Notes under the pieces: generated by a model
The model's input: the letters and a program-made list of their open reading frames with translations, nothing else
What the model was told of the DNA's origin: nothing
Databases searched by the model: none
IMG/VR virus record: IMGVR_UViG_3300027896_000052
Coordinates: 1 to 55,286 of that record
Origin: a virus
Length of the DNA: 55,286 nucleotides
Direction: 5' to 3' (one strand)
Program-made: the position numbers and the translations under genes
In this document: positions 1-55,286 of the stretch, in pieces
Position numbering within the stretch: position 1 is the first letter of the stretch
How the letters are laid out: every line of letters begins with the position of its first letter

Positions 1-91
1 CTTGTCGGCCGAAACCCTCCGTAAGCGGAGCGAGGGCTCAAAGGCTATGTGGAAACGAAAGAAGGGGAGGGACTCCGATGGTCGCCCTTAA
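1..91 (+). CDS. 3' fragment of GIY-YIG homing endonuclease
   Basis: The last 29 codons and the stop of the endonuclease that is complete at 53133-53825, cut by the contig edge. The reading frame begins at base 2 and holds the last NUMOD3-like segment (LSAETLRKRSE) and the basic tail. It is the same gene met again at the wrap point, not a second copy. See the full-length entry for its function. Confidence 0.85.
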   Translation, partial: LSAETLRKRSEGSKAMWKRKKGRDSDGRP

Positions 92-100
92 AAAGCCCGT
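1..100. repeat. Exact repeat of 53735-53834 (contig start)
   Basis: The first 100 bases are identical to 53735-53834. Identity stops at base 101 (c here, t at 53835), after which the copies are clearly homologous but diverged. The repeat covers the 3' end of the GIY-YIG gene and the start of the small plus-strand gene. Together with the 127-bp repeat at the other end it shows that the contig wraps round a circular or permuted genome and meets a second allele of the locus. Because the copies diverge, this is not an ordinary direct terminal repeat. Confidence 0.95.
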
Positions 101-302
101 CCGGCGGATCATCCAAGTTCTCCACAGGCCGGCCGTGATCGTCCTCGACCCGGAGATCTCAAGCGTCCGGCTCCGGGCCAAAGGTTCCCGGACCGAGTAT
201 CTTCTCCATTTCGACGCCCTGTTCCGGCTGGCCATGGTGGCCACGGAGCGGTCCGAAAAGCCGATCCGCCGTAGGCGGCGGTCAACGGTTGTCTTCTCTT
301 GA
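78..302 (+). CDS. Small conserved basic protein, allele A
   Basis: 74 residues with a strong ribosome site (GGGGAGG), starting 14 bases before the endonuclease stop. It is the allele-A counterpart of the 72-residue protein at 53812-54030. Both begin MVALKKPVRRII, share the LHRPAVIVLDPEISS block and FRLAM.ATERSEKP, and differ mainly at the C terminus. Amino-acid conservation despite diverged DNA suggests selection on the protein. No family recognised; it is the last gene of the plus-strand block, just before the convergent terminator. Confidence 0.75.
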   Translation: MVALKKPVRRIIQVLHRPAVIVLDPEISSVRLRAKGSRTEYLLHFDALFRLAMVATERSEKPIRRRRRSTVVFS

Positions 303-656
303 TCCCCTCCCGCGCCTGCTAAAAACAGGAAAAAGCCCGTTTTCGGGGTCTGAAAAAGGCCCCGGAGCGGGCTTTTTTTATGCCTCAAAATCGCGTCCAC
401 GTCTGTTTACGGCCAATTTCCGGGTTTTGGCTAGGCGTGTTCGACCCCCTATTGAAAATCGCCCACAATTGATCCCTAGCGTTTTTTTAAATTTCGCTCT
501 AGGAAGCCCTAGGATCGACCGGCTTCCCCCTACCCTGTGGGGGTGGTCGACGCCGCCCGCGCCAGCCCCATGGCGGTGCCATCCCGCTTAACGGCTGGGG
601 GTAAAATCACCAGATCACGGACTAGCTGCCTGGGCCAGCTCAAAACCGGCCTGGCC
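303..656. other. Convergent intergenic region, allele A
   Basis: No convincing gene lies here. The region separates the plus-strand block (ends 302) from the minus-strand tail genes (end 657). It holds the bidirectional terminator at 330-379, followed by about 275 bases with scattered short matches to the equivalent allele-B stretch (for example CGCTCTAGGA against CGCGCTAGGA). The partial conservation could be a DNA-level site or simple common descent. Confidence 0.6.
330..379. terminator. Bidirectional intrinsic terminator, allele A
   Basis: The 10-bp arms AAAAAGCCCG (330-339) and CGGGCTTTTT (368-377) enclose a second inner stem, CGGGG (344-348) with CCCCG (360-364). A T-run follows on the plus strand (373-379) and an A-run precedes the stem, so it works in both directions. 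It sits between converging genes, as expected. The allele-B copy at 54156-54204 keeps the outer stem but has a different loop. Confidence 0.88.
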
Positions 657-830
657 TTAGCCGGGGCCGAGTTGGTTGACCGGGTTGATCGTGAAATATT
701 CCCATTGGGCCTGGACCAGCGGCGGGATCGGCGGCGGGTGCGGGCCCGGACATGAAGCCGCCGCAAAAATGAGGATGAGCGCCAGCGCGTACAGGGCGCC
801 GGTCAGGCGGATCCGGTGAGTGCTATTCAT
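657..830 (-). CDS. Small lipoprotein-like ORF fused to a tail-protein C-terminal remnant
   Basis: 57 residues; its ATG overlaps the stop of the tail gene above (TGATG). Residues 1-27 look like a signal peptide with a lipobox-like end: basic start, hydrophobic LYALALILIFAAA, then Cys27. A Pro-rich stretch (HPPPIPP) follows. The last 20 residues (LVQAQWEYFTINPVNQ and LGPG) nearly match the C terminus of the allele-B tail protein (54483-55121), and 46 bases of DNA are identical. I infer that recombination left the 3' end of a B-like tail gene behind a new signal sequence. Whether it is expressed is unknown. Confidence 0.6.
   Translation of the reverse strand: MNSTHRIRLTGALYALALILIFAAASCPGPHPPPIPPLVQAQWEYFTINPVNQLGPG
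661..706. repeat. 46-bp identity with 54487-54532 inside otherwise different alleles
   Basis: These 46 bases match 54487-54532 exactly. In allele B they encode the C terminus of the variable tail protein; in allele A they encode the C terminus of the 57-residue lipoprotein-like ORF. The flanks differ on both sides. This is the clearest recombination footprint in the variable locus. Confidence 0.9.
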
Positions 831-1507
831 CAGCCGGGCCCGAAAGATCGGATGATCTTGAAAAATTCGTAGGCGACATTACAAGCGGGACAGGCGGCGT
901 AGGTCTGAAGATAAAGGCCAGTAATCATGTTATATGGAGATCCACCGCTAAGGCCGCTATTCGTGAGAGTGGCCGCAACCGTCCAAGTCGTGCCATTGGT
1001 TGAATAAGAAAAGACGGCTTTGATCGTGTTGCTCGAATCCCACCCCAAAGAAATCTTTAACCAGATGGGAAGAGTCGCGACCGCCACCGAGCCGTTTATA
1101 CTCCCGCCTAAATTCTGCCAATAAAGGCTGTGAGCCGCGCCCGAGTATTGATGCCCAAACCTTATAGCGGAATCGCTCTGAGCATTGGTTATATATCGGC
1201 CTATAAAAAGCCCGCCGAAGCTCGGGTCCGCATTAGCGAACGTCGCAATTTTCGTGATGATTTCACACGGGAATCCAGGGACGCCGATGATCGCCCTGAG
1301 CGCGTTGTTCGTCCCGTTGCTCCACCAGTCCATATTCGTGCCGTTGTTCGAATCCATGGTCAGAAGGCCATTCGCTTCTGTGATCCGTCTTGCCGCATCC
1401 GTGTTCCAATCCCACCAGGCCCAATGTCGTGAAGCGTCGTTAAATTCATCAATAAATTGGACCTTGTCTTCGGTCACCGCCCCGCCGCCGCCCGGAATAT
1501 AAGTCAT
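830..1507 (-). CDS. Variable tail-tip protein, allele A (LamG/concanavalin-like beta protein)
   Basis: 225 residues, the last tail gene in this allele. The start at 1507 follows a GGGGGGAA ribosome site. It begins MTYIPGGGGAV and is rich in Trp, Ser, Thr, Asn and Gly in a pattern like concanavalin/LamG-type beta-sandwiches (FIDEFND..S..WAWWDW; SIRFGHQYSG; KISLGWDSSN). It ends YEFFKIIRSFGPG, like the allele-B protein (WEYFTINPVNQLGPG), so the two are probably alternative versions of one gene. Position after the tail-tip genes suggests a receptor- or glycan-binding role; that is inference. Confidence 0.75.
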   Translation of the reverse strand: MTYIPGGGGAVTEDKVQFIDEFNDASRHWAWWDWNTDAARRITEANGLLTMDSNNGTNMDWWSNGTNNALRAIIGVPGFPCEIITKIATFANADPSFGGLFIGRYITNAQSDSAIRFGHQYSGAAHSLYWQNLGGSINGSVAVATLPIWLKISLGWDSSNTIKAVFSYSTNGTTWTVAATLTNSGLSGGSPYNMITGLYLQTYAACPACNVAYEFFKIIRSFGPG

Positions 1508-1520
1508 GACGTTCCCCCCT

Positions 1521-2042
1521 TTAGAGGATGTACCAGGCACCGGCCGCGCCGTCCTGGATCGTTATATTGACCCATTGAGCTGCGATGATGTAGCTCGCAG
1601 CCCCGTCGATCGTTTCGGCCCCGTTCGGGGTCAGGGTGACCGTGAAGGCGGAGGCATCGATTTTCTTGACGTTCAAGATCCGCCCGGTCCCCGTCGCCGC
1701 CGGCAGGCTGACCACCATCGCCCCGCCGACCGCGTTGCAGAGAATTGTGTAATCCGTCGCCGCGGCTGCATAGGGCGAGTCGGCCACGGCCTTTGTCACG
1801 GCCTTCAGGGAAATCCCGGAAAACTTCGGGCTGACATCGCTCGAGCGCGTCGCCTGGAGGACTTCCTCCTCGACCGCGGCGCCTTGATGCATGAGTTTAT
1901 CCGTCCCGGTCCGGCTCATGAGTTCCCCGGCCACGACGTCGGCGGGCGCCGCTGCTCCCCGCCAATTATCTTTGATTTTATTTAAGGTGACATAATCGAC
2001 CCTTTCACCACTTATCGCATCGGCTCCGGTGCTGAGAGGCAT
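1521..2042 (-). CDS. Tail fibre or tail-tip accessory protein
   Basis: 173 residues with a good ribosome site (AGGAG), starting just after the large tail-tip gene. The N-terminal half is Ala- and Thr-rich and likely an attachment and coiled segment. The C-terminal half (YTILCNAVGGAMVVSLPAA, then TGRILNVKKIDASAFTVTL) has the repetitive hydrophobic pattern seen in phage tail-fibre beta domains. It ends WVNITIQDGAAGAWYIL. The allele breakpoint falls inside this gene: bases 1547-1673 are repeated exactly at the contig end, and the last codons differ there. Confidence 0.75.
   Translation of the reverse strand: MPLSTGADAISGERVDYVTLNKIKDNWRGAAAPADVVAGELMSRTGTDKLMHQGAAVEEEVLQATRSSDVSPKFSGISLKAVTKAVADSPYAAAATDYTILCNAVGGAMVVSLPAATGTGRILNVKKIDASAFTVTLTPNGAETIDGAASYIIAAQWVNITIQDGAAGAWYIL
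1547..1673. repeat. 127-bp exact repeat of the contig end (55160-55286)
   Basis: These 127 bases equal the last 127 bases of the window. 127 is a common maximum k-mer in short-read assembly graphs, so an exact 127-base end overlap suggests a contig closed or stopped at a shared graph node. The repeat lies in the 3' part of the 173-residue tail gene and marks the inner edge of the variable locus. Confidence 0.93.
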
Positions 2043-2051
2043 GGGAATCTC

Positions 2052-4772
2052 CTATAATTTTTTTCCGAGGGCTCCGTCCGCGAAAACGCCCGTTGTGTCG
2101 CAAAGATAAGCATATACCCGCTCCTCGGGCCCGGCTGTGCTCCAATTCGACGCCATCGTCGGATCACCCAAGATGAAAAGTCCGGTCAGAATCCAGGTCA
2201 GATCCGAGCAGACGACTGCGATTTCCATCTGTTCGAGGTCGACCGTCAGGCTTTCGATATACATCGGCCGGCCCGCTTCGCCGGCTCCGATCGGGCTGAC
2301 TCCAAAGGGGTCCTGCAGTTCGATGTTATCCAAAAGGTCCAGGGAGTCCAGCCAATCGATTGATAACGTGAATCTGAATTTGTTATCGCCGAAAGCATAG
2401 CGGTCTAGCTCCTCGGCTGCTCGGATGGCGATCCAAGCCGCGGAATCCGTCCAGGGGAATGTCGCCGGCGACGTCGGCTCGAGGACCGCGTCCAGGATCG
2501 ATTGCGAGGACAAGTTTTCGAAGGTATCCCCGCCCTGGCAGAGATTCGCCGTCGGTACGAAATCCCAGGCGGCCTTGATCCGGTTGAAAGCGACGTTGCT
2601 CACATATTCGCGCCCGGGGTGATCCTTGCAGTCGAGCTGGGCCCATACCGTCTTGAAATTTGAAAGGCTGGCGTAATCCTTCCGGGCGATTTTTATTTTC
2701 CCGATCGCGGTGAACGCGGCCAGGATCCCGAAGGTGTAGAGGAGCTGCCTGTAATACTCCTCGCATGCGGATTCTGTCGTTAGAGCCAGCTTCCCGATCG
2801 TCCCAAAGCCGGCCGCGGCGAAGGTTGCCGCCAGCGTGTCGAAACTCGCGGTTTCCAAATGGGAGACCGGGACCCCGACCAAAAATTCCAGGAAATATTC
2901 GAGGACCCGGGCAGGATTCTGGACGTAGCCGTTGACCGAATCCCAGGCCGGGAAAGAATAGCCCCGGCAGTTGAAGGTGACCTCATTGTCCCCCTGGCTT
3001 CCGGTGAAGGTGATCAGGGTCTGGCCCAGGCCGTCGTATGAAATGGAATAATCCGCTCCGGCAGCCTTTAAGATCCCGGCGGAATAAACCTCATCGACCG
3101 CATAGAGGCTTCCCCGGGCTGCCAGGTAGATGAAGTTCGCGGTATCGACGCAGGGAGCCTTTATCGCTCCGGGTTTGTCTCCGGCAGTCCAGGAAAAGGT
3201 CCCCAGAAGATTGGGCTTCGGGGCGTTGATATCTTTCTCATAGATGTTCGGAAATTCGGCCGCGGTGCAGCGGTATTCCGGAAGTTCCTTTTGAAAATAT
3301 TTCCAGCCGATATCTCGGAGTTTTGCAGAAAAGACCGGGCCGTCGAGGTTGTAATCATCCACGATGAATTTCGCTAGGGCGTGTTTCGATGCCTCCGTTT
3401 CATCGGACCATAAATAATAAGCCCCGACCCCCAAATTTTTCGCGTAATTGGAAAAGAGAAGACTCGAAAATTCCCGATCGACATTCGTCAACTTGATGTC
3501 GGCGTCGGAGCCCAGAAAGGTCCCGAGCCCGGATGAAACGCTCCGGGTGAAATTGCTGAGGCTCAAGATCCGGCCATCATAGAAAACCAGCGGGGCCCGC
3601 ATGTCGATCGGGGCATAATATTTTTTGATCGGCCATTCCCAATCCGTCCCCGGAATCAGAATCCTTTTCCCTCCTCCGCCGACCTTGAGTTGGAGCCGGT
3701 TTCCGATCGTCATGGCCCCGGTCCCGGCGTCGACTCGCCAATCGCCGGCGTAGGCCGAGGGCGTATTGGTAGAATTCAATTTTGTCGAAAGCCAGGCTTT
3801 TTTGAGATTGAGGACGTAGGTCCCGACCGGAAGAGCCGGCATCGAGGCGATCGTGATTTGGCTATTCGAATCGATTACGAAAGTCCCGACGGCTCCCGGG
3901 ACGACCCAGCTTCCGCCGGCTTCCTCGAGGGCAAAGGTCCCCTCGCCGGCGGTCCCTATAAAATTGATTTCCGTTACGTAATCCTTCCAGCCGCCGCCGC
4001 CTGGCGTCGAGCTAAAGGCATTGTTGGCTGCATTCGTGATTTCCGTGTCATCGTTATCGAATCCCAAGCCGGTCAGGACCAGGGCATCCCCGCCGGCTGG
4101 GGCGACTTTCAGCTTTGAAAGCGAATTGACGCAGGGGTTAAAAAATCGGACCTTAATTTCGGAGAAAATCGCCCGGACGATCAGTTTCGTTCCCGCTCCG
4201 ATGTCGCCGCCGTTCGGCTGGCTCATTCGGACGGTCAGGCCCATGTCGAAAAAATAGCCCTGAAGCATATTGTCCTGGGTCCCGAGCCCGGCTTTATTCG
4301 GGCAGCCGTAGAGGGTATAAACCTTCGGCATGTCGGCGAAAACAAAGAGCTTCCCGTCCTCCCATCCGCCGGTCCCGGCGAGGGGTGGGTAGGAGGTCCA
4401 ATCCTTCCCGGTGTCATAGACCTGGCCCGTAAGGACCGCCATGTTCGATTTGTCCCCCGGCGTGTACTTGGCCGTTGTCCGGACGGTCGAAATCGTGTTG
4501 AGTTTCCCCGAGGTGTTCGAGTCGACGGAATAAGCCGCCGTCCACCAGAAGTCGATTGCTTCATCGGCTCCGGCCAGGAGGGCGTAATCCGCCGCGGAAG
4601 GCTTGGCGATCCCGTATTCCCAAAAATCCCAGGCCGCGCTGATGTTCTTTTGAAAGCCGATATAAAATCCCGGGACCACATAGGCCGCCCAATCCGCCTT
4701 TGCGTTCCCGGGCGGATTCGTGACCAGGGCGGAGGCGTGATCGATGGCCGTGAAAGATCGGTACGGAATCAT
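2052..4772 (-). CDS. Large tail-tip / baseplate hub protein
   Basis: 906 residues, overlapping the previous gene by ATGA. In order after the tape measure it takes the place of the siphovirus tail-associated or hub protein. Residues about 215-330 resemble an IPT/TIG immunoglobulin-like domain (GGDALVLTGLGF, later PALPVGTYVLNL). The second half (YYAPIDMRAPLVFYDGRI, a DNVEL-like IELQDPFG stretch, YIESLTVDLEQMEIAVVC) resembles the ring-forming part of hub proteins. Probable structural protein at the tail tip that carries the fibre proteins encoded next. No lytic motif seen. Confidence 0.7.
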   Translation of the reverse strand: MIPYRSFTAIDHASALVTNPPGNAKADWAAYVVPGFYIGFQKNISAAWDFWEYGIAKPSAADYALLAGADEAIDFWWTAAYSVDSNTSGKLNTISTVRTTAKYTPGDKSNMAVLTGQVYDTGKDWTSYPPLAGTGGWEDGKLFVFADMPKVYTLYGCPNKAGLGTQDNMLQGYFFDMGLTVRMSQPNGGDIGAGTKLIVRAIFSEIKVRFFNPCVNSLSKLKVAPAGGDALVLTGLGFDNDDTEITNAANNAFSSTPGGGGWKDYVTEINFIGTAGEGTFALEEAGGSWVVPGAVGTFVIDSNSQITIASMPALPVGTYVLNLKKAWLSTKLNSTNTPSAYAGDWRVDAGTGAMTIGNRLQLKVGGGGKRILIPGTDWEWPIKKYYAPIDMRAPLVFYDGRILSLSNFTRSVSSGLGTFLGSDADIKLTNVDREFSSLLFSNYAKNLGVGAYYLWSDETEASKHALAKFIVDDYNLDGPVFSAKLRDIGWKYFQKELPEYRCTAAEFPNIYEKDINAPKPNLLGTFSWTAGDKPGAIKAPCVDTANFIYLAARGSLYAVDEVYSAGILKAAGADYSISYDGLGQTLITFTGSQGDNEVTFNCRGYSFPAWDSVNGYVQNPARVLEYFLEFLVGVPVSHLETASFDTLAATFAAAGFGTIGKLALTTESACEEYYRQLLYTFGILAAFTAIGKIKIARKDYASLSNFKTVWAQLDCKDHPGREYVSNVAFNRIKAAWDFVPTANLCQGGDTFENLSSQSILDAVLEPTSPATFPWTDSAAWIAIRAAEELDRYAFGDNKFRFTLSIDWLDSLDLLDNIELQDPFGVSPIGAGEAGRPMYIESLTVDLEQMEIAVVCSDLTWILTGLFILGDPTMASNWSTAGPEERVYAYLCDTTGVFADGALGKKL

Positions 4773-5539
4773 AAAAGCGTAATCCCGCGGGTCATGACCT
4801 TGAGTTTTATCGACCAGCTCCTAAGTTCGCCGCCGGGCCCGTAGACGACTCGTTTTGACGTTGGGCTTCCGACTACTTTTACCAGGTAGACATGGGGAAG
4901 TTTTTCGTCCGGGATGAAAACGAAGCGGCCGGCCGCTCCCTGAATTCCCTCCATGAAGGTCTGCAGCTCATCGATCGTCGCCGGGTCGATTTGGTTTGTC
5001 AAGGAAAGTTCGAAACTTTGGCCGATGCCCAGATAAGTGCTCCAATCCTGGCCATAGGTCGTTACCTGTTCGACCTGGAAAAATTCGGGTGAATCCGCCC
5101 GGCCCGGAGTGATCCGGACCTTGCTGAATTTCGCCCAGGTTCCGAGCCAGGCGACCCCGATCTCTGGCATGGCCAGATTGGTCGGGTCATTTATGAAAAA
5201 CCTCCACCAGCGTTCGTTCTGGCTGAAACGGAGAGCCTGGTCATGCTCTCGCCAAGGCATCTGCCAATTGTATACGAGACCGCCTCCCCAGGCATTCGAG
5301 CTGTTCGCCTGGACCCGGGCCGTCGCTGCGGCCGTGAGGTTGTGATTGAAGAGGGCGGCCAGGGTGACGCGCGTTGCCGCGGTGAGATCGACGACGATGC
5401 TCTGGTTTGTCTTCGCTTGGAATCGGAAGGGCCGGCTGGGCCGGTTATCGTACAAAAATTCCTTTACGTAGAGCGGATCCTCCGTCGAAACCGAAGAAAG
5501 CGTATAGATGTCGATCAGGTTCGTTGTGCTATAAATCAT
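4769..5539 (-). CDS. Distal tail protein-like
   Basis: 256 residues starting MIYSTTNLIDIYTLSS, placed directly after the tape measure; the upstream stop is 1 base before the start. Position and size fit a distal tail (Dit-like) or tail-tip connector protein. The sequence has many aromatic beta-type segments (RPFRFQAK, WWRFFINDPTNLAMPE, RSWSIKLKVMTRG). It overlaps the hub gene by ATGA. Assignment is mainly by gene order. Confidence 0.65.
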   Translation of the reverse strand: MIYSTTNLIDIYTLSSVSTEDPLYVKEFLYDNRPSRPFRFQAKTNQSIVVDLTAATRVTLAALFNHNLTAAATARVQANSSNAWGGGLVYNWQMPWREHDQALRFSQNERWWRFFINDPTNLAMPEIGVAWLGTWAKFSKVRITPGRADSPEFFQVEQVTTYGQDWSTYLGIGQSFELSLTNQIDPATIDELQTFMEGIQGAAGRFVFIPDEKLPHVYLVKVVGSPTSKRVVYGPGGELRSWSIKLKVMTRGITLL

Positions 5540-5540
5540 T

Positions 5541-8500
5541 TTAGATCCCCAGCGCCTCTCGGAGTTGATCCTTTCCGAAGTTCGTCTTAAGCCAGCCGAT
5601 GAGCTCTGGCCCGATCTTCTCCCGGACGACATTGCGAACGCTCGCGCCGTCGACGGCCGAGATTTCAAAAGTGGCCGCCATATTGAAATTGACGGTCCGC
5701 CCACCTTCCCCGCCTATTGATCCGCCGCCGCCTTTTTCGCTCGAACCACGGGTAGCGATCTCGGCCAACTGATCGAGAGATAGGACAGCTTCCGTCTTCT
5801 TCTCAGCGACCCAGGCCAGCGTAGGGGTTTCGAAGACGGCGCCCGTCGCAGCCTTCGGGACCGTCGAAAGGGCCGCGACGACCTTCGTCGTCTCTCCCCA
5901 GATATCATTGAGGAGCGAATTCGTTTCCTTGGCGAGGTCGATTTGATTGACCGCGAACCACCATTTTTCATCGCCCTGGGCCTGTTCGTAGACCATGATC
6001 CCGATCAAATCCCTGAACATGTCGTGCATTTCCTGGTCGAGATCTTTGATCATTTTCAACCAGTACGTGACATCGGTTTGTTTCTGCGGCCCCTTGAAGA
6101 GATCGAGAACCGAAGCCACAGCGGTCACGACATTGGCGATCGTGGAGATCACCCCGGTCGCTACTCCCCCGACCGCTTTTCCGGCTACGCCGGCAACATC
6201 GCCGATCGCTCCTGCCCCTTTTGAAGCCGTGTCAGCGATCCCTTTTCCGACCGTATCAATCATATTCGAAGCGGCGGTCGCAAGGGCTTCGGACGTTTTT
6301 TTGAGGATGATATTTTCCAAGAAATCGGTCAGCCATTTCTTCGCCAGGTCCCCGACCAGGGTGAAAAAAGTATCTTTGATATCCTTCCAGAGACCGCCGA
6401 CCAAAGATTTCAAGGCCTTCCCGTTGAAGATGTTATCCCATGAAAGGGTCTGGGCCCAAGAAGAGATCGTCGATGAGAAACTCGAGGAAATGCTCGAAAT
6501 AACCCCATTCCATATGCTCGCTTCCTGAGCTGCGAGCTCCTGCTCGAGAGCCAGCCCTTCTTGAAGAATCGCAATCTTATTGTCCTTCTGTTCTTTGGTT
6601 AGGCTGAGATTATTTCTGACTGCCTCTATGTTAAGTCTTGTTTCTTCCGCTATTGACCAGGCCGCATAATCGGAAGAGCTCATCGATAATTTCATCTTCA
6701 TCGATTCGAGCTTTGAGAATTCCTGGGCCTGGTTATTCCAACCCGCGATCGCAGCTTCCTCGCCGGCCCTTTCCGCGGCCATGATCTCAGCATCCAGGGC
6801 GAGAGAATCGTCTCGCTCGGACATATCGATCCCGTGGATCTTCACGGCCAGGGCTTGTCGGGCGAGGGCTTTCCAATCGTAGAAATCCTTTGTAGCCCCC
6901 AACTCTTTGAAAATAGTTTTCTCTTGTTCGGCCTCCTCTAGGGCTGCATCCGTCCTCGCTTTGGCATAGGCATCGGATCCGACCGTTACGAGCTGATTCG
7001 TCAGATCTTTCTTCAGGGAAATCAGGCGATCATTATAGGTCTGATCGATCCCGATGGCTGCGTCGTTTGCGACCTGAAGATCAGCCGTGGCCTTGACTCG
7101 GGCTGAAGTATAGGCCGATTGGGAAATTTTCCCGTTCGCAAAGGCCGTATCCAACCCGGCCAGGACGTCCTTCAGGCGTTCGATTTCATCCCGGTTCTGC
7201 TGGACCGTGTTGATCCCCGACGTTTTCATGAAATCGGACCAGGCCTTGGATCCTTGGGTCAGGCTTTCGATTTCCTCCCGGGCCGCCTTCATGGCCAGTT
7301 TATAATTTTCCCAGGATATCTGATGTTCCGCCAACTTTGTCCCGAGCGTCGTCATGATGTGCTGGAGTTCGGTTATACGATCGTTGGCATCAGAGATCGT
7401 GGGGATCGATTTCGATTTCAAGAAATCCTGCCAGCCGGTCGATTCGATCGTCAGCTTTTTCTGGGCCTCGGCCTCTTTCTCAAGCTGGGTAGCATGTACT
7501 TTTCCGACCTCAGCGAGGGCCTTTTGGAGCGGGATCCCTTCCTCTCCGTGTTTGATGGCCATGGCCATGGCTGCGATATTGCCGTGGTATTTCTTCGTCA
7601 GATCGTCCAGGTCTTCCTTCAGCAGGGTCCCGTTCTCGACCAACATATAGATCTTGTCGGAAAGACTGGCCTCGGCATCTTTGAGACGGGTCGCTGCCTC
7701 GGCTGCGTAATCCTCCGCGACCGCGACCTCATGGAGTTTGATGAGGTAAAAGGCGATCGCCGCGACGGCGATGCCCCAGAGCCCTACTGAGGCCGTCAAG
7801 GCGCCGGCCGTCGTCCCCAAGGCAGTAGCGACCATCTGAAGGCCGAGGACGATATTCGGCAGCATGAAAAGGACCGGTCCGAGGACGACCATGAAGGCCC
7901 CGATTCCCCCAACAGAAAGGGCGATGATCTTGACGAGCTCGCCGTGGCCTGAAATCCAAGTCGTGACCTTCCCGACGACCCCGGTGATCCCTTGAACGAC
8001 CGAGGTCAGAGTCGGGAGCAGTTGGGTCGAAATTTCTTTCCCGATCCCTCCCATCCCGGCTTTCAGGCCGATCAGGCTGTCCTTAAAATCGTTCGCCGCG
8101 GCGGCATCCTCTTCGGAATAAATAAGACCGAGCTTTCTTGCCTCCTCCCAATTGTCCTTGAGCCCTTGACGGCCCAAATTCAGGAACGGGATCAGGTCGG
8201 CGCCGGCCTTCCCGAATACTTTCATGGCCATGGCGCTCTTGTGCGGGCCATCTTCCATCTTCGAAAATCTATCGGCCATGTCCAGGAGGACGTCGTTCAT
8301 CGGTCGGAGGGCCCCATCCTGAGTCTCCCTTACATCGACCCCAAGTTCCTTGAAGGCGCCGCCTGTCCTCTTCCCGCCGTCGCCGGCGATCTCCATGTTT
8401 TTCCCTAGGAATTTAAATCCTGTCGCCAGGCCCGCTAGGGAAGTCCCATTTTGATCGGCTGCGAGCTTATAGCCGCTCAGGATTTCAGTTCCGACGCCGG

Positions 8501-8759
8501 TTTTAATACTGAGCTCGTGGATTTCATGGCCGGCTTCCGTCGTTTTCATGATCATCGACGAGAGGACTCCGGTTATCGCCCCGCCGGCGGCAGTCATGGC
8601 CGTACCGATCCCAGCGATTGTCTTGGAATGCCCTAGGATCCCCGCAGCGAGCCCGCTGGCGTCCTTGCCCGCCTCTTTGATCTTGGCTTCCCAGCCGCTC
8701 TTGTCGAGGAGGAGTTTACCAATGATCGACCCGGCTAAAAATCCGCCCATCGTACTCAT
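5541..8759 (-). CDS. Tail tape measure protein
   Basis: 1072 residues, the longest gene in the window, lying between the tail chaperones and the tail-tip genes. The N terminus has the Gly/Ala-rich phage TP901-type pattern (GIGTAMTAAGGAITGVLSSM). A hydrophobic cluster at about residues 270-345 (LSVGGIGAFMVVLGPVLFML and AVAAIAFYLI) and another at 830-900 are typical of tape measures. Long helical, Ala/Lys/Glu-rich stretches fill the middle. It sets tail length and probably enters the host membrane during injection. It overlaps the chaperone frame by ATGA. No muralytic domain seen. Confidence 0.93.
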   Translation of the reverse strand: MSTMGGFLAGSIIGKLLLDKSGWEAKIKEAGKDASGLAAGILGHSKTIAGIGTAMTAAGGAITGVLSSMIMKTTEAGHEIHELSIKTGVGTEILSGYKLAADQNGTSLAGLATGFKFLGKNMEIAGDGGKRTGGAFKELGVDVRETQDGALRPMNDVLLDMADRFSKMEDGPHKSAMAMKVFGKAGADLIPFLNLGRQGLKDNWEEARKLGLIYSEEDAAAANDFKDSLIGLKAGMGGIGKEISTQLLPTLTSVVQGITGVVGKVTTWISGHGELVKIIALSVGGIGAFMVVLGPVLFMLPNIVLGLQMVATALGTTAGALTASVGLWGIAVAAIAFYLIKLHEVAVAEDYAAEAATRLKDAEASLSDKIYMLVENGTLLKEDLDDLTKKYHGNIAAMAMAIKHGEEGIPLQKALAEVGKVHATQLEKEAEAQKKLTIESTGWQDFLKSKSIPTISDANDRITELQHIMTTLGTKLAEHQISWENYKLAMKAAREEIESLTQGSKAWSDFMKTSGINTVQQNRDEIERLKDVLAGLDTAFANGKISQSAYTSARVKATADLQVANDAAIGIDQTYNDRLISLKKDLTNQLVTVGSDAYAKARTDAALEEAEQEKTIFKELGATKDFYDWKALARQALAVKIHGIDMSERDDSLALDAEIMAAERAGEEAAIAGWNNQAQEFSKLESMKMKLSMSSSDYAAWSIAEETRLNIEAVRNNLSLTKEQKDNKIAILQEGLALEQELAAQEASIWNGVISSISSSFSSTISSWAQTLSWDNIFNGKALKSLVGGLWKDIKDTFFTLVGDLAKKWLTDFLENIILKKTSEALATAASNMIDTVGKGIADTASKGAGAIGDVAGVAGKAVGGVATGVISTIANVVTAVASVLDLFKGPQKQTDVTYWLKMIKDLDQEMHDMFRDLIGIMVYEQAQGDEKWWFAVNQIDLAKETNSLLNDIWGETTKVVAALSTVPKAATGAVFETPTLAWVAEKKTEAVLSLDQLAEIATRGSSEKGGGGSIGGEGGRTVNFNMAATFEISAVDGASVRNVVREKIGPELIGWLKTNFGKDQLREALGI

Positions 8760-9324
8760 TGGCTATCCTCCTCCTCGGCTTCGGCTATCTTGATCTGCCA
8801 GCTTAAAATCTCCAGGGCATCGCTCATGTCTTCCGCGCTGCCGTTCATGGCGATCCGGGTTGACGTCAGATTATCGATTTTTCTTTCCAGCACCTTGACT
8901 TTCGCCTTCCGGTGCCAAAAATTAAAATCCCTTATGTCCATCTCCTCCAGGCGATCGTAGGAAATAGAGCCATGGAAGGCGTCAGCAATTATGCCGCAGG
9001 CGTCCCCCCAGGCTTCGAGGCGTTTTTTTCCTCTCCCGTCGGCCCCTTAGCAAGCTGCTTCCGTATCTCGGCGAGGAGATTCCGGATGTCCTTGACGTCG
9101 AGTTCGTTGGCGACCTCGGCCGGGCAGTTGCTGATCAGCGGAAGCTGGCCATAGAGGCCCTCGACCTTGCCCTTGGCGATCTGGAGCTCGAGTTTTTGGG
9201 CCGCCTCGAAACGTGCCCGGTTGATCCTCCCGACCTGGTAGGTCTTGCCGTCGATCTCAAAGGTGAAAGGACTGTGCAAGGCCCCCTTGGTGACGAAACT
9301 CAGAGGTGTTTTTTCAGGGCTCAA
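8756..9324 (-). CDS. Tail assembly chaperone GT, -1 frameshift product
   Basis: Predicted 189-residue fusion of the 111-residue G protein (first 101 residues) with an 88-residue extension in the -1 frame. After slippage at 9022-9028 the -1 frame is open (KKRLEAWGDACGIIADAFH) and runs without a stop into the segment that starts MDIRDFNFWHRK at 8941 and ends at 8756. This is the lambda G/GT arrangement directly before a tape measure gene. The GT protein would bind the tape measure and recruit tail-tube subunits. The 61-residue segment from ATG 8941 could alternatively be made alone. Confidence 0.85.
8989..9324 (-). CDS. Tail assembly chaperone G
   Basis: 111 residues. The likely start is a TTG at 9324 that overlaps the tail-tube stop; no ATG fits. 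It has an alpha-helical, Lys/Glu-rich pattern (ARFEAAQKLELQIAKGKVEG; LAEIRKQLAKG) and contains the slippery heptamer near its 3' end. As in lambda G, it is the more abundant form, with a minority of ribosomes shifting to make GT. Confidence 0.82.
   Translation of the reverse strand: MSPEKTPLSFVTKGALHSPFTFEIDGKTYQVGRINRARFEAAQKLELQIAKGKVEGLYGQLPLISNCPAEVANELDVKDIRNLLAEIRKQLAKGPTGEEKNASKPGGTPAA
9022..9028 (-). promoter_or_regulatory. Programmed -1 frameshift site A AAA AAC
   Basis: Read on the minus strand, GAA AAA AAC is in frame in gene G, giving the canonical X XXY YYZ heptamer AAAAAAC. The zero frame stops at 8989, while the -1 frame is open for 88 codons to 8756. The G-rich stretch CTGGGGGG lies about 13 bases downstream. 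Slippery sequence, open shifted frame and gene order all agree. Confidence 0.88.
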
Positions 9325-9842
9325 GGGGCAACCCCGATAGTCCCGAATTCGCCGTTCATGCCGCTGGTCATATCCGGGAAGACCAGGCACTTGCAGGCGA
9401 GGACCCGCTGGCCGGACCGGTCAAAGCCGATCTCGAATTCCCGGTACGGGTGCACCTTGTAGAGGTGCGTCCATTCGGAATGGACCGTGCTCACGACCCC
9501 GTCCCTCATCGGCTTGATGACGACGGCCTTGGCGTTGACGTACATGTCCGATCCGCATTTATTGCGGAGAGTCAGTACGCTCCCGCTCAGGGCCGAGCCG
9601 GGCCAGACCGTGTTGAGCTGTGCCAGGGTGCTCCGGGTCATCGGGATCGTCAGCTCCATCACGGAGCCGGCGAAGACGCCGTCGACCGGGGCGTCCCCGT
9701 AACCTTCCTCGAAGACCTTGCTCACGCTGTCCTTCATGGAGAGCGCGACCTTGCCCAGGAACGGACTCAGTTTGATCGCCGTTCCGCCGTAGTCCCACAC
9801 GACTTCGCAGGGACCGATGTCGCCCATAGGAAGTTTCGGCAT
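9321..9842 (-). CDS. Major tail tube protein
   Basis: 173 residues with a strong ribosome site (GAGGAGG). Size and position between the tail terminator and the chaperones fit a tail-tube subunit. It has a compact beta-rich, Gly/Val-rich sequence (VFAGSVMELTIPMTRSTLAQ; YREFEIGFDRSGQRVLACKC). Expected to be among the most abundant virion proteins. No Ig-like extension seen. Confidence 0.8.
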   Translation of the reverse strand: MPKLPMGDIGPCEVVWDYGGTAIKLSPFLGKVALSMKDSVSKVFEEGYGDAPVDGVFAGSVMELTIPMTRSTLAQLNTVWPGSALSGSVLTLRNKCGSDMYVNAKAVVIKPMRDGVVSTVHSEWTHLYKVHPYREFEIGFDRSGQRVLACKCLVFPDMTSGMNGEFGTIGVAP

Positions 9843-9870
9843 ATTTGCCTCCTCTTAAAATTTCGGCTCC

Positions 9871-10299
9871 TCAGAGCCGGGTAATCCTAAAAATATAGTT
9901 CGCCGAAAAGGTGAACGTCTTTTGCTCATTCGGATTTTCGATCGGCGCCGGCGGGGCGACTCCGGAGATCGTGTTCGCCAAATAGGCCTCCCCGCTCGTG
10001 AGAACGGGAAGCCGCCAACCGGCCTGGCCATGCATTTTATCGTAGAAGATCCGGGCATCCGCGCGCGCCGTAAAATATGTTTTCGCCCGGGTCAGAATCT
10101 GAATCGGCTTTTGCTCATAATCGGGCCAGTCATCATCCGTCGCCGACGTCGCATTCTCGAGGATCAGCGAGTACCTGTCGGGAATCGGGATCACGGGCGC
10201 GCCGGGCTTTTGGATCGGGAGATGGCCGACAAAGAGGTCGACCCCGATCGTCTTCCCCGTCCGGTTCTCGATAAATTGGGCTATTTCCTGAAGCATCAC
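9871..10299 (-). CDS. Tail terminator-like minor protein
   Basis: 142 residues. Start is a GTG at 10299 or the adjacent ATG at 10296, overlapping the upstream stop. The opening (LQEIAQFIENRTG) and the alternating pattern resemble phage minor capsid or tail-terminator proteins (LYS... RYSLILENA; PIQILTRAKTYFTARADA; AYLANTISGVAPP). In siphoviruses this protein caps the finished tail and docks on the head connector. Identity rests on weak pattern plus gene order. Confidence 0.65.
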   Translation of the reverse strand: MMLQEIAQFIENRTGKTIGVDLFVGHLPIQKPGAPVIPIPDRYSLILENATSATDDDWPDYEQKPIQILTRAKTYFTARADARIFYDKMHGQAGWRLPVLTSGEAYLANTISGVAPPAPIENPNEQKTFTFSANYIFRITRL

Positions 10300-10727
10300 C
10301 TGCCCCCATTATCCAAAACGTAATCCGCGATATCTTTCATCAGCTCGTCTTTATGCGTCGCTAACTTCGTTTCGAGGTATTTCGGGCCGCTTCCGGGAAG
10401 GGTCCAATGCGTGACCTCTCCCCATTGCTCATTGTTTACGGACTCATGGAGTTTGGCCGCGTATTCGGTATTGAATCCCCCGTCCTGTTCAATCCGATCT
10501 TCCGTGATGACGCAGGTCCCGATCGTCTCGCTGGCCCATAGCCGGCCCTGTTTATGCGGGACCCGCGGCTCTTCCTTGATGGCATAAGCCAAGAGTTTCG
10601 CCCAAGCCTTGAAAAGCGCCTTGGGAATGAGCGTCAAGGTGATGAGCCGGGAAACCGCACCCAAGCCTTTCAAGAGATCGTCGATGCTCTCGATCTTGAA
10701 GGTTTCGTTTTCAGGTCCGTAGGCCAT
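10296..10727 (-). CDS. HK97 gp10-like head-tail / tail-completion protein
   Basis: 143 residues. The pattern fits gp10-like proteins: an N-terminal helix (IDDLLKGLGAVSRLITLTLI), then PHKQGRLWASETI, GFNTEYAAKLHESVN, GSGPKYLETKL, and a final amphipathic helix. YAAKLHE and G.KYLE are recurrent motifs in that family. Position between the connector and the tail terminator agrees. Probably a neck protein. Confidence 0.75.
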   Translation of the reverse strand: MAYGPENETFKIESIDDLLKGLGAVSRLITLTLIPKALFKAWAKLLAYAIKEEPRVPHKQGRLWASETIGTCVITEDRIEQDGGFNTEYAAKLHESVNNEQWGEVTHWTLPGSGPKYLETKLATHKDELMKDIADYVLDNGGR

Positions 10728-10736
10728 TGGCTTTCT

Positions 10737-11048
10737 CTACCCGACGAGGGCCTCGTAATGGTGAATTATTTTCCCATTTTGGCACGGTTCGATGCTCAGG
10801 ACAGGGTGATCGATCCCTCCGAAACGAAGGACGGACCGGATGTCGGCCACGGTCATCGGCTTTCGGGACAACATGACGAGGGCCGTCGCTATGAGTTCCT
10901 CGCCTTTCCCGACTCGGAGGACCCGATGTGTCGTTTCGATCCTGCATTTTTCCGGCGTCAACGTCGGGGCCCCGGAAGGTTCGCCCCATTTATCGAGCGC
11001 CTGCTTCACCACGACCAGGTTATTGATCAGCAGGCTTTCGTAGCTCAT
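10737..11048 (-). CDS. Head-tail stopper / adaptor-like protein
   Basis: 103 residues, overlapping the methyltransferase stop by ATGA. A small beta-rich protein (PEKCRIETTHRVLRVGKGEE; SVLRFGGIDHPVLSIEPC) that sits between the two connector regions. In related phages this slot holds the second connector (stopper). The glycan cassette separates it from the first connector at 16731-17363, so the cassette has been inserted within the neck gene set. Confidence 0.6.
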   Translation of the reverse strand: MSYESLLINNLVVVKQALDKWGEPSGAPTLTPEKCRIETTHRVLRVGKGEELIATALVMLSRKPMTVADIRSVLRFGGIDHPVLSIEPCQNGKIIHHYEALVG

Positions 11049-11866
11049 GGCCGCGGCCCCTTTCCGCCGACCGAGCCGGAAATCGCTCTAGGAAGCCCCA
11101 GGACGGGCTTTTGGCCTCCATCGGGGGTCCTTGCCTGGCCGGCCTGCCGTTCGCCCTGGCCAGCCCCGATTCCGCCACGGCATGGCCGCAAAGGCTTCGG
11201 ACCGCTGGCCCTGATGATGAAAGCCCAATACCAAATGAAATTTCCGAGCCCTGGAGCCGTCCGCGGCGTCCCATCCTGGTTGACTTCCTCCTCCGTCACG
11301 ATTTCCGCCTCGAGGCCGTTCGGCTTCATGGCGCCGTAAATATCGGAAAGCGTCCAATTCACCTGGGGCTCGTAGATCCGGCCCGGATCGACGTCGCGCT
11401 CGCCGCCTGTCCGGACTCGGCAAAATTGGATCAGCATCCCTCCGGCCGGCCTGAGTTTCCAGCCGAAAGTCTCTAGATAATCTTGGGCGACCGCCCGGCT
11501 CAGGTGCTGAAAGACGTTGAAGGAATAAACGAAATCGACATCCGGCATCTGGAGCCCCCAGCCCGGCTTGTATGCGATCGGGTGATAATTGAAGATCCGG
11601 AGACCTTCGAGATAGGTCTCGAGCTCGGGCATGGCCGCCTCGACATCTAGGCAATAAACTGCCTCGACCAGCGGGGCCAGCTTCGCCGCCTCTCGGCCAT
11701 AGCCGCTCCCGATGATGGCGATCCTATGCTCTGGCTTCAGACTAAAATACTCAGCGATCTTCTTGGCGTCCGGGAAGACCCGCGTCCCATGGCCCTGGTA
11801 GTACGGATGTTTGGCGAAATACCCGGCTCGATGCATGGCGTTCCAGGCTTCGGGATCTTTGCTCAT
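11045..11866 (-). CDS. SAM-dependent methyltransferase (class I)
   Basis: 273 residues; start at 11866 overlaps the previous stop by ATGA. SAM-binding motif I is IAIIGSGYGREAAKL, the acidic end of strand 2 is VYCLDVEA, and motif IV-like VDFVYSFNVFQHLS follows. The region after motif IV (GWKLRPAGGMLIQFCRV) is typical of Methyltransf_11/25 enzymes. The last 50 or so residues are low-complexity Gly/Pro/Arg. Last gene of the glycan cassette; a sugar or glycolipid methyltransferase is plausible by context, but the substrate is unknown. Confidence 0.8.
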   Translation of the reverse strand: MSKDPEAWNAMHRAGYFAKHPYYQGHGTRVFPDAKKIAEYFSLKPEHRIAIIGSGYGREAAKLAPLVEAVYCLDVEAAMPELETYLEGLRIFNYHPIAYKPGWGLQMPDVDFVYSFNVFQHLSRAVAQDYLETFGWKLRPAGGMLIQFCRVRTGGERDVDPGRIYEPQVNWTLSDIYGAMKPNGLEAEIVTEEEVNQDGTPRTAPGLGNFIWYWAFIIRASGPKPLRPCRGGIGAGQGERQAGQARTPDGGQKPVLGLPRAISGSVGGKGPRP

Positions 11867-12417
11867 TCGATCACCACCAGATGGCTGAATTTTGATCCCA
11901 GGTCGGTTACCCGGGGGAAAATCTTGAAGTCCGAGGCCTCCCATTGTGAAACGTGGCCAGCCGATCCGTAAAAAACCTGGGAATAGAAAACGACCGCCCG
12001 CGGCGTCGATATCAGAATCTTTGTCCGGTCCTTGGCTTGGGGCTCGGCCTTGATCTCCTGCAGGAATTTCAGCATCCGTTCCTTCGAGGTGTGTTCGACG
12101 ACATCGATCATCAGGATCAGATCATGCATAGCGAAAAAGGGAGGTGGTACTTGAAATAAATTGACATGCGTATGATGGTCATAAAGACTCTGATGCCAAG
12201 GGAGATCGGTAAAATATTCCGCCTCCTCAATGCAGTTGATTTTGAATTTCGGGCGGGGGCTCAGATCTCCGGCCTCCGCAGCTTCGGACAGGAGGAGTTC
12301 GCGGATCAGTAGCCCAAATTTCCCGAAGCCGGCGCCGACGTCGAGGATATTCGTCGGCTTGATCCTCTTGATCGCCAGCAGGATCGCCAAAAGGTTTTCG
12401 GGATATGAGGTCATCAT
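11863..12417 (-). CDS. SAM-dependent methyltransferase-like protein
   Basis: 184 residues, ATGA-coupled on both sides. Motif I is ILDVGAGFGKFGLLI, strand 2 reads INCIEEAEYF, and the post-motif LILMIDVVEHTSKE is typical of class I methyltransferases that act on small molecules or glycans. TKILISTPRAVVFYSQ follows. The fold seems complete though short. Together with the neighbouring methyltransferase it suggests two methylation steps on one glycan or cap. Confidence 0.8.
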   Translation of the reverse strand: MMTSYPENLLAILLAIKRIKPTNILDVGAGFGKFGLLIRELLLSEAAEAGDLSPRPKFKINCIEEAEYFTDLPWHQSLYDHHTHVNLFQVPPPFFAMHDLILMIDVVEHTSKERMLKFLQEIKAEPQAKDRTKILISTPRAVVFYSQVFYGSAGHVSQWEASDFKIFPRVTDLGSKFSHLVVIE

Positions 12418-13319
12418 CGGACGGCCTCCCTGGCCTCGCCGTAAAGGGCCGCGATCCTGGCCGTCACGTTCTCGATCGAGTAGATGGTCATGTCTTCGGG
12501 CGGCTCCGTCCATTCGACTGCCGTGACCTTCCCGGCCCCGTCGACGGTATAAATCCAGCCCGGTTTACCGCAGGCCCAGCCTTCGATCGTCGTCCGGCCC
12601 AGCATGACGCCCGAGGTTTCGTCGCAGGCATGGATATGGTTTTCGATCTCCCAGATCGGGGGATAAATCTTGGCGTTCGCCGGGACATTTTCCGGTTTGA
12701 GGTGATGATTTTGGCCGACTAGCCGGAATTCTCGCTCTGTCTTCCAGCAATATTCGCCCGTCTTTCTGATGGCCTCGAGACGGAGCCTGTCGAAGGTCCC
12801 GACGAAGAGGACCATGGGCCGGGCATCCGGGTCCTGTGGCTGTTCCCGGAGGTATTCATAGTTCCGGTTGAAGCGCGTGAAATCGATTCCGTTCGGAATG
12901 ACGTCGACCCGCTCTGCCGGGATCCCGTCCTTCGCCTCGAGCTTGTCCTTGATGTCCTGGCGGATGGCGATGTATTTGAAGATCCGGGGGCTCAGGATCG
13001 GGGCCTCGCATTCAAATTGAGAGTGGACCGTGCTCACGGCGGCTGCTTTCGGGAAAAGACCGAGGAGGGATTCGCTCGGCTTCCGTTCATTGAGGTGGAG
13101 GACGTCGAAGTCCATCCCGAGAAGCGGGAAGCCCTCGCAGGGCACGGCCGTCAGGCCTGCGGCTTGGGCCCTGGCCAGCATCTCTCCGCCCAGGTTGATG
13201 AGCGGCGCCGTGATGACCGGCTCATGGCCGATTCGCTTCAGCTCCCGGGCGAGTTCGTAGACATACATTTCCGCCCCGGTGAGATCCCGAAACTGTCGGA
13301 TCGAAATCAGGACGCGCAT
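12414..13319 (-). CDS. Glycosyltransferase, GT-B (family 4-like)
   Basis: 301 residues. The N-terminal half has GAEMYVYELARELKRIGHE, the usual donor-side loop and helix of GT4 enzymes. The linker has VDVIPNGIDFTRFN, a hallmark of the family, followed by VLFVGTFDRLR. The C-terminal domain has GRTTIEGWACGKPGWIY, equivalent to the E-x-G-x-P donor-binding loop. The length is near minimal. No membrane segment, so probably cytosolic. It overlaps the preceding GT2 gene by 13 bases. Acceptor and sugar cannot be told. Confidence 0.85.
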   Translation of the reverse strand: MRVLISIRQFRDLTGAEMYVYELARELKRIGHEPVITAPLINLGGEMLARAQAAGLTAVPCEGFPLLGMDFDVLHLNERKPSESLLGLFPKAAAVSTVHSQFECEAPILSPRIFKYIAIRQDIKDKLEAKDGIPAERVDVIPNGIDFTRFNRNYEYLREQPQDPDARPMVLFVGTFDRLRLEAIRKTGEYCWKTEREFRLVGQNHHLKPENVPANAKIYPPIWEIENHIHACDETSGVMLGRTTIEGWACGKPGWIYTVDGAGKVTAVEWTEPPEDMTIYSIENVTARIAALYGEAREAVR

Positions 13320-14050
13320 GCTCGCCGCTCTTCTTTCTTCCGGGCATAAAGGGCTGAGTTTCGCTTGGCGAGGCTCTGCCAGCCATCGATTTTCTGGACC
13401 GTCTGGCGATGCCTGTGGTAGATGAAAACATGGAGGGCGAGGGCGGTTTGCCAGCCGGCCTTCCGGGCCCGGTCGCAGTAGTCATCGTCCTCGCCAAGGC
13501 AAAGCCCGAATTCCTCATCTAGCTTCCCGACCGCCTCGAGGGTTGCTCTCCGGATGGCGACGCAGCAGAAGGGGACGCAGGAGACCATGATCTGCCGGAG
13601 CCGAGGCGGCTGGGCGTTGAAATAGGCCTCCGGATCTCCGGTCCGGTAGCCCGTGATCAGGGAAAATCGCTCCCATCTCTGGATGCCGCCCGTATCCGTC
13701 ACGACTCCAAGGATCCCGAGCCGCGGATGTTCCTCGAGGGCTGCCAGCATCTTGTCCGTCCAGCCGGCCGTGACGACCGTGTCATTGTTGAGCAGGAAAA
13801 TCGGGTCCGATTCCGCCATGGCGAATCCCCGGTTGACCGCCTTTGAAAACCCCTCATTTTCCGGGAGCATCTGGCCGATCCATGGAAGTCCGAGTTGAGT
13901 AAGGACGAGCCTCACGACGGCCCGCTCCGCCTCGATCGATCCATTGTCGATCCAAATGATCCGGGCATCCGGTGTGTGCTTCCGGATAGAACGGAGGCAG
14001 TCGATCGTGAGATCACAGTTATTCCAGGTCGGGATGATGATATCGATCAT
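13307..14050 (-). CDS. Glycosyltransferase family 2
   Basis: 247 residues; the start at 14050 overlaps the previous stop by ATGA. The nucleotide-binding start is IDIIIPTWNNCDLTIDCLRS, a DXD-like metal site appears in FLLNNDTVVT, and the acceptor-side motif is LGEDDDYCDRARKAGW. This is the rhamnosyltransferase/WsaE-type GT2 pattern (ENEGFSKAVNRGFAMA). No transmembrane helices. Adds one sugar from a nucleotide donor. Confidence 0.9.
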   Translation of the reverse strand: MIDIIIPTWNNCDLTIDCLRSIRKHTPDARIIWIDNGSIEAERAVVRLVLTQLGLPWIGQMLPENEGFSKAVNRGFAMAESDPIFLLNNDTVVTAGWTDKMLAALEEHPRLGILGVVTDTGGIQRWERFSLITGYRTGDPEAYFNAQPPRLRQIMVSCVPFCCVAIRRATLEAVGKLDEEFGLCLGEDDDYCDRARKAGWQTALALHVFIYHRHRQTVQKIDGWQSLAKRNSALYARKKEERRACAS

Positions 14051-14727
14051 CGGCTGGGATCCTTTTGATCCGTGAGGCCCCATACGAGGCCCGCGGCTTT
14101 CCTGGCCATGCTCAGGGCCCGGTCTTGCTCCCTGAGTTTCCGGGCGTCGACATGCGTTTGATCCATTTCATGGCCATTATTCATCGGGTGGAAATGGATG
14201 AGCTCGGCGCGCGGTTCGAGCCAAAGCCGTCCGACGGTCAAGGCGTGGTTTTCGACTTCCTGGCAGGAAAAATGGAAATAGCCGGGATAGAACAGTTTTC
14301 TTCCCGGGTACCGGCGAAGGAAAGGTTGGCCGACCAGGGCGCACCCAGCCGGGCTGAAGACGCCGCATCCGATTTGGCTGAAACCGATGATCCCATCCTC
14401 ATCCGGGAAGTGTTCGGCCATGGCCTTGACCGCCGCTTCGATCGCTCCGGGCTGGAAAGCGATATCATCGGTCCCGTAAATCAGGGCGTCCTCCGCCCCC
14501 TGGGTGATAAGGTTCCGGCAAAAGACCGACCCGGAATGTTCCCGGATGAAAAGGACCCGGGAGATCCGGGGGTCCTCGAGGATGGCCTTCGACGTCTGGA
14601 CGTCACCATCGCAGACGACCGTGGTGAATATCGGGATCCCGCCGGCAGATGCCGGGATCGTCCCCAAGGTCCGCTTGAGCTTCTCCGGCCGGTTCCGCGT
14701 CGGGATGATCAGGTCGAGGCGCTTCAT
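14047..14727 (-). CDS. Glycosyltransferase family 2-like
   Basis: 226 residues. The N terminus LDLIIPTRNRPEKLKRTL and the central ALIYGTDDIAFQPGA (DD at the expected metal site) mark a GT2/GT-A fold. The C-terminal region HFSCQEVENHALTVGRLWLE and ELIHFHPMNNGHEMD replaces the usual EDxD loop and is His-rich. ATGA-coupled at both ends. It is diverged relative to its GT2 neighbour, so the two probably add different sugars. Confidence 0.82.
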   Translation of the reverse strand: MKRLDLIIPTRNRPEKLKRTLGTIPASAGGIPIFTTVVCDGDVQTSKAILEDPRISRVLFIREHSGSVFCRNLITQGAEDALIYGTDDIAFQPGAIEAAVKAMAEHFPDEDGIIGFSQIGCGVFSPAGCALVGQPFLRRYPGRKLFYPGYFHFSCQEVENHALTVGRLWLEPRAELIHFHPMNNGHEMDQTHVDARKLREQDRALSMARKAAGLVWGLTDQKDPSR

Positions 14728-15599
14728 GCGAGGGCCTCTTTATAGGCCGCGACGTATTCCTTGACGCCGTCTATCGCATGCCATTCACTTTCGACCCAGC
14801 TTCGGGCCAACTCCTGATGGAGTTTCAAAACCCCGGGATTATCGATGAGCTCCAGGAGCCGCTCCTCGAGGCTTTTCAAATCTGCCCGGACCCAGGGCAC
14901 GGCGTTGTTTTTATTGATGACCGCGCAGCCGAAGCAAGCCCCCTCGAGAGAGGTCCGGTGGAAGTTCCCCGTCACAACGTCGTCGATCAGGATATCGCTG
15001 ATACTTTTCATCTCGAGGTTCCTCTCGTAAGGTACCCCTTCGATCCAGATGATCTCGACATCCCGCTTGCCGGCGACTTCCTTCAGGATCCTCTTGACCT
15101 CGGCATAACCTTTCGTTCCCGGGAAGCCGAGAGGCATCCGGGTGCTTGGGGCGAAGGCGATCCGGACCTTGGTCCCTTTCCGACTCGGGCGGTATTCGTC
15201 CGGGTCGATCAGGTTCGGCAGGGCCGGCAGGCCATATTCCCGCTCCTGCAGAGGCTGGCGGATCGTGTACCGGATGGGCGTAAAATCCCACAGTTCTTTC
15301 CAATTCCCGAGCCGTGGGAGGCTATGAAATTGGGCAACGACGGGTTGGCCGGACCGTAAATCCGGAAGTTCCCGATGCATGTAATTGTGAACGTGCCATA
15401 GATCAGCGGCTGCCAAAATCGCCCTGCTTCCGTCATCCTTGCAGTTCAATTTGAGATCGATCGGGAAGATCCTGCCGTCTGGATAACCGATGTACTCGTT
15501 AATGAGGCGGACTTGGATATCCGTATATTTCCGCAGGGCCTTGAGTAGCTCCCAGGGCGCCGCGGCGAGCGGCGTTTTGCTGAAGATGGCGAGTTTCAT
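14724..15599 (-). CDS. Glycosyltransferase, GT-B (family 1/4-like)
   Basis: 291 residues. The N-terminal domain has DLWHVHNYMH, the middle has LPNLIDPDEYRPSRKG, and the C-terminal domain has IAFAPSTRMP with GTKGYAEVKRIL and a donor loop HRTSLEGACFGCAVINK. This is the order of a GT4 enzyme with a shortened C-terminal domain. Start and stop overlap neighbours by 4 bases. Cytosolic, with unknown sugar and acceptor. Confidence 0.83.
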   Translation of the reverse strand: MKLAIFSKTPLAAAPWELLKALRKYTDIQVRLINEYIGYPDGRIFPIDLKLNCKDDGSRAILAAADLWHVHNYMHRELPDLRSGQPVVAQFHSLPRLGNWKELWDFTPIRYTIRQPLQEREYGLPALPNLIDPDEYRPSRKGTKVRIAFAPSTRMPLGFPGTKGYAEVKRILKEVAGKRDVEIIWIEGVPYERNLEMKSISDILIDDVVTGNFHRTSLEGACFGCAVINKNNAVPWVRADLKSLEERLLELIDNPGVLKLHQELARSWVESEWHAIDGVKEYVAAYKEALA

Positions 15600-16003
15600 T
15601 CGCTTTCCCTCGCCATCGCCTTGAGCTCGGCGATCGTCTTCATGCCGCCGCGGGTCCGGCGCTCGATATCCGGCTCCAGGAGTTCGGACGTATAGATCTC
15701 GATGACCTCGCTGTCTTCAATGGCCTGGAATTGATGCCATATCCCGGGCGCACAGACGAATTCCACGCCCGCTCGAAGCCTGGTCTGGTCGATCATGCTT
15801 TTCCGATGGTCGCGGGGGTTTTCGGAATCTCGCCAGGTCAGGATGATGAGCTCGCCTCTCAGGACCGTGATGTGGTTCGTTTTGATCCAATGGCGATGCT
15901 CGCTCGAGAAGCCCCCCTTCTTGATCTCCAGGCAATGAACGGCGACCATTTTGTTCTGGAAAACGAGGGAAGTCTCACCCCACACCTTTCCTTCCGTCAT
16001 CAT
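15596..16003 (-). CDS. Cupin-fold sugar epimerase/isomerase-like protein
   Basis: 135 residues with a single cupin domain: SSEHRHWIKTNHITVLRGEL gives cupin motif 1 (His residues and the G.L end), and GVEFVCAPGIWHQFQAIED gives motif 2. WxHxF..EDSEVIEIYT resembles the mannose-6-phosphate isomerase type II or WxcM-like families. In a glycosyltransferase cluster a nucleotide-sugar or sugar-phosphate modifying role is the natural guess. ATGA-coupled to both neighbours. Confidence 0.75.
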   Translation of the reverse strand: MMTEGKVWGETSLVFQNKMVAVHCLEIKKGGFSSEHRHWIKTNHITVLRGELIILTWRDSENPRDHRKSMIDQTRLRAGVEFVCAPGIWHQFQAIEDSEVIEIYTSELLEPDIERRTRGGMKTIAELKAMARESE

Positions 16004-16734
16004 GCTAGTGCCTCCTCCATCCTTTGAAATTCAAAGCATCGAAGCCCGCTGTCGGGGTTGAGATTGATGACTCGTACCCCGCGACGCGCGAGCTCCGGAG
16101 CGATCTTCTCGAAAGCGGCCCGGAAGCCAATGACCTTGGCCTCATCCTGGGGGATCGGATGCCCGGCGTGGTAATGGCTTTTCCCGTCCTTGTGCTTCAT
16201 GTCGAAGCCCAGTAGGTAGATCGGGTTGGCCCCGAGGAGTACGGCCAGGTTGAAAGCCGCGAAGCCGCTATTATTTCCATGGCCGATGCCTTCCGAATAG
16301 TTCCAGCTAAATTCCCGGAGGCCATAGTCATAATTCTTGAGGACCCGGACGACGAAAATATCATCCGGGAGTTGAGCCGTATAGGTCAGGAGCCAGGCTT
16401 TATAGGCGGTCGTTTTATTGAACCGCGCCTGCAGACCAGGGAATTTATGTTCGTAGGTCCCGCCGAGGATCCAATTCAGGCAGCGGGTATCCATGGAGAA
16501 GATGACTGTCGGTTCGAAATCCTTGAAGGCGATATTGACGGCGATCGTCCGCCGGCCGCGGAGCCGGCGCCAATCGAAGCCTTCGAGGCTGGGCCCGCCG
16601 CCGATCAGGTATGCCGGCTTCTCGAGCCAGCTTCCCGCCGGCAGGACCTCGATCAGTTCCCGGTTCAGACAAATCGGAGAGCGGAAAAGCACGGGCGGCC
16701 GGCTTGCGAGGCTGGGGGCGGGCTGGATGTTCAT
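16000..16734 (-). CDS. DUF115-like / MptE-type protein, possible glycosyltransferase
   Basis: 244 residues. The nucleotide-binding part is AYLIGGGPSLEGFDWRRL and TIAVNIAFKDFEPTVIFSMD; the second half has NNSGFAAFNLAVLLGANPIY and LLGFDMKHKDGKSHYH. This is the pattern of DUF115 proteins (related to motility-accessory and some sialyltransferase-like enzymes). First gene of the cassette, ATGA-coupled to the connector gene before it. I take it as a sugar-transfer or sugar-activation protein with modest confidence. Confidence 0.7.
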   Translation of the reverse strand: MNIQPAPSLASRPPVLFRSPICLNRELIEVLPAGSWLEKPAYLIGGGPSLEGFDWRRLRGRRTIAVNIAFKDFEPTVIFSMDTRCLNWILGGTYEHKFPGLQARFNKTTAYKAWLLTYTAQLPDDIFVVRVLKNYDYGLREFSWNYSEGIGHGNNSGFAAFNLAVLLGANPIYLLGFDMKHKDGKSHYHAGHPIPQDEAKVIGFRAAFEKIAPELARRGVRVINLNPDSGLRCFEFQRMEEALA

Positions 16735-17363
16735 GGGGCCAGAATGATGGCCTTCCGCCCGCAGAAGGGCCGGATCAGTTCATCGACCTCCCGGATCCCG
16801 GTCTTGTAAAGAGCCGCCGGGCCGCTGAAGGTGTAACTGTATTTCGAGATCGATTCCGAGCCCAGAAGATAATTCGTGTAGAGGGTCGGATCGTTCATGT
16901 ACTCGACCAGCATCCGGGCGGCTTTCTTTGCCCAGGCCGGTACGGGACTTCCGCAGGTCCCATCGATCCAGATGTTGTTATAACCCCGCGGGAAGATGAC
17001 CTCGCCATCCTGTATTTCGGAGAGTAGGTATTCAAGTTCGGGGCTGAAAGGCCCGGCGCCGCTCGTGCTCAGGTCAATGAAGATGCTCGAGGAATCGAAC
17101 GTGTACCAACTCGTATCGAGTACGATGCCGGAAACCCGGACGCGCGAGATCCCGGTGATCTTCTCCCGGATCGGGAGGAAGAGCCGGTTTTTTCCGTTTC
17201 CATTGATCTTGAGGAGAAAGGGTTTCGGATAATAGGACCGCTTCAGGGCCGCTTCGAGCCGGGCCTCGGCGACTTCGATGGCTTCCTGCTTTTCGGCATC
17301 CGTTGTCCCTGACGGCCAGTTCCCGATGTCGCTATCGCTTATGTAATTCCCGGAATAAGGCAT
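16731..17363 (-). CDS. Head-tail connector protein (gp6-like)
   Basis: 210 residues with ribosome site CGGAGGA. The N-terminal helices (AEKQEAIEVAEARLEAALKR), the central beta part and the C-terminal helix (PAWAKKAARMLVEYMNDP) match the gp6/gp15 connector pattern. It follows the capsid genes and a strong terminator. It probably forms the ring below the portal. Its stop overlaps the first gene of the glycan cassette by ATGA. Confidence 0.75.
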   Translation of the reverse strand: MPYSGNYISDSDIGNWPSGTTDAEKQEAIEVAEARLEAALKRSYYPKPFLLKINGNGKNRLFLPIREKITGISRVRVSGIVLDTSWYTFDSSSIFIDLSTSGAGPFSPELEYLLSEIQDGEVIFPRGYNNIWIDGTCGSPVPAWAKKAARMLVEYMNDPTLYTNYLLGSESISKYSYTFSGPAALYKTGIREVDELIRPFCGRKAIILAP

Positions 17364-17381
17364 CGTCGCGTCCTCCGTTCA

Positions 17382-17427
17382 TAAAAACAGCGGCGGGGGG
17401 TTTGTTCCCCGCCCCGCCCCCCGCCGC
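17382..17427 (-). terminator. GC-rich intrinsic terminator after capsid gene set
   Basis: On the minus strand an 11-bp perfect stem GCGGCGGGGGG/CCCCCCGCCGC (arms 17417-17427 and 17390-17400) has a 16-nt loop and is followed by TGTTTTTAT. It sits between the 248-residue capsid-associated gene and the connector gene. It should reduce transcription from the capsid promoter into connector, glycan and tail genes, separating high-level capsid expression from the rest. Confidence 0.85.
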
Positions 17428-17465
17428 CTCAGTCAAAAAAGGATAAGGAGGTTCTGACCCCCAGG

Positions 17466-18212
17466 TCAGACGATCCGGGCCATGACGGCCTTGACGTAGT
17501 CGACCGAGAGGTTCTTGGCGACCGCCTCTCCGTTCATGAGGCCGAATCCGGCCGAGAGCGGGACCCCGACAGGGAAACCCGTAGCGACTTCGCCCTGGGC
17601 CAAGACGATCCCGGCGTCCGTGAAGATGAACCAGCGGACCGTCCCGGCGCCGTCGTAATGGATGCCGAAGATCGCGTAGGTCGCGTTGACCGCGTCGATC
17701 AGGGTGTCCACATCGATGACGACCGTCGAGTCCTCGACGCCGAAGAAGATGCTGGCCGCGCCGTCATCCTTGTGGAAATAGACGCCGTGAGCCGTGCTGC
17801 CGCCCAGGTATTCCAGGTCGACCAGGCCGAAGAAGAAGTCCGACTGGACGACGTCGTTGATCTTGAACCGGCCCTCCAGGTAGACCGGAAATCCGGCCTG
17901 AAGGATGAAGCTCAGGGGCGACAGATACTGCGTCTTGTCGTTGTCGGCCGCGGCGTTCGTGATCAGGAGGATCCCATTCGCTCCGCTCGTGACGACGTTC
18001 GTCCCGGCGCCGGTCTTCGAGACCGTCCAGACCCCGGAGGCCGCTTCCAGGAAGTGGTCCTCGAGGCGGACCGCGCTTCGCAGGTCGACATAGTTCTTGA
18101 TGACGTCCCACTTGTCGTGGTTGATGTGCGTGTTCAGGGGGTAGAGGTCCATGAGATAAAGCTCCGGGACCGTCCCTCCCAACCCGTAATGCGGGAAGTG
18201 TTCGTTATCCAT
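17466..18212 (-). CDS. Capsid-associated (decoration-type) protein, beta-rich
   Basis: 248 residues; the start at 18212 has GGAGGG upstream and overlaps the previous gene by 8 bases. It lies two genes after the major capsid protein. The body looks like a jelly-roll or concanavalin-like domain (LEDHFLEAASGVWTVSKTG; GILLITNAAADNDKTQYLS; YLEGRFKINDVVQSDFFFGL). The N-terminal 45 residues (NEHFPHYGLGGTVPELYL) may anchor it. This resembles, in style, the variable tail-tip proteins, which raises a surface-binding role. No family named. Confidence 0.65.
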   Translation of the reverse strand: MDNEHFPHYGLGGTVPELYLMDLYPLNTHINHDKWDVIKNYVDLRSAVRLEDHFLEAASGVWTVSKTGAGTNVVTSGANGILLITNAAADNDKTQYLSPLSFILQAGFPVYLEGRFKINDVVQSDFFFGLVDLEYLGGSTAHGVYFHKDDGAASIFFGVEDSTVVIDVDTLIDAVNATYAIFGIHYDGAGTVRWFIFTDAGIVLAQGEVATGFPVGVPLSAGFGLMNGEAVAKNLSVDYVKAVMARIV

Positions 18213-18519
18213 TGGCTCCCTCCAGAAGCGAAACAAGATCGGCTTTCTTCATATGCATGAAGTTGGCCTTGGCTTTCCGCCGTGCCGCGAGGGTCCGAAG
18301 TTCATTGATTTTGAGCTTCCGATAATCCGACAATTTGAGTCGAGGCCGTTCACCTCCGAGCGGTTCCTGGACTTCGACTGTCAATAGCGGGAATTTCGAA
18401 AGCTCGATCAAAGCGAGATCTCCGGTCACCTCCCGGGTTTCGCGGGCGGCGATGTGGACGTTTCCGATGCAGGTGGGAAACTCCCGGGTCGGTCCCCAAT
18501 TCGTGACAAGGGCGCGCAT
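18205..18519 (-). CDS. Small capsid-region protein with SAP/Rho-N-like end
   Basis: 104 residues, 17 bases after the capsid gene. The C terminus (RLKLSDYRKLKINELRTLAA, then KADLVSLLEG) resembles the short helix-extended-helix of Rho-N or SAP domains that bind nucleic acid and are often present in head-completion proteins. The N-terminal half (FPTCIGNVHIAARETREVTG) is beta-like. Function unknown; a head-completion protein is likely by position. Confidence 0.65.
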   Translation of the reverse strand: MRALVTNWGPTREFPTCIGNVHIAARETREVTGDLALIELSKFPLLTVEVQEPLGGERPRLKLSDYRKLKINELRTLAARRKAKANFMHMKKADLVSLLEGANG

Positions 18520-18536
18520 CGGCTATTCAGTCCGGA

Positions 18537-19652
18537 TTAGCAGTTGTGCTCGAGGCAGCGGATCAGAACGACGGCGTTCGGATTCTCGAGGGCCAGATCG
18601 ACCCGCATCGAGTAGAAGATGTAGGTCGCCTCGTCCTCGGGCGCGCGCTTGCTCTCGAGTTTGATGTCCCGCTGGATCCCGACGATCAGGTTCCCCTTCG
18701 GGGTGAGCAGGACGTCCGTATAGTTCCCGGCGCCGAGGATTCCGTCGGTCGAAGGCGTGGCCGTCGGATCGCCGAGAGTCGTCGGCATGAGCGGGCAGTC
18801 CAGGATCGGGACCCGTCCGTACTGGGGAGTCATCTCCCCCTTGAACACGGCGTCCCCGATGGCCGTCGACCGCGCGCTTAGGGCTCCAAGATAATCCTGG
18901 GTCACGAGGTCGCTGTTGAGGAAGCTCATGTTCTTGAGCCCGTTTTGGGTTTTGTACTTGGAGGGCATGTTCTTGAGGGCCTGGTGGTACTTGAATTCCC
19001 AATTGTAGGGCTGGGTCGTGGCCTGTTCCGCGATCAGGCCGTCCATCGAAAAGTCGGAGCCCGACGTCCCGCCTTCGCAGGCGTTCAGGATGTGGGGCTC
19101 GCCGGCGACCGCGTTGTAATAGGCCCCGCCGATCGAGGAGTGGGTGATGCGGTACCGCCAGCCGTCCCACATGCCGCGGATGTCGTCGACCGGGAAGCCG
19201 TTGAGGCCGTGGGTCTCGGAGATCCAAAAGGCTTCCTCCAGCTCGTTGGCGATCTTCGCCGTGATGATCTTCATGAGCTGGTTCTTGTAGGCGTCGGCCG
19301 TGATCCCGACCGGCAGGTCCTCGAGGTCGTCGTCGAAGACGGTGATCGCCCCTCGGACCTTCTGGGTCGTCAGGGTGATCTTCGAGGAGACCCATTGCTT
19401 CTTGTACTTGGTCTCGTTGAATTGGGCTCCGGGATAGAGGAAGTGCCCGCTGCCGAAGCCGATCGCCCGGATCAGCTTCTGGGGCTTGCCCATGCGTTCG
19501 ATGCGGGCGTAGTCCTTCATGACCGACTCGTCGACCATGTAGTCGATGAAGCGGTCCGCCTCCTCCTCCGTGAGCGTGATCGTCGGGAGGGAGATGAGGT
19601 TGTACCCCTTCTCCATCTTGAACCGCTCGAGCAGTTTCTTGGTCGTATTCAT
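18537..19652 (-). CDS. Major capsid protein (HK97 fold, PBSX XkdG-type)
   Basis: 371 residues, after the scaffold gene and an AGGAG ribosome site. Expected features are present: an N-terminal helical arm, a spine helix with ITADAYKNQLMKIITAKIANEL, a TPQYGRVPILDCPLMP stretch, and the end LLTPKGNLIVGIQRDIKLES with MRVDLALENPNAVVLIRCLE, which is typical of HK97-fold capsids. Scaffold and protease genes precede it. Should be the most abundant virion protein. Confidence 0.88.
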   Translation of the reverse strand: MNTTKKLLERFKMEKGYNLISLPTITLTEEEADRFIDYMVDESVMKDYARIERMGKPQKLIRAIGFGSGHFLYPGAQFNETKYKKQWVSSKITLTTQKVRGAITVFDDDLEDLPVGITADAYKNQLMKIITAKIANELEEAFWISETHGLNGFPVDDIRGMWDGWRYRITHSSIGGAYYNAVAGEPHILNACEGGTSGSDFSMDGLIAEQATTQPYNWEFKYHQALKNMPSKYKTQNGLKNMSFLNSDLVTQDYLGALSARSTAIGDAVFKGEMTPQYGRVPILDCPLMPTTLGDPTATPSTDGILGAGNYTDVLLTPKGNLIVGIQRDIKLESKRAPEDEATYIFYSMRVDLALENPNAVVLIRCLEHNC

Positions 19653-19710
19653 GGTTTCGATACTCCTGTTGAGTTTGCTGGGTTAGCCGCCGTAAAGACT
19701 TTTTCCGCCC

Positions 19711-20508
19711 TTAGTCGGCGTCGTCCTCGGGCCCGCCGAGGGAAGGCCACAAAGGCCCTTCGACCTTCTTGATCGGCTTGCCGTCCTTGTCGAGTTCGGG
19801 CTCGTCGCTCTTGTCGCCATCCTGGCCCTTGATGCTCTTGGAGATCCCCCGGCTCTTTTTCAGGGCCGCGTTTTCGTCCTCGAGCTTCTTGAGCCGCGCC
19901 TCGATGGCGTCGTCCTTGTCCTTGGCGGCCTTCTCGAGCGCCGCCTTGGCGTCGACCTGGGCCTTCTCGCCGGCCTTGATGACGGCGATCAGCGCCTCGG
20001 GCTTGCCCTCGTACTTCTGCAGGGCCGGGTCCGCCCCATCGCCCGCGATCATCGCGTCCAGGATGTCCTGGGCCTTGGTCATCCCGTCCTCGATCATGGT
20101 CTTGAGCTTCACCAGCTCGGCCTTCGTGGCCTTGCTCAGGCGAGCTCCGACTTTTTCGAGGGTGACGTCTTCGCCCCCGCCATCGGACTTGTGAGCCGCG
20201 ACCGGAGCCGCGGCGGTTGTGGCGCCCCGGGCCAGGGTCTGGATGGCCGCGAGGACATCCTTGGGCATTTCGTCCGCATACTTCCCGAGCAGGCCGACCG
20301 CCATTTTGAGGGCCTTTTGGGCTTCCTCGGACATAGCGCCCGCCTTCTCGAGCTCCTCGGCCGTCAGCTCGAGGCCGATCGACTTCAGGATTTCGATGAG
20401 TTTGTCCATGGTGTGCTTCCTTTTGATGATAGAGAATTTTTTACGGTTCGCGGCGGCATCGACCAGGCTGATCTCTTCCACCTCGATGTCCGTTAGCTTT
20501 CGAGCCAT
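19711..20508 (-). CDS. Scaffold protein with XkdF-like N terminus
   Basis: 265 residues; the start at 20508 has an AGGAG ribosome site. The N terminus (KLTDIEVEEISLVDAAANRK) is the signature opening of prohead protease/XkdF proteins, but the protein then becomes a long Ala/Lys/Glu-rich coiled coil (KAQVDAKAALEKAAKDKDDA, DAIEARLKKLEDENAALKKS) typical of scaffolds. The C-terminal 45 residues are acidic and Pro-rich. Likely the internal scaffold cleaved by the upstream protease. It is the first gene after an internal promoter. Confidence 0.78.
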   Translation of the reverse strand: MARKLTDIEVEEISLVDAAANRKKFSIIKRKHTMDKLIEILKSIGLELTAEELEKAGAMSEEAQKALKMAVGLLGKYADEMPKDVLAAIQTLARGATTAAAPVAAHKSDGGGEDVTLEKVGARLSKATKAELVKLKTMIEDGMTKAQDILDAMIAGDGADPALQKYEGKPEALIAVIKAGEKAQVDAKAALEKAAKDKDDAIEARLKKLEDENAALKKSRGISKSIKGQDGDKSDEPELDKDGKPIKKVEGPLWPSLGGPEDDAD

Positions 20509-20660
20509 GCAGGGGCTCCTCTCTCGTCGTTTCGGGATTCCCCCTGCAGGTTGCCGGCGGGTGATCCGGCTGCGTCCTCGAAGGCTCAACGTCGCGGCGC
20601 CGCGTCATTGCGACCGGCCCGCATCTTGACCGTCAGGTCCAGCGGTCCTTGTTCGGCTCC

Positions 20661-20689
20661 AAAATAGGGCCGATCTATACCGATGTCAA
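20661..20689 (-). promoter_or_regulatory. Internal promoter before scaffold and capsid genes
   Basis: Minus-strand TTGACA (20689-20684), a 17-base spacer, and TATTTT (20666-20661). It lies in the 206-base gap between the protease-domain gene and the scaffold gene, one of the few gaps in the operon. It matches the consensus of the other promoters here. It would lift scaffold and capsid expression, ending at the terminator near 17.4 kb. Confidence 0.8.
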
Positions 20690-20714
20690 GGAATATTTTT
20701 TTGGGAGGCCGACG

Positions 20715-23111
20715 TCAGTCTGCTTTTTTGGTCCAAACCGCCGCGGCCTTCCGCGCGGTCCCGCCCATGGAGAAGCCCGTGAGCTTTCCGCTCTGGACTT
20801 CCCCCCAAATCTCGGGATCCGTGACCTTGATCATCATCCACCACGAGCCGGCTTTAATGATCTCTGTCCCTTTTTTCATGTCGGCTTCGGGTTGGAAGCT
20901 CTCCAGGATCGGGAAATAATGGGCCGTCCCTTTGTGCATGACCTTGATCCGATTCGGATTTTTGGCGTAGCGTTCCATGAAGGAATACATCGCCGCGGTG
21001 ATCTCGGCGGCCGTGGTCATGTCGCCCTGGGTATCGACGGCGTTCGGTTCGTAGATGATCCCCCCGCAGATCTGCTGGGCGGCATCGACTTTCCGGATCT
21101 GGAAGACGAGGCGCTTCGAGAACCAGGCCCGCTTCTCCGTGCCCTCTGCCTTTTTGAATTCGGGCGGCTCCTTCTCAAATTCCGCATAATGGGATTTCAG
21201 GTGGTCATAGATCCCGGATCTGTCGGCGACCGGGACGGAGATCTGGGTGCGTCCGCCCTGAAGGGCCGCCATCGCAGCCGCGACGCCCCGCCAGACCGCC
21301 TTCAGACCGTCGGCGTGGTGATGGGGCAGCTTGTAACTCCCTTTGTTGTCCGGAGCTGCAGGATCGACCCATGCACAGATCTTCGCCAGCGTCTCGACGT
21401 CGGCAGCCGCGACCTCGGCGCCAGCGTCCCAGGCCTCAGCCTCCGGAGCCGTCCCATAATCGTGATAGGGGATGACGCCGGCCGCGGCTTTCCCAAAAGG
21501 CTTGGGGGCATGAGCCTCGGCCCAGGTCTTCGCCTTCTCCTCCGTCCATTTGTTCTTGTCGAAGAGGTAGGCCTGGATGTGGGTCGTCCCGCTATTGTCG
21601 GCGGTAAGGTTCCCGATGACGGCTTTGATCCCAAGATCTGCCGAGAGATCGATTATCCGAAACGAATCTTGGGCGAAATCGGCGGGATCCGTGATGCGGA
21701 CCCGGACGTATGCATCGGTCGTCCGGGCCTCGAATTTGTGCATTTTCACCATCTTACGGGCTTCGATTGCTCCATCTGCCCAGGCCGCCTCCTCCTCGAT
21801 CAGATCGAGAACATGTTGAGATGATGGCAGGGTCCGCTTTTTGATATGGCTATCGACCCAGGCTTGGGCGGCTTCCATCGTCCATTTCGTTTTGTCGAAA
21901 AGGTAGGTTGCGATCTGGTGATCGGTCACATCCTCGAGGGCTTTGATCCCCTGGGCCTCGCTCAGGATGATCGTCCGGATTTCATGACCCGCCGGGATGG
22001 CCCGGACCGGGATCCGGCGCAGGGTCATGGTCGTTTCGGGTTTGGCGATGACTTCCTGAGCCGCCTTGTCCGCGCGGAGCCGGTCTCGGAATGTCGTCTC
22101 TTTCATCAGTTCGATATTTTCTTTCGTGTCCATGGATGCCTCCCGTTTTTCGGTTTGAATATCATCTTGCGGGATGTTCTCACCAGACCCGCCAGGATTT
22201 CCTTCATCGATCGCCAAGGCCGAGGGATCGATCTTTTCGATCGGATCCTCATCCTTGCCCTTGCCCAACTCGACCGCCGGATCCGGACCGCCGCCGGGTG
22301 AGTTCGGCTTATTGCAGATGCCGCCGACCGGCTCCTCGTCGCCGCAGATAATACATCGGGGATGGCCATTCGGATGCGTCCACTTCGCGGGCTCGAATTT
22401 GTGTACGCCTTTGGCTTTCGCGCTCTTTGCGCTCTCTCGGATGACGGCGCTCTCGGCTTCGAAGCTCGCTTTTTCCGCCGGCGTCAGGGCTTTCCCGATC
22501 TCGAATTCAGCGTTCCCGTCGCCTCCGTTGCCGGGTACGATTTTATTCGTCGGTTTGGGCCGGAGGACTAGGTCGAAGACCGGCATATGGCTTCTGCCAC
22601 AGCCGGCGTGTTCGTAGGCAACCTGGATATCCTTCCCCGTTTCCTGCAGGGCCTTGGCCAGGCAGGCTTCGAGGGTCGCCGAGCTGTAGAAGATCCCGCG
22701 GTCTGTCCTTCCCGCCTTGATGACCACCTGGACGGCCGAGGCCTCCCGGGGATTTTTAATGAAGTCCCCGGTGATCGCCACGTAATCGTTCGCCAGCACG
22801 ATGTCGCCGAGCCCGGGAACATCCAGGCTCCAGAGCCCCTTCCGGACGACCCGGTCTTTCACCAGGCGATCGATCTCGCGTTCGCCCGAAATCGGAAGTC
22901 CGCGGCGAGTCATCTCAACCCGGAGCTCGACGTACCGGCTCAAGAAATCGCATTTCGCCATTCCGCGGATTTGATCTGTCGCCGGGTCATGGAAGAATCG
23001 ATCGAAAAGCTGGACGAAGCGGAAACGAAAATCTCGCAGCTCTCCATCATCCATGGCCTTGAAGGTCTCGGCCTTCGCTTCTTCGATGAGGTGTTTAAAT
23101 TTGGCCGGCAT
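20715..23111 (-). CDS. Multidomain prohead protein with C-terminal XkdF-type protease
   Basis: 798 residues. The C-terminal 120 residues match putative phage protease XkdF: GGIIYEPNAVDTQGD, a His in RIKVMHKGTAHYFPI, GSWWMMIKVTDPEIWGEV and the serine in LTGFSMGGTARK. The His and Ser are the likely catalytic pair. The N-terminal part (about 1-230) has a separate fold, then a zinc-knuckle-like CIICGDEEPVGGICNKP. Two copies of a repeat (YLFDKTKWTMEAAQAWVDSH and YLFDKNKWTEEKAKTWAEAH) lie in the middle. Probably cleaves scaffold and capsid arms during maturation. Unusually long for XkdF. Confidence 0.78.
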   Translation of the reverse strand: MPAKFKHLIEEAKAETFKAMDDGELRDFRFRFVQLFDRFFHDPATDQIRGMAKCDFLSRYVELRVEMTRRGLPISGEREIDRLVKDRVVRKGLWSLDVPGLGDIVLANDYVAITGDFIKNPREASAVQVVIKAGRTDRGIFYSSATLEACLAKALQETGKDIQVAYEHAGCGRSHMPVFDLVLRPKPTNKIVPGNGGDGNAEFEIGKALTPAEKASFEAESAVIRESAKSAKAKGVHKFEPAKWTHPNGHPRCIICGDEEPVGGICNKPNSPGGGPDPAVELGKGKDEDPIEKIDPSALAIDEGNPGGSGENIPQDDIQTEKREASMDTKENIELMKETTFRDRLRADKAAQEVIAKPETTMTLRRIPVRAIPAGHEIRTIILSEAQGIKALEDVTDHQIATYLFDKTKWTMEAAQAWVDSHIKKRTLPSSQHVLDLIEEEAAWADGAIEARKMVKMHKFEARTTDAYVRVRITDPADFAQDSFRIIDLSADLGIKAVIGNLTADNSGTTHIQAYLFDKNKWTEEKAKTWAEAHAPKPFGKAAAGVIPYHDYGTAPEAEAWDAGAEVAAADVETLAKICAWVDPAAPDNKGSYKLPHHHADGLKAVWRGVAAAMAALQGGRTQISVPVADRSGIYDHLKSHYAEFEKEPPEFKKAEGTEKRAWFSKRLVFQIRKVDAAQQICGGIIYEPNAVDTQGDMTTAAEITAAMYSFMERYAKNPNRIKVMHKGTAHYFPILESFQPEADMKKGTEIIKAGSWWMMIKVTDPEIWGEVQSGKLTGFSMGGTARKAAAVWTKKAD

Positions 23112-24210
23112 CCCCTCCCCCTTCCCCTCGAGGGATCTCTTCTCCCATTTTCAGACCTTCCATGAAATCGCAGGTCGAGACCGCCGAGCATCGGAGGATT
23201 GTCAACCAGCCGTGCTTCTTCCACCAGCAGCAAGCCTGCTTTTCAAAAAGCGGGGATCCACATTCCGGACATTTTCGATTTGGATCGGCCGGCCCGATCC
23301 GTCCCTGGAGTTCGATATGCTCCCGGGCGAGTTTCAGGATATAGGCGGCGATGGCTTCCGGCTTCAGGTGGTGCTCATAATAATCTCGGCCAGCCTCCTC
23401 GACTGTCTTGCGATCGGCCGGCCGCTCGAGCCATTCCTGCATGATCGCCGTCGCGTTCGAGAAGTCCGGGGCGACCTCGATGAAGGCGCCGGTCAGGGGA
23501 AAAGCCACGGCGACCGTGAGAGGCGGGGCGATGAGGGCCGTGCCGATGCCGAAGGTTTCGGTATGCCGCCAGGTCCAGGGCCCGATCCCAGGCGCCGTGA
23601 CGTTCAGGTCGGCCCTGGCGATCGCCTGGCAATACTGGACAGCCGTGAGTTTCGGGCCCCAAAGGGCTTGGGGGACCTCCGGGCGGTTCGACCTGCCCGA
23701 TACCCCGGCTAAGATCGTCTTCCCCTTGGGCGCCTTGACAGCCTTCGTCGCCGCGACCGCCTTGCATCGGACCTCGTAGGCCGTAGACCGCAGCAGGGCG
23801 ATGGCGGCGTAGAGGCGAATGCCGCTGGCCCGGATGGCCCGATATTCCGCGAGGCCGTCCATGAGATGCGGCCCGCAGGCGATCCCTATCGGGTAGAAAT
23901 CGGGTCGCCCGGCATCCTCGTGGGTCAGGTTCATCTTGAGATAGATATCATCCTTCGCCATGACCTCCGGGTGGATTACGTGAGGAAAATCGGCGAAGTC
24001 GTACCAGGCCCTCATCATCCTGTCTTCGTCCTCGACCTGGATCGGGATGACGCCCTTACCCTCGAATCCCAGGGCTCCATGGACCATCGCCAGGAGGGCC
24101 TTGTCTTCCTTGAAGTCGATCCCTTTGGTCTGGTAGAAACCGCTGCGTAGAAAATGGGCGTAAAATTCTGCTCCATGGCCACAGGTCGGAGGCATCCGGA
24201 CTTTAAGCAT
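23095..24210 (-). CDS. Glycosyltransferase-like protein with C-terminal zinc ribbon
   Basis: 371 residues. The region near 220-315 resembles the C-terminal half of spore-coat/GT1-2 type glycosyltransferases: ETFGIGTALIAPPLTVAVAF, GAFIEVAPDFSNATAIMQEW, then ADRKTVEEAGRDYYEHHLKP. The end carries CPECGSPLFEKQACCWWKK, a zinc-ribbon-like Cys set. The N terminus (PPTCGHGAEFYAHFLRSGF) is also Cys/His-bearing. It sits between the MuF-like and protease genes, an odd place for a glycosyltransferase. The link is a weak pattern match. Confidence 0.5.
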   Translation of the reverse strand: MLKVRMPPTCGHGAEFYAHFLRSGFYQTKGIDFKEDKALLAMVHGALGFEGKGVIPIQVEDEDRMMRAWYDFADFPHVIHPEVMAKDDIYLKMNLTHEDAGRPDFYPIGIACGPHLMDGLAEYRAIRASGIRLYAAIALLRSTAYEVRCKAVAATKAVKAPKGKTILAGVSGRSNRPEVPQALWGPKLTAVQYCQAIARADLNVTAPGIGPWTWRHTETFGIGTALIAPPLTVAVAFPLTGAFIEVAPDFSNATAIMQEWLERPADRKTVEEAGRDYYEHHLKPEAIAAYILKLAREHIELQGRIGPADPNRKCPECGSPLFEKQACCWWKKHGWLTILRCSAVSTCDFMEGLKMGEEIPRGEGGGDAGQI

Positions 24211-25279
24211 GGCGAGTCCTCCTCGAGCGGGTGAGTCTCTGCGGTCGAGATCGTTTTACCAATCGCTTCCTGACCCGGCCTGAAAACTGCGAAACGGTCT
24301 TTTTGTCAAACTGAGCTTTTTGCTTGGCCATCATCTGGACTTCCTCGGCTGGGATCTGGGTATCTCCCTCGTCTGGGCCCTCGGCATAAACCCAGGTCCC
24401 CTCACAATTTGGATGAGCGGGCAGGACGCCCTCGGCATCATCGACTGAATAGATCGACCCATTATCTTCCCGGCATTCATCAGGATCCCCAACTGGATCT
24501 TCGACGCGCTCGAGGTACTTGATGTCGTTTTCTTTATAGGCCGAGCGGATCCCCTCATTTAGGGCATAGGAGGTTTCCGTCCGGGCGATCGTGTCCGTCC
24601 GGTAGGCCAGGAGCCGATCCGCGTACCGGCCGGCCCGCTCATCAGCCGTCTCTTCGTCCATCCCGCCATCGACGAGCTTCGACCAATAATTCCCGACGGC
24701 TGCCGTTTGCTTTTCTGTGAGTCCGACTACATTGTTCGTTCGCAGATCCCGAGCGATCGCCTGGTTCGATTTGCCGTTGACGATCCGCGGGGCGATGAAG
24801 CCGATGATGCCCTGGCGGGTCCGCTCCGTGATCTCCGTGATGAGTTCGCCCGTGTGTTCGAGGCTCCACTTGTAGGCCGCCTCCGGCTGCGGGCCCTTGA
24901 GCGGAATGTATGGCCCGGGGCTACTTCCGCCGACGTCCTTGGCCATTCGGGAGGCCTTGAATTTGGCTACCTTGGGCATGGCCAGCTCCCAGCCGGTACC
25001 GTGCCCCAGGTCAATCGATGAAAGAAAGATCCGACGGCCTTGATCCTCGACCCATTTCCAGTCGATCAGGTTGTCCGCGATTTCCGTAGCCGTCTTTCCC
25101 TTGAGGCCCGCCTTGATCTTGGTATTCAGTACCTTCCGAATCATCATCATCCAGGCAGCCGACGCCAGCGTCATCCGCCGGCGTATGGACCTGGCCGCCT
25201 GCTTTTTCTGACGGATGATCTCATGCCGGCGAGCATTCGTCAGTTTCTTCCGGATCGAAATGAGCTCGGTCAGGTCCAT
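24203..25279 (-). CDS. MuF-like head morphogenesis protein
   Basis: 358 residues; the start at 25279 overlaps the previous stop (TAATG). The SPP1 gp7/MuF pattern is clear: a helical N-terminal part, then ADRLLAYRTDTIARTETSYA with NEGIRSAYKEN, followed by RVEDPVGDPDECREDNGSIY and PAHPNCEGTWVY (the conserved Asp-Cys/His-Pro-Cys of the family). It binds the portal inside the head. Near the C terminus is the octapeptide QFDKKTVS, which the terminase tail also contains, encoded by the same 24-base sequence. Confidence 0.85.
   Translation of the reverse strand: MDLTELISIRKKLTNARRHEIIRQKKQAARSIRRRMTLASAAWMMMIRKVLNTKIKAGLKGKTATEIADNLIDWKWVEDQGRRIFLSSIDLGHGTGWELAMPKVAKFKASRMAKDVGGSSPGPYIPLKGPQPEAAYKWSLEHTGELITEITERTRQGIIGFIAPRIVNGKSNQAIARDLRTNNVVGLTEKQTAAVGNYWSKLVDGGMDEETADERAGRYADRLLAYRTDTIARTETSYALNEGIRSAYKENDIKYLERVEDPVGDPDECREDNGSIYSVDDAEGVLPAHPNCEGTWVYAEGPDEGDTQIPAEEVQMMAKQKAQFDKKTVSQFSGRVRKRLVKRSRPQRLTRSRRTRHA
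24291..24314. repeat. 24-bp exact repeat, copy in the MuF-like gene
   Basis: The same 24 bases occur at 29192-29215 in the terminase gene, in the same strand and reading frame, encoding QFDKKTVS in both. Flanks are unrelated on both sides. A 24-base match is far beyond chance in 55 kb. Confidence 0.9.
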
Positions 25280-25521
25280 TATCTTTTCTTCCGTTTCGGG
25301 TAGATTCTGATCGTCCGCCCGTCTTCCAATTCGATCTCTCCCCAAATCTTCCCATGGCCGCAGCAGGAACCGCGCATATTGATCCCGGCTTCTTGGAAGG
25401 CTCGAACGATCGGGGCGATGCACTTATCGATCTTCATTCTTTTCCACTTGGCCCGACCCGAGCAGGACAGGTCAGCCGGGATCCTGATGCGTACCAATTC
25501 GTGAGTCCCCCATTTACACAT
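25279..25521 (-). CDS. Small Cys-rich protein
   Basis: 80 residues, overlapping its neighbours by 3-8 bases. Cysteines occur in MCKWGTHE, DLSCSGRAKWKR, KIDKCIAPIVRAFQ and MRGSCCGHGKIWGEIELEDG, suggesting a zinc or metal site. The last segment (GEIELEDGRTIRIYPKRKKR) is beta then basic. Similar small proteins recur in phage genomes but I cannot name a function. Confidence 0.75.
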   Translation of the reverse strand: MCKWGTHELVRIRIPADLSCSGRAKWKRMKIDKCIAPIVRAFQEAGINMRGSCCGHGKIWGEIELEDGRTIRIYPKRKKR

Positions 25522-25693
25522 TCTTCCGGCTCCGTTTCTTGATCAGGCCCTCTCTCATGAAGTCGGCCTGGAATTTGCGATACAGGGCATGGTGGGCCTG
25601 CTCATCGAGATAGACGTCGCCCATCCGAGATTCCGTCTTTGCCGCGCAGAGAGCCACGGTTTTGCTCCGTATCGTTCTTATCCGGATCGACAT
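25514..25693 (-). CDS. Small basic protein of unknown function
   Basis: 59 residues between the phosphatase and the Cys-rich protein; its start codon is 5 bases after the phosphatase stop region and its stop overlaps the next start. Sequence features: a basic opening (SIRIRTIRSKTVALCAAK), a helical middle (DEQAHHALYRKFQADFMREG) and a basic tail. Not recognised. Confidence 0.65.
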   Translation of the reverse strand: MSIRIRTIRSKTVALCAAKTESRMGDVYLDEQAHHALYRKFQADFMREGLIKKRSRKNV

Positions 25694-25699
25694 TCTGCC

Positions 25700-26284
25700 T
25701 CAGAGCCCGACCGCTTTTTTCAGCTTCGGGATGTCGGCGCCTCGGATCCAACCCGCGAGGTTTCCCCACAGCCAATGAAATCCGAATCCGCCATGAAGCA
25801 TCTCGTCGACGGCCTGCTCCTTCGTCCAGTTTTCGAAGACGATCCTGAACAGGGCGACCGACCAGCCCGTCCGGTCCGAGCCGTGCTGGCAATGGATGAG
25901 AACCGGGCCCGGGGCTATCTTGATTGCTTTCAGTACTGCGACGGCGTCCTCGAATTCGGGGTGCCAGGTGTGGGCGGGGATGTATGTCTCTTCGATCCCC
26001 TTGGGCAATAGGGCTTTATCGGGGTGCCCGGCATAGAGGTTGATATCCGTCGTTATGCCCAACTCCACGAGGCCCTTGGAGAAGCCCTCCGCCAGCGGTA
26101 GTGCCGATCGATAGACGGTCCATCGCGCGGGCGGCGCCGAAACCCGAAAAAGGTTCGGCAGGCCGGCGACCGTCATCGACTGTGCCCAGGTGCCCGGGCG
26201 ATCGACGATCGGTACGGGGACCGCGATCGCACAGGAAGAAAATAATAGGCCGACCAAGACGATCCAAAGAATCTTTTTGATCAT
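25700..26284 (-). CDS. Exported lipoprotein dual-specificity (tyrosine) phosphatase
   Basis: 194 residues with a strong AGGAGG site. Residues 1-17 form a signal peptide (KKILWIVLVGLLF) ending in a lipobox-like FSSC with Cys18. The catalytic P-loop HCQHGSDRTG gives Cys132 and Arg138 (CX5R), preceded by APGPVLI, as in cysteine phosphatases of the DSP/PTP class; WTVYRSALP is a typical N-terminal motif. The domain looks complete. It lies in the head operon between MuF and portal-side genes, unusual for a phage. Export suggests action in the periplasm or at the cell surface after expression in the host. Substrate unknown. Confidence 0.85.
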   Translation of the reverse strand: MIKKILWIVLVGLLFSSCAIAVPVPIVDRPGTWAQSMTVAGLPNLFRVSAPPARWTVYRSALPLAEGFSKGLVELGITTDINLYAGHPDKALLPKGIEETYIPAHTWHPEFEDAVAVLKAIKIAPGPVLIHCQHGSDRTGWSVALFRIVFENWTKEQAVDEMLHGGFGFHWLWGNLAGWIRGADIPKLKKAVGL

Positions 26285-26310
26285 ATCAGCCCTCCTCTTG
26301 GGTGATTTAT

Positions 26311-26451
26311 TTAATCCCGGCCGAAGGTCACGATTCTGATGATACTCCGACCGCGGAGAAGAAATGCGCTCTCCGGTGCCATCCCGGTCGTCTTCAGCAA
26401 GGTCAACATGCCGATCCGCGATGGCCGCTGCGGTCCCTGGGCGATCGCCAT
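26311..26451 (-). CDS. Short ORF, possibly the frameshifted end of the upstream gene
   Basis: 46 residues from ATG 26451 (AIAQGPQRPSRIGMLTLLKT) to TAA. Its frame is the -1 frame of the gene at 26403-26762 and is open from just upstream (NHLIFDEAM), with codons like those of neighbouring genes. The zero frame meanwhile turns into Arg/Ser-rich sequence before stopping. Either this is a separate small gene with a weak ribosome site (GAGG), or the two form one gene split by a frameshift near the C5 run at 26489-26493. Confidence 0.5.
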   Translation of the reverse strand: MAIAQGPQRPSRIGMLTLLKTTGMAPESAFLLRGRSIIRIVTFGRD

Positions 26452-26762
26452 CGCCTCGTCGAAAATGAGGTGATTGTCGGACCGCCTATGGGGGCCTCAT
26501 TGAGTACCCGGTCGATCATCTCCAGGACCTCGTGAGCCATGGCCATCCGACCTTCCGGCGTCTTCAGGTCCTGTTCCTGGAGGCCATCTGTGATCTTGAC
26601 GATCTTCCCATCGATGGCGGCGAGCGAAGATGATCCGGATTTCCGCGCCAGTTCTTCTTTCCAGCCAGTCCTGTCGAGGGTCGGAGCTGGCGGCTGGCCG
26701 ATCCCTAGGGGATCGCGGCGATGGCCTTCTTCGTCGACCGTGACGTTCAGGTCTTTGGGCAT
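26403..26762 (-). CDS. Unknown small protein, C terminus possibly out of frame
   Basis: 119 residues; the start overlaps the previous stop (TGATG). The body is helical and acidic (WKEELARKSGSSSLAAIDGK; DLKTPEGRMAMAHEVLEMID). After APIGG the sequence becomes Ser/Arg-rich (FSTRRWRSPRDRSGHRGSAC), which looks like out-of-frame translation. See the overlapping short ORF. Function unknown. Confidence 0.6.
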   Translation of the reverse strand: MPKDLNVTVDEEGHRRDPLGIGQPPAPTLDRTGWKEELARKSGSSSLAAIDGKIVKITDGLQEQDLKTPEGRMAMAHEVLEMIDRVLNEAPIGGPTITSFSTRRWRSPRDRSGHRGSAC

Positions 26763-27088
26763 CAGCCTCTCCCCCGGCCGCCAGGCACGATCAAGGCTGG
26801 GGCCGGCTTGAATTCCGGCTGCCGTCCTGGATTCGGATTCCGCTTCCGGGCCTCCTCCTCCGCCTTTTTGCTTTCGACGAGGATCTCCTCGAGCTTCTCA
26901 GCGGTGATTTCCTTCACCAGGATGATATTGCTCGCGCGCGTTTTGTAACGCGCTCCCGTCGCCGTCACGATCCCGATCATCGCCGAGGGCTTCTTTCGCA
27001 GGGCCTTGTCGAAGCTCGGGTTGTCGTAGGGCTGGTTAATCACCAGCGTCAACGGCGGCTGCTGTGTGTAGATCAAGATTGGCACCAT
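26762..27088 (-). CDS. Unknown protein after portal
   Basis: 108 residues with AGGAGG before the ATG, overlapping the portal 3' end by 53 bases. N-terminal beta-like part (VPILIYTQQPPLTLVINQPY), central MIGIVTATGARYKTRASNII, then an acidic helix (LEEILVESKKAEEEARKRNP) and a Pro/Gly-rich tail. Not recognised. Confidence 0.7.
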   Translation of the reverse strand: MVPILIYTQQPPLTLVINQPYDNPSFDKALRKKPSAMIGIVTATGARYKTRASNIILVKEITAEKLEEILVESKKAEEEARKRNPNPGRQPEFKPAPALIVPGGRGRG

Positions 27089-28775
27089 GGCCTCCTATTT
27101 TGGATTTCTCGTCGGCCAGGATCCCATCGACCCGGGCCGCGAGTTCGTCGATCCGCGTTTCCTTCCCGACCGCTGCGGCGTTCGTCCCGGCATCCGCGAT
27201 CGGCACATAGGTGCTCAGGATATAATATTTGTCCCCTTCCTCCTCCGGCGGGAGCTTCTCGAGTCCGATCTCGACGGCGATGTTGTTCCTGTTCATGACC
27301 CCGATCCCGAAAAGCTTGACGCAGCGGTCGACGATGGCCGTCATGTCCCGGGTATCGACCTCGCCCCACCAGAATTCGTAGGTATCATTCTCGAGGCCGG
27401 CCTGGATGATCTTCTTCGTGATGATCTTGGCCGTCAGGAGCTTGATCGGGTTGACCGTGCTATCGATATAGATCCGGGTCGACTCGGAAGCCGTGCTCCC
27501 GCCAAGACTTCCCTGCTCGGCAATCCCGATCCGGTAGGGCGGCATGCAATAGCAGACCAGGATTTCGTCCCGCAGGTTCTTCGTGTAGAGCTTGAAATGC
27601 CCCTCCTTGATCTCGACGACGAGCGGCTCCCAGACCACGGTCCCGCCCTCCGGAGGGTTGAGCACGACCGTCTTGTGGGAGTTGTTCGAGCCCTTGATCT
27701 CGGCATCGATGAAGTTCGAGATGGCCGTGACCGAGTCGTCTTCCCATTCTCCGGTGATCGTGACCAGGGCGGCCGGGATCCCGTAGTTCTCGAAGAAGGC
27801 CAGGTTGTAATCCCGGATCCCGATCAGGCCCTTCACGGCGCCGACGGCGGAAAGGATCGGGGGCGCGCCGTACCAGCTTGACCGCGGGTAATAGATGCGC
27901 TTGAAGATCAGCTCATTTGCCTTATGGACTTCGTCGCCGGGCTTCAGCGCCTGGCCTGTCCGTTCATCGATATCGCCTTCGACCCCGAATTTCTTGAACC
28001 AGATCCGGTCCGTCCCCCGAATCTGGCAATACTTCTGGCCCTGGCGATGGACGCGGATCGTGTGGGCCGGGATATGGCTGACCATATCGATCCTGCCATC
28101 GGTATCGCGTCCGATCTCGAGAGTCAGCCAGCCGATCGCGTTGTAATCGATGACCGCGGCTTCGAAGATCTCCTCCAGGGTTTCGTCCTCCTCGTTCGGG
28201 TCCTCGAGGAATTCCAAAATGCGCTTCCGCTCGGGATCTACAGCCGGCTCGGCAGGCGGGGTAGGGGCATCCGCCGGCAGGCCATCCTTCCCAGGCGAGG
28301 GCTGGGTATCCTGTTCGGTCTGGTCCGCTTCGTCTTTGAGGTCGAGATCGAATCCCTGGCCGACGACGTCGCGCGCGATCTGCCTGACCGCCTTGTCGAA
28401 GAACGCGCAGTTCTCCATGATCGTCAAGAGCCCGGCGACTTCGAAGGGCAGCGGGACCAGGTCGTATTCCATCATGTACCGGGTGTCTTCCTTGAGCTGC
28501 TTCGATTCCGCCCGCCCGGCCTTCGTCGCCGCCTTCTGGATCGCACTTCGCTGCAGGGTCCCGATCGGGAAAAGACCACGGTCGGTTTTGATGAACGTGT
28601 AGGCCTTCCCCTTCCTGGGGCCTGGGGCCGGCTCGGCTCCCGCGGCTAGATCTCGAGGGGCGGCTATGTCCGCCTCGGCGGCTTCCTCTGCCAGGTCCTT
28701 CAGCGTTTTCGTTGGACCGCCAGCGATCCGCCCGGTTTCATTTCGGGATGAAAACCCGACCTTTCCTTTTCCCAT
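27036..28775 (-). CDS. Portal protein
   Basis: 579 residues with GGAGG 5 bases before the ATG. The portal pattern is plain: GLLTIMENCAFFDKAVRQIA, AVIDYNAIGWLTLEIGRD, DMVSHIPAHTIRVHRQG, NELIFKRIYYPRSSWYGAPP, and the stem/crown part with YGIPAALVTITGEW and CMPPYRIGIAEQGSLGGSTA. This is the PBSX/SPP1-like phage portal type. An insert at 160-185 is Pro/Asp-rich and probably a surface loop. It follows the terminase with a 38-base overlap. Confidence 0.9.
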   Translation of the reverse strand: MGKGKVGFSSRNETGRIAGGPTKTLKDLAEEAAEADIAAPRDLAAGAEPAPGPRKGKAYTFIKTDRGLFPIGTLQRSAIQKAATKAGRAESKQLKEDTRYMMEYDLVPLPFEVAGLLTIMENCAFFDKAVRQIARDVVGQGFDLDLKDEADQTEQDTQPSPGKDGLPADAPTPPAEPAVDPERKRILEFLEDPNEEDETLEEIFEAAVIDYNAIGWLTLEIGRDTDGRIDMVSHIPAHTIRVHRQGQKYCQIRGTDRIWFKKFGVEGDIDERTGQALKPGDEVHKANELIFKRIYYPRSSWYGAPPILSAVGAVKGLIGIRDYNLAFFENYGIPAALVTITGEWEDDSVTAISNFIDAEIKGSNNSHKTVVLNPPEGGTVVWEPLVVEIKEGHFKLYTKNLRDEILVCYCMPPYRIGIAEQGSLGGSTASESTRIYIDSTVNPIKLLTAKIITKKIIQAGLENDTYEFWWGEVDTRDMTAIVDRCVKLFGIGVMNRNNIAVEIGLEKLPPEEEGDKYYILSTYVPIADAGTNAAAVGKETRIDELAARVDGILADEKSKIGGHGANLDLHTAAAVDAGD

Positions 28776-30816
28776 ATTGTCCTCCGTTCGGGCCGGCTAC
28801 CGATCCGGTCCCGGAATTCGCGTCTACAGGCCCTACAACGGGCTTTTGACCGTCGGGGGGGCCTGGTACCCGGGGGGCCTGGGCTTCCCCTTGGCTTGCC
28901 CCGGTTCCCGGCGGCGGCGGCCGTAAAGGTTCGCCGTCTGTGACCCCCTCGGGGGGGGGCTGGGGTCCCTGACCCGGCTTAGGGGGCCAGATCTCGTTTA
29001 CCTGGGGGTCCGGCGGCTTCCCGGGCCCCTCATCGTTGCCATCAGCTCCCGGAGCTCGCCTGGCTTCGGCTGCCGCCCTTTGGATTGTGTGTTTCTCCGC
29101 GCTGGGGGCCTCGATCGCCGGGGGGCTGATAGGGGGGGCCGCCAGCTGGGATGTCGGGCTCAAATCCGATGCCGGATTGCTTGAAATCGGAGAAACGGTC
29201 TTTTTGTCAAACTGAACAGATGCTTGACCTCCCCCAATGATGGGCAGACCGCCCGTCGCCGCTATGATCCTTGCCGCCGTGGCCACGGGCTGCCCGGCGA
29301 GTCCTGCGATCGCCGCCATGACCGCCGGGTCGATACGGGCGTCGCCTCTCGAGGTGGCCGCCATGGCCTTCGTCGTTACGAAGACCTTGCCTTTCCGCGG
29401 CGCCGGCTTCATTTGCCACATCGCAAAATACCGGGTTTCGTCCATCGCATGGTCCCGCTCCTTGACCGGCTTGCCGTGGCGTTGGATGTAGCCCGCTTCC
29501 TCGGAGATCCAATGCCGGTTGACCTGGTTGATCCACATCGTCGGCGGCCCGATGACCGGACGCAGGGCTTTCCGGACCGCCTCGAGCCCGATGTCGACGT
29601 CGTTATCAGCTTCGGTCATGGGGATGAAGGCCCGCCATTCCGACATCAAGTCCGGCCGGCTGGGATCTCCGACCCCGCCTCGAATGTTCGGCCACCAGGC
29701 CTTCCCCTGAGCCGTTTTGATCAGATGGGGATTGTCGCCGGCTTGCTGGATCTCATCGACCCGGACCCAGCCGATATTGAAGAGCTGCCAGCAGCCAAGG
29801 CTGAAAGGATGGGTCCCGCCCCAGTCGATCGAGACCAGGGCATAGCGTCCGGGATCGAAGCCCGGGAGATCCCCGCGGCTATGAATCTTCGGGTCATATT
29901 GATCGCCGTAAACGAGGTTGCCTGGCCCGATCTTGCGACAGAGCCATTCGACCTGCAGGGCGCTTTCGCTCAGGTACTCGAGCTTGTCGATGAAGTCCTG
30001 GACGCGGTAGAAGCCATCCGCTTGCTTCATGTGCTTTCCCGGGCACCAGCTCGAGAGCTTGCAAGTCGAGCACGAATAATCGAGGCAGGGCTCGAGGCAT
30101 TCCCAAATACACCAGCGGTAGATCGAAGTCTGATGGATCCTGGCCTGCTCCAAGGCCTCATCCATCATGCCGCCCGAGCGGTGGTTCGTCGAATACTGAC
30201 CCAGGCGGGCGAAGATCCCATGCTTCGATTGCGGCTGCGAAAGGGCCGCCCTATATACTTCAGCCGGCATCTCGTCAATTTCGTCCATGATGAGGTGCTG
30301 AGGATGCGGGCCGCGCGTCGATCGCGTGGAGGCCGTCAGGACGGCGACCGTGCTGCCGTTCCGCCAACTCGAGAGGCGCCGCGTCGGCTCCATCTTCAGG
30401 TATTCGTCCTGCAGGGTCGTCAGGGTCCAGATGTCTTCCATGGCCTTGTAGACTTTCTCCGATTGGTCGAGGGATCCGCCGAGGATCGTCGTTTCGAGTC
30501 GATGATTGAAACTCGAAAGGACCCAGGCGATCAGCCCGGCGAGGTAGCTCTTGCTGCCGCTACGATTTGCCCACACGAGGTAATTCAGAATCCTGCCGAT
30601 CAGGACGTCGACCAGGAAATCGAAGGGGGCGCTGTGGTCCGCCTCGAGGCAGTTGTGTCTGGTTCCGACCCGCGGCTCCCGGAGCCAGCCGAGCAGGTTC
30701 TGGACGTCAGCCTTGGTTCTCAGACCCGTCTGTCTTAGGTTCTCGAGGGCTGCCCGCTGGATCGACGGGGCAAACTGGGACGACCAGAATTTCTGGATTT
30801 CTTCCGCCGTCGCCAT
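28738..30816 (-). CDS. Terminase large subunit
   Basis: 692 residues from ATG 30816 (two upstream ATGs at 30948 and 30924 are possible but would overlap the small subunit more). The ATPase has an atypical Walker A ANRSGSKS (83-90) and Walker B LIMDE (175-179). The nuclease has Asp331 (VSIDWGG) and Asp384 (GVGDPSRPDL). A Cys cluster lies at 240-258. After residue 520 comes an unusual tail of about 170 residues, rich in Pro, Ala and Gly, that includes QFDKKTVS. Motor and headful or cos cutting; it docks on the portal. Confidence 0.9.
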   Translation of the reverse strand: MATAEEIQKFWSSQFAPSIQRAALENLRQTGLRTKADVQNLLGWLREPRVGTRHNCLEADHSAPFDFLVDVLIGRILNYLVWANRSGSKSYLAGLIAWVLSSFNHRLETTILGGSLDQSEKVYKAMEDIWTLTTLQDEYLKMEPTRRLSSWRNGSTVAVLTASTRSTRGPHPQHLIMDEIDEMPAEVYRAALSQPQSKHGIFARLGQYSTNHRSGGMMDEALEQARIHQTSIYRWCIWECLEPCLDYSCSTCKLSSWCPGKHMKQADGFYRVQDFIDKLEYLSESALQVEWLCRKIGPGNLVYGDQYDPKIHSRGDLPGFDPGRYALVSIDWGGTHPFSLGCWQLFNIGWVRVDEIQQAGDNPHLIKTAQGKAWWPNIRGGVGDPSRPDLMSEWRAFIPMTEADNDVDIGLEAVRKALRPVIGPPTMWINQVNRHWISEEAGYIQRHGKPVKERDHAMDETRYFAMWQMKPAPRKGKVFVTTKAMAATSRGDARIDPAVMAAIAGLAGQPVATAARIIAATGGLPIIGGGQASVQFDKKTVSPISSNPASDLSPTSQLAAPPISPPAIEAPSAEKHTIQRAAAEARRAPGADGNDEGPGKPPDPQVNEIWPPKPGQGPQPPPEGVTDGEPLRPPPPGTGASQGEAQAPRVPGPPDGQKPVVGPVDANSGTGSVAGPNGGQYGKRKGRVFIPK
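29192..29215. repeat. 24-bp exact repeat, copy in the terminase gene
   Basis: Identical to 24291-24314 and in the same frame, encoding QFDKKTVS in the Pro-rich C-terminal tail of the large terminase. See the copy in the MuF-like gene. Confidence 0.9.
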
Positions 30817-31840
30817 TGCCGTTGCCGTTCCCTGGGGCTGCGGTCGAAGGGGCTCCGCCGGCGGCCGGCAAGAATCCCCGAAGACGGGCGATGAGTTCCC
30901 TTGGGTTTGGGGTACCGAATTCATGCATAAACTCCGCCATCTGTTCATTCAGGGTCATCCGAAGATCCCGGATTTCGACCCGCTTTGGGATCTGTTCTAT
31001 GAATCCCAAATTGACCAGCTCCTCCCTGTATTCGCGCTCGATGTCCCAATAGGCTTCGTAGTCCTTCTCGGCCAGGGCCATCTCCTGGGCGGTCTGTTTT
31101 ACGAAAACGAGATCCGCGAAAACATTCTGGGTATTCAAGTCCGGGATCAGGACCGCGGCATCCTCCCGGATCAGTCGCTGCCTCTTTGATCGAATTTCCT
31201 TCGGGGTCCGTTCAAGAAGATCCGCAATCGCTCCTACCGTGATATCCGGCTGCCTGGCCGTGAAGTAGACGATGATGGCGTCGACCTGGTGACGGGTCAG
31301 GACTCGGGGATCGATCCCGGCCGGCCGCTGGGGCTGCTTCGTCTCCCGGGCTTCCCGTTCGGCCGCCTTGAATGCCTGGACCTTGGAGATCAAGGTCCGG
31401 ATGCGATCGAGGCTTGACTTCGGGGGGGTTTGACCGACGGCGAGCCGTGCCTCCCCCCGCTCCCGGCGAGCCCGACGCATCCTTCGGAGCTGGAGGGCCC
31501 GCTTAAAGGCCTCGGGTCCTCCTTTGAAATTCTCTATGCCAACCGTACTGGGGCCGCCTTCCAGGGTTAATCTTCCCAGGGTTTGGATTCGGGAGAGCGT
31601 CGATGCCGAAAACTCCGGGAGAAGAAGGGGTAGGGGGTCGCTACTCACGACGCCGAGGGTGCTTTTGGCACCTGCTTCTGTCGAAGCGATTTCAGCCGTG
31701 GCTTTCGCGGCCCCCTCCACAAGGGGTTTCGAATTTATGGGGTGGAGAAGGGAACCGGCTGGAACATCGTTGCCGCCTAGGACGGCAGCCCCCATGGAAG
31801 CCCGAGAGGTACCGGCCCCTTCCCCTTCTTTAATGGTCAT
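30707..31840 (-). CDS. Terminase small subunit-like protein
   Basis: 377 residues directly before the large terminase, overlapping it by about 110 bases. Residues about 150-220 hold a helix-turn-helix-like region (LTRHQVDAIIVYFTARQPDI, then VGAIADLLERTPKEIRSKRQ), and a long helical region follows (EKDYEAYWDIEREYREELVN). The first 100 residues and the last 50 are low complexity. Larger than the usual 150-200 residues. DNA recognition for packaging is inferred from order plus the HTH pattern. Confidence 0.68.
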   Translation of the reverse strand: MTIKEGEGAGTSRASMGAAVLGGNDVPAGSLLHPINSKPLVEGAAKATAEIASTEAGAKSTLGVVSSDPLPLLLPEFSASTLSRIQTLGRLTLEGGPSTVGIENFKGGPEAFKRALQLRRMRRARRERGEARLAVGQTPPKSSLDRIRTLISKVQAFKAAEREARETKQPQRPAGIDPRVLTRHQVDAIIVYFTARQPDITVGAIADLLERTPKEIRSKRQRLIREDAAVLIPDLNTQNVFADLVFVKQTAQEMALAEKDYEAYWDIEREYREELVNLGFIEQIPKRVEIRDLRMTLNEQMAEFMHEFGTPNPRELIARLRGFLPAAGGAPSTAAPGNGNGNGDGGRNPEILVVPVCPVDPAGSPREPKTDGSENQG

Positions 31841-32160
31841 GACTTATATGCTATCTCGAAAAGCCCGAGCTGGCCTTTGACCGCGAAGGGTTTGACCAGC
31901 CGGATGTTCCGAAGGACCCAGGCTTTCGCTCTGGGGTAAACAGGACATCCTGCCGCCATTTGGTCGCTGGCCAGCATGGGTCGACAATCTACGAGATCCG
32001 CTATGCATAATGCCTGGCCGGCCTCTGGGCTGGCTGGTCTCTTCGCGCAAACGAAAAGGATCGGTCCTCGATATCTCGTAGACCATTTTCGCGTCTCGAT
32101 CGTTTTCTCGCCGTCCCGGATCATCTGTCCCCAGGGCGGTGTCATCGAAAGAGCCTTCAT
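31837..32160 (-). CDS. ASCH-domain protein
   Basis: 107 residues, ATGA-coupled at both ends. KALSMTPPWGQMIRDGEKTI and ETRKWSTRYRGPILFVCAKR are the ASCH signature, with IADLVDCRPM and the terminal GQLGLFEIAY strand. ASCH domains resemble PUA domains and are thought to bind RNA or modified bases. The domain fills the protein. A second ASCH-like protein lies at 38895-39488. Confidence 0.88.
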   Translation of the reverse strand: MKALSMTPPWGQMIRDGEKTIETRKWSTRYRGPILFVCAKRPASPEAGQALCIADLVDCRPMLASDQMAAGCPVYPRAKAWVLRNIRLVKPFAVKGQLGLFEIAYKS

Positions 32161-32774
32161 CTCTGCCCAGCCTTCCAGGCGTACTGGCCTGGGAATCCGC
32201 CGGCTACGGGTACGGCTGTCGCAGGGAAATCTCCTGCTTCAGGCGACGGGTTGGCGTCCCGCTTCGCGGCCACGATCTCCTTGGACGGGCATGTCTGTGT
32301 CTCGCGCGCGGCTATGACGACGGCCCTATTTTTCGAATCATAGACATAGTGTTTCACGCTGACGCCCGGACCATGGCCATCGAGCCGACGAAGAGCGGAG
32401 ACGAGGAGACCCATTTCTGCCCTATGATCCTTGGGGACGTACTTGGCTTCGGAGATTTTATAAATCCTTTCACCATGGAGCTCCAGCAATCCCCATCCGG
32501 CTGGGAGTTCTTCCCGGCGGATAAGTCCCGGGGGCGTGAAATAATACCTGGCGTCTCCCATCCCGGATTCGGGAGAGCGGCGGAAGTACTTTTTTAGATC
32601 TGCCAGGAAATCGGATCGCGTGGTCTTGCATTCGATGAGCGTCGAGTACCTCGAGAAACCGATGGCGTCCGCCTGTTCTCCGATCGAGGCCATCTCGGAA
32701 ATCACGACGCCGTGTTCCCGGAGGAGCCAGGCTCGGGCCTTCTTGACCAGCTTTTCGTGAGTAATCTGGATCAT
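32157..32774 (-). CDS. PD-(D/E)XK nuclease-like protein (MmcB/VRR-like)
   Basis: 205 residues, start at 32774 by ATGA overlap. The core SEMASIGEQADAIGFSRYST then LIECKTTRSDFLADLKKYFR gives Asp and the ExK pair of a PD-(D/E)XK fold, followed by MGDARYYFTPPGLIRREELP and GWGLLEL, as in proteins annotated as MmcB-like or VRR-type nucleases. A likely role is DNA processing or repair. The final 40 residues are low complexity. Confidence 0.7.
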   Translation of the reverse strand: MIQITHEKLVKKARAWLLREHGVVISEMASIGEQADAIGFSRYSTLIECKTTRSDFLADLKKYFRRSPESGMGDARYYFTPPGLIRREELPAGWGLLELHGERIYKISEAKYVPKDHRAEMGLLVSALRRLDGHGPGVSVKHYVYDSKNRAVVIAARETQTCPSKEIVAAKRDANPSPEAGDFPATAVPVAGGFPGQYAWKAGQR

Positions 32775-33082
32775 GCGGGCGCCTCGAATGCGAAGCCGCA
32801 GTCTTTGAAGACAAGATCCTGGGGGAAAATGGGGAACCGCTGGCAGATCTCGCCTTTTGTCTCCTGAATGGTACAGACGGCGAGCCCGGTCTCGGGATCC
32901 CAAGCGAGGCGGGGGCAGGGCCCCTCCCCTTCTTTCTTTTCCCGCGCCTTCGGATCCTCCGGAATCTGGAGGCTTTCCATGTCCGGGACGTCCGGGAGGA
33001 TCATCTTCGCCTCGTATGCGAATCGCCAGGGCTCGACACAGCACATCCCGCAGCGGTTGCAGGCTCCCGTCCTCTGACTCAT
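32771..33082 (-). CDS. YkgJ-type cysteine-cluster protein
   Basis: 103 residues. The N-terminal CNRCGMCCVEPWRF, with later CPRLAWDPETGLAVCTI and GEICQRFP, matches the CxxCxxCC pattern of the YkgJ (UPF0153) family, which is predicted to bind zinc or an iron-sulfur cluster. Function in phages is unknown. ATGA-coupled to both neighbours. Confidence 0.82.
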   Translation of the reverse strand: MSQRTGACNRCGMCCVEPWRFAYEAKMILPDVPDMESLQIPEDPKAREKKEGEGPCPRLAWDPETGLAVCTIQETKGEICQRFPIFPQDLVFKDCGFAFEAPA

Positions 33083-33282
33083 CGTCCCCTTCCTCTCCCG
33101 GGCCCGGTCAAGTTTCGAGCTCGCATGAGGCCCGGCGGCGTCTTCGCCAGGGGCTTGCCCCCTGCCTTCCGTCTGTCCCATGGCTTGTCGAAGGGTTTAT
33201 CCGGAAGGGATTCCAAGGCGTCCGCCATTTCGTCGACGGCTGCCGCAGCGAGGGCCGCGATGGCGACGGCCTGGGTGTTCAT
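33079..33282 (-). CDS. Small Ala-rich protein
   Basis: 67 residues, ATGA-coupled on both sides. The N-terminal helix is Ala-rich (NTQAVAIAALAAAAVDEMAD), the rest is basic and Gly/Pro-rich. Not recognised; gene status rests on the coupled overlaps. Confidence 0.6.
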   Translation of the reverse strand: MNTQAVAIAALAAAAVDEMADALESLPDKPFDKPWDRRKAGGKPLAKTPPGLMRARNLTGPGRGRGR

Positions 33283-33536
33283 CTGGTCCCCGGCTTCTTC
33301 CAGGGAGATTCGGCCTCGATGCAGACGGGGGGCTGGGTAAAATTCCGGCTCAATACCCTGAGCCAGATCCGGCGGGTGAAAATGACCGCCAGAACATCCC
33401 TCCACGTCAGCCGCCAGCAGGATATGCATTGCCCCCTTTGGGTCCGATAAACCGGGAGCGGGACGCATTCGTCATCCGTCATGCCCTGAGGCTTCTGCAG
33501 CGTCGCATTCGATTCCGAGAAGGCCACGGGCTTCAT
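33279..33536 (-). CDS. Small Trp/Cys-containing protein
   Basis: 85 residues, ATGA-coupled on both sides. Contains a QCISCWRLTWRDVLAVIFTR segment and Cys near both ends. Possible metal site (C..C) but no family recognised. Confidence 0.6.
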   Translation of the reverse strand: MKPVAFSESNATLQKPQGMTDDECVPLPVYRTQRGQCISCWRLTWRDVLAVIFTRRIWLRVLSRNFTQPPVCIEAESPWKKPGTR

Positions 33537-33682
33537 GTCTTCACCTCGAATCCCTGAGCCTTGAGAAAATCGATTATGGCCAATTCAAGGCTCCATCCTG
33601 CCTGGTTGGCTGCCAGCCGGACGGTTCGAGGTAGGGTACTTATGAATTCCGCGATCTTCGCCCGCTCGATTGTCGGTTTCAT
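33533..33682 (-). CDS. Small helical protein
   Basis: 49 residues beginning MKPTIERAKIAEFISTLPRT and ending FLKAQGFEVKT. Too short for most gene finders, but start and stop each overlap neighbours by ATGA, which supports it. Not recognised. Confidence 0.62.
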   Translation of the reverse strand: MKPTIERAKIAEFISTLPRTVRLAANQAGWSLELAIIDFLKAQGFEVKT

Positions 33683-33846
33683 CTCCGTCCTCGTTTCTTG
33701 GGGATCGTGAGCTTCGGCTTGGGAAAGTGGAGCGTCAGCTTTTTGGTATTCGGGTCGCTCGCCAATGCGACGGCCGCCAACATCATGGTGGTCGCGCTGT
33801 CGAATTCCCGCCGCTCCTTTGTGCCATCAAATCGTTCGATATCCAT
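33679..33846 (-). CDS. Small basic-tailed protein
   Basis: 55 residues with an AAGGAGG site. Middle FDSATTMMLAAVALASDPN is helical; the end is basic (KPKLTIPKKRGRR). Not recognised. Confidence 0.62.
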   Translation of the reverse strand: MDIERFDGTKERREFDSATTMMLAAVALASDPNTKKLTLHFPKPKLTIPKKRGRR

Positions 33847-33890
33847 GGGGGCCTCCTTATTTCCTGGAATAGGCCATAAGCCAGGAAAAT

Positions 33891-34160
33891 TCAGATATCG
33901 ATCCTTTCGGTCAGGTTCCGGATGGCGATCCTCTGACCTTTGATGATCCCCGCGATCTTGAAAAGCTCTGAGGCGACGGCCGAGCATCCGGGAGGGACCT
34001 CATCCAGGGCCCTTGCCTTGGTAGATTCCTCGGGACCGGACAGCGGGCCGAGTTTCACTTTTAAGGCCTCGATCGCTTCCTCGTTGTGCTTCAGGCTCTC
34101 TTGGATGGCCGAGAGGCCGTTCCCGATTTCCTTGGGTCCGTCCGCTTTTTTTGATCCCAT
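33891..34160 (-). CDS. Small helical protein
   Basis: 89 residues. Two helical parts (NGLSAIQESLKHNEEAIEAL and CSAVASELFKIAGIIKGQRI) are joined by a Pro/Gly stretch. An AAAGGAG site lies about 16 bases upstream, with a two-codon ATG GAA TAA in between. Not recognised. Confidence 0.6.
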   Translation of the reverse strand: MGSKKADGPKEIGNGLSAIQESLKHNEEAIEALKVKLGPLSGPEESTKARALDEVPPGCSAVASELFKIAGIIKGQRIAIRNLTERIDI

Positions 34161-34210
34161 TTATTCCATCGGTTTTCTCCTTTATCCTTTTTCTCTGGCT
34201 TATGGCCTAT

Positions 34211-34768
34211 TCAGAATTCCCATCCGCATTTGGGACATTTGTGCGGCTTTTTCCGGGCTTTGAATTCCACGTTTTCCTCTTCCTGACCATCCGCGGGCGG
34301 CCCGAAATGTCCAAGGACGTCTTTAAGCGTAATGGGTTTGGCGAGCTCGATCGTGAAATTCTCCAAAACGATTTGATCCCTTATGGGATAAACGAGCTCG
34401 GCTAACTTTTCCTCGATATAGATGCCTGATCGCTGGTTATCGAGCAGGGCGAGCTCGAGGCGCTCGGCTTCGCTATGAGGAAAATTCAGCGAGATCCAAA
34501 CGGGGACTTCCGGTCCGTATTGGAGGATCGATTTCATGGCATGCCAGCGCATATTTCCGCCGCCAGTCACGTACCGCCCGGTGTCCTCTTGCGGGTAGTC
34601 CTCGTAGCTGGCGCCGGCCGGCCAGCAGGTCAGGACCTGAAACTGCCCTTTCTTGGATATGCTGTCGGCTAAGAGCTCGAGCTCCTCGTTTTCAATATTT
34701 CGGGGATTTTTCTGCCACGGCTCGATGACGCCAAAAACTACTTTTTTGAATTCAGGCTGCTTGAGCAT
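34211..34768 (-). CDS. ParB/Srx-like protein with zinc-ribbon end
   Basis: 185 residues. The N-terminal VIEPWQKNPRNIENEELELL with ADSISKKGQFQVLT is the ParB/Srx fold start; GRYVTGGGNMRWHAMKSI is the (C/T)GxxR-like nucleotide site, here GGGNMR; LALLDNQRSGIYIEEKLAEL follows. The end KCPKCGWEF is half of a zinc ribbon. In phages such proteins usually sit before DNA methylases and terminases; here the terminase is downstream but no DNA methylase is adjacent. DNA modification or packaging control is possible. Confidence 0.82.
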   Translation of the reverse strand: MLKQPEFKKVVFGVIEPWQKNPRNIENEELELLADSISKKGQFQVLTCWPAGASYEDYPQEDTGRYVTGGGNMRWHAMKSILQYGPEVPVWISLNFPHSEAERLELALLDNQRSGIYIEEKLAELVYPIRDQIVLENFTIELAKPITLKDVLGHFGPPADGQEEENVEFKARKKPHKCPKCGWEF

Positions 34769-34783
34769 GGGGCATTGTTTCGA

Positions 34784-35164
34784 TCATCGCGGAAACTTCC
34801 GCCTTTCCATCGTTTCGGCGATTTCTTTCACGGAGGCTTGGGCCGACGTCGCTTTTTCCCGGGTTACTGCAGCATCGACTTTGACCGCTTCAAGGCCTTG
34901 GAAGATCCTGTTGAAACAGTCCCGATCCTCCTGATGGGCGGTCGACATGTCCGTCCAGAGCCGCTCCGATGCTCCCTCGATCTTGCCGACCCGCTCGACC
35001 AGATCTGTATGAAGCGGGCAAGGCAGCCGACCGTTCCCGTTTCCCGGCTTCGTTTGGGACAGGTCATTGGCTACCTTTTTTTGATCATGGAATAGTTTTG
35101 CCCAGGCTACCATATTTCCCGCGACCGCGACGACCGCCGTGACTTCCCCCGCTGAAAGGGCCAT
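34784..35164 (-). CDS. Membrane-anchored coiled-coil protein (lysis region)
   Basis: 126 residues. The N-terminal 20 residues (LSAGEVTAVVAVAGNMVAWA) form a short hydrophobic helix, then a soluble part with HTDLVERVGKIEGASERLWT and RIFQGLEAVKVDAAVTREKA, a predicted coiled coil. The arrangement resembles small phage holin-associated or XhlA-like proteins. Located just after the lysis genes. Function inferred only. Confidence 0.55.
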   Translation of the reverse strand: MALSAGEVTAVVAVAGNMVAWAKLFHDQKKVANDLSQTKPGNGNGRLPCPLHTDLVERVGKIEGASERLWTDMSTAHQEDRDCFNRIFQGLEAVKVDAAVTREKATSAQASVKEIAETMERRKFPR

Positions 35165-35179
35165 TGCTTGTCCGTCCCT

Positions 35180-35932
35180 TCAGATGCTGAGGGAGAAGGA
35201 AAGGCTCAGGCCCGTCCTCTGCTTCTCAGCTCCGGTTTTGGCCGCGGATGCCGCTGGGGTTTTCTTGAAAAATAGCTCATAACCGGCCAGGGCCGCGAGC
35301 CCGACGACCACGACCGTTTTAATCCCGCCGCCGATCTTCAGGCTCGTTATCTGTTTTCCCTCTTTGGCGGCCAGGGCCTCGGCGATCGTCCGCCGCTGGA
35401 CCTCCTTGTCGTAATCGGCTTTGAGGCCGGCGTTGATCACATCCTTGTTTTTATCGATGATCACCTGGGCATCGAATTTTTCGTGCCAGGCGTCGCGTTG
35501 CTTCTGGTCTTCTGCCCGGCCGGCCTGTTCCAGGCTCAGGCTGATATGGAGGGCGGCGATCGTCGCGTCCTGGTTTTTGATAATCGCATCCTTGTCCGTC
35601 AAGTTCTTCCGCTCCGCCTCGAGGTCCGCCGTCGCCTTGTTTTTTGCGGCGATCGCGGCATCGATTTTCCCTTCAGCTCCGGTGGAGGCGGCGATGATCT
35701 TATCCTGGGCCGCGAGCTTCTTCGCCTGTTCGGCGATCGTCTTGGCCGCAGCTTCATCGGCCGCTTTGTGGGCATCCTTCTCGGCCTTCTGATCGATCTT
35801 GATCTGGGCGAGTTGGCCCTTCAGGTTATCGATCTGTGAGCTCCGGCAGCTCCGCTGAAGCAAAAAAAAGGCCGCGAGCAGGATAGCCGCGGCGATGCCG
35901 ATCCATTTCCATTCTTTGCTACTTATGGTCAT
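35180..35932 (-). CDS. Bitopic coiled-coil membrane protein (lysis region)
   Basis: 250 residues. Transmembrane helix at 9-25 (WIGIAAAILLAAFFLLQ), then a long Ala/Lys/Asp coiled coil (30-200), then a second hydrophobic helix (TVVVVGLAALAGYELFF) and a beta-like end (GLSLSFSLSI). It overlaps the holin candidate by 14 bases. An inner-membrane spanin would have only the first helix, so this is not a simple Rz. It may link the membrane to the periplasm or form part of lysis control. Confidence 0.55.
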   Translation of the reverse strand: MTISSKEWKWIGIAAAILLAAFFLLQRSCRSSQIDNLKGQLAQIKIDQKAEKDAHKAADEAAAKTIAEQAKKLAAQDKIIAASTGAEGKIDAAIAAKNKATADLEAERKNLTDKDAIIKNQDATIAALHISLSLEQAGRAEDQKQRDAWHEKFDAQVIIDKNKDVINAGLKADYDKEVQRRTIAEALAAKEGKQITSLKIGGGIKTVVVVGLAALAGYELFFKKTPAASAAKTGAEKQRTGLSLSFSLSI

Positions 35933-36209
35933 CTTGCGTCTCCTCCCCGCTTTTCTTCGGTTGGAATATCCCGGTGATCCCCTGGACGCCGCGGACGGCC
36001 AGCAGGGCGATAGCCATGTCCCGGACCGCCTTGATGGCGTTGATCACGACGTCGGGAGTCAGGGCCTGGGCCGCCCGGGCCGCCGCGATCAGGATGAAGA
36101 TTGCCCCCGCTGCGAAGACGAAGGCGACGAGCTTCTGGCTCGTCATCTTGTAGAGCAGACGGATCGAGCAGTCCTTCGGCCCCCATTTGATTTCTTTTTT
36201 TTCTGGCAT
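35919..36209 (-). CDS. Holin candidate
   Basis: 96 residues with GAGGAGG. Two hydrophobic segments: about 29-49 (LVAFVFAAGAIFILIAAARA) and 56-75 (VINAIKAVRDMAIALLAVRG, weaker), with charged ends. Next to the amidase and under its promoter, so a holin is the natural assignment, though the second helix is only moderately hydrophobic. Confidence 0.6.
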   Translation of the reverse strand: MPEKKEIKWGPKDCSIRLLYKMTSQKLVAFVFAAGAIFILIAAARAAQALTPDVVINAIKAVRDMAIALLAVRGVQGITGIFQPKKSGEETQDDHK

Positions 36210-36227
36210 GGTTGCCTCCTCGCCTTT

Positions 36228-36794
36228 TTAGTCGGCGAGGCTGGGGACCGCATTGAGAACGGCGCGCGCGAGGGCCTCTTGGTTCACGGGATCCGCGAGG
36301 AAGGCGGCCCGCTCGTCGTTCGTTATGAATTCGAATTCGATGAGGACTGCGGGCATCGAGGTGTTCCGCAGGACGTAAAAATTCGATTCCTTGTCCGGAT
36401 CTCCATCATCGTAATCGACCCGCGCCGGCGTATCGGGCATGACATGCCGGAGCTCGCCCCAGATCGTTGTGGCGATGTCATCGGCCGCGGTTTGCCCAAT
36501 CGATGTCCAGACCTCGAAACCCAGGGCCTTTGGATTTTCGGCGGCGTTGATGTGAAAGCTCAGGAAGAGATCGGCGCCCCATTTCTCGGCCAGCGCGACG
36601 CGGGCCTCGAGGCTGACGTAGTCGTCGCCTCGGCGGGCGAGGGCGACCGCATATCCGACGGCGATCGCGCGGGCCTCAAAGGCCTTGGAGATGGCGAGGG
36701 TGAGCTCCGATTCTTTCCGCCCGGTGTGGGCGTTGACCGCTCCGGGGTCGCTGCCGCCATGGCCCGGGTCCACAAAGATTTTTTTAATTTTCAT
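36228..36794 (-). CDS. Endolysin: N-acetylmuramoyl-L-alanine amidase (Amidase_3)
   Basis: 188 residues; start at 36794, 13 bases after GGGAGG. Amidase_3 zinc ligands are visible: His12 in VDPGHGG, Glu30 in RKESEL, His81 in LFLSFHINA, and the catalytic Glu153 in AVLIEFEFITN. The domain fills the protein; no cell-wall-binding or signal sequence. It cuts the amide bond between muramic acid and the stem peptide. Located just after a terminator and its own promoter, so lysis genes can be turned on separately. Confidence 0.93.
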   Translation of the reverse strand: MKIKKIFVDPGHGGSDPGAVNAHTGRKESELTLAISKAFEARAIAVGYAVALARRGDDYVSLEARVALAEKWGADLFLSFHINAAENPKALGFEVWTSIGQTAADDIATTIWGELRHVMPDTPARVDYDDGDPDKESNFYVLRNTSMPAVLIEFEFITNDERAAFLADPVNQEALARAVLNAVPSLAD

Positions 36795-36822
36795 TCCCTG
36801 CGGCCTCCCTTCCGTCGGCCTA

Positions 36823-36851
36823 AAGATACACGCGTCTTTGAGTACAGTCAA
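36823..36851 (-). promoter_or_regulatory. Promoter of the lysis gene set
   Basis: Minus-strand TTGACT (36851-36846), 17-base spacer, TATCTT (36828-36823), about 28 bases before the amidase start. It directly follows the long hairpin terminator. One mismatch in each box to the strongest promoters here. Confidence 0.75.
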
Positions 36852-36942
36852 TAAAAATAAATTCGGCCCCCTCGCCGTCCTCCCGTTCTGTCGGACAAAA
36901 ATAGGGAAGAAGAAAAAAATCGGGAGGTGAGTCCGGGGGCCG
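36852..36942 (-). terminator. Two-tier hairpin terminator before lysis promoter
   Basis: Arms CGGCCCCC/GGGGGCCG (36864-36871 with 36935-36942) enclose a symmetric 7x7 internal loop and a second perfect stem CCTCCCG/CGGGAGG (36879-36885 with 36921-36927). On the minus strand the outer arm is followed by AATTTATTTTTAT. It separates the accessory genes from the lysis promoter. The 35-base apical loop is long for an intrinsic terminator, so efficiency is uncertain. Confidence 0.65.
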
Positions 36943-36947
36943 TTAAG

Positions 36948-37439
36948 CTAAGGCTTTTCGGGAAAGGGGACTATCTTTTCATCGAGCTCTTTTTCGGCCT
37001 TCGTCCTTAGCCATGCCGGCCAGAGCGTCGGGGAAATCTTGTCCCGGAGTCCGCTGCCGACGATGAGCTCGGCCAGGGCTTCGATGTCTGCTTCCGTGAA
37101 TCCCTTGAAGGCCAAGTCTTCGGCCGTGAGGAACGCGACGTCGATCAACTGCTCGATCTTGGCCGCCGAAATCTTATCGTAGAGCTCCTGGGGGATATCG
37201 ATTTGGACCGGCGCCCCGTCTCCTTGGAGGATGATCGGTGGGGGCGGATCCGCCGGCTCCTGGCCTTCGGTCATCGAAATGCCCGGAGCGATGGCGAGTT
37301 CAAATCCGATCGTTCGCAGCCAGATCTGGAGCGTCGTCTTCTCGAGATCGAAAGTCGGAGAGATCCGGAGTGCTTTGAAAAAGTCCTGCAGTTGGCCGTC
37401 CGTCTGTACGATGATTAGCGGCTTGGGCATGTTCTTCAT
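36948..37439 (-). CDS. Unknown protein
   Basis: 163 residues, ATGA-coupled to the MazG-like gene. N-terminal beta/alpha part (KPLIIVQTDGQLQDFFKALR), a Pro-rich linker near 65 (ADPPPPIILQGDG), then a helical half (IEQLIDVAFLTAEDLAFKGF, then TEADIEALAELIVGSGL). The second half resembles a helix-hairpin-helix style small fold but no family is certain. Last gene before the terminator. Confidence 0.65.
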   Translation of the reverse strand: MKNMPKPLIIVQTDGQLQDFFKALRISPTFDLEKTTLQIWLRTIGFELAIAPGISMTEGQEPADPPPPIILQGDGAPVQIDIPQELYDKISAAKIEQLIDVAFLTAEDLAFKGFTEADIEALAELIVGSGLRDKISPTLWPAWLRTKAEKELDEKIVPFPEKP

Positions 37440-37699
37440 TTCAGTTTCCTTCCTTTTTCGAGTTTACGCCTCTCGCAGTCTATGGCCGCCACGGCCACGG
37501 CCGCGACTTCGGTGAGCTCCTTGATATATCCGCTTCTGTCGTCTTCAAGAGCGGCCTTTGCGGCCTCTCCGGCTTCCTCCAGGAGGATCGATAACCATTT
37601 GAAAGGCCCGTGGTTTTGCTCCCCCCATTTCGCATCCTGCCTTTTCCGCTCGCGGATGATGGCTTCGATTTCGGATGTGCAGGCTTCGCAGACGATCAC
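37436..37699 (-). CDS. MazG-like nucleotide pyrophosphohydrolase
   Basis: 87 residues, starting with GTG at 37699 (GTGA overlap). Helix pattern ERKRQDAKWGEQNHGPFKWL, then LLEEAGEAAKAALE (EExxE motif), then ELTEVAAVAVAAIDC, as in phage MazG-like dNTP pyrophosphohydrolases. The second metal motif (ExxD) is poorly matched, so activity is uncertain. An N-terminal C-x2-C (CEACTSE) is extra. Confidence 0.78.
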   Translation of the reverse strand: MIVCEACTSEIEAIIRERKRQDAKWGEQNHGPFKWLSILLEEAGEAAKAALEDDRSGYIKELTEVAAVAVAAIDCERRKLEKGRKLK

Positions 37700-37878
37700 G
37701 GTTTCTCCAGCTCTGGAGTCTTGGTATTTTTGATTCGCTCGAGCAGGGCGGTCCCTTCATAATGGGCAAGGCCGACCGCAGCCTCGATCTTGATCCGGAC
37801 GATATCGGATGGCTCCGCTGCCTTCGCAGTCGCCGGGATCCCTGCCAGCGGGAAAATCAAGAATGCTCGTCTTTTCAT
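37696..37878 (-). CDS. Small secreted protein
   Basis: 60 residues from ATG 37878. Residues 1-20 form a signal peptide (KRRAFLIFPLAGIPATAKA) with an AKA-AEP cleavage site; the mature part (SDIVRIKIEAAVGLAHYEG) is helical. Outside the lysis operon, so not an obvious spanin. Unknown. Confidence 0.6.
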   Translation of the reverse strand: MKRRAFLIFPLAGIPATAKAAEPSDIVRIKIEAAVGLAHYEGTALLERIKNTKTPELEKP

Positions 37879-37880
37879 GG

Positions 37881-38090
37881 CTACTCCAGTTGGCAGTTGC
37901 AGTTTGGATGCTTGGGCGGAGCCGTCCAGACGGAAAATATTTTCCCGCATCGCCTGCACTTCTCCGTCACGATCGAAAGCGGCCAATAGCCGTTATACTT
38001 GACCCCCGGGAAATCCGGGTCATCCCGGATTTCCGTGATCCTTTTGTGGAGCCCGATCCTGCAGAGGAATTTTCCTATCTTTTTTAGCAT
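37881..38090 (-). CDS. Small zinc-ribbon-like protein
   Basis: 69 residues with CAGGAGA. C-terminal EKCRRCGKIFSVWTAPPKHP and NCNC give a CxxC...CxC set. The N-terminal part begins LKKIGKFLCRIGLHKR, a pattern seen in short phage zinc-finger proteins. Unknown role. Confidence 0.7.
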   Translation of the reverse strand: MLKKIGKFLCRIGLHKRITEIRDDPDFPGVKYNGYWPLSIVTEKCRRCGKIFSVWTAPPKHPNCNCQLE

Positions 38091-38111
38091 GAGGTCTCCT
38101 GTCCCGCCCTT

Positions 38112-38345
38112 TTATATCGCCCTTCTCGCTTCTTCGCCGGTCGCATTGCGGAGGCGATAAACATATTTGGCCTTGGTCCTCCAGAATTGACCACAGCGGA
38201 GACATCGGACCCCGCTATAATCGCTGGCCTGATATTTGTAGCCATTAAAGGCTGAAAAATTGCAAAACCGCTGGACGACGACCCATTTAGCCATACGAAG
38301 GCAATGAGGGCCGTGGCACTTACATCCGTTCCCTCCGGCGCTCAT
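38112..38345 (-). CDS. Small zinc-ribbon-like protein
   Basis: 77 residues from ATG 38345 (ATGA overlap). Cysteines and His in NGCKCHGPHC and a ribbon-like VRCLRCGQFWRTKAKYVYRL. Likely zinc-binding. Unknown role. Confidence 0.68.
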   Translation of the reverse strand: MSAGGNGCKCHGPHCLRMAKWVVVQRFCNFSAFNGYKYQASDYSGVRCLRCGQFWRTKAKYVYRLRNATGEEARRAI

Positions 38346-38518
38346 GGCTTTTCTCGGTCTCGGTTCCTCCGAAATTCGATATTCAGGATCAAGCCGGCTA
38401 CGGCAAAACTCCCAGCTATAGCCGTGTCTTTTAAAAGCCAATTGATGATCGTGAAGTCCCCGATAAAATAAATCCCGTCTAAGATGAATCGCCAGGTGCT
38501 TCTCCTCATGGTACTCAT
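38342..38518 (-). CDS. Small membrane protein
   Basis: 58 residues from ATG 38518, ATGA-coupled to both neighbours. Two hydrophobic stretches (WRFILDGIYFIGDFTIINWL and TAIAGSFAVAGLILNI) then a basic end. Unknown. Confidence 0.62.
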   Translation of the reverse strand: MSTMRRSTWRFILDGIYFIGDFTIINWLLKDTAIAGSFAVAGLILNIEFRRNRDREKP

Positions 38519-38865
38519 CCTCCTTTGATTTCGACTTCGATCCCGGCTTGTCGAAGCCCCTTGTAGAGCCTGGAAGCGACGACCTTGGGGAGCATGATCT
38601 GTTCGCGTCCGAAGGTGAAAAGTGCGGCCTCAAAATCCCGGGCCTCCATCGTCACTTTGGGACAGCCCGGCGGATCTGCCTCCCATCGAACGATCGTCCG
38701 GAGCGTCCCTTCATGCCGTCTGGCCTCTTTGATCACGCCGTCCGCATCGATATAAAACTCACCTTCTGTCGGGCAGCAGATTGTGTTCACGATGATCCAC
38801 TTGCCCGCTCCCTTCTCTCTTGCCGGGCCTCCCTTTTCGAGATTGATAATCCCGTTTGTCTTCAT
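38515..38865 (-). CDS. Unknown small protein
   Basis: 116 residues from ATG 38865 with GAGG upstream (an in-frame ATG at 38946 would overlap the previous gene). Segments include GKWIIVNTICCPTEGEFYID, LRTIVRWEADPPGCPKVTME and FGREQIMLPKVVASRLYKGL. Beta-rich with paired Cys. Not recognised. Confidence 0.65.
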   Translation of the reverse strand: MKTNGIINLEKGGPAREKGAGKWIIVNTICCPTEGEFYIDADGVIKEARRHEGTLRTIVRWEADPPGCPKVTMEARDFEAALFTFGREQIMLPKVVASRLYKGLRQAGIEVEIKGG

Positions 38866-38894
38866 GTGATCCTCTTGAATTCCAGGACCCATAC

Positions 38895-39488
38895 TCAGGG
38901 GTTTTCCGTCCAGCCATAACCCCGCCCAGCATTGATGGAGTCCCATATTTTCCTAAATTCATAAATAACCGTATCCTGGTGGTGATCTTCCGATCCGCTC
39001 GGATATCCAATAGCTCCTTCAGCCTCAGCGTCTTGATCGCTGATGTCTTGGATGTTCTGGATGCGGACCGCCGTGATTTCGAGCAGGATCCGGCTGGCGG
39101 TCCTGGGCATATGAATCGACGGGCGCCATCTCATGGGTTGGCCGTTCCCGTTCAAAACCAGCGGCAGGGCCTCTCGGTAGACGATCTGCTTTTGACCTCC
39201 CCATTCCCCTTCGGCGAATCCCTCCCTAACCCACAGGCGGTCGCCGGGCTGGCCGTAAGGGCAAGGGGCCGCAATCTTAGGCGTATATTCATCCGGTTCT
39301 GGTCCCCTCCCGACTCGGCGAGTCTGCGTCTTTCGTCCCTCGAGGATCGCCCGGACCATCGGTCCGGAGAAAATAATCGGCCGTTCTTTCATGACGTATT
39401 TTCTTTCCAAATACCGGGCGTCTTTCTTCAGTTTTCCCCGCTGAGTCCGCCGGCGGCCCTGGTTATTGTGGTGCCGGCGGGTCTTCAT
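38895..39488 (-). CDS. ASCH-like domain protein
   Basis: 197 residues (ATGA start) or 165 from the internal Met33. KERPIIFSGPMVRAILEGRK and TQTRRV, CPYGQPGDRLWVREGFAEGE and RILLEITAVRIQNIQDISD are the classic signature of phage ASCH-like proteins. The first 32 residues are strongly basic (Arg/His/Gln). Predicted RNA- or modified-base-binding. It is the second ASCH protein in this genome. Confidence 0.88.
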   Translation of the reverse strand: MKTRRHHNNQGRRRTQRGKLKKDARYLERKYVMKERPIIFSGPMVRAILEGRKTQTRRVGRGPEPDEYTPKIAAPCPYGQPGDRLWVREGFAEGEWGGQKQIVYREALPLVLNGNGQPMRWRPSIHMPRTASRILLEITAVRIQNIQDISDQDAEAEGAIGYPSGSEDHHQDTVIYEFRKIWDSINAGRGYGWTENP

Positions 39489-39868
39489 CGGATAGGCTTA
39501 ATTTCCAGAATCTTCTTCGGAATGAACCAGTTTGTTATGGGATTCTGGCGCCAATATTGGGTCTGAGCCAACCAGTCGTTATTCTCGATCGCTTTGGATT
39601 GGATCGCAGCTAATTCAAGCGGAGAAATCGATTTGTTTTCCCTTGCTGAAATGAGCGTAAGCCGGGAAGCCTCGAATCCCGCTATTTTTGCTTTTATATC
39701 TGCCTGTGAGATCGGCAATATAATTAAAACAATTAACAAAATCAGGCCGCTTATAAAAGCCGTAAATCCGAGGCCGCCCATATCATAATTTGCTTTTTCG
39801 CCGATGAAATAGCCCAATATGGAGGCAACACAAATAAAAGCCAGTCCTAAGATGATAATCATCCTCAT
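39485..39868 (-). CDS. Two-helix membrane protein
   Basis: 127 residues, ATGA-coupled on both sides. Transmembrane helices at about 3-20 (MIIILGLAFICVASILGYFI) and 37-54 (AFISGLILLIVLIILPIS), then a soluble helical part. This gene is noticeably AT-richer than its neighbours, hinting at separate origin. Function unknown; a superinfection or membrane role is possible but not shown. Confidence 0.7.
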   Translation of the reverse strand: MRMIIILGLAFICVASILGYFIGEKANYDMGGLGFTAFISGLILLIVLIILPISQADIKAKIAGFEASRLTLISARENKSISPLELAAIQSKAIENNDWLAQTQYWRQNPITNWFIPKKILEIKPIR

Positions 39869-40221
39869 CCTCCTTCCGGATCTTCATCCCGGCAGTCGCC
39901 GTCCTCGAGCTCGGCCTTGATCTTGTCCAGGGCCCGGTCCAGTCGCCGAGTATCTAGATTCGACTCGATCGGGATCCTGCAGGCGGCTTCGGCCTTCGTC
40001 CGGATCGGGTCATGCGGCCATGGCCCCTCCTCCGGGAAGGTCCGCCTCATGTCTTCCAGGTTCTGCGGGTCGTAGGTGATCTTGCCGCCCGGGGCGGGTG
40101 CGACCGGCTGGGGCCGCGGCTGGAGCCGCTTGATGTGGGCCTGGCAGATCTGCCTCATGATCCCGCTTGGGAGGGCCTGGACGCAGCCGCAGGGCAGGGT
40201 CCGGCTGGTTTGAGGTCTCAT
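39865..40221 (-). CDS. Unknown small protein
   Basis: 118 residues from ATG 40221 (ATGA). Begins RPQTSRTLPCGCVQALPSGI; C-terminal helix is acidic (LDRALDKIKAELEDGDCRDE). CxC near the start could bind metal. Not recognised. Confidence 0.62.
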   Translation of the reverse strand: MRPQTSRTLPCGCVQALPSGIMRQICQAHIKRLQPRPQPVAPAPGGKITYDPQNLEDMRRTFPEEGPWPHDPIRTKAEAACRIPIESNLDTRRLDRALDKIKAELEDGDCRDEDPEGG

Positions 40222-40454
40222 GCGTCGACTCTGACTTCGGCCGTGAAGGTTTCCAGCCCCTTGCCGTCGATCGGCTCGACCGTCTCCCACAGGAAGCCGT
40301 ACTTCGCCCCAAGGATCGCCCAGGCCCGGTTCGCGCGTTCCTGGGGGCTTGAGGGGAGGCCGCAGTTCAGGGCTATCATCGGGACCGGCCGGGCCGCCTC
40401 GTAGAGCCGCTCGAGGTCCTCGTTCGAAAGCCGGAATTCCCGCCGCTCAGGCAT
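40218..40454 (-). CDS. Small conserved phage-type protein
   Basis: 78 residues from ATG 40454, overlapping the previous stop by 8 bases. Contains LSNEDLERLYEAARPVPMIA and SSPQERANRAWAILGAKYGF, a pattern I associate with short conserved phage proteins of unknown function. No catalytic motif. Confidence 0.68.
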   Translation of the reverse strand: MPERREFRLSNEDLERLYEAARPVPMIALNCGLPSSPQERANRAWAILGAKYGFLWETVEPIDGKGLETFTAEVRVDA

Positions 40455-40884
40455 GAGGGAGTTCCGGCTGAGAGGCCGTGATCCCCATCCTGGCCATCTC
40501 CCGCTTGGCGATTTCGATTTGGATCGCCGCAAGTTCGAGGGCATCGACGACGATCTGGCACCAGCTCGCCTTCGTTTCCGGCATCGAAATGGGGGCCAGG
40601 TCAAAGCGATAGCCGCCCTTCGTCTTGCCCTTCCCGTCCGGCTTCGGTTTCCCGTCGACCGCGATGAGGGTCCCGCCGTGAACGGTCGGCTGCGGGTCGT
40701 TCCTCATCATCCTCAGTTGGGGATTGATCTCCGCCAAGACCGATGGGGCGATGCCCTTCGCATCGGCCTCGGCGAGGACGAGCTTCCGGATCGTCTTGTT
40801 CGTCATGAAGACGCCGGCCTTCCGCTTCAAGACCGTGAGGATCAGGCCCTGTGTCATCTTTCCCGTTTCCGTTTTTGCTCCCAT
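40447..40884 (-). CDS. Unknown protein in recombination gene set
   Basis: 145 residues with AAGGAG. N-terminal TQGLILTVLKRKAGVFMTNK suggests a helix-turn-helix-like part; a Gly/Lys linker follows, then a helix-rich C-terminal half (SWCQIVVDALELAAIQIEIA). Next to the RuvC-like gene. Not recognised. Confidence 0.65.
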   Translation of the reverse strand: MGAKTETGKMTQGLILTVLKRKAGVFMTNKTIRKLVLAEADAKGIAPSVLAEINPQLRMMRNDPQPTVHGGTLIAVDGKPKPDGKGKTKGGYRFDLAPISMPETKASWCQIVVDALELAAIQIEIAKREMARMGITASQPELPHA

Positions 40885-40906
40885 GGTGTGCTCTCCTTAT
40901 CCTTCG

Positions 40907-41380
40907 TTATTTCGGGGCTCGCTCGGCTCCGTAGATCTCGACCGCATAAAGCATCAGGAGATAGGCATCCGCTTCGTCCTCCGAATCGAAGCGACGGCCG
41001 GCCCGCCGCTCGGCTTCCGCCTGCATAGCCGGCTTCTTTGACTTCCCGGTTCCGGTCGCCCATTTCTTGATCGTCATCGTATGGCCCATGGCGTATTCGA
41101 TCCCGCGCTCCGCACAATATTCCTGGACCCGCGTCCCCATCCCAACCAGGACGTCCGTCGCGGGCCCGCCGCGGGCATGCGGCTGCTCATAGACAACGAG
41201 TTCAGGTTTCGTCATGTCGAGCATCTCCCGGAGCCAGGACCCCCAGCGGATGAACCGCATCCCTCGGCTTTCTCCCCGGGGGCTCGGGACTTCGAAGGTT
41301 CCCGACTCCGGCGATCGCCCTTGACCGTGGTGGATTGAGAATCCGGTTTTGAGGCCGAGATCCAGGGCCAGAATCTTCAT
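40907..41380 (-). CDS. RuvC-like Holliday junction resolvase
   Basis: 157 residues, the usual size. RNase H-fold acidic residues: Asp7 in ILALDLGLKTGFS, Glu65 in ELVVYEQPHARGG, and the C-terminal pair in FDSEDEADAYLLMLYA (Asp135, Asp138). Helix KPAMQAEAERRAGRRF precedes. Resolves branched DNA before packaging. ATGA-coupled to the preceding gene. Confidence 0.88.
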   Translation of the reverse strand: MKILALDLGLKTGFSIHHGQGRSPESGTFEVPSPRGESRGMRFIRWGSWLREMLDMTKPELVVYEQPHARGGPATDVLVGMGTRVQEYCAERGIEYAMGHTMTIKKWATGTGKSKKPAMQAEAERRAGRRFDSEDEADAYLLMLYAVEIYGAERAPK

Positions 41381-41643
41381 CGGGTTGCCTCCGTTCCTTT
41401 ATGGAGCCGCGTCATTGTTTCCACGATGAAGTCCCAGCGATATCCGGCTTTCCACATTTTCGCGGAATCGCAAAAAATCGCCATGGTCTTCGCGTCGAAA
41501 AGTCGGCGGCCCGGGACCCCTCCGATCGGGCTGAACGGTCCGCCTTTTTTCGATAAATAATAAAATCGGTTCCTATCCAGGCCGGAGGCTTCCATAATTT
41601 CCTGGGTCGCATAAAGCCGAGCGTCGGCCTTGACTTCGATCAT
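41377..41643 (-). CDS. MerR-like HTH protein
   Basis: 88 residues. The start at 41643 overlaps the stop of the small membrane gene by ATGA, which settles it over an upstream start. LYATQEIMEASGLDRNRFYY with LSKKGGPFSPIGGVPGRRLF resembles the winged helix of excisionase/MerR-type proteins; AKMWKAGYRWDFIVETMTRL follows. Possible DNA-binding regulator. Confidence 0.7.
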   Translation of the reverse strand: MIEVKADARLYATQEIMEASGLDRNRFYYLSKKGGPFSPIGGVPGRRLFDAKTMAIFCDSAKMWKAGYRWDFIVETMTRLHKGTEATR

Positions 41644-41768
41644 GGCCTCCTCCAGGTCCTCCGGCCCCACCATCTGCCGGCCAGAAATCCCACGATAAAA
41701 GCTGGCGCTGCGATGATCAAGATCTCGTAGAGGTGAATCCCGCCGATCAGCAAGGGCAGTTTTGTCAT
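41640..41768 (-). CDS. Short membrane protein
   Basis: 42 residues: one hydrophobic helix (IHLYEILIIAAPAFIVGFLA) followed by a basic tail (GRWWGRRTWRRP). Stop and next start overlap by ATGA, supporting translation. Unknown. Confidence 0.58.
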   Translation of the reverse strand: MTKLPLLIGGIHLYEILIIAAPAFIVGFLAGRWWGRRTWRRP

Positions 41769-41783
41769 TGTCTCCTCATTTTT

Positions 41784-41999
41784 TTATCCGTACCACTTTC
41801 GTAGGGCCAATTTCCCCTTGACCCGGGTAAACGATTTCTTCATTAAATATCCCCGGATCAGATAGGTCACTTCGCCCGTAAACTGGCCGACGGTCGATGT
41901 ATAGATCTTCACATCCCTGATATCGAGATCCTCAATCGCAGCCAAGATCAGGCGCCGGGCGGACGCCGAGCATTTCTTGAAGTAAATAGTATCGATCAT
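41784..41999 (-). CDS. Unknown small protein
   Basis: 71 residues, 11 bases after the radical SAM gene. Basic beta-rich sequence (IYTSTVGQFTGEVTYLIRGY). Not recognised. Confidence 0.6.
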   Translation of the reverse strand: MIDTIYFKKCSASARRLILAAIEDLDIRDVKIYTSTVGQFTGEVTYLIRGYLMKKSFTRVKGKLALRKWYG

Positions 42000-42010
42000 G
42001 CTTCGCGGAC

Positions 42011-42700
42011 CTATCCCTCGAGCAGGCGCCCGAGATTCGTTTTGCGGCGGATCTCTATCTTCATGTTCTGGAGCCGGCTCACGAAATCCCGGACCTTATC
42101 CGCCGTCGGTTCCTTCAGACCACATGCCTTCGAGTCCGCCCCGATCGCCACGAATTCCGGCCCGATCGCGCGGATCCATTCCGCGAGGATAGCGGGATCG
42201 AAATCCATGATGGGCTCGATCGTCACGAAGCGAGGAATCCTTCTGGTCTTCATCGCCATTATCCCCTCATATCTACTGGACGGCTGGGGGGCCTTCCCTT
42301 CTTCGATATCGCGGTTCGTTTCGATCGTCGTCCCGAATAAAACATCTTCAGGGAAAAATCCTAGATACTCCGCGGCCCGCTCCGGATTTTTGCTCTGCAG
42401 GACGTACTTGTTTCCCGGGAATTCGAGAAGATGTTTCAAAATCTTGAGGATGAAATTTTCCGGGACGTCGGCCGCGAAGAGGTCGTTCATGTGCTCGACG
42501 AAAATTGTATTCCCGGTCCCATAATTGACCCGGAATTCATTTTCGAGAAGCCGGACCGGCCCGGTATACTTTTTCGGCCGGCCCCAGCGAGCCTTCCCGA
42601 CATAACAATAGGGGCAGGCATGAGAGCAGGCGCCGCCGAGGTGGGCGTGGGTGTGCGAAACCCAATCATACATGTTCCCGCGCGATGGATTTAAGGGCAT
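42011..42700 (-). CDS. Radical SAM protein, phage Gp37/Gp68 (DUF5131) family
   Basis: 229 residues. The 4Fe-4S motif is CSHACPYCYVGKA (CxxxCxxC), followed by IFVEHMNDLFAADVPENFIL, KILKHLLEFPGNKYVLQSKN, GTTIETNRDI and RFVTIEPIMDFDP, the recognised run of DUF5131 proteins. IGADSKACGL lies near the C terminus. Complete domain. Radical chemistry on an unknown substrate, perhaps nucleic acid; unusual to keep in a 54-kb genome. Confidence 0.9.
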   Translation of the reverse strand: MPLNPSRGNMYDWVSHTHAHLGGACSHACPYCYVGKARWGRPKKYTGPVRLLENEFRVNYGTGNTIFVEHMNDLFAADVPENFILKILKHLLEFPGNKYVLQSKNPERAAEYLGFFPEDVLFGTTIETNRDIEEGKAPQPSSRYEGIMAMKTRRIPRFVTIEPIMDFDPAILAEWIRAIGPEFVAIGADSKACGLKEPTADKVRDFVSRLQNMKIEIRRKTNLGRLLEG

Positions 42701-43149
42701 TTCGCATCGCCTTCTTTCGTATCTTCTTCGGCTTGCTCATCTAGCGGGGCGACGGATCTGATAAGCGCGCGGAGCTTGCTTATTTTTCCATCCAGATAAT
42801 CCCCGAAAAGAAATTTCTGATCGGGGTTGGGGTTATCCAGCACGATTCCCCGATATTTGGATGCAAGATGGACAATATAATTAAACTGCGCCAGCAGTTC
42901 TTTCTGTTCATCTAGCTGGATCCACCAGGCCGGAATTTTGAATTTATGCCGAGCGAATTCCGCTAGAAATTTCAGGGCCGAGATCTCCTTCAGTTGCTTC
43001 TCAATGATCTCGAGATGGGCCTCCCTTTCTTTCAAGAATCGGCCCTTCAGGCGGTCCATCTTGCCGACGGCGAAGACCGCCGTGATCACGACTCCGACGA
43101 TCGCTCCGATTAGGAGCAGGATCCACCAGGCCGGGTTTTGGGCGATCAT
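42691..43149 (-). CDS. Membrane-anchored coiled-coil protein
   Basis: 152 residues. N-terminal helix WWILLLIGAIVGVVITAVFA anchors it; then KGRFLKEREAHLEIIEKQLK is a coiled coil, with a soluble helical domain to the end. Overlaps both neighbours. Unknown. Confidence 0.65.
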   Translation of the reverse strand: MIAQNPAWWILLLIGAIVGVVITAVFAVGKMDRLKGRFLKEREAHLEIIEKQLKEISALKFLAEFARHKFKIPAWWIQLDEQKELLAQFNYIVHLASKYRGIVLDNPNPDQKFLFGDYLDGKISKLRALIRSVAPLDEQAEEDTKEGDAKCP

Positions 43150-44180
43150 TTCGGGGGATCCTCGGCCGGCGGCAGGGGGAGGGCCTGCGGCGCTTCGGCT
43201 ACCTTGAGGACATCGGCCATGGTAGAGTCCCCGAGCTTCATGAACGTGTCGATGATCTCCGCCTTCTTGAGCCTCCGGAGGCCCTGGGAGAATCCCCCGA
43301 CTTCCTTGGCGAGATCAATCAGGTTCTTCTTCGTTTTGCTCTGGAAGAATTCCCGCCAGATCTCATGGGCCGATTCCGGGGTCCCGGGAGCCGGCTGCTC
43401 GCACAGCCTCTTGACCGAGGCATCGAGGTCCGTATCGGCTTCCAGGTCCTTCGCGGCCTGATCTTCCTTTCCGAGTTTCTTCGCCAGGGCATTGGCCAGG
43501 TGGACGGTCTCGAGCCGTTCCGTAAGGTCATCGATTTCCTCCTGGATCTTCCTGGCACGATCGTAGAGGTGATCGATTTCCTTCTGCGTATTTTTCTCGG
43601 TCAGCTCGAGCTCATTGACGATGATGTCATAGTCCCCGAAGAGGGTCTTCTGGATCGGCTCGTCGACGTCAAGACCGGCCGCGGTCCCGGTCTTAAAAGT
43701 TCCAGGCTCCGGACCGGCCTCTTTTTTCTCCTCCGCCCCCTCGGCCAGCCGCTTTTCCTCCGCCGTCGGCTCCGGCCCGGTCGCGGATCCGCCGCCCCCC
43801 ATCTCTTTCTCCGGCTTCAGGCCCGGATCCGGACCTTCGTCGCCTTCCTCCCGGGCCTTCCGCTCGGCCTCCTCCGCTCCCGCGATTTCGTCCATGAAGT
43901 GCGGCAGCTTCTTTTTCTTCCCGGGAACGACCTTTTTCGCCGAAGGAGTCCGATTTTCTTCCTCCTCCATCTCGAAGGCCTTGGAGACGAGACCAAGTCC
44001 CCTTTGAATCGAGGCGCGCGCTCTCGGCTTCGTCGGATCGAGAGGATCGCCGGCAGGACAGATGCAGCCACGGCGAAATCCCGAGGAGGGCTTCTCCGCC
44101 TTCGGTTTTTTCTCCAGGTCCTCCTCGGCCTTCCTGATTCGACCGATGATCCCGCGGACTTTCTTCGCTTTCTTTGCCAT
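43146..44180 (-). CDS. Unknown charged protein with coiled coil
   Basis: 344 residues. Basic N terminus with GCICPAG; low-complexity Glu/Gly/Pro middle (100-160); coiled coil at about 190-235 (VNELELTEKNTQKEIDHLYD, KIQEEIDDLTERLETVHLAN); a globular C-terminal part with HEIWREFFQSKTKKNLIDLA and LRRLKKAEIIDTFMKLGDST, possibly SAP/Rho-N-like. Could be a DNA-associated or scaffold-type protein; unclassified. Confidence 0.65.
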   Translation of the reverse strand: MAKKAKKVRGIIGRIRKAEEDLEKKPKAEKPSSGFRRGCICPAGDPLDPTKPRARASIQRGLGLVSKAFEMEEEENRTPSAKKVVPGKKKKLPHFMDEIAGAEEAERKAREEGDEGPDPGLKPEKEMGGGGSATGPEPTAEEKRLAEGAEEKKEAGPEPGTFKTGTAAGLDVDEPIQKTLFGDYDIIVNELELTEKNTQKEIDHLYDRARKIQEEIDDLTERLETVHLANALAKKLGKEDQAAKDLEADTDLDASVKRLCEQPAPGTPESAHEIWREFFQSKTKKNLIDLAKEVGGFSQGLRRLKKAEIIDTFMKLGDSTMADVLKVAEAPQALPLPPAEDPPK

Positions 44181-44216
44181 GATATCCTCCTATCCTTTTT
44201 TCAGGGCGGTTACAGA

Positions 44217-44390
44217 TCAGGCTTTAGGGCCTGGCCATTCTGTGCCTTTGGGGAATGCCTTTTTTAACATCTCGGCGAATTCCGGGGGGAGTTTCCTCCG
44301 CCTTTCCGCTCTCCCGATCAAGACCCCCATGATCAAGGCGGCCAGGATGTTCAGGCAGACGCTGATGAAAAGCAGGGCGTTGATCATCAT
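44217..44390 (-). CDS. Short membrane protein
   Basis: 57 residues starting MMINALLFISVCLNILAALI, one transmembrane helix then a basic segment (GRAERRRKLPPEFAEMLKKA). ATGA-coupled to the preceding 60-residue gene. Unknown. Confidence 0.62.
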   Translation of the reverse strand: MMINALLFISVCLNILAALIMGVLIGRAERRRKLPPEFAEMLKKAFPKGTEWPGPKA

Positions 44391-44569
44391 GTCCCCGCTT
44401 GAGCCGAAAGAACGATGATCTCCGATATCGTCGCCGGCTCGCCTTTGCCCTTGGCGATTTCCAGGATCCTGATGTCCTCAATCCCGGTCGTCAGGGAAAG
44501 AATCCGATAGAGATCGGGCCTGGATTTCGCCTTCGCCAAAAGAGCCTTCCGGAGGGCTTCGATTTCCAT
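44387..44569 (-). CDS. Unknown small protein
   Basis: 60 residues from ATG 44569, which overlaps the stop of the hydrolase-like gene (TGATG). Helical start (EIEALRKALLAKAKSRPDLY), then ILEIAKGKGEPATISEIIVL. Not recognised. Confidence 0.62.
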   Translation of the reverse strand: MEIEALRKALLAKAKSRPDLYRILSLTTGIEDIRILEIAKGKGEPATISEIIVLSAQAGT

Positions 44570-45942
44570 CACTTGGGCCCCCCGGCGTCCGGATACTTCC
44601 TCCGGATCTCGGCTCCCCAGAGAGTCGTAGCGATCAGGGCGTAGACGTCGAGGCTTTCGGGGAGAATCTGGTCCGGGGCCTCGCCATCGGAGATCTCGCC
44701 GGGCAGGAATTCGATGTGATCCAGCCGGCGCTGGGAATACTGCGGCGTCCCGTACTTCGCCCACCAGGCCGTGATCAGCTTGAGGCGTTCCGCGGGCGTT
44801 GCCTGGCACCTGGGGTATTTCGTGCAGTAGCCCTTCTTGCCTTCGACCCGGACCGTGGCGCCGTCATCGGAATAGCCATAGGCCCGGATGTCGCTCCCGA
44901 AGGCCGGATCGAATTCCTCGACGAGGGCCTGCCAATGGACCTGCATGACGGCGTCCCGGATCCCGAAGATCTTGGAGACATCGGGCGAAAGCCCACCATG
45001 GATCCAATGCCCGGTATTCGGGGCCGCGGAGAACGGCGTCGGGAGGTAGCTGGCCAGATGGAGCTTTTCTCCCAGAGGAATGACGACTCCTCGGACCCAG
45101 GCTTCCATGTTCGGACCCATGGCGTCGTTCGGATACATGAGTTCGTTTCCGATCCCGATCCGATGCCCGCCGGAAGCGGGGAGGAGCTTCATGATCCGGT
45201 CCGCCCATTGGAAGAAATATCCCCTCGCCCGGTCGCTCGAGTCGTAAATGCCGTTCACGCTGTTCACGTTCTTGGCCCAGGGCGAGTTCGCGGCGTCGCA
45301 GTTGTCGAAGAGGTCGAAATGGATCCGGACATGGTAGGGCATCAAGACGTCTCTGAGCCGCTCGATGGCCAGGTCGAAGGCCGGATTCGGAACGTCCAAG
45401 TTGAAGGACGAGGGGTCCCTGGTGTACGGCGCCGTCGTCGTGAGGATGGCCTGATAGGCGGGGTCGTCCCAGCACATCATGATCCGGACGTAATCGATGC
45501 CGGCCAGGGAGATCTTCTGGGCGAAGTTCTCGAGTTGCTTATCCGAATAATGGTGGAGGAGAACGTGGCCCGAAAGCCAGGCGACCGTCATTCGGGGCAT
45601 CCAGTCGGGCTTCGGCGTGTCGGCCGGATAGGTCTTCGCGCAGGTAGTGCATTGAGTCGTCGGCTCCTCCCCGACCTTGAAAGTTCCCATGATCTTCTGC
45701 AGACAGAAGGGGCCTGGGAGTAGACCGCTGACCCGGCAGACCTCGACTTCGACGACCTGGCCGGGATCCGTCTTGTGAAGCTCGCAGAGCGGCGGGTCGA
45801 CCCAGACGTAATACTGGCGGGTGATCTTGGTCGGGCACCAGGGCCGGGCGGCCTGACCGCTATCGGCGCAGACCGTGACCTTGTGCGTCTGGCAGCAGAT
45901 CCCGAGTTTTTCGCAGAGCCATTTCTTCGTGCTGTTTTTCAT
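44569..45942 (-). CDS. Cys-rich TIM-barrel glycoside hydrolase-like protein
   Basis: 457 residues; the start at 45942 is chosen for its AAGGAG site (an in-frame ATG lies 39 bases upstream). Residues 1-110 hold two Cys repeats, VCADSGQAARPWCP and VCRVSGLLPGPFCL, each followed by P..x..C..H/C, resembling the C-terminal Cys motif of class A penicillin-binding proteins. From about 120 a clan GH-A-like (alpha/beta)8 barrel follows: IDYVRIMMCWDDPAY, HVRIHFDLFDNCD, HRIGIGNELMYPND (Asn-Glu acid/base) and RRLDHIEFLPGEIS (candidate nucleophile). No signal peptide. Polysaccharide or peptidoglycan cleavage is plausible. Confidence 0.68.
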   Translation of the reverse strand: MKNSTKKWLCEKLGICCQTHKVTVCADSGQAARPWCPTKITRQYYVWVDPPLCELHKTDPGQVVEVEVCRVSGLLPGPFCLQKIMGTFKVGEEPTTQCTTCAKTYPADTPKPDWMPRMTVAWLSGHVLLHHYSDKQLENFAQKISLAGIDYVRIMMCWDDPAYQAILTTTAPYTRDPSSFNLDVPNPAFDLAIERLRDVLMPYHVRIHFDLFDNCDAANSPWAKNVNSVNGIYDSSDRARGYFFQWADRIMKLLPASGGHRIGIGNELMYPNDAMGPNMEAWVRGVVIPLGEKLHLASYLPTPFSAAPNTGHWIHGGLSPDVSKIFGIRDAVMQVHWQALVEEFDPAFGSDIRAYGYSDDGATVRVEGKKGYCTKYPRCQATPAERLKLITAWWAKYGTPQYSQRRLDHIEFLPGEISDGEAPDQILPESLDVYALIATTLWGAEIRRKYPDAGGPK

Positions 45943-45952
45943 GATATTCTCC

Positions 45953-46135
45953 TTATTTTCCTCGGTCCTCTTTCCCGTCATAAAAAAGGCTGATTCCTAA
46001 TTCTCCTTCGACCCGATGTTTGTACTTTTTGGCGTGAATCTTTGCTATTGCCTGGGCGTTTTTATAACTATATGTTTCCCATCCGCAATCTTGGCACCTC
46101 ATGATCGCGTGAACGACCCCATAGCCGTATTTCAT
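45953..46135 (-). CDS. Small zinc-finger-like protein
   Basis: 60 residues from ATG 46135 (TGATG overlap; a TTG one codon earlier is possible). CQDCGWETYSYKNAQAIAKI with HAKKYKH gives a C-x2-C plus His pattern like C2H2-type single fingers found in phages. Unknown role. Confidence 0.65.
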   Translation of the reverse strand: MKYGYGVVHAIMRCQDCGWETYSYKNAQAIAKIHAKKYKHRVEGELGISLFYDGKEDRGK

Positions 46136-46479
46136 CAAATCTTGGGCTCTTCTTCCGGCTCCGATTGAGGTTCCTGAGCCGCCTCCATCTCTTGGCGATA
46201 CCGCTCCTGGGCTTCCTCCTCCTGGGCTTCTTCTTGCCGGCGGGCTTCGAGCCGCCGCTCCTCGAGTCGCCGTTCCTCCCGGGCTTCGGCTTCCCGCTCC
46301 TCCTCCCTCCTCTCCTCGGCCCGACGGGCTTCGATCTCGGCCTCCCGGAAGCCGTCGAAGTAGTCCCGGTCTCTCTCGCCGAGGCCGGCCATGCTATTCC
46401 GCTCCATGTCGGGCCGGCCCCGCCGCTCGAAGTCCCGGCGGCCTTCCTGGAAATCGGAATCGTATCCGTAGCGGCTCAT
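46135..46479 (-). CDS. Charged Glu/Arg repeat protein
   Basis: 114 residues. After a Tyr/Gly-rich start (RYGYDSDFQEGRRDFERRGR) it becomes nearly pure Glu/Arg/Ala (REAEIEARRAEE-type repeats), a single long charged helix. Low complexity prevents classification. Overlapping starts and stops support it. Confidence 0.62.
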   Translation of the reverse strand: MSRYGYDSDFQEGRRDFERRGRPDMERNSMAGLGERDRDYFDGFREAEIEARRAEERREEEREAEAREERRLEERRLEARRQEEAQEEEAQERYRQEMEAAQEPQSEPEEEPKI

Positions 46480-46715
46480 ATCCCTGTCTCCCCGTCCGGG
46501 AAAGAGGGTCGGCCGCCGATTTTCTCGATGGTGTCCAAAATATCGACCGTCCGCTGATAATCGGCGATCAACTCATCGATCCTGGCGGCTTCTTTTTTTT
46601 CTATCGCTAGACAGTCCTCTGTTCTCTTGATAGCGGCCATCTTGGATATTTTATCTGCCTTGGCGGACTGCAGGCATGCGTAGAGGGTTTCCCTCGTATA
46701 CTTTGAGGCGCTCAT
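46476..46715 (-). CDS. Unknown helical protein
   Basis: 79 residues, ATGA-coupled. Two helices (YACLQSAKADKISKMAAIKR and KKEAARIDELIADYQRTVDI) suggest a helical hairpin. Not recognised. Confidence 0.65.
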   Translation of the reverse strand: MSASKYTRETLYACLQSAKADKISKMAAIKRTEDCLAIEKKEAARIDELIADYQRTVDILDTIEKIGGRPSFPDGETGI

Positions 46716-47590
46716 CGTCCAGTCCTTTGCGTCCCCGGGTCGATGAAGCTCCAGACCGCCCCGTTCAGGACCAGCCCCTCGGTCTTCGTCTTCCGGACGT
46801 ACTCCCCGATCTTCGTTTCGTCGGGCATCCAGAATTCATGGGGTAGGAGCTCGGCGTTGATCATGTTCCATTTGAAGTTCCGCCGGGCCGCCAGACCGGT
46901 CCCGAGCCCCGGATCATAGGCCGCCGGCTTCTCCTCGACGATCTTCGTCTCGGCCGTGGCTGCGGCTGCCAGGATCCGGTCCGCCTCTGCTTTCGCCTCT
47001 GCCTCGGCCTTCGCCTTCGCTTCCTTGATCCGGGCTTCCTCTTCGGCGATCCGCATCTGCTTGAATTTTTCTGCCTGGCCTTGAGCAGCAGCGGCTGCTT
47101 CCCTTGCCCTGGCTTCCCGTTCGGCGGCCTGGCGCTTGGCTTCCGCCTCCTCCCGGGCCCGCTGTTCGGCCTCCTGGGCGAGGCGTAAAGCCTTTTCTTC
47201 GGCCGCCCGCTTTTCCGCCTCGATCCGGTCGCGCTCGGCAGCCGCCCGGCGTTCCTTTTCCTTTTCGGCGAGGATATATTGCCCTTGGATCCGGCCCAGC
47301 CGGGCTTCGCCGGCCTCGAGGGGCTTGTCGTACTTGTCCCTTTTGGCGATCGCCGCCTTGTGCCCGCCGTGAAACCAGGCGATGAGGCCGTTGAAGGTTT
47401 GGGCGATCAGCGTCCGCTCCGCCCGGATGGCATCCCCCAGGTCCCGGCTTTTCTTGAAATCCTCCAGGCTCTGGATCGGCTGCAACTCCATGGCCAGCGT
47501 CGCCAGATTCTGGCTCCGGAGTTCGATCTTGTCCGTTTCGACCGAGGGCGGCTGGAATCCCGCCAGGGCTTCCGCGTTCAGGCCGCTCAT
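46712..47590 (-). CDS. Long coiled-coil protein of replication region
   Basis: 292 residues. N-terminal part (LATLAMELQPIQSLEDFKKS; TFNGLIAWFHGGHKAAIAKR) followed by an Ala/Glu/Arg coiled coil (110-215) and a small globular end (RRNFKWNMINAELLPHEFWM then GAVWSFID). This order (domain, coiled coil, short C-terminal domain) is common in phage proteins near recombination genes. Possibly DNA-associated. Unnamed. Confidence 0.68.
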   Translation of the reverse strand: MSGLNAEALAGFQPPSVETDKIELRSQNLATLAMELQPIQSLEDFKKSRDLGDAIRAERTLIAQTFNGLIAWFHGGHKAAIAKRDKYDKPLEAGEARLGRIQGQYILAEKEKERRAAAERDRIEAEKRAAEEKALRLAQEAEQRAREEAEAKRQAAEREARAREAAAAAQGQAEKFKQMRIAEEEARIKEAKAKAEAEAKAEADRILAAAATAETKIVEEKPAAYDPGLGTGLAARRNFKWNMINAELLPHEFWMPDETKIGEYVRKTKTEGLVLNGAVWSFIDPGTQRTGR

Positions 47591-47892
47591 TTGGCCGGCT
47601 TCCCGTTCCGAGCCTTGCCCGCGAGGCTGCCAATGACATCCGCGGCGTCGACCGGGGCCGCCGTGTCTTCGCCGGCCGGCTGGGGGCCCGCGGCGGGCGG
47701 GGTCCCCGGCGTCGCGTCGCTCAATTTGAACGTCGGCTCCCCGCCCGTCAGCTTTTCTTTCTCGAGCCGGAGCTCGAGGTCGTCGAGGCGCTCGATTTCC
47801 TTCTTGAAGCCGCGCTCGATTTGGTCGATCACGGCGGCCTTCAGCTCCCGGAGCGCGATCCGCTCCCGCGTGATGTGTTCTTGTAGATCCAT
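47587..47892 (-). CDS. Unknown small protein with coiled coil
   Basis: 101 residues with AAGGAGG. N-terminal helix QEHITRERIALRELKAAVID and ERLDDLELRLEKEKLTG, then a Pro/Ala/Gly tail. ATGA-coupled to the next gene. Not recognised. Confidence 0.65.
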   Translation of the reverse strand: MDLQEHITRERIALRELKAAVIDQIERGFKKEIERLDDLELRLEKEKLTGGEPTFKLSDATPGTPPAAGPQPAGEDTAAPVDAADVIGSLAGKARNGKPAK

Positions 47893-47905
47893 AATATCCT
47901 CCTTT

Positions 47906-48910
47906 TTAACCGAAAATTTCGGTCAGCTTTTTGACTCGATACTCGTTCCTATCCTGCATTGTAGCTGGCGTGTCGCCTTTATATTCGGCTTCAAAGGCTG
48001 CATCGATTTCTGGCAGCATGATCAGGGCCGGACCCGCCAGGTCATCCTCAAATTTCCGCGTCCGGCCGACCATTCGGTCCCGGACCATGGCTTCCTCTTT
48101 GTTCGCCGATCGGCTGGGGTCCCGGCTGTCCGCCTCGAGCCTCCCGAATTTTGATCTGAAAGTCGCCGCGCTGAGAATGTTTTTCGCCCAGAAAGGGTCG
48201 CGCTGGCTCCATTCCAAAATCTTCATGATAGTCTTGAAGGGAATCCCCTTTCCCTCGATCCCCTTCCCTTCCATGATCCTGAATTCGTGAGCCCAGGCTT
48301 CGAGTCGGTTAGCTCCGGTGAGAACATGGTACGGAACATTTTCTTTTACCGCTGCCTCGAGGTATTTCGATAGGGCAAGGTGCCGTTTCTCATATTTGAA
48401 TTTTCCAATTGGCTGAGGATCAGGATCCGAAGGTGGGAGCTTATTTCCTATCCTCTCCTCTTCTCTATTCTTCTCTAATCTTATGTCCTCTTTCCCGGGT
48501 GTCGTGTCCGATTTTCCGGACATGGGGTCCGGGATTTCAGCCATCCTTCTCCGATGCCTATCGGAAAGGGAATAAGTTTCTGTACTGATAACGTAATAAA
48601 CTCCAGGTGCCGTCTCCCTTATTTTATTTACCTTTTCGCTCAGGCAGATGTCGATTACCATCCGGAGTTTATCCTCCGGGACGCAAAACATTCCGGCGAG
48701 TTGAGAGATCGGGTAGGGGGTCGTCTCATTTGCCCGGATGTACCCCCCGTCTTTTTTGGAGAGGGTCAGGAGGTCTGCGAAAATTCCCCGGAGATCTTCG
48801 ATGAAATTACCTTTTTCGTCCCGGATGATCAATTCGTGGCGGGTCGATCCAAAGAGCCATTTATCAATATAAAATGGGTACCAGGTATCGATTTGCTTAC
48901 CGCGCTTCAT
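47906..48910 (-). CDS. Replication initiator / replisome organiser-like protein
   Basis: 334 residues. The N-terminal 100 residues (WYPFYIDKWLFGSTRHEL; DLLTLSKKDGGYIRANETTP; LAGMFCVPEDKLRMVIDICL) match the winged-helix replisome organiser domain of phage O/DnaD-type proteins. A linker rich in Pro/Asp follows, then a DnaD/DnaB2-like part (FKTIMKILEWSQRDPFWAKN with AATFRSKFGRLE). No helicase or primase is encoded, so it should recruit host replication proteins. Expression is probably controlled by the structured leader just upstream. Confidence 0.78.
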   Translation of the reverse strand: MKRGKQIDTWYPFYIDKWLFGSTRHELIIRDEKGNFIEDLRGIFADLLTLSKKDGGYIRANETTPYPISQLAGMFCVPEDKLRMVIDICLSEKVNKIRETAPGVYYVISTETYSLSDRHRRRMAEIPDPMSGKSDTTPGKEDIRLEKNREEERIGNKLPPSDPDPQPIGKFKYEKRHLALSKYLEAAVKENVPYHVLTGANRLEAWAHEFRIMEGKGIEGKGIPFKTIMKILEWSQRDPFWAKNILSAATFRSKFGRLEADSRDPSRSANKEEAMVRDRMVGRTRKFEDDLAGPALIMLPEIDAAFEAEYKGDTPATMQDRNEYRVKKLTEIFG

Positions 48911-48924
48911 GCTTCCCTTTCTTC

Positions 48925-49038
48925 AAATAAAAATTCCCGGGCCGCCCCCCTTTCGCTTCCTGTGAGAGAACGCGGCTTTGTAGGCAGAGGGCGACGCCGG
49001 GAATTATTTTCTTTGGGCATTTTTGCGTTCTCTCACAG
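48925..49038 (-). promoter_or_regulatory. Structured leader with interleaved inverted repeats (attenuator-like)
   Basis: Minus-strand RNA. Stem 1: CTGTGAGAGAACGC (49038-49025) pairs perfectly with GCGTTCTCTCACAG (48973-48960), 14 bp. Stem 2: AATTCCCGG plus GTCGCCC (49005-48989, one bulged C) pairs with GGGCGGC plus CCGGGAATT (48947-48932), 16 bp including one G-U pair, followed by TTTTTATTT as in an intrinsic terminator. The arms alternate (1-2-1'-2'), so they form a pseudoknot or exclude each other. It lies between a promoter and the replication gene. Confidence 0.8.
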
Positions 49039-49042
49039 TCCC

Positions 49043-49071
49043 ATCATCTTCTTGCGAAGAGCGGATGTCAA
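49043..49071 (-). promoter_or_regulatory. Promoter of the replication gene leader
   Basis: Minus-strand TTGACA (49071-49066), 17-base spacer, GATGAT (49048-49043; 4 of 6 consensus). The expected start site is near 49036, exactly where the first arm of the leader begins. The -35 box lies in the last codons of the 65-residue gene. Confidence 0.65.
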
Positions 49072-49265
49072 GCCCTATTTTTATGACGATCTCCGGGTTT
49101 TTCGATCCAGATCTGAAGGAGCAAGGCCAGGAGTTTTCCCTCGAGCTGGACCGCTTCCTTGACTGTCAGATGGACGCCGATCGTCTTCCCAAAGCCCAGG
49201 AAGATCCGTCGACGTTTCTTGTCTCGGGTCCGGATTTCGTGCTTGGTGAGCTCGACTTTGATCAC
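49068..49265 (-). CDS. Small protein after exonuclease
   Basis: 65 residues from a GTG at 49265 overlapping the exonuclease stop (GTGA). Sequence IKVELTKHEIRTRDKKRRRI then FLGFGKTIGVHLTVKEAVQL: basic and compact, ending in a helix. Not recognised; possibly a nuclease partner given the translational coupling. Confidence 0.65.
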   Translation of the reverse strand: MIKVELTKHEIRTRDKKRRRIFLGFGKTIGVHLTVKEAVQLEGKLLALLLQIWIEKPGDRHKNRA

Positions 49266-50317
49266 TTCCCGGCCCGCTCGATCGAGGTCATGGTGATCTC
49301 GTACTTCCGCATGTACTTCTGCTTTTCCTCTTTCGGGACGTCGTAGGCCGTCATGTTCCTGGGGTTGCTGTTGATCTCGATCCCGGCCGCCAGGGCGTTC
49401 AGGCCGAAGTACCGGCCCGGCTTTTTGTTGTCCCCGACCAGCTCCTTGTGCAGGGCATCGAAGGCCCGGCTGGCATCCTTCAGATCGAGGTACCGCTCGA
49501 GCGTCGGGATATCTTCCTTCGGGACCTCCCGCCAACTGGGATTGAGAGCCTTCAGCGGGGCGCAGAGGTGGAGGAAATCGCACATCCCGCAGATCTGGTT
49601 GTGGTAGGGGATCGGCTCCGGCAAGGTCCCGGCTTTGAAATGTTTGTTCACAGTCCGGGCCTTGGCCGTGTCCAAGTCCGCCAGATCATAATCCGGGACC
49701 ATGGGCAGGATCCGGGGCCGCTTCCCGAAGGTCGTTATTCCCAGGAAACCGCCGGGCTCGCCCATCATGAAGAGGTAGAGGTTAAGCTGGGAGACCATCT
49801 TCTGGATCCACCACGACCGGCTGGCCTTGATCTCCTCGATCGTTTCGTGGCTGTCCCAGTACTGCGGATTCATCGATTTGATCTCGAGCGGGTATCGCTT
49901 CGATCCGACCCGGACCATTCCGTCGATCTTGCCGCTGATCTGGAATTCGTCCCAGGTGAACCGCTGCTGGGCGAGCTCGATATCGTAGCCCGCTTTCGAA
50001 AGCATCATCTTGAAGCGGCGCTCTTCCTCCGTTCCAGCCTCGACCCGGTACTTGCCGTCGAGGCTGATGGGCTTCCGGTCCTTCCAGTTTCGACGGATGT
50101 ACGTCAGGTTCCGGACGCAGGGGTGGTGGATTTCCGAGGCCCAATTGTTCGACTCATGGTTCGAAGGCGGCCAGGGCTTGTGATCGTCATCGATCTTGGC
50201 GCCGATCTCCCCGGCGATCAGGGTGAGCTCGGCCAGGAGCTTTTCGTCCGACGTCGCCATCCCGGCCGGCGGCATCAGTTTCGCCTCGGGAACGAGGGGG
50301 GCTTGTTCTTCCATCAC
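49262..50317 (-). CDS. PD-(D/E)XK exonuclease (Cas4/RecB-like)
   Basis: 351 residues, overlapping the upstream gene by ATGA. Core FTWDEFQISGKIDGMVRVGS and KRYPLEIKSMNP gives the Asp and ExK of the nuclease. A Cys cluster is visible: HHPCVRNLTYIRR upstream, and NQICGMCDFLHLCAPLK downstream, the 4Fe-4S layout of Cas4/AddB-like nucleases. Recombination exonuclease acting with the neighbouring gene, as in phage SSAP-exonuclease pairs. Confidence 0.85.
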   Translation of the reverse strand: MMEEQAPLVPEAKLMPPAGMATSDEKLLAELTLIAGEIGAKIDDDHKPWPPSNHESNNWASEIHHPCVRNLTYIRRNWKDRKPISLDGKYRVEAGTEEERRFKMMLSKAGYDIELAQQRFTWDEFQISGKIDGMVRVGSKRYPLEIKSMNPQYWDSHETIEEIKASRSWWIQKMVSQLNLYLFMMGEPGGFLGITTFGKRPRILPMVPDYDLADLDTAKARTVNKHFKAGTLPEPIPYHNQICGMCDFLHLCAPLKALNPSWREVPKEDIPTLERYLDLKDASRAFDALHKELVGDNKKPGRYFGLNALAAGIEINSNPRNMTAYDVPKEEKQKYMRKYEITMTSIERAGK

Positions 50318-51492
50318 TTCCCCCTGGTACCGCGGAATTTTTGTTGGGCTTCGCCAGCAGGATCCGGGCCGCCCTTGAAAAGGCCGGCGGCGGGATCGCC
50401 CTTCGGGGCGTCGGCCTTATCCGGCTTCTCGTCTTCGGGGCCGATTTCCTCATCCGCATCGGACCACTCGGCTTCCGCCGTTTCTCCGATCTCCGCCCGC
50501 TCCTCCTCCGGCTCGGCCTCGCGGATGACCTCCGCCTTGACGATGAGCTGATCGCTGCCTCGCGCAGCCTGGCGCATGACCTGATTCAGGTCCGGGTAGC
50601 CCATGTCTGTCCGATAGCCGTAGACCTCGACGTAGGCGACCTGGCCCTGGGCTTCCGTGGCGCCGGCCTTGGCGAAGACAAGCCCGACGCCGATCGCCGG
50701 GTGATCCTTCAGGATGTTCCGCTCGACGATCTTCTGGGCGATCCGGTCCCCGAATCTCTGCCGCTGCGTGTGTTCCTCGAGGCAATCGAGGATGACCGGA
50801 TCCTCGTAATTCGCCCAGATTCCCAGGGGATCCTCGATCGGGAAGAAGACCCAGCTTCCTTTTTTTGCCGGCTTGTCCTCGGCAATTCCGACGACCGCCG
50901 CGTTCGGGTTGGCTGACTGTCCGGTATCGACCCGCTTCCCGCTTTCGTCTTCCTCCCACTTCGTCTTCTTGAGCTTGGCCTGGATGCTCTGGATGAAGTA
51001 GGTATAGGGATTGTAGAAGAGCGTCTTGTCGATGGCGACGACGTTCCCGGCGGGCGAATATCCGAGCCCGATCTTCCGGACGATGACGCTCTCGATCGAC
51101 CGGGTCCGCTTGTTGCGCTCGACGTAGGGATTCGGCTGCTCATGGCCGTCGACGATGACCGCCGGCGGCGTCATGATCGAGATCGAAGCGACCTTGTTGA
51201 GCTGGGTATAGCCGACCGAGGTGATCGGATACTTCTTTTCGGTCTTGTGCGTCTTCGGATCGTACTTCCCGGGCATCGAATAGAAATGCCCGAGCTTCTC
51301 GAAGAGCGTGATCGTCGCCTTGATCGGGCGCATGATCTGCCCGCGATTGACCTTGACGTAGACCGTCCCGAAGTCCGCGCTGAGGGCGAGTTTCTGTCCC
51401 GACGTCTGGCCGATCTCCTGGGCCGCCGGCGGCGGGGTGCCGGGCTGGGAACCAGGCTTCGGATCCGTTCCGTTTTTCTTTTCTTCTGTCAT
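50314..51492 (-). CDS. Unknown protein, possible ssDNA-annealing partner
   Basis: 392 residues with AAGGAGG. Segments FGTVYVKVNRGQIMRPIKAT, YTQLNKVASISIMTPPAVIV, SIESVIVRKIGLGYSPAGNV and LFYNPYTYFIQSIQAKLKK suggest a beta/alpha core of about 250 residues; the ends are Pro/Glu/Asp-rich. It directly precedes and overlaps the exonuclease, the place of RecT/Erf-type annealing proteins, but I see no clear family motif, so this is context only. Confidence 0.6.
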   Translation of the reverse strand: MTEEKKNGTDPKPGSQPGTPPPAAQEIGQTSGQKLALSADFGTVYVKVNRGQIMRPIKATITLFEKLGHFYSMPGKYDPKTHKTEKKYPITSVGYTQLNKVASISIMTPPAVIVDGHEQPNPYVERNKRTRSIESVIVRKIGLGYSPAGNVVAIDKTLFYNPYTYFIQSIQAKLKKTKWEEDESGKRVDTGQSANPNAAVVGIAEDKPAKKGSWVFFPIEDPLGIWANYEDPVILDCLEEHTQRQRFGDRIAQKIVERNILKDHPAIGVGLVFAKAGATEAQGQVAYVEVYGYRTDMGYPDLNQVMRQAARGSDQLIVKAEVIREAEPEEERAEIGETAEAEWSDADEEIGPEDEKPDKADAPKGDPAAGLFKGGPDPAGEAQQKFRGTRGK

Positions 51493-51530
51493 CAGGACCT
51501 CCTTATTGATCTAAAAATTGGGATTGAGAA

Positions 51531-51740
51531 TTAGCGGGAGAGTCTGCGCTCCCTCTCTATGGCCTTGGCCGCCGATTTGAATGCGGCCTGGACATGGAGT
51601 TGGAGGACCCGGCGGGCATAGGACGAGACCTCCCGCCCGTCTTTCTCCGCCAAGATTTTGATGCGGGAATGGAGCGCCTCGTCGACGCGGACGGCGATCG
51701 AGATCATCGGCGGCTTTTTCTTTTTGCCTTCGTTTTCCAT
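51531..51740 (-). CDS. Ribbon-helix-helix DNA-binding protein
   Basis: 69 residues with GAGAGGAG. PPMISIAVRVDEALHSRIKI gives the ribbon and first helix, LAEKDGREVSSYARRVLQLH the second helix, as in Arc/MetJ/CopG proteins. First gene under the leftward promoter, so likely an autoregulator binding the palindromes between the divergent promoters. Confidence 0.82.
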   Translation of the reverse strand: MENEGKKKKPPMISIAVRVDEALHSRIKILAEKDGREVSSYARRVLQLHVQAAFKSAAKAIERERRLSR

Positions 51741-51765
51741 CTTTTCTCCTCTCGTTTGAAATGTT

Positions 51766-51830
51766 GGCCCGGGGTCCCGGTTCTTTTAAAGGGGGGGTTA
51801 ATGGGAACCATATTCCGGAAACCCCGGGCC
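51766..51830 (-). other. Leader hairpin of the leftward operon
   Basis: A perfect 10-bp inverted repeat GGCCCGGGGT/ACCCCGGGCC (51766-51775 with 51821-51830) encloses an inner GGTTC/GAACC pair (51779-51783 with 51805-51809). It lies between the promoter and the ribosome site. No T-run follows, so it is not a terminator; RNA stability or protein binding is more likely. Confidence 0.7.
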
Positions 51831-51858
51831 TGGGCGTCATTATCGCCCTTGCTCTCCT

Positions 51859-51887
51859 ATAATAATGAGGCCGTATCCATTTGTCAA
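51859..51887 (-). promoter_or_regulatory. Leftward early promoter
   Basis: Minus-strand TTGACA (51887-51882), exactly 17 bases, TATTAT (51864-51859). Near-perfect sigma70 consensus, about 120 bases before the regulator gene. Should drive the recombination gene set. Confidence 0.88.
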
Positions 51888-51932
51888 GCATTTGTTTTAT
51901 TTGTCCCTTTTCGTCATCTTTTTGGGTAGTAG

Positions 51933-52011
51933 AAATAAAAGATTTATTTGTACCACCTAAGCCCCTATTTCTACGTAGTTTATAGGTATACCCCGTATCC
52001 GTCAAGTTGAC
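51933..52011. promoter_or_regulatory. Operator-like palindromes between divergent promoters
   Basis: Two palindromes: AAATAAA-AGA-TTTATTT at 51933-51949, and GTCAAGTTGAC at 52001-52011, the second overlapping the -35 box of the rightward promoter. A related GTCAAG occurs at the leftward -35 box. Good candidates for binding by the ribbon-helix-helix protein. Confidence 0.55.
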
Positions 52012-52035
52012 AAACGATTACGGATGCTGTATCAT
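52007..52035 (+). promoter_or_regulatory. Rightward early promoter
   Basis: TTGACA (52007-52012), exactly 17 bases, TATCAT (52030-52035), then GAGGAG and the ATG at 52062. Drives the plus-strand block. Confidence 0.88.
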
Positions 52036-52061
52036 ATAGCCGAGATAGAGGAGAAAACGAA

Positions 52062-52334
52062 ATGTCAACCCCAGCGAACATCATTATGAAGGAAGCCGAA
52101 GTCGAGCAGACTGCCGCCGAGGCGATGGGCCTGACCAAGTCCCTCACGGTCAAGGAATTCTTGGCCGGTTCAGCTTCGAAGACCCCGGTCTTCATCTTCG
52201 CGCGCGGCCGGATGAGCCGGGTCGGTCACATCCGCTGGCCGGAAACCGATCCGTGGGTCGTCTGTCCCGACGAGAATGGAGGCTTCGGGATTTCCTATTG
52301 CGTCCACTACGGTACTCGCCTTTGGACGAGATGA
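52062..52334 (+). CDS. Unknown small protein, first plus-strand gene
   Basis: 90 residues with GAGGAGAAAACGAA before the ATG. Acidic N-terminal helix (IIMKEAEVEQTAAEAMGLTK), then SKTPVFIFARGRMSRVGHIR and DPWVVCPDENGGFGISYCVH. Probably early-expressed. Not recognised; takeover or anti-defence functions are common for such genes, but nothing here shows it. Confidence 0.72.
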   Translation: MSTPANIIMKEAEVEQTAAEAMGLTKSLTVKEFLAGSASKTPVFIFARGRMSRVGHIRWPETDPWVVCPDENGGFGISYCVHYGTRLWTR

Positions 52335-52340
52335 GCCGAA

Positions 52341-52395
52341 AAGGGCTGGGAGGCCCTTCGTCCGGGTTGACCGCCCGGACCTGATGAGGCAGGTC
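52341..52395 (+). other. Tandem hairpins between two plus-strand genes
   Basis: Three stems in 55 bases: AAGGGC/GCCCTT (52341-52346 with 52353-52358), GTCCGGG/CCCGGAC (52360-52366 with 52374-52380) and GACCTG/CAGGTC (52378-52383 with 52390-52395). The last two share bases and cannot both be complete. Possibly RNA processing or translational control of the next gene. Confidence 0.6.
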
Positions 52396-52416
52396 AAATC
52401 TTGAAAAGGAGAAAAC

Positions 52417-52650
52417 ATGGACAAGATGAAGGCTGAACGAATCGCGCGGTTCCTCTTGGCGGAGGGGATCAAGGCGAAGGTCCAGGGAGTGGGCGCAGGA
52501 GTCTGGGAGGTAATGATTCTTGGGGATTGCCGCGGGGCGAATGGTGCCGAGCCGGGAAGATACGAATTGATGATCGGGGCCGGTTCCTTCTCTTTCGGGA
52601 ACGTCCTGCATGGCGATCCCGCCGTCTTCGATTATGTCGAGGTCCTCTGA
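52417..52650 (+). CDS. Unknown small protein
   Basis: 77 residues with AAAGGAG. Starts DKMKAERIARFLLAEGIKAK and continues with a beta-rich part (VWEVMILGDCRGANGAEPGR, YELMIGAGSFSFG). Overlaps the next gene by TGATG. Not recognised. Confidence 0.7.
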   Translation: MDKMKAERIARFLLAEGIKAKVQGVGAGVWEVMILGDCRGANGAEPGRYELMIGAGSFSFGNVLHGDPAVFDYVEVL

Positions 52651-52925
52651 TGCGTATTCCGAAAATCAAAACCCCGACCGTAGAAGATCCCGGCCATCTC
52701 CCTGACATTGATGGGATTGTCAAGATCGAGGGCCAGGAATATGCATACCAAATCAAAGCCGATCCGTCCTTCGGCATCCGCTGGCGCCAACTTGGGAGGA
52801 ACAGGAAGGTTGAGAGCCGCGTGAAATTCTTTAATTCGGTGAAGGCCCGAGACCGTTTCGTCGATCGCCTCTTCGGAAATCCCACCTTTCTCTTGATCGA
52901 TTCCCAGTTTGAAGGAGACCGTTAA
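52650..52925 (+). CDS. Unknown small protein
   Basis: 91 residues, start at 52650 by TGATG overlap. RIPKIKTPTVEDPGHLPDID, then IVKIEGQEYAYQIKADPSFG and FFNSVKARDRFVDRLFGNPT. Looks like a compact alpha/beta protein. Not recognised. Confidence 0.7.
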   Translation: MRIPKIKTPTVEDPGHLPDIDGIVKIEGQEYAYQIKADPSFGIRWRQLGRNRKVESRVKFFNSVKARDRFVDRLFGNPTFLLIDSQFEGDR

Positions 52926-53125
52926 TGAGCCCCGATGTTTCCCTGTCCATCCTGTCCCGGCCGAATCGGATTTCCGTCCGGGACCGTTCCTTCGAGCGGG
53001 GCGATGCGAAGCGGGCCCGGCTCCTCCGGGAGCTCCAGGCCGCCGGCGACAGCGTCTGGCCGCGGATCCTGGCCGAGCTCGAGCGGGGCTTCCGGGCCTC
53101 CTACCGGCTCCGGATGAAATCGTGA
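52925..53125 (+). CDS. Small basic helical protein
   Basis: 66 residues, TAATG overlap with the previous gene. Strongly basic helix (RGDAKRARLLRELQAAGDSV) and FRASYRLRMKS at the end. Possibly nucleic-acid-binding. Not recognised. Confidence 0.65.
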   Translation: MSPDVSLSILSRPNRISVRDRSFERGDAKRARLLRELQAAGDSVWPRILAELERGFRASYRLRMKS

Positions 53126-53132
53126 TCCGTTT

Positions 53133-53825
53133 ATGGTATACTCATCCCAGATGAAAAGCATCAGCGTCTATGGTCTTTATTCCACAGAACAGGGGACGTC
53201 TGTCGTCCGCTATGTCGGGCAGACGAAATATCCCTTAAACCAGCGGCGGAATGCTCATGTCAAACGGTCCCTGGGAAAAGCGGCCATTACTCATCTGCAT
53301 CGCTGGGTCCGGGATGTCTATTCGCGAGGCTTCGAGGTCAAGGCGATCCTCTTGAAATCCGGGGCTCATTGGAATTCGGATGAAATTGAATTTATTAGAA
53401 AATTCCGAGCGATGGGGATGGCCCTCACGAATTCCACGGACGGAGGGGAGGGGTGCTTGAATCCATGCCCGGAAATGAGGTCCAAAATCAGCGGATCATT
53501 AAAGGGAAAGCCCCTCCCCTTGAAGACCCGGCAGAAGATGAGTGAGGCTCACAAGGGGAAGGCCCGGTCCCGTGCGATATGCCGAAAAATTAGCAAGGGT
53601 TTGAAGGGCAATAAAAATGCCCTTGGCCGGGTATGCTCCCAGGAAACGATCCGAAAATTGAGCGAGGCCCACAAGCGGGAAAACCTGTCGGCCGAAACCC
53701 GCCGCAAGAATAGCGAATCACATAGAAGGGAAAACTTGTCGGCCGAAACCCTCCGTAAGCGGAGCGAGGGCTCAAAGGCTATGTGGAAACGAAAGAAGGG
53801 GAGGGACTCCGATGGTCGCCCTTAA
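53133..53825 (+). CDS. GIY-YIG homing endonuclease with NUMOD3 repeats
   Basis: 230 residues from ATG 53133 (or Met7 at 53151). The catalytic domain has VYGLYSTEQGTSVVRYVGQT (GIY-YIG variant, YG-L ... YVG), NQRRNAHVKR and HWNSDEIEFIRKF with the catalytic Glu. From residue 110 come about five NUMOD3-type DNA-binding repeats (SGSLKGKPL, MSEAHKGKA, LSEAHKREN, NSESHRREN). The last two repeats are nearly identical (RRENLSAET). It lies free-standing directly beside the variable tail locus, whose divergence begins 10 bases after its stop. Likely a mobile selfish gene. Confidence 0.9.
   Translation: MVYSSQMKSISVYGLYSTEQGTSVVRYVGQTKYPLNQRRNAHVKRSLGKAAITHLHRWVRDVYSRGFEVKAILLKSGAHWNSDEIEFIRKFRAMGMALTNSTDGGEGCLNPCPEMRSKISGSLKGKPLPLKTRQKMSEAHKGKARSRAICRKISKGLKGNKNALGRVCSQETIRKLSEAHKRENLSAETRRKNSESHRRENLSAETLRKRSEGSKAMWKRKKGRDSDGRP
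53134..53142 (+). promoter_or_regulatory. Possible extended -10 promoter of the endonuclease
   Basis: TGGTATACT fits the extended -10 form (TGnTATACT) but there is no convincing -35. Transcription would begin near Met7 (53151), giving an almost leaderless message. Freestanding homing endonuclease genes often have such internal promoters. Weak evidence. Confidence 0.35.
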
Positions 53826-53834
53826 AAAGCCCGT
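53735..53834. repeat. Exact repeat of the contig start (1-100)
   Basis: Second occurrence of bases 1-100; marks where the contig wraps. Sequence after it belongs to allele B of the variable locus. Confidence 0.95.
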
Positions 53835-54030
53835 TCGGCGGATCATCCGAGTTCTCCATCGGCCGGCTGTCATCGTCCTCGACCCCGAAATTTCGAGCAT
53901 CCGTATCCGGTCGAAAGGTTCCCGGCGCGAGTACCGCCTCCATTTCGACCTCGTTTTCCGGCTGGCCATGGAGGCTACGGAGCGGTCCGAAAAGCCGGCC
54001 CGGAAGCTGAGGCGGTCCGTCCTCAAATGA
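53812..54030 (+). CDS. Small conserved basic protein, allele B
   Basis: 72 residues, overlapping the endonuclease stop by 14 bases, with GGGGAGG upstream. Same gene as 78-302 in the other allele; most changes are conservative (SVRLRAKGSRTEYLL against SIRIRSKGSRREYRL) and the C-terminal basic tail differs. Conserved region LHRPAVIVLDPEISS. Function unknown. Confidence 0.75.
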   Translation: MVALKKPVRRIIRVLHRPAVIVLDPEISSIRIRSKGSRREYRLHFDLVFRLAMEATERSEKPARKLRRSVLK

Positions 54031-54482
54031 TCCCTTCCCCGGGGCTGGGGCCGATGGCGGTTCCCGGCCCCGGCCGGCCGTAAACGGCCGCGGCCGATGT
54101 CTTCCCTGCCCTGCAGGGGGCCTCCCCCCATTCACAACGAAAATCAAAAGTCAAGAAAAAGCCCGTTTTTTGGGTAAAATAAACCTCAAAACCGGGCTTT
54201 TTTTATGCCTCTAAATCCGCACACAATCGCCTACGTTCGATTTTTCGGGCTGCGGCTAGGGTCGGTTGTGGGCGGTCCGGATCGTCCGCCACGATCGTTC
54301 CCCTGCGTTTTCCTAAAAATCGCGCTAGGAGCCCCTACAATCGATCGGAGGCTGGATCAGCGTATCCCTGGTCTAGCCCCCGCCGACCGGCTCAAACGCG
54401 GGGGCAGCCCTTGCTAGGGCTGGGTTGAAAATAGGGGGGTCCGTGAATAGCCGCCCGGGTCAGATCAAAACCGGGCTTTTCG
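54031..54482. other. Convergent intergenic region, allele B
   Basis: 452 bases with no supported gene. Holds the allele-B terminator (54156-54204) and a stretch partly similar to allele A after it. Short reading frames here lack ribosome sites and are not conserved in allele A. Confidence 0.6.
54156..54204. terminator. Bidirectional intrinsic terminator, allele B
   Basis: AAAAAGCCCG (54156-54165) pairs with CGGGCTTTTT (54193-54202), with TTTT/AAAA extending the stem inward and a T-run after. Equivalent to 330-379 with a different loop. Confidence 0.87.
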
Positions 54483-55121
54483 TCATCCGGGGCCGAGTTG
54501 GTTGACCGGGTTGATCGTGAAATATTCCCATTCCGCTTGAACCACGGGCTGATTATACCAATTTGCGATGAAGAGTCCGACGCAGAGAGGCCCGATCGCA
54601 GTTGCCAGCGTCCTGGTATAAAACGAGGTCCAGCTCGTTCCATTCGTCGAATAATAGAAAATCCAGAGAGCCCCGAGATGGCTTCCCATGCAGCGAATTT
54701 TGAACCATTTCGGAACCGTTGCCTGGATCGTCGGCCCGGCGTAGAGCCCGCCATTCCCTTCGGTCCGGATTACGTCATCGGAGGCGTCATTGACCTGGTC
54801 GAAGAAGACGTCGTGGACCGAGGCTCCGCCGGCCTGGCCATCCGGGCCAATATAAAGCCCGCTCATGGTCCGGGGCCCTTTATTGAACGAATAGAGCTTG
54901 GCTTCGATGTCGCAGGGCATGAAGGGCAAGGGCATCGTTACCCGCGGCCGGTAATCTGAGCAGTCCTGACCGGCCTTCCCTTCGAAGACGAGTCGGCCGC
55001 CGGCCGGCGCCGCTGTCTTGTCCGAGCCGGATGTCCCCAAGGTCAGCCAGGGGTCCACCAGGGCCGCATTGAAATTATCGGTGAAAACCGGGAAGCCGCT
55101 TGCTCCGGGAATAAATGTCAT
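54483..55121 (-). CDS. Variable tail-tip protein, allele B (LamG/concanavalin-like)
   Basis: 212 residues with a GGAGGG site. Begins TFIPGASGFPVFTDNFNAAL, has VFEGKAGQDCSDYRPRVTMP, MSGLYIGPDGQAGGASVHDV and WFKIRCMGSHLGALWIFYYS, an LamG/laminarin-binding-like beta pattern, and ends WEYFTINPVNQLGPG. It occupies the same place as the allele-A protein (830-1507), with which it shares the opening (MT[Y/F]IPG) and the GPG end but little between. Probable receptor or glycan binder. Confidence 0.75.
   Translation of the reverse strand: MTFIPGASGFPVFTDNFNAALVDPWLTLGTSGSDKTAAPAGGRLVFEGKAGQDCSDYRPRVTMPLPFMPCDIEAKLYSFNKGPRTMSGLYIGPDGQAGGASVHDVFFDQVNDASDDVIRTEGNGGLYAGPTIQATVPKWFKIRCMGSHLGALWIFYYSTNGTSWTSFYTRTLATAIGPLCVGLFIANWYNQPVVQAEWEYFTINPVNQLGPG
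54487..54532. repeat. 46-bp identity with 661-706
   Basis: Encodes the C terminus of the allele-B tail protein here; the same DNA is the 3' end of the 57-residue ORF in allele A. See the finding on recombination. Confidence 0.9.
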
Positions 55122-55133
55122 GGTGCCCTCCGC

Positions 55134-55286
55134 TCAGATGATATACCAGGTCCCGGCGCCGCCGTCCTGGATCGTTATATTGACCCATTGAGCTGCGATG
55201 ATGTAGCTCGCAGCCCCGTCGATCGTTTCGGCCCCGTTCGGGGTCAGGGTGACCGTGAAGGCGGAGGCATCGATTTTCTTGACGTT
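55134..55286 (-). CDS. Tail fibre accessory protein, 3' part (wrap copy, allele B end)
   Basis: The last 50 codons and stop of the gene complete at 1521-2042, cut by the contig edge. Identical in its first 127 bases to 1547-1673, then differing in the final codons (GTWYII here, GAWYIL there) up to the stop. Shows that the breakpoint lies inside this gene. Confidence 0.85.
   Translation of the reverse strand, partial: NVKKIDASAFTVTLTPNGAETIDGAASYIIAAQWVNITIQDGGAGTWYII
55160..55286. repeat. 127-bp exact repeat of 1547-1673 (contig end)
   Basis: Second occurrence of bases 1547-1673. Just outside it (55159 against 1546) the copies differ. Confidence 0.93.

Follow-up and report, generated by a model that had tools for sequence, protein, structure and literature searches.

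An eight-gene cassette in the window, which is the whole 55,286-nucleotide stretch of viral DNA analysed here, is probably a phage-encoded, cytoplasmic glycosylation locus acting on a protein of the head or neck during particle assembly. It ties a glycan pathway to late structural genes without any membrane or export component, and glycosylation of a virion protein is the easiest reading. A sequence-only reading of the DNA had already suggested an oligosaccharide built on a virion protein or on host material, and the former is supported in part by the fixed place of the cassette between the head-tail adaptor and head-closure genes and by the co-inheritance of its core genes with the major capsid protein. 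The comparative data point to a recurrent glycosylation locus, with a conserved anchor and variable arms, in several capsid lineages of uncultured phages and in the classical laboratory phages D3, PAJU2 and P1/P7.

Gene content and layout of the cassette

The eight co-directional genes (16734-11045, minus strand) and their borders, together with one outlying gene, are as follows.

HTA, 16731-17363, minus strand: head-tail adaptor, upstream border, with an ATGA overlap with ST115 (phrog_442, E 7e-14)
ST115, 16000-16734, minus strand: DUF115/MptE-like, sialyltransferase-like putative glycosyltransferase, anchor gene (phrog_4603, E 2e-28; PF01973, E 9e-6, sub-threshold)
CUP, 15596-16003, minus strand: cupin-fold protein, sugar isomerase/WbuC-like (Cupin_2, 8e-4; WbuC, 4e-4)
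GTB1, 14724-15599, minus strand: proposed GT-B glycosyltransferase (no family match; alignment A2)
GT2a, 14047-14727, minus strand: GT2-like glycosyltransferase, fourth core gene (TIGR04440, 6e-4; PF00535, 0.06, weak)
GT2b, 13307-14050, minus strand: GT2 glycosyltransferase, variable arm (PF00535, E 7e-18; longest ORF from 14083, ATGA start 14050)
GTB2, 12414-13319, minus strand: GT4-type GT-B glycosyltransferase, variable arm (PF13439, E 6e-13)
MT2, 11863-12417, minus strand: putative class I SAM methyltransferase, variable arm (PF13489, 1e-4, sub-threshold; longest ORF from 12513)
MT1, 11045-11866, minus strand: putative class I SAM methyltransferase, variable arm (PF08242, 1e-5, sub-threshold; longest ORF from 11944)
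HC, 10737-11048, minus strand: head closure/neck gene (head-tail adaptor/closure), downstream border (phrog_793, E 7.5e-9)
Further gene, 23095-24210, minus strand: glycosyltransferase-like, amid head genes (PF13524, 1.4e-4, under the cut-off)

All eight open reading frames were found inside the structural operon, at the place and on the strand that the sequence-only reading had given them. As it had also claimed, ATGA overlaps of 4 bases are near-universal: read from the bases, they occur at eight of the nine junctions from the adaptor to the closure gene, including both borders, a count that requires the inner starts of GT2b (14050), MT2 (12417) and MT1 (11866). The exception is the junction of GT2b and GTB2, a 13-base overlap. 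HC also matches the Pfam profile Minor_capsid_1, under that profile's cut-off, and in the cassette-free relatives L112 and L130 an HC-like gene directly overlaps HTA.

The anchor protein ST115 is a single domain of ~240 amino acids, and its match to phrog_4603 ('alpha-2,3-sialyltransferase') covers residues 44-244. Since it scores 26.0 bits against PF01973 (DUF115/Maf_flag10), under the curated cut-off of 34.6, we term it only Maf-like or DUF115-like and assign no PF01973 membership. GGGP and HG.NSG...A.N.A..LGA.P.YLLG are invariant in alignment A4, and ST115 thus carries, conserved, both of the motifs that we take to be typical of DUF115/Maf_flag10 proteins, one of the GxGPSL type and a C-terminal NSG...LG..PIYLLG. 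The first of them aligns with GNGPSL of Cst-II, at an insignificant E value. Searches with an AF2 model of ST115 (pLDDT 83) retrieved from BFVD viral proteins named DUF115/MptE-like (E 5e-7 to 1e-4, TM ~0.4-0.5), and Foldseek against the PDB gave no match at E<=0.001, with only poor Rossmann-type alignments (TM <0.35). We take none of these PDB alignments as support for the fold, and the putative family placement of ST115 draws on the sub-threshold Pfam match, the PHROG match and the modest fold evidence from BFVD.

Profile matches of CUP in the PDB include CapF and oxalate decarboxylase, and profile searches of the PDB with ST115 and with GTB1 gave no significant match. GTB1 likewise matched nothing in Pfam, PHROG or NCBIfam, and we propose it as a glycosyltransferase solely by inspection and context. 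GT2b and GTB2 exceed the Pfam cut-offs, and the other glycosyltransferase matches of the cassette are weaker. The gene labels of the sequence-only reading are firm for GT2b and GTB2, sub-threshold for the two methyltransferases, weak for GT2a and without a family match for the first GT-B gene.

The sequence-only reading had noted a lack of export signals, and none of the eight cassette proteins of the window has a TM-like segment. Among 246 arm ORFs, none has at least two such segments and nine have one; multi-pass membrane proteins, such as a flippase, a polymerase or an undecaprenyl-phosphate transferase, were not seen among them. The hallmark of Wzx/Wzy or ABC-type polysaccharide export loci, namely a multi-pass flippase or polymerase or an initiating phosphoglycosyltransferase, is thus missing from these 246 ORFs and the window's eight. 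No nonulosonic acid synthesis genes were seen in the window.

Conserved core and exchanged arm

We then compared the cassette with its relatives in viral contigs, where a single-sequence scan with ST115 found none and an alignment-based scan found 55 loci. In 45 related contigs ST115 lies immediately 3' of HTA, followed in many of them by CUP as the second core gene, GTB1 and, after it, GT2a; since the first gene is kept at exactly the same place in these 45 relatives, the cassette is not a chance arrangement. GTB1 was found at 32 viral loci, nearly confined to the same phage group, with a single 25% match in phage records. In the MCP tree, one branch (support 100/99) splits cassette from non-cassette phages, the latter being 11 deeper relatives without ST115, and the presence of the cassette reflects a single gain or loss. 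Pairwise distances of ST115, CUP, GTB1 and GT2a correlate with those of MCP at rho 0.43-0.57, with 0.40 for HTA against MCP. The median dN/dS is 0.043 for ST115, 0.042 for GTB1 and 0.052 for MCP, and ST115 and GTB1 are constrained as strongly as the capsid protein. The order of the first gene, and often of the first four, is kept across MCP identities down to ~52-55%, with dN/dS near 0.04.

The window phage is almost alone in having the last four genes, and no relative covering 60% of GTB2 was present among the fetched loci. In the same slot, relatives carry different glycosyltransferases, methyltransferases and sulfotransferases, as well as PIG-L-type de-N-acetylases and LicD, and their arms vary widely, yet matches to glycosyltransferases, methyltransferases and sulfotransferases abound in them. 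The sequence-only reading had treated the eight genes as one unit, to be judged by gene order in related phages. This holds for ST115 and, where present, CUP, GTB1 and GT2a, which keep a fixed place and have been inherited together with the capsid protein, whereas the last four genes are not present as a set in relatives and were gained separately. The putative methyltransferase genes behind its methylated glycan are present, but methylation is just one of several terminal modifications across relatives.

A host was also sought through genome contigs with related capsid genes; the three found were binned as Desulfobacterales, Thermoplasmatota and Aminicenantes, and we rejected the assignment because these bins are too mixed for trust.

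Candidate acceptors and proposed pathway

The following features of the particle were considered as acceptors.

MCP, 18537-19652, minus strand: major capsid protein (HK97 fold), candidate acceptor (phrog_1623, E 2e-43)
MCP residues 192-197, 19062-19079, minus strand: clade-specific loop after Ala191, candidate glycosylation site
Head-side protein, 17466-18236, minus strand: conserved, between MCP and HTA, alternative candidate acceptor

The AF2 model of MCP matches HK97-fold capsids, with E as low as 1e-12. Its 192-197 loop is present in 40 of 40 cassette phages and in none of 11 cassette-free ones, which amounts to one phylogenetic contrast only. Distances for the head-side protein track those of ST115 most closely (rho 0.62), and the protein occurs in 39 cassette phages and in four without the cassette (L127, L130, L131 and L133); since these four carry the same protein, it is not diagnostic, and we rejected it as a cassette-specific acceptor.

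Maf proteins O-glycosylate flagellin in the cytoplasm, and their central PF01973 domain resembles Cst-II (PMC4065374, PMC11339370). Like the Maf systems of Aeromonas, Campylobacter and Clostridium, ST115 would be a soluble cytoplasmic transferase with a PF01973-type domain, and those systems, too, modify a structural protein before assembly, often alongside larger glycan islands. ST115 differs in being a single domain without flanking Maf domains and in its putative acceptor, a virion protein.

For the cassette we infer enzyme activities, acceptor, linkage, sugar and purpose as follows. Soluble ST115 would add the first sugar to a Ser, Thr or Cys residue in a conserved protein of the virion, with MCP or the head-side protein as the likeliest acceptors. 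GTB1, GT2a and the arm glycosyltransferases would then lengthen the chain sugar by sugar, CUP would tailor a sugar, and the chain end would be capped by the methyltransferases in the window phage and by sulfotransferases, de-N-acetylases or LicD in relatives. The presumed initiating part is conserved and the outer part is exchanged among phages, which is the pattern to be expected under selection of the outer glycan by the host or the environment. Such a locus would alter views of the surface chemistry of phage capsids, antibody shielding, particle stability and surface adsorption.

Occurrence in other phages and alternative explanations

ST115 recurs adjoining capsid genes in unrelated capsid lineages, where its relatives follow MCP genes that belong to different families (phrog_1328, 267, 617 and 247). 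Like the window, Pseudomonas phages D3 (orf7, orf12, orf13) and PAJU2 (gp10-12) carry an ST115 homologue, a GT9-like gene and a methyltransferase gene amid head-tail genes, the latter two homologous to arms of L006/L066, L089, L103 and L179. They differ in having just three genes, which in D3 are split across Ad1 and Hc1, and a capsid protein that is not close, and their records give the genes no function. Tetraselmis viridis virus S20 (TVGG_00041-00049) has two ST115 homologues, glycosyltransferases and one or more methyltransferases before its Hc1 gene, but a dissimilar capsid protein and no CUP or GTB1 match. P1 pmgO/pmgP/pmgQ and P7 hdmB/hdmC/hdmD, labelled morphogenetic, comprise two DUF115-like proteins and a glycosyltransferase (hdmD), with pmgO and hdmB as the relatives of ST115, but lie near tail/baseplate genes. 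A DNA-level search of phage records with the ST115 region of L103 gave no match.

Several findings count against virion glycosylation. The ST115-GT9-MT triad of Klebsiella phage Eowyn sits away from any recognised structural operon, the ST115-like genes of Caulobacter and Brevundimonas phages follow tail genes ahead of lysis genes, and P1 pmgO, near tail genes, was scored nonessential for plaques, as were pmgP and pmgQ (PMC10695390). The accessible portion of the P1 cryo-EM paper makes no mention of capsid glycans.

Phage-encoded virion glycosylation is already known: in the accessible parts of published accounts, glycosyltransferases of mycobacteriophages Che8, Corndog and Myrna modify capsid and tail proteins (PMC12363180, PMC11256854, citing Freeman et al. 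2023), as proposed here. So far, however, it is documented only in a few mycobacteriophages. These are described as having individual glycosyltransferases, that of Maravista lying near the genome 3' end outside the structural operon, and the same parts of those accounts report neither a DUF115 anchor nor a conserved cassette at the head-neck genes, and neither a sulfotransferase nor a variable arm. The size and position of the cassette, which the sequence-only reading had thought unusual for virion glycosylation, are not unusual within its own phage group, and the isolates D3, PAJU2 and S20 have smaller versions. More tentatively, this uncultured tailed-phage clade and D3-, S20- and possibly P1-like phages may all cover their capsid or neck in a glycan built of several sugars, with a Maf-like start and an interchangeable methyl- or sulfotransferase finish, maybe the first case of a sulfated glycan on the virion of a bacterial virus. 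The locus would then be the viral equivalent of the islands that glycosylate flagellin, its base conserved and its outer glycan particular to each phage. The classical D3, PAJU2 and P1/P7 genes, labelled hypothetical, 'sialyltransferase' or 'morphogenetic', gain a proposed role that can be put to the test in PAO1 or E. coli.

Glycosyltransferases, methyltransferases and sulfotransferases decorate bacterial envelopes too, and the cassette might instead alter a surface or storage glycan of the host late in infection, for superinfection exclusion, release or receptor masking, with the late operon serving timing only. The Eowyn, Caulobacter and Brevundimonas placements fit this explanation, which we nevertheless consider unlikely, given that the 246 arm ORFs lack multi-pass membrane components, that several capsid lineages unrelated to one another keep the anchor beside genes of the capsid or neck, and that constraint and co-inheritance match those of virion genes. 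We regard it as quite improbable that ST115 and its partners make a non-glycan morphogenesis product, such as a nucleotide or pterin-like cofactor, and so act as an assembly factor; PF01973 also names 6-hydroxymethylpterin diphosphokinase and the P1/P7 records say morphogenetic, but the PHROG match is to a sialyltransferase-like family, the neighbours are glycosyltransferases and sugar-modifying enzymes, and P1 pmgO is dispensable (PMC10695390). Very little probability attaches to horizontally gained, moron-like metabolic cargo that the late operon merely tolerates and that serves no shared function: the unshared last four genes and highly variable arms suit it, but the kept order and constraint of the first gene or genes do not, and the arm variation stays within one theme. 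T4 glucosyltransferases are phage glycosyltransferases that act on DNA. Hypermodification of the phage genome, for which the pentose-modified cytosine of Shewanella phage Thanatos is a further precedent (PMC12838424), is highly improbable here, since a Pfam search with ten of the larger non-structural ORFs turned up no hydroxymethylase, thymidylate synthase-like or base-modifying enzyme (nine of the ten had no match whatsoever), and since long chains capped by sulfate or methyl and co-translation with head genes fit it poorly.

Finally, a homologue of the glycosyltransferase-like gene at 23095-24210 was found within the cassette of L023/L051, and this gene is possibly an outlying cassette member.

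The eight-gene cassette at the head-neck junction

We examined the region between the following two genes of the window, which is a single virus record of 55,286 bases.

16731-17363, minus strand: HTA, head-tail adaptor (phrog_442)
10737-11048, minus strand: HC, head-closure gene (phrog_793)

Between them lie eight minus-strand genes: ST115 (DUF115/Maf-like, 16000-16734), CUP (cupin), GTB1 (proposed GT-B glycosyltransferase), GT2a and GT2b (GT2-type), GTB2 (GT4-type GT-B glycosyltransferase), and the class I SAM methyltransferases MT2 and MT1. Eight of the nine junctions, including HTA/ST115 and MT1/HC, carry a 4-base ATGA overlap, and the sole other junction has a 13-base overlap. The sequence-only reading had placed an eight-gene glycan and methyl-transfer cassette inside the structural operon, and this was borne out by the ORFs, their strand, the ATGA overlaps and the border-gene matches. 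Its gene labels were firm for GT2b and GTB2, whereas some others proved softer than written: the GT2a match was weak, those of MT1, MT2 and CUP were sub-threshold, and GTB1 had no match in the family and profile searches.

Elsewhere in the window, a minus-strand gene between head genes (25700-26284) encodes a protein whose N-terminus resembles that of lipoproteins (LLFSSCAIA) and which carries a tyrosine-phosphatase-like signature (HCQHGSDRT), and 31837-32160 (minus) a small protein that is ASCH-like by inspection. The non-structural region contains a DUF5131 (PF07505) protein (42011-42700, minus; E 2e-10), and nine other non-structural ORFs scanned gave no Pfam match. The proteins at 17466-18236 and 830-1540 (minus), at opposite ends of the structural region, show similar-looking beta-rich patterns, with neither Pfam nor PHROG matches.

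Conserved base and variable arm

Relatives were gathered with three queries, the major capsid protein (MCP), GTB1 and ST115, and 57 contigs with MCP, HTA and room to judge were retained. ST115 directly followed HTA in 45 of the 57 (MCP identities 73 to 52%), a few of the 45 being near-duplicates. CUP-GTB1-GT2a continue the gene order in many relatives, with other genes then intervening before HC, and in others ST115 leads into a different arm. The search recovered GTB1 from 32 viral loci, with CUP upstream in nearly all that have upstream DNA, sometimes with one or two genes between; almost none of the phage isolates has it. L002, L003 and L004, which match the window most closely (MCP 94-100%), all end just before or inside HTA, where the variable region begins, perhaps because assemblers stop at that point.

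The last four genes in the window have almost no counterpart among the relatives collected. Of 122 arm proteins scanned, excluding cupin, GTB1 and GT2a genes, many had no match; the matches were mostly to glycosyltransferases, SAM methyltransferases and sulfotransferases, and a few to PIG-L, LicD, epimerase, cytidylyltransferase and similar families. The arm therefore differs in detail while its theme is constant. In L058/L059 (3947-4534) and L060 (2566-3153), an extra sulfotransferase-like gene lies upstream of the capsid gene, the arm already having one.

ST115 was absent after HTA from 12 contigs with more distant capsids (MCP 43-57%), and in L112 and L130 HTA directly overlaps an HC-like gene. 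A maximum-likelihood tree built from 51 MCP rows has one branch (support 100/99) that separates the 40 cassette-bearing from the 11 cassette-free rows, and cassette presence takes 1 change, versus 10.1 in shuffles. Read from this unrooted sequence tree, the distribution is a single gain or a single loss. The distances of ST115, CUP, GTB1 and GT2a correlated with those of MCP (rho 0.43-0.57) no less well than did those of HTA (0.40) or HC (0.37). The median dN/dS values were 0.043 for ST115, 0.042 for GTB1, 0.052 for MCP and 0.061 for HTA, of which the order of magnitude alone is meaningful because several synonymous distances were saturated. If the cassette genes were carried cargo, such MCP-tracking distances and the dN/dS of ST115 and GTB1 would not be expected. 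The cassette-free relative L133 has a sulfotransferase-like and a GT2 gene after a gp10-like neck gene (7234-8963), apparently a second, independent insertion near the neck.

Homologues in cultured phages and beside other capsid genes

Pseudomonas phage D3 carries the following homologous genes.

orf7: ST115, between the major head protein and head-tail adaptor
orf12: GT9-like, after Hc1
orf13: methyltransferase, after Hc1

D3 orf12 and orf13 are homologous to arm genes of L006/L066, L089, L103 and L179, so the set is shared, beyond mere similarity. In PAJU2, the ST115, GT9-like and methyltransferase genes lie side by side after Hc1, and in Tetraselmis viridis virus S20 a pair of ST115 homologues precedes Hc1, together with glycosyltransferase and methyltransferase genes. 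ST115 relatives also include P7 hdmB and hdmC, and P1 pmgO. PMC10695390 lists P1 pmgO, pmgP and pmgQ as nonessential, a result more in keeping with decoration than with a structural requirement.

Two cases run counter to a strict rule. In Klebsiella phage Eowyn (L190, 5998-8083) the ST115-GT9-MT triad lies apart from the recognised structural genes, and the ST115-like genes of Caulobacter and Brevundimonas phages are flanked by tail genes on one side and lysis genes on the other. The Eowyn triad is free-standing, opposite in direction to its neighbours and homologous to D3 orf7/12/13.

ST115 homologues occur near major capsid genes of other families too, immediately after them in L173 (phrog_267), L175 (phrog_617) and L180 (phrog_247), and close by in L171 (phrog_1328), with three small ORFs between. 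In L160, L170 and L172, the homologue adjoins a phrog_24071 protein, which we took for a capsid protein. These loci were retrieved by a profile from the first group and form a biased sample, but their capsids were outside the query.

Phage-encoded virion glycosylation is already known from mycobacteriophages (PMC12363180, PMC11256854). The new elements are a recurrent cassette anchored by a DUF115-type gene where head and neck genes meet, its combination of conserved base and variable arm, its sulfotransferases, and the link to unexplained D3 and P1 genes. No description of such a cassette was found in the literature searched, which does not prove its absence.

Proposed pathway and candidate acceptor

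ST115 contains the motifs GGGPSL and HGNNSG...LGANPIYLLG, which are of the same kind as those of DUF115/Maf proteins. Its predicted model matches viral DUF115/MptE-like proteins; its PF01973 score fell below the Pfam cut-off and a PDB structure search with the model gave no significant match, so we call it Maf-like only. Maf proteins have a PF01973 domain resembling Cst-II, a sialyltransferase; they act in the cytoplasm, where they O-glycosylate flagellin before it is assembled (PMC4065374, PMC11339370).

The sequence-only reading had proposed a virion protein or host material as the target. No TM-like segment was detected in the eight cassette proteins, and 9 of 246 arm ORFs have one each and none two or more, so that flippase/polymerase-dependent export is not encoded. 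We infer a pathway, including its activity, acceptor, linkage and purpose, in which ST115 would prime a head or neck protein, the remaining transferases would extend the glycan from it, and methyl or sulfate groups would cap the chain end. The window's MCP is an HK97-fold protein. Its short loop after Ala191, which has Cys at its start and many Glu/Gln, Ser, Gly and Thr residues, occurs in 40/40 cassette-bearing and 0/11 cassette-free rows. Since these are sister groups in the MCP tree, the difference counts as a single contrast, which shows only where to look first for a putative acceptor site.

Follow-up and report, generated by a model that had tools for sequence, protein, structure and literature searches.

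Comparison of a 55,286-nt stretch of viral DNA (IMG/VR record IMGVR_UViG_3300027896_000052, hereafter the window) with its relatives points, with a probability of roughly 0.6, to a short duplicative insertion as the source of a 24-bp direct repeat found in two head genes, in which a piece of the MuF-like head morphogenesis gene would have been copied into the variable linker of the gene for the terminase large subunit (TerL). The repeat is real, yet probably no special device; we infer the direction, age and mechanism of the copying, as well as the lack of function, from the comparisons given below. The features concerned, with reference to the close relative L006 (contig IMGVR_UViG_3300046703_000154), are the following:

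24203-25423, minus strand: MuF-like head morphogenesis gene (PHROG 3517, E 4e-19; alignment with L006)
24278-24290, minus strand: putative diverged continuation of the repeat on the MuF side, 9/13 bases common (blastn; P = 0.013)
24291-24314, minus strand: 24-bp repeat, MuF-like copy and likely donor, reading xxT CAG TTT GAC AAA AAG ACC GTT TCx (QFDKKTVS); present letter for letter in the L006 MuF gene at 10785
27036-28775, minus strand: portal protein gene, between both copies (PF04860, E 8e-21)
28738-30948, minus strand: TerL gene with a long Pro-rich tail (PHROG 9, E 6e-6; alignment with five related proteins)
28741-28761, minus strand: TerL end GRVFIPK (comparison by eye)
29179-29191, minus strand: putative diverged continuation of the repeat on the TerL side, 9/13 bases common (blastn; P = 0.013)
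29192-29215, minus strand: 24-bp repeat, TerL copy within the Pro-rich tail and likely the new one; absent from L006 TerL, where the alignment has an 18-nt gap

The two copies are identical (GAAACGGTCTTTTTGTCAAACTGA on the plus strand), both lie on the minus, gene-coding strand at a distance of 4.9 kb from each other, and the repeat is maximal, one more base on either side breaking the match. Each copy is in frame within its open reading frame and spans seven complete codons (QFDKKTV), preceded by the final base of another codon and followed by two bases of a Ser codon, whose third base lies outside the repeat and differs (TCG in MuF, TCT in TerL). The identical in-frame copies giving QFDKKTVS, as described in the initial annotation, were confirmed over 24/24 bases and in both frames; the two genes had also been named correctly but in reversed order, the copy at 24291 belonging to MuF and that at 29192 to the Pro-rich tail of TerL. 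Setting aside the two diverged window ends, no exact repeat in the window is longer than this pair, with runner-up repeats of 16 bp in the window core, and QFDKKTVS is the sole octapeptide repeated among the 34 minus-strand ORFs compared. A chance origin was rejected, as about 1e-5 exact 24-bp pairs are expected from base composition, and the longest direct repeats in 100 order-3 Markov sequences of equal size measured 15-21 bp. An assembly error would be an unlikely source of the repeat, because coding sequence continues in frame on either side of it. The flanks, said initially to be unrelated, are nearly so: on the gene strand, blastn carries the match 13 bases further in the 3′ direction, nine of them identical (37 bp, 89% identity), with P = 0.013 for this extension and P = 0.13 for the opposite side, in comparison with 20,000 random place pairs (anchored extension scoring, codon phase unmatched). 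Judging from these letters, it is possible that the copied piece was somewhat over 24 bp.

The window MuF-like protein has no Pfam match; its homology to MuF-type head proteins was upheld by the PHROG 3517 match and by three homologues (L012, L036 and L025) that match PF04233. The gene more likely starts at 25279, by comparison with the start point of the L006 orthologue. The predicted structure of the protein has a mean pLDDT of 79.8 with a good body, and from about residue 301 the tail has block means of 43-63 and a poorly supported helix, while the prediction for TerL is poor (mean pLDDT 44.1) and uninformative on disorder. In both proteins, the alignments place the peptide near the C-terminal end, beyond the folded part. 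The start of the portal gene overlaps the end of TerL. The head cluster also includes a tyrosine/dual-specificity phosphatase-like gene (25700-26284, minus strand; PF13350, 27.9 bits, cut-off 22.2), and the gene after MuF (23095-24210, minus strand), 89% identical in L006, shows a weak glycosyltransferase-like match to PF13524, below cut-off.

An exact scan of viral_contigs with the 24-mer retrieved one contig, that of L006, and no occurrence beyond it; a degenerate pattern of the MuF tail matched in viral_contigs the same contig alone. In their best segments, L006 and the window share 80% (TerL) and 78% (MuF) protein identity. L006 bears the 24-mer once, in its MuF gene, and QFDKKTVS is unaltered between the two MuF proteins. 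Its TerL, in turn, has 18 nt (six codons) fewer at the repeat place, followed by a second short gap; both sides align, poorly immediately beside the 18-nt gap, and the tail downstream aligns well in frame. Two marks of a duplicative insertion were found: a donor identical at 24/24 bases and an empty site with both flanks aligned, the immediate flank being the poor part. As both phages have the 24-mer in MuF, the copy there must go back at least to their split, and, together with the 0/24 differences between the copies, this makes a later MuF-to-TerL copy the simplest history. The recent copying suggested in the initial annotation is in agreement with these data, the DNA being identical and L006 having the MuF copy without the TerL copy. 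The presumed polarity, a gain in the window rather than a loss in L006, is read from the sequence of one close relative.

According to the proposed history, a segment of the MuF gene of about 24 bp, possibly reaching 37 bp, would have been copied on the same strand into the Pro-rich linker of TerL, after the split from the L006 lineage, by a replication or recombination error (template switch or patch repair). The insertion would have been kept because the linker tolerates short in-frame additions, its frame being demanded by the conserved TerL end and the overlapping portal start, and the common octapeptide would be a by-product of the copying. Exact repeats of at least 19 bp were found in 1 of 35 kin loci, as a 23-bp pair 34 bases apart, a rarity that would fit an isolated event better than an element that recurs; the count covers 35 of 41 loci, as L001, L002, L007, L008, L011 and L041 duplicate either the window or the L006 contig. 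Templated insertions produced by template switching or patch repair are alike in being short exact copies from the same genome that a relative is without and that lie in an indel-tolerant region; here, by contrast, the mechanism is a presumed one, and neither microhomology nor a scar was clearly seen at the insertion, which counts against plain copying. Among the titles and abstract openings returned by a literature search, no phage-genome case of templated insertion or template switching was found. If the repeat is a plain copy, it would be a small clear example of one phage gene seeding another through a tolerant linker.

The difference in linker length is by itself symmetrical between gain and loss, and would equally suit an old element, of which both genes had a copy in the common ancestor and which L006 TerL later deleted. 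However, two copies dating back to the split would be expected to differ by now, since at positions with the same amino acid the window and L006 use the same codon in 54% (MuF) and 69% (TerL) of cases, yet the repeat copies differ at 0/24 bases. This objection fails only if the DNA itself was held fixed, and such an ancient origin is considered very unlikely.

The initial annotation had read the shared octapeptide as a docking peptide, and in this form QFDKKTVS would bind one partner, the portal or another head protein, TerL having gained it, through copying or some other route, as a second ligand of the partner of the MuF tail. The common frame, the position of both copies near the C-terminal end beyond the folded part, and the unchanged sequence in the two MuF proteins are consistent with this proposal, as is the low confidence of the predicted MuF tail (block means 43-63 pLDDT), which a linear motif might also show. 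Contact of TerL C-terminal segments with the portal in other phages (PMC5727402) also speaks in its favour. Nevertheless, the peptide was not conserved in both genes: outside the window it was found in MuF of L006 only, being missing from all five other TerLs (L006 and the four more distant L003, L004, L005 and L013), and the MuF tail is missing from all 15 distant MuF ends. The codons are identical too, so that selection on the peptide and plain recency are indistinguishable. The shared frame, which had been taken as a pointer to the peptide, lends poor support to docking, because in the same orientation one of the three phases of the 24-mer contains a stop, so that for a readable TerL copy the odds of retaining the donor phase are about even; with both orientations counted, the chance of the donor phase is about one in four or five. 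Taken together, a shared docking peptide appears rather unlikely. A functional peptide would make it possible to test directly whether MuF and TerL meet the same head protein; as a plain copy, the case would instead warn against deducing a common partner from one in-frame peptide found in two head genes.

In addition, the TerL end has another, more widely common motif, GRVFIPK, that stands against docking by QFDKKTVS. It ends TerL in both the window and L006, and comparison by eye revealed that GRIFVP ends the L005 TerL and that GRVFL and GFIYLP lie near the ends of L004 and L013, respectively, with none in L003. From these alignments, GRVFIPK would be a better candidate than QFDKKTVS for a conserved tail peptide or portal docking. 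In D6E and T4, the C-terminal arm of the large terminase contacts the portal (PMC5727402). The window TerL is alike in having a C-terminal extension that ends in a short motif, GRVFIPK, resembled in related TerLs, and different in that QFDKKTVS is placed mid-tail and not at the end, and is conserved in no other TerL examined.

Copies in non-coding or out-of-frame contexts, which would speak against a peptide role, were sought by peptide in 41 loci and by DNA in viral_contigs, and none was found; similarly, no case of altered codons behind an unchanged peptide was seen, and with one close relative both comparisons have little power. The loose peptide pattern matched, among the 41 loci, the window, the L006 contig, one unrelated stretch with stops and nothing else. 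As a DNA site, the 24 bp would be a unit of fixed extent that a terminase, nuclease, recombinase or regulator recognises, present in MuF of both phages and newly in one TerL. The borders argue for it: the identity run between the MuF orthologues of the window and L006 breaks off, on either side, at the very bases where the TerL/MuF repeat does, and all three sequences differ at the borders (C/G/T before, G/A/T after). This coincidence is unexpected from a random copy and counts against plain copying, although it was noticed after the fact and carries no formal probability. Moreover, the unit ignores codon borders and includes TTGACA, a -35 consensus. On the 3′ side of the repeat, TerL shares 9/13 bases with window MuF and 7/13 with L006 MuF, a slightly closer resemblance that favours the proposed copying; if the extension is homologous, its 4/13 differences beside 0/24 suggest that the core is under selection, or else that the extension is chance. 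Against a recognition unit, there is no further copy, the next-best places having at least 8/24 mismatches in the window and 10 mismatches in L006, besides a 7-mismatch place that is the reverse strand of the site itself. Furthermore, the repeat is not palindromic, its folding is unremarkable, no promoter was called at it, and identical runs of at least 24 nt are common between these phages (47 in nine gene pairs, two of them in MuF). A DNA site is accordingly regarded as unlikely, and a fixed-border DNA unit (e.g., one on which a phage nuclease or recombinase acts) that stays constant in MuF and was moved whole into TerL, lending both head proteins one peptide, as quite improbable.

Three further roles of the repeat were rejected. 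A search of positions 22000-32000 gave three promoter-like sites, none of them at TTGACA or elsewhere in the repeat, other promoter types being outside its scope. The folding energies of the three copies lie within about one standard deviation of shuffled sequences, which does not support an RNA structure. Finally, a programmed -1 frameshift at AAAAAG would lead into a frame that misses the next gene and is 94 codons long in the window versus 39 in L006. A possible internal start is the ATG ATG ahead of the MuF copy; the GAGGAA that precedes it is GATGAA in L006.

Distant relatives were gathered with TerL, capsid and portal queries, and the outgroup TerLs fail to align through the linker. A MuF match was present in 17 distant loci, and the ends were read in 15 of these (L015 and L026 were left out): 11 terminate no more than a few residues from the conserved C-x-x-W-V region, another bears a short tail rich in Ala and Gly, and three have long other extensions. 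As judged from these ends, the repeat-bearing MuF tail is confined to the window and L006. The phage collection gave no match by DNA or by MuF protein and five weak matches by TerL protein, and genome_contigs gave no relative with TerL and capsid protein queries. The MuF tail as a protein query had no match, and its DNA gave short partial matches to nine phage and two plasmid records (best E 3e-3, 12-27% query cover).

MuF polymorphic toxins are reported to have exchangeable C-terminal ends (PMC5576092). The relatives of the window are alike, as the part after the MuF-like domain varies from none to long extra domains, one of them weakly ART-like, whereas in the window and L006 the tail is short and basic and bears no recognisable domain. 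No C-terminal toxin domain was found in window MuF, the short tail having no family match in Pfam or PHROG. The long C-terminal extensions belong to the MuF homologues L012:639-1814, L036:2253-3713 and L025:3438-4490, and the ART-like match is that of L036 (PF01129, E 8e-4, below the curated cut-off).

Elsewhere in the window, the last 1.55 kb (53735-55286) repeats the first 1.67 kb (1-1673) in diverged form, identical or about 90% identical at both ends of the stretch and much less so in the middle. This terminal duplicate may reflect a circular genome whose contig ran on into a variant of its own start, or may be a genuine duplication; the record is listed as linear. A plus-strand ORF at 53133-53825 carries a NUMOD3 motif (E 2.7e-4), which often accompanies homing endonucleases. 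A type II hammerhead ribozyme match was detected at 52334-52398 on the plus strand (46.6 bits, E 1.8e-6), complete over positions 1-66 and above the Rfam gathering score.

Follow-up and report, generated by a model that had tools for sequence, protein, structure and literature searches.

How does a gene for a cysteine phosphatase with an export-signal-like N terminus come to lie among the head genes of a tailed phage, and on what might its product act? The window, the whole 55,286-base stretch of the virus record analysed here, is assigned to a tailed phage from its terminase, portal, MuF, protease, head-tail adaptor, and tape-measure matches, and possibly represents a partial genome; no tRNA genes were found in the record. 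The gene and its elements are as follows.

25700-26284, minus strand: TpbA-like cysteine phosphatase (dual-specificity type), 194 amino acids, ATG start, stop included
26291-26296, minus strand: ribosome-binding site AGGAGG, 6 bases before the phosphatase ATG
25871-25894, minus strand: phosphate-binding loop HCQHGSDR, residues 131-138, with the nucleophile Cys132 (sequence and alignment)
26222-26284, minus strand: N-terminal residues 1-21, predicted to act as an export signal (sequence and hydropathy); signal peptidase I might cut after the final AIA
26231-26245, minus strand: lipobox-like LFSSC, residues 14-18, with Cys18; the loose pattern fits, the strict pattern does not

The sequence-only reading had proposed a complete HCX5R cysteine phosphatase encoded by a full gene rather than a fragment, and both points hold: the 194-residue open frame occupies exactly 25700-26284, AGGAGG precedes it, and the HCX5R loop is intact as HCQHGSDR, with C132 and R138. 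The product matches Pfam Y_phosphatase3 with 27.9 bits (cut-off 22.2) and DSPc with 28 bits, below the cut-off of 33.5. A phmmer search of the PDB puts TpbA of Pseudomonas aeruginosa first (E 6.6e-23), with TpbA entries in all three leading places (4r0s, 2m3v, and 4r0t) and DUSP13 next at E 0.0034. Judged by these sequence matches, the identity of the product as a cysteine phosphatase is far beyond chance. In profile searches, no family was found for it in PHROGs, the standard phage family library (E up to 0.1), or in NCBIfam (E up to 1).

The AlphaFold model of the phage phosphatase, built from 67 aligned sequences, has a mean pLDDT of 94.0 and a pTM of 0.86. With this model, TpbA heads the Foldseek ranking (TM-score 0.87 by target), and VIA-align superposes the predicted structure on TpbA (4r0s) with a Z of 22.5 and an rmsd of 2.1 over 157 residues, the runners-up being SIW14 (Z 18.1) and DUSP23 (Z 18.0). 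The predicted fold is that of the PTP/DSP class, and the structure prediction and family search suggested along with the first reading both lead to TpbA as the best match, in sequence and in structure. TpbA (PA3885) is a periplasmic dual-specificity phosphatase which, as outlined in PMC4409338, acts in the periplasm and hydrolyses phosphotyrosine peptides from the periplasmic domain of the diguanylate cyclase TpbB; its action on the periplasmic tyrosines of TpbB leads to less c-di-GMP and less biofilm, and Asp105 is its general acid. TpbA and the phage phosphatase share the fold, the HCX5R loop, a signal-like N terminus, and a similar length, at 36% identity in the alignment, and TpbA offers a ready assay for the phage enzyme.

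Across the 67 aligned sequences, H131, C132, G135, D137, R138, T139, and G140 are invariant (67/67). Gln62, found in 64 of the 67 sequences, and Arg84, found in 65, are substituted in the phage phosphatase. Leu62 is common to the phage phosphatase, TpbA (L009), and a plasmid relative of TpbA (L008); Arg84 is likewise absent from TpbA, and L008 has Tyr84, as does the phage phosphatase. Unlike TpbA, the phage phosphatase has Trp107 at the place of Asp105, where 50 of the 67 family members have Trp, as well as a possible lipobox and a gene situated in a head operon. The position of TpbA Asp108 is taken by Glu110, with Glu112 and Asp113 close by in the alignment. Since the Asp105 and Asp108 positions, Gln62, and Arg84 are all replaced, catalysis and specificity may differ; catalysis by the phage phosphatase is likely.

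The N terminus of the phage phosphatase, MIKKILWIVLVGLLFSSCAIAVPVP, resembles an export signal, with Lys at positions 3 and 4, a long apolar stretch, and small residues. The best 12-residue hydropathy mean there is 2.8, a sequence feature taken from a hydropathy scan only. This hydrophobic, signal-like N terminus with its two lysines agrees with the export signal that had been claimed. The accompanying claim of a lipobox-like Cys18 survives in part: a loose pattern, which we take to be of the PROSITE PS51257 type, fits, whereas the strict pattern [LVI][ASTVI][GAS]C does not, the residue at -3 being Phe, and AIA directly after Cys18 provides a competing site of the signal peptidase I type. Because the loose pattern alone fits and AIA follows, lipoprotein status is possible and no firmer, and Cys18 may or may not be lipid-anchored.

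In a scan of bacterial and archaeal genomes, relatives are encoded in at least 485 of the 580 matching stretches. The best 80 of these (at least 485) relatives come from many phyla and are 35-47% identical to the phage phosphatase; at such identities of the closest listed relatives, the substrate cannot be carried over. With start codons picked by rule, at least one start codon gives a strongly hydrophobic N terminus for 67 of the best 80, so the signal appears to be a habit of the family, and 16 of the 80 have a loose lipobox. The phage phosphatase is a member of a broad, mostly signal-bearing HCxHGxDRTG phosphatase family, of which TpbA is the solved example. Bacterial members from Rhizobium, Caballeronia, and Burkholderia are about 41-43% identical to it, with the same loop and mostly signal-like N termini; the Rhizobium/Caballeronia-type relatives are chromosome or plasmid genes annotated as 'dual specificity protein phosphatase family protein'. 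The Gln62 and Arg84 of this bacterial family are absent from the phage phosphatase.

In trees, the placement of the phage phosphatase is not firm. A quick tree places it with TpbA (SH-aLRT 85, not starred), and a careful tree places it with Acinetobacter proteins (90/83, not starred), apart from TpbA; a clade of the phage phosphatase and TpbA is not rejected by a topology test (p 0.42). A true TpbA orthologue was rejected as an assignment, since the general-acid position differs and the tree placement varies.

The surroundings of the gene show how it is integrated into the head operon.

25288-26314, no strand: accessory insert of about 1.03 kb holding the phosphatase gene and two small ORFs, missing in the sister phage (L010/L014)
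25514-25693, minus strand: 59-amino-acid ORF, 6 bases after the phosphatase gene
25279-25521, minus strand: 80-amino-acid ORF with a weak phrog_12958 match and an SCCGHGK motif, overlapping the 59-amino-acid ORF and the MuF start
24203-25279, minus strand: MuF-type head protein, flank of the insert
27036-28775, minus strand: portal protein, the other flank, with two small genes between it and the phosphatase gene

The place between MuF-side and portal-side genes was thus correctly read from the sequence. From the phosphatase gene through the 59- and 80-amino-acid ORFs to the MuF gene, the successive junctions are a 6-base gap, an 8-base overlap, and a TAATG overlap. A longer GTG frame for MuF was considered and set aside in favour of the ATG at 25279, which agrees with the start in the sister phage. 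A scan for sigma-70-type promoter and intrinsic-terminator patterns found neither type inside the insert; as far as these two kinds of pattern show, the gene would be an insertion within the operon rather than a moron with its own promoter. The position in the operon would suggest that the phosphatase is expressed late.

The sister phage, IMGVR_UViG_3300046703_000154 (loci L010, L014, and L178), keeps the portal, terminase, and MuF proteins at 78-80% identity (portal 80%) and a 371-amino-acid gene product at 89%. Its other head genes have 77-95% protein identity, the protease, in pieces, 68-83%, and the product of the small gene directly upstream of the phosphatase 40%. DNA matches to the sister stop at 26315 and resume at 25287 of the window, corresponding to 9796 and 9806 of L010, with nine bases between; the boundaries of the insert were taken from these DNA matches because MAFFT smeared the MuF start of L010 across the insert. 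The phosphatase is absent from L010/L014, where the flanking genes are present. In the distant L012 (portal 42%), the portal, small genes, MuF, and protease follow in the same order with no phosphatase match, and the 371-amino-acid gene likewise has no match there. Since both phages keep the portal-MuF-protease order without it, the phosphatase gene is accessory, and it is present or absent at a clean place between related phages, as in a phage cargo gene. The AT skew is positive in only 2 of 31 composition windows (25750-26249 and 26000-26499), both over the phosphatase, as expected of recently gained DNA.

Two minor observations concern the same comparison. The adjoining small gene upstream of the phosphatase (26310-26762, minus strand) is frameshifted relative to its counterpart in the sister (L010 9432-9800); its conserved second half is in a different frame, and the matched stretch lacks 19 bases relative to the sister. 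At L010 12011-14996, about 1.4 kb of other sequence separates the matching pieces of the head protease; inspected by eye, this segment resembles ADP-ribosyltransferase-type domains, an assignment that was not confirmed, as Pfam returned nothing at E 0.001 and an RNA 2'-phosphotransferase led the PDB matches at E 0.14.

The absence from the sister raises the question of whether the gene is passive or decaying cargo without a selected function. Besides that absence, the replacement of Q62, R84, and the TpbA general acid and the frameshift in the small gene just upstream would fit such a decay; the full-length open frame, the good ribosome-binding site, the intact P-loop, and the tight coupling to the next genes speak against it, and we consider this reading improbable. 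Far less credible still is an assembly chimera in which bacterial DNA was joined to a phage contig. It is true that the arrangement was found in this contig alone and that L013, identical to this phage over 6 kb, ends before the phosphatase arrangement. However, the phosphatase is separated from MuF by the 59-amino-acid ORF and the virus-related 80-amino-acid ORF, whose start and stop codons overlap, and the G+C of the phosphatase stretch is similar to that of the flanks. Relatives of the 80-amino-acid ORF, 71-84% identical, occur in four other virus contigs, whose compared stretches hold no phosphatase match; this ORF has no match among deposited phages, and the 59-amino-acid ORF has no relative among the loci compared.

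At E up to 0.01, the phage phosphatase matches just two of 50,697 deposited phage records, both of them contigs named 'Acinetobacter phage MD-2021a'. These were rejected as phage evidence: one of the two, L007 (CAKLQH020000002.1), looks chromosomal, because secA, folC, accD, and trpA adjoin its phosphatase gene. In 2.9 million virus contigs, relatives are encoded in 147 of 240 pattern-bearing stretches. Eighty of the 147 were kept (79 records, some near-identical), a set that includes contig ends and possible host flanks; 16 of these loci have a loose lipobox and 22 a strongly hydrophobic N terminus. The view that such a gene is unusual in phages therefore stands for deposited phages and is weakened for uncultured virus contigs, where the superfamily recurs, in some cases with lipoboxes. 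As cargo, the phosphatase gene is real, intact, and unusual; the kind of enzyme is known, and the setting is absent from the deposited phages searched. In BFVD, tailed-phage proteins named phosphatases match the predicted structure. A protein tyrosine phosphatase is mentioned as an auxiliary gene of Vibrio phage vB_VneS_J26 in the source consulted (PMC12038007), and the two phage-encoded enzymes are likened here by description alone. In the titles and abstract openings of the papers listed, no phage-encoded exported phosphatase of the TpbA-like type was found. PHROGs gives no match for five related phosphatases from other virus contigs either, and exported protein phosphatases would join the phage cargo worth scanning for.

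Several uncultured viruses carry related genes near their packaging genes. In L098 (IMGVR_UViG_3300035148_000529), a phosphatase 43% identical to that of this phage, signal-less from its ATG start, is encoded upstream of ParB-like and terS-like genes (names by eye) and of terL and portal genes (Pfam). The two phosphatases are alike in the TWHPE loop and in their closeness to packaging genes, whereas that of L098 lies upstream of terL and portal, has no signal, and groups with Akkermansiaceae and Acidobacteria proteins (97/82). L117 possesses two different phosphatases of the superfamily in one head operon (8938-9441 and 11975-12415). The first, between terL and portal, contains LLGGC, which fits a lipobox pattern, its Cys14 being just short of the position rule used for the 80-locus lipobox count; the second, between portal and MuF, is signal-less. 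In L122, a lipobox phosphatase precedes terL and portal by about 3 kb; in L002 and L003, one is situated at the extreme contig end, after tail-type genes (by eye). In L101, a lipobox phosphatase likewise lies at the end of its contig, and the flank there may belong to a host.

The signal-less phosphatases of L098, upstream of terL and portal, and of L117, between portal and MuF, are compatible with a virion-carried or cytoplasmic effector that is packaged or ejected with the DNA, in which case the hydrophobic N terminus of the phage phosphatase would be no true export signal. Packaging has been proposed for other domains of effector type that are fused to MuF or portal proteins, as stated in the part of PMC9503650 consulted. 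The phage phosphatase is, however, unfused to MuF or portal, and its N terminus, with two lysines, an apolar stretch, and small residues, is like that of most bacterial relatives; we regard such an effector as distinctly improbable.

Of 50 scanned records among the 79, 13 have a Terminase_6N match (E <= 0.001), 11 of them over the cut-off, and 3 have Phage_portal. The distance from phosphatase to terminase, determined by hand, is less than 2 kb in L098, L117, and L126 and about 3-9 kb in L122, L131, and L125; in the remaining seven Terminase_6N records it is at least 16 kb, and the overall range extends from less than 1 kb to more than 80 kb. Since the distances vary and the contigs are of widely differing size, no enrichment near packaging genes is claimed. 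A single viral origin for the phosphatases of this phage, L098, L002, and L101 was rejected (p-AU 0.0004, for groups chosen after the tree was viewed), and the phage phosphatase and L098 alone as one clade are not rejected (p 0.097). A wider reading, which we hold doubtful, is that dual-specificity phosphatases of exported or lipoprotein type were repeatedly taken up by uncultured tailed phages, within or next to the packaging genes, as late effectors that would shut off host envelope phospho-signalling before release, c-di-GMP control of attachment being one example. This phage, L117, and L122 would then be independent cases of one strategy and the signal-less L098 its cytoplasmic counterpart, which is equally doubtful.

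For the phage of this record itself, an intact phosphatase with a predicted export signal hints that something in the host cell envelope is altered by the phage. Our preferred reading, a tentative one in which we place slightly less than even confidence, is that a tailed phage gained an exported TpbA-like phosphatase as a late effector on host envelope phosphoproteins. An intact bacterial-type TpbA-like phosphatase would have been acquired with two small ORFs, between the portal-side genes and MuF, and its expression would be late, as part of the head-operon transcript. The signal sequence would carry it over the inner membrane, where it would be lipid-anchored if Cys18 is processed and otherwise free in the periplasm, and the Cys132/Arg138 mechanism would strip phosphate from host envelope phosphoproteins. 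By analogy with TpbA, which acts on the periplasmic part of a diguanylate cyclase, signalling proteins would be the likeliest targets, and the host would be expected to attach less, or to signal less through its envelope, either late in infection or in carrier cells. Should the enzyme be active in the periplasm, the phage would act on host envelope signalling from its head operon. Such a periplasmic role presupposes a host with an outer membrane. Positions 15000-31000 have no near match among phages, and the portal relatives among deposited phages comprise 170 records, all below 60% identity; because viruses of archaea and of Streptomyces are among these, the host might lack a periplasm.

Alternatively, as the main rival reading, the exported enzyme may act on sugar phosphates, lipid-linked glycans, or phospholipids and thereby change the cell surface, for instance to keep out superinfecting phages or to prevent progeny from readsorbing. 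The capsule-kinase-controlled or phosphoinositide-type substrates put forward in the sequence-only reading are speculative. Glycan-type genes are found in the late region of the window.

13307-14083, minus strand: GT2 glycosyltransferase, match over the cut-off
16000-16734, minus strand: MptE-like, below the cut-off
23095-24210, minus strand: the 371-amino-acid gene, Glyco_trans_1_2 match below the cut-off, between MuF and the head protease

In addition to these genes, the fold matches of the model include the inositol-pyrophosphate phosphatase SIW14, and a weak PTP-like phytase match occurs in 38 of the 67 family members; one Caballeronia relative lies near a glycosyltransferase, and one P. 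veronii relative is beside a phosphoesterase. Nevertheless, the phage phosphatase itself has no match to the PTP-like phytase profile, and the neighbours of the bacterial relatives (same strand, within 150 bases, longest-ORF rule, drawn from the 80 bacterial loci) are without pattern, no Pfam family occurring in more than 2 of the 66 and no pathway being indicated. Furthermore, the nearer relative TpbA acts on phosphotyrosine peptides, as outlined in PMC4409338. A target of this kind is accordingly judged rather unlikely, and envelope phosphoproteins remain the favoured candidate substrates of the phage phosphatase.

Beyond the head genes, the stretch from the tape-measure side to the head-tail adaptor (11045-16734, minus strand) holds further cargo-like genes, namely a methyltransferase-like gene (below the cut-off), the GT2 gene, and the MptE-like gene. 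A Cas4-domain exonuclease-like protein (phrog_1990) is encoded at 49262-50317 and a DUF5131 protein at 42011-42700, both on the minus strand.

Follow-up and report, generated by a model that had tools for sequence, protein, structure and literature searches.

Glycoside hydrolase families of clan GH-A use Glu residues on strands 4 and 7, and the Cys module of penicillin-binding proteins (PBPs) is extracytoplasmic. In the class A PBPs (PBP1A and PBP1C) this motif is C-terminal; literature listings and the openings of abstracts give neither a function for it nor a description of its fusion to a barrel. Among viruses, a soil viral GH5 protein is an endomannanase of demonstrated activity (PMC6786970), and gp095 of Erwinia phage S6 is a phage GH5 enzyme reported to have both catalytic Glu residues and choice-of-anchor D domains (PMC9544554). 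The window analyzed here, the whole 55,286 nucleotides of IMG/VR virus record IMGVR_UViG_3300027896_000052, encodes a protein that is likewise of the phage barrel glycosidase type, as predicted from its sequence; whereas both described enzymes have recognizable GH5 domains, the window protein does not, and it has Cys repeats instead of choice-of-anchor D domains. It forms part of a small set of proteins from uncultured viruses in which a glycosidase-shaped barrel is joined to a PBP-type Cys module. We see about an even chance that it is a phage glycosidase-type enzyme whose barrel acts on a host-envelope glycan while its PBP-type Cys repeats dock at the cell wall.

Gene Model and Core Family

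The window protein is encoded by an open reading frame (ORF) of 457 aa that has exactly the extent given in an earlier note on this DNA (Table 1), and third-position GC in this frame is 0.83, a strong, coding-type value. Searches with the whole protein against Pfam (even at E 10), NCBIfam, PHROGs, PDB sequences, and phage and plasmid records returned no match, and the combination of modules, which the earlier note did not recognize, is indeed absent from Pfam, NCBIfam, and PHROGs. The protein has no hydrophobic signal segment, in agreement with the signal peptide previously reported as missing.

Table 1. Positions of the window protein and its parts in the window
Feature	Position	Strand	Description
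Ribosome-binding site AAGGAG	45949..45954	-	Six bases before the ATG
Whole ORF, 457 aa	44569..45942	-	Leader, two PBP-type Cys repeats, and predicted (beta/alpha)8 barrel; ATG at 45942, stop at 44569-44571
Leader MKNSTKKWLCEKLGICC	45892..45942	-	Short, basic, aromatic, Cys-containing
Cys repeat 1	45775..45879	-	Residues 22 to about 56-58, VTVCADSG..WCP..LCELH
Cys repeat 2	45640..45747	-	Residues 66 to about 101-103, VEVCRVSG..FCL..QCTTC
Barrel domain (predicted)	44593..45621	-	Residues 108-450 (~340 residues), from AlphaFold2 models of two members
E267 of GNE motif	45142..45144	-	End of strand 4, candidate acid/base
D359-D360	44863..44868	-	End of strand 7, where GH-A enzymes have the nucleophile Glu
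E411 (HIEFLP)	44710..44712	-	Strand 8, invariant carboxylate, candidate alternative second catalytic residue

Full-length relatives are present in four other uncultured viruses. Three of them, on IMG/VR contigs (L001, L003, and L004), are 37-42% identical to the window protein, and the fourth (L050) shares 27% identity with it along the whole length (E 1e-36). Other scans for the family returned only the L001, L003, and L004 contigs again, and no bacterial homolog of the window protein was found in genome-contig scans or plasmids. A scan with the pattern YGIGNEF gave 16 stretches, all of them unrelated.

Predicted Barrel Fold

AlphaFold2 models built with four aligned sequences each were obtained for the window protein (mean pLDDT 60.5, pTM 0.63) and for L004 (mean pLDDT 61.0, pTM 0.68), and the same eight strands appear in both, strands 6 and 7 falling in low-confidence stretches of both models. 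The best PDB match of the window protein model in Foldseek is a GH5_18 enzyme (E 2.6e-6), the top match in BFVD is a phage GH5-domain protein, and GH5 mannanases and mannosidases head the VIA rows, among them tomato endo-mannanase (1rh9; Z 18.4, rmsd 3.8 A, 292 residues aligned) and Cellvibrio exo-mannosidase (1uuq; Z 19.0, rmsd 3.9 A, 299 residues aligned). Since the scores of many further barrel families differ from those of GH5 by no more than a few Z units, the VIA comparison tells the fold and general class rather than the substrate. These results suggest, with modest confidence, that beyond its repeats the window protein is an eight-stranded (beta/alpha)8 barrel of GH5-like shape; the TIM barrel proposed earlier has the support of both models. 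Unlike GH5 and clan GH-A enzymes, the window protein has no GH-family sequence match, and profile comparison with two GH5 proteins from plasmids gave no significant alignment. Matches to WD40 PDB profiles (best E 1.5e-7) are sums of many weak repeat matches within one 55-residue stretch and were set aside; the weak matches to antibodies, a mutase, DUF4704, and mL43 are regarded as fortuitous.

Conserved Carboxylates

When the window protein is aligned with L001, L003, L004, and L050, all five proteins have Arg153 (strand 2), Asn266-Glu267 (strand 4), His336 (strand 6), Asp360 (strand 7), and, on strand 8 and beyond it, Glu411 and Glu416; Asp359 is present in four of the five and is Asn in L050. 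Like GH5 and clan GH-A enzymes, the family has an Asn-Glu pair at the end of strand 4, as in the GH-A acid/base (G-N266-E267, in both models), an Arg on strand 2, and a His on strand 6. The Glu of the GNE motif, singled out in the earlier note as the acid/base, is retained in all five full-length proteins. In the models, however, strand 7 departs from the GH-A arrangement: it is followed by S-D-D-G (S-N-D-G in L050) with no Glu, in a region of low local model confidence, whereas strand 7 reads V-G-E-F-G or T-E-F-G in two comparison GH5 proteins. The invariant strand-8 Glu and the N-terminal Cys repeats are further differences from GH5 and clan GH-A. Because Asp stands in place of the strand-7 nucleophile Glu, we do not assign the protein to GH-A or GH5; the earlier label of a GH-A-like barrel is supported for the general shape but not for this residue. 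Though not placed in these groups, the protein may well work like one of their members; the equivalent of the nucleophile could be D360 or, by the GH5 E-x-G pattern, equally D359.

As the strand-7 Glu is absent, the barrel could also be inactive, serving as a lectin-like, glycan-binding wall anchor or disturbing host wall synthesis. The replacement of Glu by Asp on strand 7 in four of the five proteins and the Asn-Asp of the fifth are in keeping with such a pseudoenzyme, as is the presence among the VIA fold matches of beta-Klotho, a GH1-like fold described as lacking a catalytic Glu. On the other hand, five proteins that diverge to as little as 25-27% identity share E267, H336, D360, E411, and E416 without exception, and such invariance is unusual for a lost active site; we consider a pseudoenzyme unlikely.

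PBP-Type Cys Repeats

A profile of eight class A PBP tail motifs (from seven plasmid records and the phage record MT836215.1) finds two domains in the window protein with E 4.2e-13 among 504 sequences, comprising all window ORFs of at least 60 aa and the family; the two PBP-like Cys repeats described earlier are both recovered. None of 1,000 shuffles of the N-terminal 110 aa reaches the real score. Among the relatives the profile gives E 1.2e-5 for L001, 0.15 for L003, and 0.84 for L004, and the shuffles reaching the real score (1,000 each) number 0, 1, and 0, respectively, where shuffles under the report threshold were counted as lower (listed shuffles: 881 for the window protein and 735, 823, and 780 for L001, L003, and L004). 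The PBPs of the profile were recruited with a 37-aa typed consensus that contained ten window-protein residues, so that their recruitment was not blind. This consensus matched 18 plasmid records at E<=10, 11 of which are annotated as PBP1A or PBP1C; in three of the seven unannotated records (H15, H17, and H24) the motif and a transglycosylase domain share one open frame, as judged from position differences divisible by three. Searched against 72,556 plasmid records, the unaltered 39-aa second repeat finds nothing at E<=10 except a PBP1C, and that weakly (E 6). In a solved PBP1A (7u4h) the corresponding stretch is a Cys-less version.

In phage records the typed consensus had four matches at E<=10, three of which fall in a capsid protein of one small virus. 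The fourth, MT836215.1, encodes an ordinary class A PBP when its ORF is read; this record (L030) is labeled UNVERIFIED Bacteriophage sp., carries the PBP with its Cys motif at 2727-5348, and is probably host DNA.

The window protein shares with the C-terminal motif of PBP1A and PBP1C the pattern C..SG......C(P) ... F..G..P...C..H with the same spacing. In contrast to class A PBPs, it has neither a transglycosylase domain (no match to PF00912 in the window record) nor any other Pfam match, and its Cys module lies N-terminal to the barrel, the family having one to three copies. The module pattern (C1..SG, C2(P), F..G..P, C3..H/C) is found by the profile, stands out against the shuffles, and recurs in all 12 repeats from eight distinct viral proteins, each of which keeps C1, C2, and C3. 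The fourth position is His at +3 in eight repeats, Cys at +3 in two, and His at +4 in two. Such an exchange of His and Cys at one position favors a metal ligand over a disulfide; the repeats are probably small zinc-binding modules, an odd number of Cys together with a His/Cys position being typical of zinc sites.

Further Carriers of the Cys Module

IMG/VR was scanned with the canonical PBP motif, not the barrel, and six stretches were found, five of them in frame; because L053 and L054 are identical, these five represent four distinct proteins. The pattern requires strict spacing and misses the window protein, L001, L003, and L004, so the scan is a sample and not a census. The remaining stretch, L049, lies in antisense orientation inside a tail gene and was excluded. 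All the in-frame proteins bear an NE-containing, barrel-like domain and none is a PBP. One of them is L050, the full-length homolog, which has two Cys repeats and a lipobox-type signal and is predicted to be a lipoprotein. L051 has one repeat, L052 three, and L053 one at its C-terminus; alignment to the core family with hhalign gives E 0.087, 0.068, and 0.032, respectively. For L051-L053 the barrel was recognized by eye, and sequence comparison shows homology in the barrel for L050 alone. No GH profile matches any of the four, and no relative of them was found in 50,697 phage records at E<=0.1. A hydrophobic signal segment is missing in seven of the eight distinct proteins, and the lipobox signal, absent from the window protein, occurs among the relatives only in L050; the claim of a missing signal peptide thus holds for the window protein and does not extend to this relative.

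Leaders like that of the window protein form the N-termini of L003, L051, and L052, a similar stretch lies at the C-terminus of L053, and blastp alignments begin at residues 1-3. The form common to these leaders is (F/I)RKW-x-C-K-x-L. It is also seen that L053 contains, at 3-482 on the minus strand, a reading frame in which VPLTSDVSL recurs many times in tandem.

Gene Neighborhoods

The window gene has a replisome organizer/DnaD-like protein and a Cas4-like exonuclease upstream and RuvC downstream, as expected from its earlier description as lying in the replication region, and a replisome organizer overlaps the end of the L003 gene. Other relatives have a different setting. Some 12 bases separate the start of the L004 gene from a C1q-like gene before it, which is preceded by an internal-virion-protein-like gene, and L051 has upstream a C1q-like gene with matches to families of virion structural and tail fibre proteins (the C1q matches fall below the Pfam cut-off), with a Cas4-like exonuclease nearby and, about 6 kb further on, a weak match to an Rz-like spanin. 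The gene next to L052 is also a weak Rz-like spanin match (E ~0.002 for the spanin matches), with an Amidase_3 upstream, and the second gene after L001 encodes a DPBB lytic transglycosylase (RlpA-like), followed at a greater distance by an M15 peptidase and terminase. No telling neighbor was seen for L050 and L053. Altogether four of the eight distinct proteins are encoded beside virion or lysis genes and two beside replication genes; since relatives adjoin virion-structural or lysis genes, the replication setting stands for the window and is not typical of the group.

These neighbors bear on a second possibility, namely that the protein is a virion-associated depolymerase or receptor-binding enzyme whose Cys repeats fix the barrel to a tail tip or fibre, the barrel trimming capsule or exopolysaccharide at adsorption. 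The genes preceding L004 and L051 point in this direction, and phage GH5 enzymes attacking surface polysaccharide are known (PMC9544554). However, replication genes surround the copies in the window and L003, the Cys module belongs to bacterial PBPs and is not a known tail adaptor, and the lipoprotein-type signal of L050 is ill suited to virion assembly in the cytoplasm, so that a virion enzyme of this kind seems improbable. Least probable of all is a host-derived auxiliary metabolic glycosidase for intracellular or secreted carbohydrate use with merely inherited Cys modules, which would suit the missing signal segment and the endomannanase activity of the soil viral GH5 protein cited above, but which is at odds with the lack of bacterial homologs in genome-contig scans and plasmids and with the position of the Cys module outside the cytoplasm in PBPs. 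An ordinary endolysin was also rejected: the window phage already has an Amidase_3 (36228-36851), and no cell-wall hydrolase profile matches the window protein.

A Candidate Envelope-Directed Glycosidase

The reading of the window protein as an enzyme acting on the host envelope is favored by the PBP-tail profile, the GH5-like models and the GH5-domain match in BFVD, the invariant carboxylates, the His/Cys exchange in the repeats, the in-frame motif-scan matches lying on NE barrel-like proteins and never on a PBP, the virion or lysis neighbors of L004, L051, L052, and L001, and the lipobox signal of L050. It is disfavored by the lack of a GH-family sequence match, a model pLDDT near 61, the missing strand-7 Glu, the lack of a signal segment in most members, the replication neighbors of the window gene and L003, barrels recognized by eye in L051-L053, weak spanin matches, and the Amidase_3 already present in the window phage. 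From this evidence we infer metal binding, localization, substrate, and activity as follows. Synthesis would take place in the cytoplasm, with no signal peptide, and the protein would leave through the holin lesion or travel in the virion, while L050 would be exported as a lipoprotein; the Cys repeats would attach the protein to the wall or to proteins bound there, and E267 on strand 4 would be the acid/base, its partner carboxylate being Asp359/360 or the strand-8 Glu411.

A wider proposal, which we regard as rather doubtful, is that uncultured phages have fused a host peptidoglycan-synthase module to barrel glycosidases several times and at either end, docking them where class A PBPs work, and that the core family uses a new carboxylate arrangement (strand-4 Glu with strand-7 Asp or strand-8 Glu). 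If this were true, the new arrangement would found a new glycoside hydrolase family. Recurring as the one constant piece among viral barrel proteins that otherwise differ, the Cys module offers a clean, soluble probe of its binding. The core family may represent a new family of glycoside hydrolases in which the carboxylate pair is unusual, with a possible use against host envelopes.

Other Features of the Window

The head genes of the window phage lie at 20.7-30.9 kb and the tape measure at 5.5-8.8 kb. At 20715-23111 (minus strand) lies a 798-aa protein whose XkdF-type protease domain is confined to residues 669-788, after a long N-terminal part. The interval 42691-43149 encodes a one-TM, coiled-coil-like protein, and just downstream, at 42011-42700 (minus strand), lies a DUF5131/radical-SAM-like protein. 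An ORF with a NUMOD3 motif (53133-53825, plus strand; E 2.7e-4) is encoded on the other strand from the mapped phage genes and is possibly a homing endonuclease.

Follow-up and report, generated by a model that had tools for sequence, protein, structure and literature searches.

A probable transcription attenuator with interleaved arms in the leader of a phage DnaD-like initiator gene

Replication initiator genes of plasmids are among the closest described parallels to the leader analysed here. The repY-repZ system of ColIb-P9, with its leader ORF and pseudoknot, is antisense-controlled and works at the level of translation, through pairing of a loop with the ribosome site. Plasmids also meter replication by attenuating initiator genes (PMC5703833); in the cited passages the pT181 repC and pIP501 repR attenuators are switched by a counter-transcribed RNA (PMC5703833, PMC4878617), and at repC the terminator's 5' arm is taken up in pairing with a pre-emptor located upstream (PMC5703833). 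Structured leaders are likewise described for phages. In the cited account of Gifsy-1 isrK-orf45-anrP, transcripts reading through the IsrK terminator stay translationally silent until bound in trans by the short RNA; anrP, described there as raising the antiterminator AntQ, does not belong to the replication genes (PMC4825925). The cited text on T4 gene 32 has a leader pseudoknot that is bound by gp32 itself and represses translation (PMC3014915), and that on T4 I-TevI has a hairpin that hides the ribosome site only on transcripts from upstream promoters (PMC2988022). STAXI, as presented in its source passage, is a pseudoknot repeated two or three times (PMC2864571). Our literature search, which ran largely outside subscription journals, found no description of leader control on phage DnaD-like initiators among the papers listed.

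The locus lies in virus record IMGVR_UViG_3300027896_000052, of which the whole 55,286-base stretch (hereafter the window) was analysed, with the leader read on the minus strand (Table 1). The gene behind the leader matches families of replisome organizers and DnaD-like helicase loaders (PHROG 4880, 2.2e–16; PHROG 2514, 2.5e–16). Its promoter-like site, TTGACA-17-GATGAT, scores 10/12 (shuffles of the 601-base region hold a mean of 0.3 such sites) despite a poor –10 box, and by its position predicts a transcription start inside arm B1. The original prediction was thus right to set a perfect 14-bp stem at the expected start site: B1 and B2 are a perfect inverted repeat of that length. The other stem, A, is terminator-like as had been proposed, with TTTATTT directly after it just 5' of the initiator start codon, but it is not an uninterrupted 16-bp helix; it consists of 9 bp, a 1-nt bulge and a further 10 bp, including some G-U pairs, and ends 21 nt upstream of the gene. 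Read along the transcript the arms run B1-A1-B2-A2, so that the observation of interleaved arms is confirmed. Rfam gave no match to this leader at the gathering score or up to E = 10, in keeping with the earlier remark that no known riboswitch class was recognised in it.

Table 1. Features of the initiator gene and its leader in the window
Feature	Position	Strand	Remarks
Upstream small ORF, GTG start, 65 aa	49068..49265	(-)	stop overlaps –35; context only
–35 hexamer TTGACA	49066..49071	(-)	overlaps stop codon of upstream small ORF
–10 hexamer GATGAT (4/6 match)	49043..49048	(-)	17-nt spacer; predicted start near 49036
Arm B1 CTGTGAGAGAACGC	49025..49038	(-)	at predicted 5' end of transcript
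Leader ORF, 37 codons, predicted MPKENNSRRRPLPTKPRSLTGSERGAAREFLFEEREA	48907..49020	(-)	TGA overlaps ATG of initiator
Arm A1	48986..49005	(-)	outer 49005-48997 AATTCCCGG, bulge 48996, inner 48995-48986
Arm B2 GCGTTCTCTCACAG	48960..48973	(-)	within loop of A
Arm A2	48932..48950	(-)	inner 48950-48941, outer 48940-48932 CCGGGAATT
U-rich tail TTTATTT	48925..48931	(-)	directly after A2
Shine-Dalgarno-like AAAGGGAAG of initiator gene	48912..48920	(-)	
DnaD-like replication initiator / replisome organizer, 334 aa	47906..48910	(-)	PHROG 4880, PHROG 2514

Elsewhere in the window, on the plus strand, a Type II hammerhead ribozyme match (52334-52398; 46.6 bits against an Rfam gathering score of 37) lies about 20 nt upstream of ORF 52417-52650, and ORF 53133-53822 carries a NUMOD3 motif (E = 2.7e–4) and is perhaps a homing endonuclease.

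The interleaved arrangement exceeds what chance would give. No repeat as long as B arose in 2000 dinucleotide shuffles of the 161-nt leader, and B is the sole perfect repeat of at least 13 bp with a span up to 150 in the 55,286 bases; its 14-mer has no second copy in the window, even allowing 3 mismatches. Folding energy alone is less telling, its z depending on the stretch chosen: –3.07 for 48920-49012, which contains A (2 of 200 shuffles fold as well), –1.95 for the whole 131 nt (7 of 200) and a not outstanding –1.17 for 48920-49000 (22 of 200). None of 3000 shuffles of the window leader reproduced the joint arrangement of B1-A1-B2-A2 with a U tail, and 1 of 3000 did so for the leader L084 from another phage. 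Among 1414 ORF-upstream regions it was matched five times, by four copies of the window or L084 leaders and by L054, a match that we rejected for its simple-sequence repeats. The B 14-mer was also considered as a shared site, and its occurrence in 70 viral-contig stretches, one copy in each, was read as chance.

Relatives of the initiator were located through its conserved N-terminus; the C-terminal parts of the window protein and its relatives differ, which suggests domain exchange. The corpus comprised 57 pieces from 28 phage records (1,046,746 bases), nine of the records being covered over part of their length and the 6-kb record G027 being excluded. A general interleaved-helix score, which none of 200 shuffles reached for the window, L102, L092 or L097, failed on L084, whose overlapping arms let 100 of 200 shuffles match it; a terminator-anchored scan took its place. 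In strict form this required a hairpin with a U tail, a B helix of at most –17 kcal/mol reaching from upstream into the loop, a promoter of at least 10/12 and an ATG. Eight elements in five of the 28 records came through, against 0 and 0 in two block-shuffled corpora, a contrast that is partly circular because elements had already been seen when scan and filters were written: the window, L084 and L102 were known before the scan, and L099, L103 and G009_4 before the promoter and ATG filter, only G008 and G009_5 being recognised with the full filter. Looser limits gave 10 elements in the real corpus and 1 and 1 in the shuffled corpora. The strict carriers are the window and records G007 (L084), G008 (L098), G010 (L103) and G009 (L099/L122), the last with four elements. 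The reverse layout, with the loop pairing downstream, was found with a good promoter only in the G009_4 element, read the other way.

No strict element occurred in 12 public phage stretches (231,691 bases), which gave three weak matches only. A further 1,176,069 bases, including at least 120 tail-motif loci and three of the public phages, gave five filtered matches, one of them plausible (L221, about 3720-3870, minus strand). It precedes a DnaD-like gene and a gene that by eye reads like a DnaC-type loader; we did not count it, its 5' hairpin being able to kiss the terminator loop and its promoter scoring only 9/12.

What the elements share is layout. In the AT-rich phage of L084 the same design is written in other letters: promoter TTGACA-18-TATAAT, B arms GGAAACCGCAGAG and CTCTGCGGTTTCC, A arms GGGCTGG and CCAGCCC followed by GTTTTTATTTT, and 22 nt from A2 to the ATG. 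Over the eight elements B1 starts 33–43 nt past the start of the –35 box, or about –3 to +7 relative to the predicted transcription starts; the linker between B1 and A1 is 16–24 nt and mostly A-rich; and the end of A2, with its U-rich tail, stands 17–22 nt upstream of the ATG in seven of the eight (9 nt in the other). Pairwise likeness is 41–60%, in our judgement little more than chance for such composition, and no conserved aptamer sequence is present among the members. An eight-way sequence alignment was not meaningful. Rfam yielded nothing up to E = 0.5 for the elements of L099, L103 and L084, the stretches that the search covered (L098 and L122 lay outside it).

The genes that follow are of several kinds. 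An element stands directly before the initiator in only two of the 28 records (the window and G007). In G010 it precedes a REase/DUF559 gene, itself upstream of the initiator, and in G008 a 73-aa ORF upstream of the initiator. Record G009 (IMGVR_UViG_3300033145_001062) holds one full element before an 84-aa ORF two genes upstream of the initiator and three before HNH endonuclease genes, along with one partial element (L099 2065-2170) in which no B or promoter was seen. The suggestion that the structure sets initiator dosage therefore survives in part: the layout in the window fits an attenuator on the initiator, but elements also precede HNH endonuclease genes and so are not specific to initiator genes.

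The original prediction had not included the leader ORF, an open frame of 37 codons that starts 4 nt after B1 in the window and spans A1, B2 and A2 up to the initiator ATG. A leader ORF starting in or just after B1 and ending near the main start codon is found in six of the eight elements, the start lying 2–5 nt after B1 in five. With the end required to fall within –12 to +20 of the main start, a limit set post hoc, shuffles expect 1.2 of eight (P ≈ 1.4e–4). The two that fail are L084, with a frame ending at +46, and L122_5, with only six codons from the ATG; L099_3 ends at +16, inside the limit. Over 22 leaders the same post hoc limit gave 12, with L099_2 a miss; shuffles expect 3.6. The L082 frame, counted among the 12, resembles the 3' part of a larger gene upstream (compare window ORF 44569-45981); leaving it out makes 11, and the P of 11 or more in 22 is 1.6e–4. 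Between the paralogous elements G009_1 and G009_3 the sole gap inside the leader frame up to A2 is of 3 nt.

Some other leaders seen on the way differ in structure. L102 (1491-1609) has a U-tailed hairpin before the initiator whose loop is complementary over 11 bp to the segment directly 5' of the ribosome site; it stands out from shuffles in the interleaved-helix score, but its promoter reaches only 8/12. In L113 (about 540-662), by eye, the loop of a hairpin before the initiator is complementary over 8 bp just 5' of the ribosome site, and its best interleaved-helix score, reached by 156 of 200 shuffles, is not outstanding. Each has a leader ORF ending at the start codon, and the pair may represent a loop-to-ribosome-site variant. 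L002 (1992-2080) and L003 (4919-5001) are leaders with strong hairpins and no U tail; their small ORFs are similar (MNLFRESVARRRGQTRPLPPG... and MNSFRESEARRRGRSRPLPPG), the L003 frame missing the –12 to +20 limit.

Folding was calculated as nested minimum-energy structures, without pseudoknots. Before A2 is made, the complete B helix is in the minimum-energy nascent fold of all eight elements. For the finished leaders, A is favoured at equilibrium in four by 3.5–7.0 kcal/mol (A / B in kcal/mol: window –40.8 / –33.8; L099_1 –37.3 / –30.8; L099_3 –32.4 / –28.9; L103 –35.8 / –29.3) and B in the other four by 3.1–7.4 kcal/mol (L084 –17.4 / –24.8; L122_4 –23.5 / –28.5; L122_5 –24.2 / –27.8; L098 –29.6 / –32.7), so the energies do not fix the direction of the switch. 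Several A folds have an inner stem that uses B2 bases, and in L084 the arms share two bases, so that both stems cannot fully form together. Given these shared bases, the two folds are rivals, with a head start for B.

Compensatory changes in related phages had been set as a test of the structure, and they are seen in one paralogous pair. When G009_1 and G009_3 are aligned by sequence alone, B1 and B2 fall in register and none of the 12 B pairs is broken; both bases differ in five pairs and one base in two. With slid partners pairing falls to 29–42%. As only two sequences are involved and 24 of 500 shuffles also reach this result, we count it as good but small evidence, and it bears on the class and not on the window's own leader. 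Only this pair was used for covariation. The window leader yielded no close relative: protein and alignment queries of viral contigs gave only remote leaders, two genome-contig scans gave none, and the phage records held no match to the window initiator protein or to 47600-51740. A sibling contig of the L099 phage, 99.96% identical over the aligned 5147 bases, was useless for the purpose. The attenuator or switch geometry first proposed from the window is thus strengthened by recurrence, by one compensated pair and by two nearly balanced rival folds.

We think it probable that the window element attenuates transcription of the replication initiator gene close to its promoter, the 5' end of the transcript pairing with the loop of a terminator-like hairpin. 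Termination at A, the assignment of B to the ON state and the ribosome as input are our inferences. B1 would emerge first, followed by the leader start codon and A1, and then by B2; as B2 is made before A2, B would close first. Closed B would block terminator A by topology and through the bases shared with the inner part of A, and transcription would continue. A ribosome sitting at the leader start, or anything else that masked B1, would allow A to form and transcription to stop about 110 nt from its start; once under way along the leader, the ribosome would lie over A1 and B2, and A would again be kept from forming. Translational coupling to the initiator would be an added output. Because B1 lies just 5' of the leader ORF start and the ORF runs through A1, B2 and A2, ribosome loading or stalling is the likeliest input, and the attenuator is probably tied to translation of the leader ORF.

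The same parts could instead form a translational switch without termination. Whether hairpin or pseudoknot, helices A and B would then gate the ribosome sites of the leader ORF and the initiator; translation of the initiator would be coupled to that of the leader ORF, much as plasmid RepZ is controlled, and the U tail would be incidental. The overlap of the window leader ORF with the main start, the placing of B1 immediately ahead of or across most leader starts, and the ribosome-site complementarity of the L102 loop all speak for such a switch; it has no need, however, of a U-rich tail recurring at a near-constant distance from the ATG, and in the window the main Shine-Dalgarno is covered by neither arm, which together make it rather unlikely in our view. 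Far less credible is a role of the inverted arms as DNA, in the form of operator or origin sequences bound by a repressor or by the initiator. One arm does sit on the start site, and initiators may bind near their own gene; but the arm sequences differ among the four elements of a single phage, which one protein would hardly read alike, the G-U pairs in B and the one-sided changes that yield G-U fit RNA rather than DNA symmetry, and the U tail is on the sense strand.

We give as little credence to the view that an ordinary terminator or stable hairpin is flanked by complementary segments through chance. Isolated oddities turn up, the simple-sequence L054 among them, and of 19 matches in the looser filtered scan only eight were kept, the other 11 being judged chance for a weak promoter or a weak A; against this stand the shuffles of the window leader, the recurrence and the covariation. 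A small stable RNA of about 110 nt, acting in trans with B guarding its 5' end and with the gene dependent on leak-through in the manner of IsrK, would suit the good promoters, the terminator-like end and the 5' end inside a helix, and the cited account of Gifsy-1 provides a precedent (PMC4825925). We nevertheless hold it improbable, since elements so little alike are unlikely to have a common target in trans and each precedes a start codon at a nearly fixed distance from its tail.

Read as an attenuator, the element can be set beside the described systems. With ColIb-P9 repY-repZ the window shares a predicted leader ORF that ends at the initiator start and so may be coupled to it, and long-range pairing; the loop, however, pairs with the 5' end in the window and next to the initiator ribosome site in L102, so RepZ-type control resembles L102 (and, by eye, L113) more than the window. 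To judge from the cited passages, pT181 and pIP501 share with it a terminator-like stem close ahead of the start codon in an initiator-gene leader, and an alternative pairing that keeps this stem from forming (PMC5703833, PMC4878617). The rival helix of the window differs in joining the 5' end to the terminator loop (1:3 vs 2:4): it does not take the 5' arm of the terminator, as B2 lies in the A loop and overlaps only the inner part of A. Those plasmids also use an antisense RNA, whereas the window element, L103 and L084 show no sigma-70-like antisense site of at least 9/12; near the other five elements there are sites of 9–10/12.

The phage systems overlap with the element in part. Gifsy-1, as far as its cited description goes, has a promoter and a terminator in a phage leader where read-through and alternative structures occur and where the stop codon of a small ORF overlaps the start of the following one (AUGA), but differs in its paired structures and in the control of translation in trans (PMC4825925). 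T4 gene 32 likewise combines a phage replication gene with interleaved stems in the leader; its control is translational repression by bound gp32, and the cited text mentions no terminator tail for it (PMC3014915). The homing-endonuclease genes I-TevI, mobE and segB of T4 are described in the cited passages as having structured leaders (PMC2988022), and here elements stand before three HNH genes. Local transcripts would keep the 5' arm, unlike those of I-TevI, because B1 starts at the predicted start site; by the predicted starts, the loss of that arm, of the kind seen with T4 late promoters, does not apply to the eight elements. STAXI, in its cited description, is a pseudoknot-type structure that likewise lies near genes for DNA-binding or DNA-handling proteins, as against the single interleaved pair with promoter and U tail found here (PMC2864571). 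We file the element as a variant of the transcription attenuator and not as a member of any of these families.

More tentatively, the elements may form a class of phage leader RNA that has no name so far and is coupled to a leader ORF. The first 10–22 nt of the transcript would snap onto the loop of a nascent terminator (1:3 vs 2:4), and transcription of replication-initiator and homing-endonuclease genes would be decided by ribosome loading within a second or two of promoter escape. Being defined by geometry and not by sequence, such leaders would tend to be missed by covariance-model libraries. The element is short and portable, and its strong predicted arms, interleaved layout and leader ORF make it directly testable in a reporter. 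With the same design recurring in different letters in four other phages, it is probably a real switch, predicted to set the amount of a replication protein.
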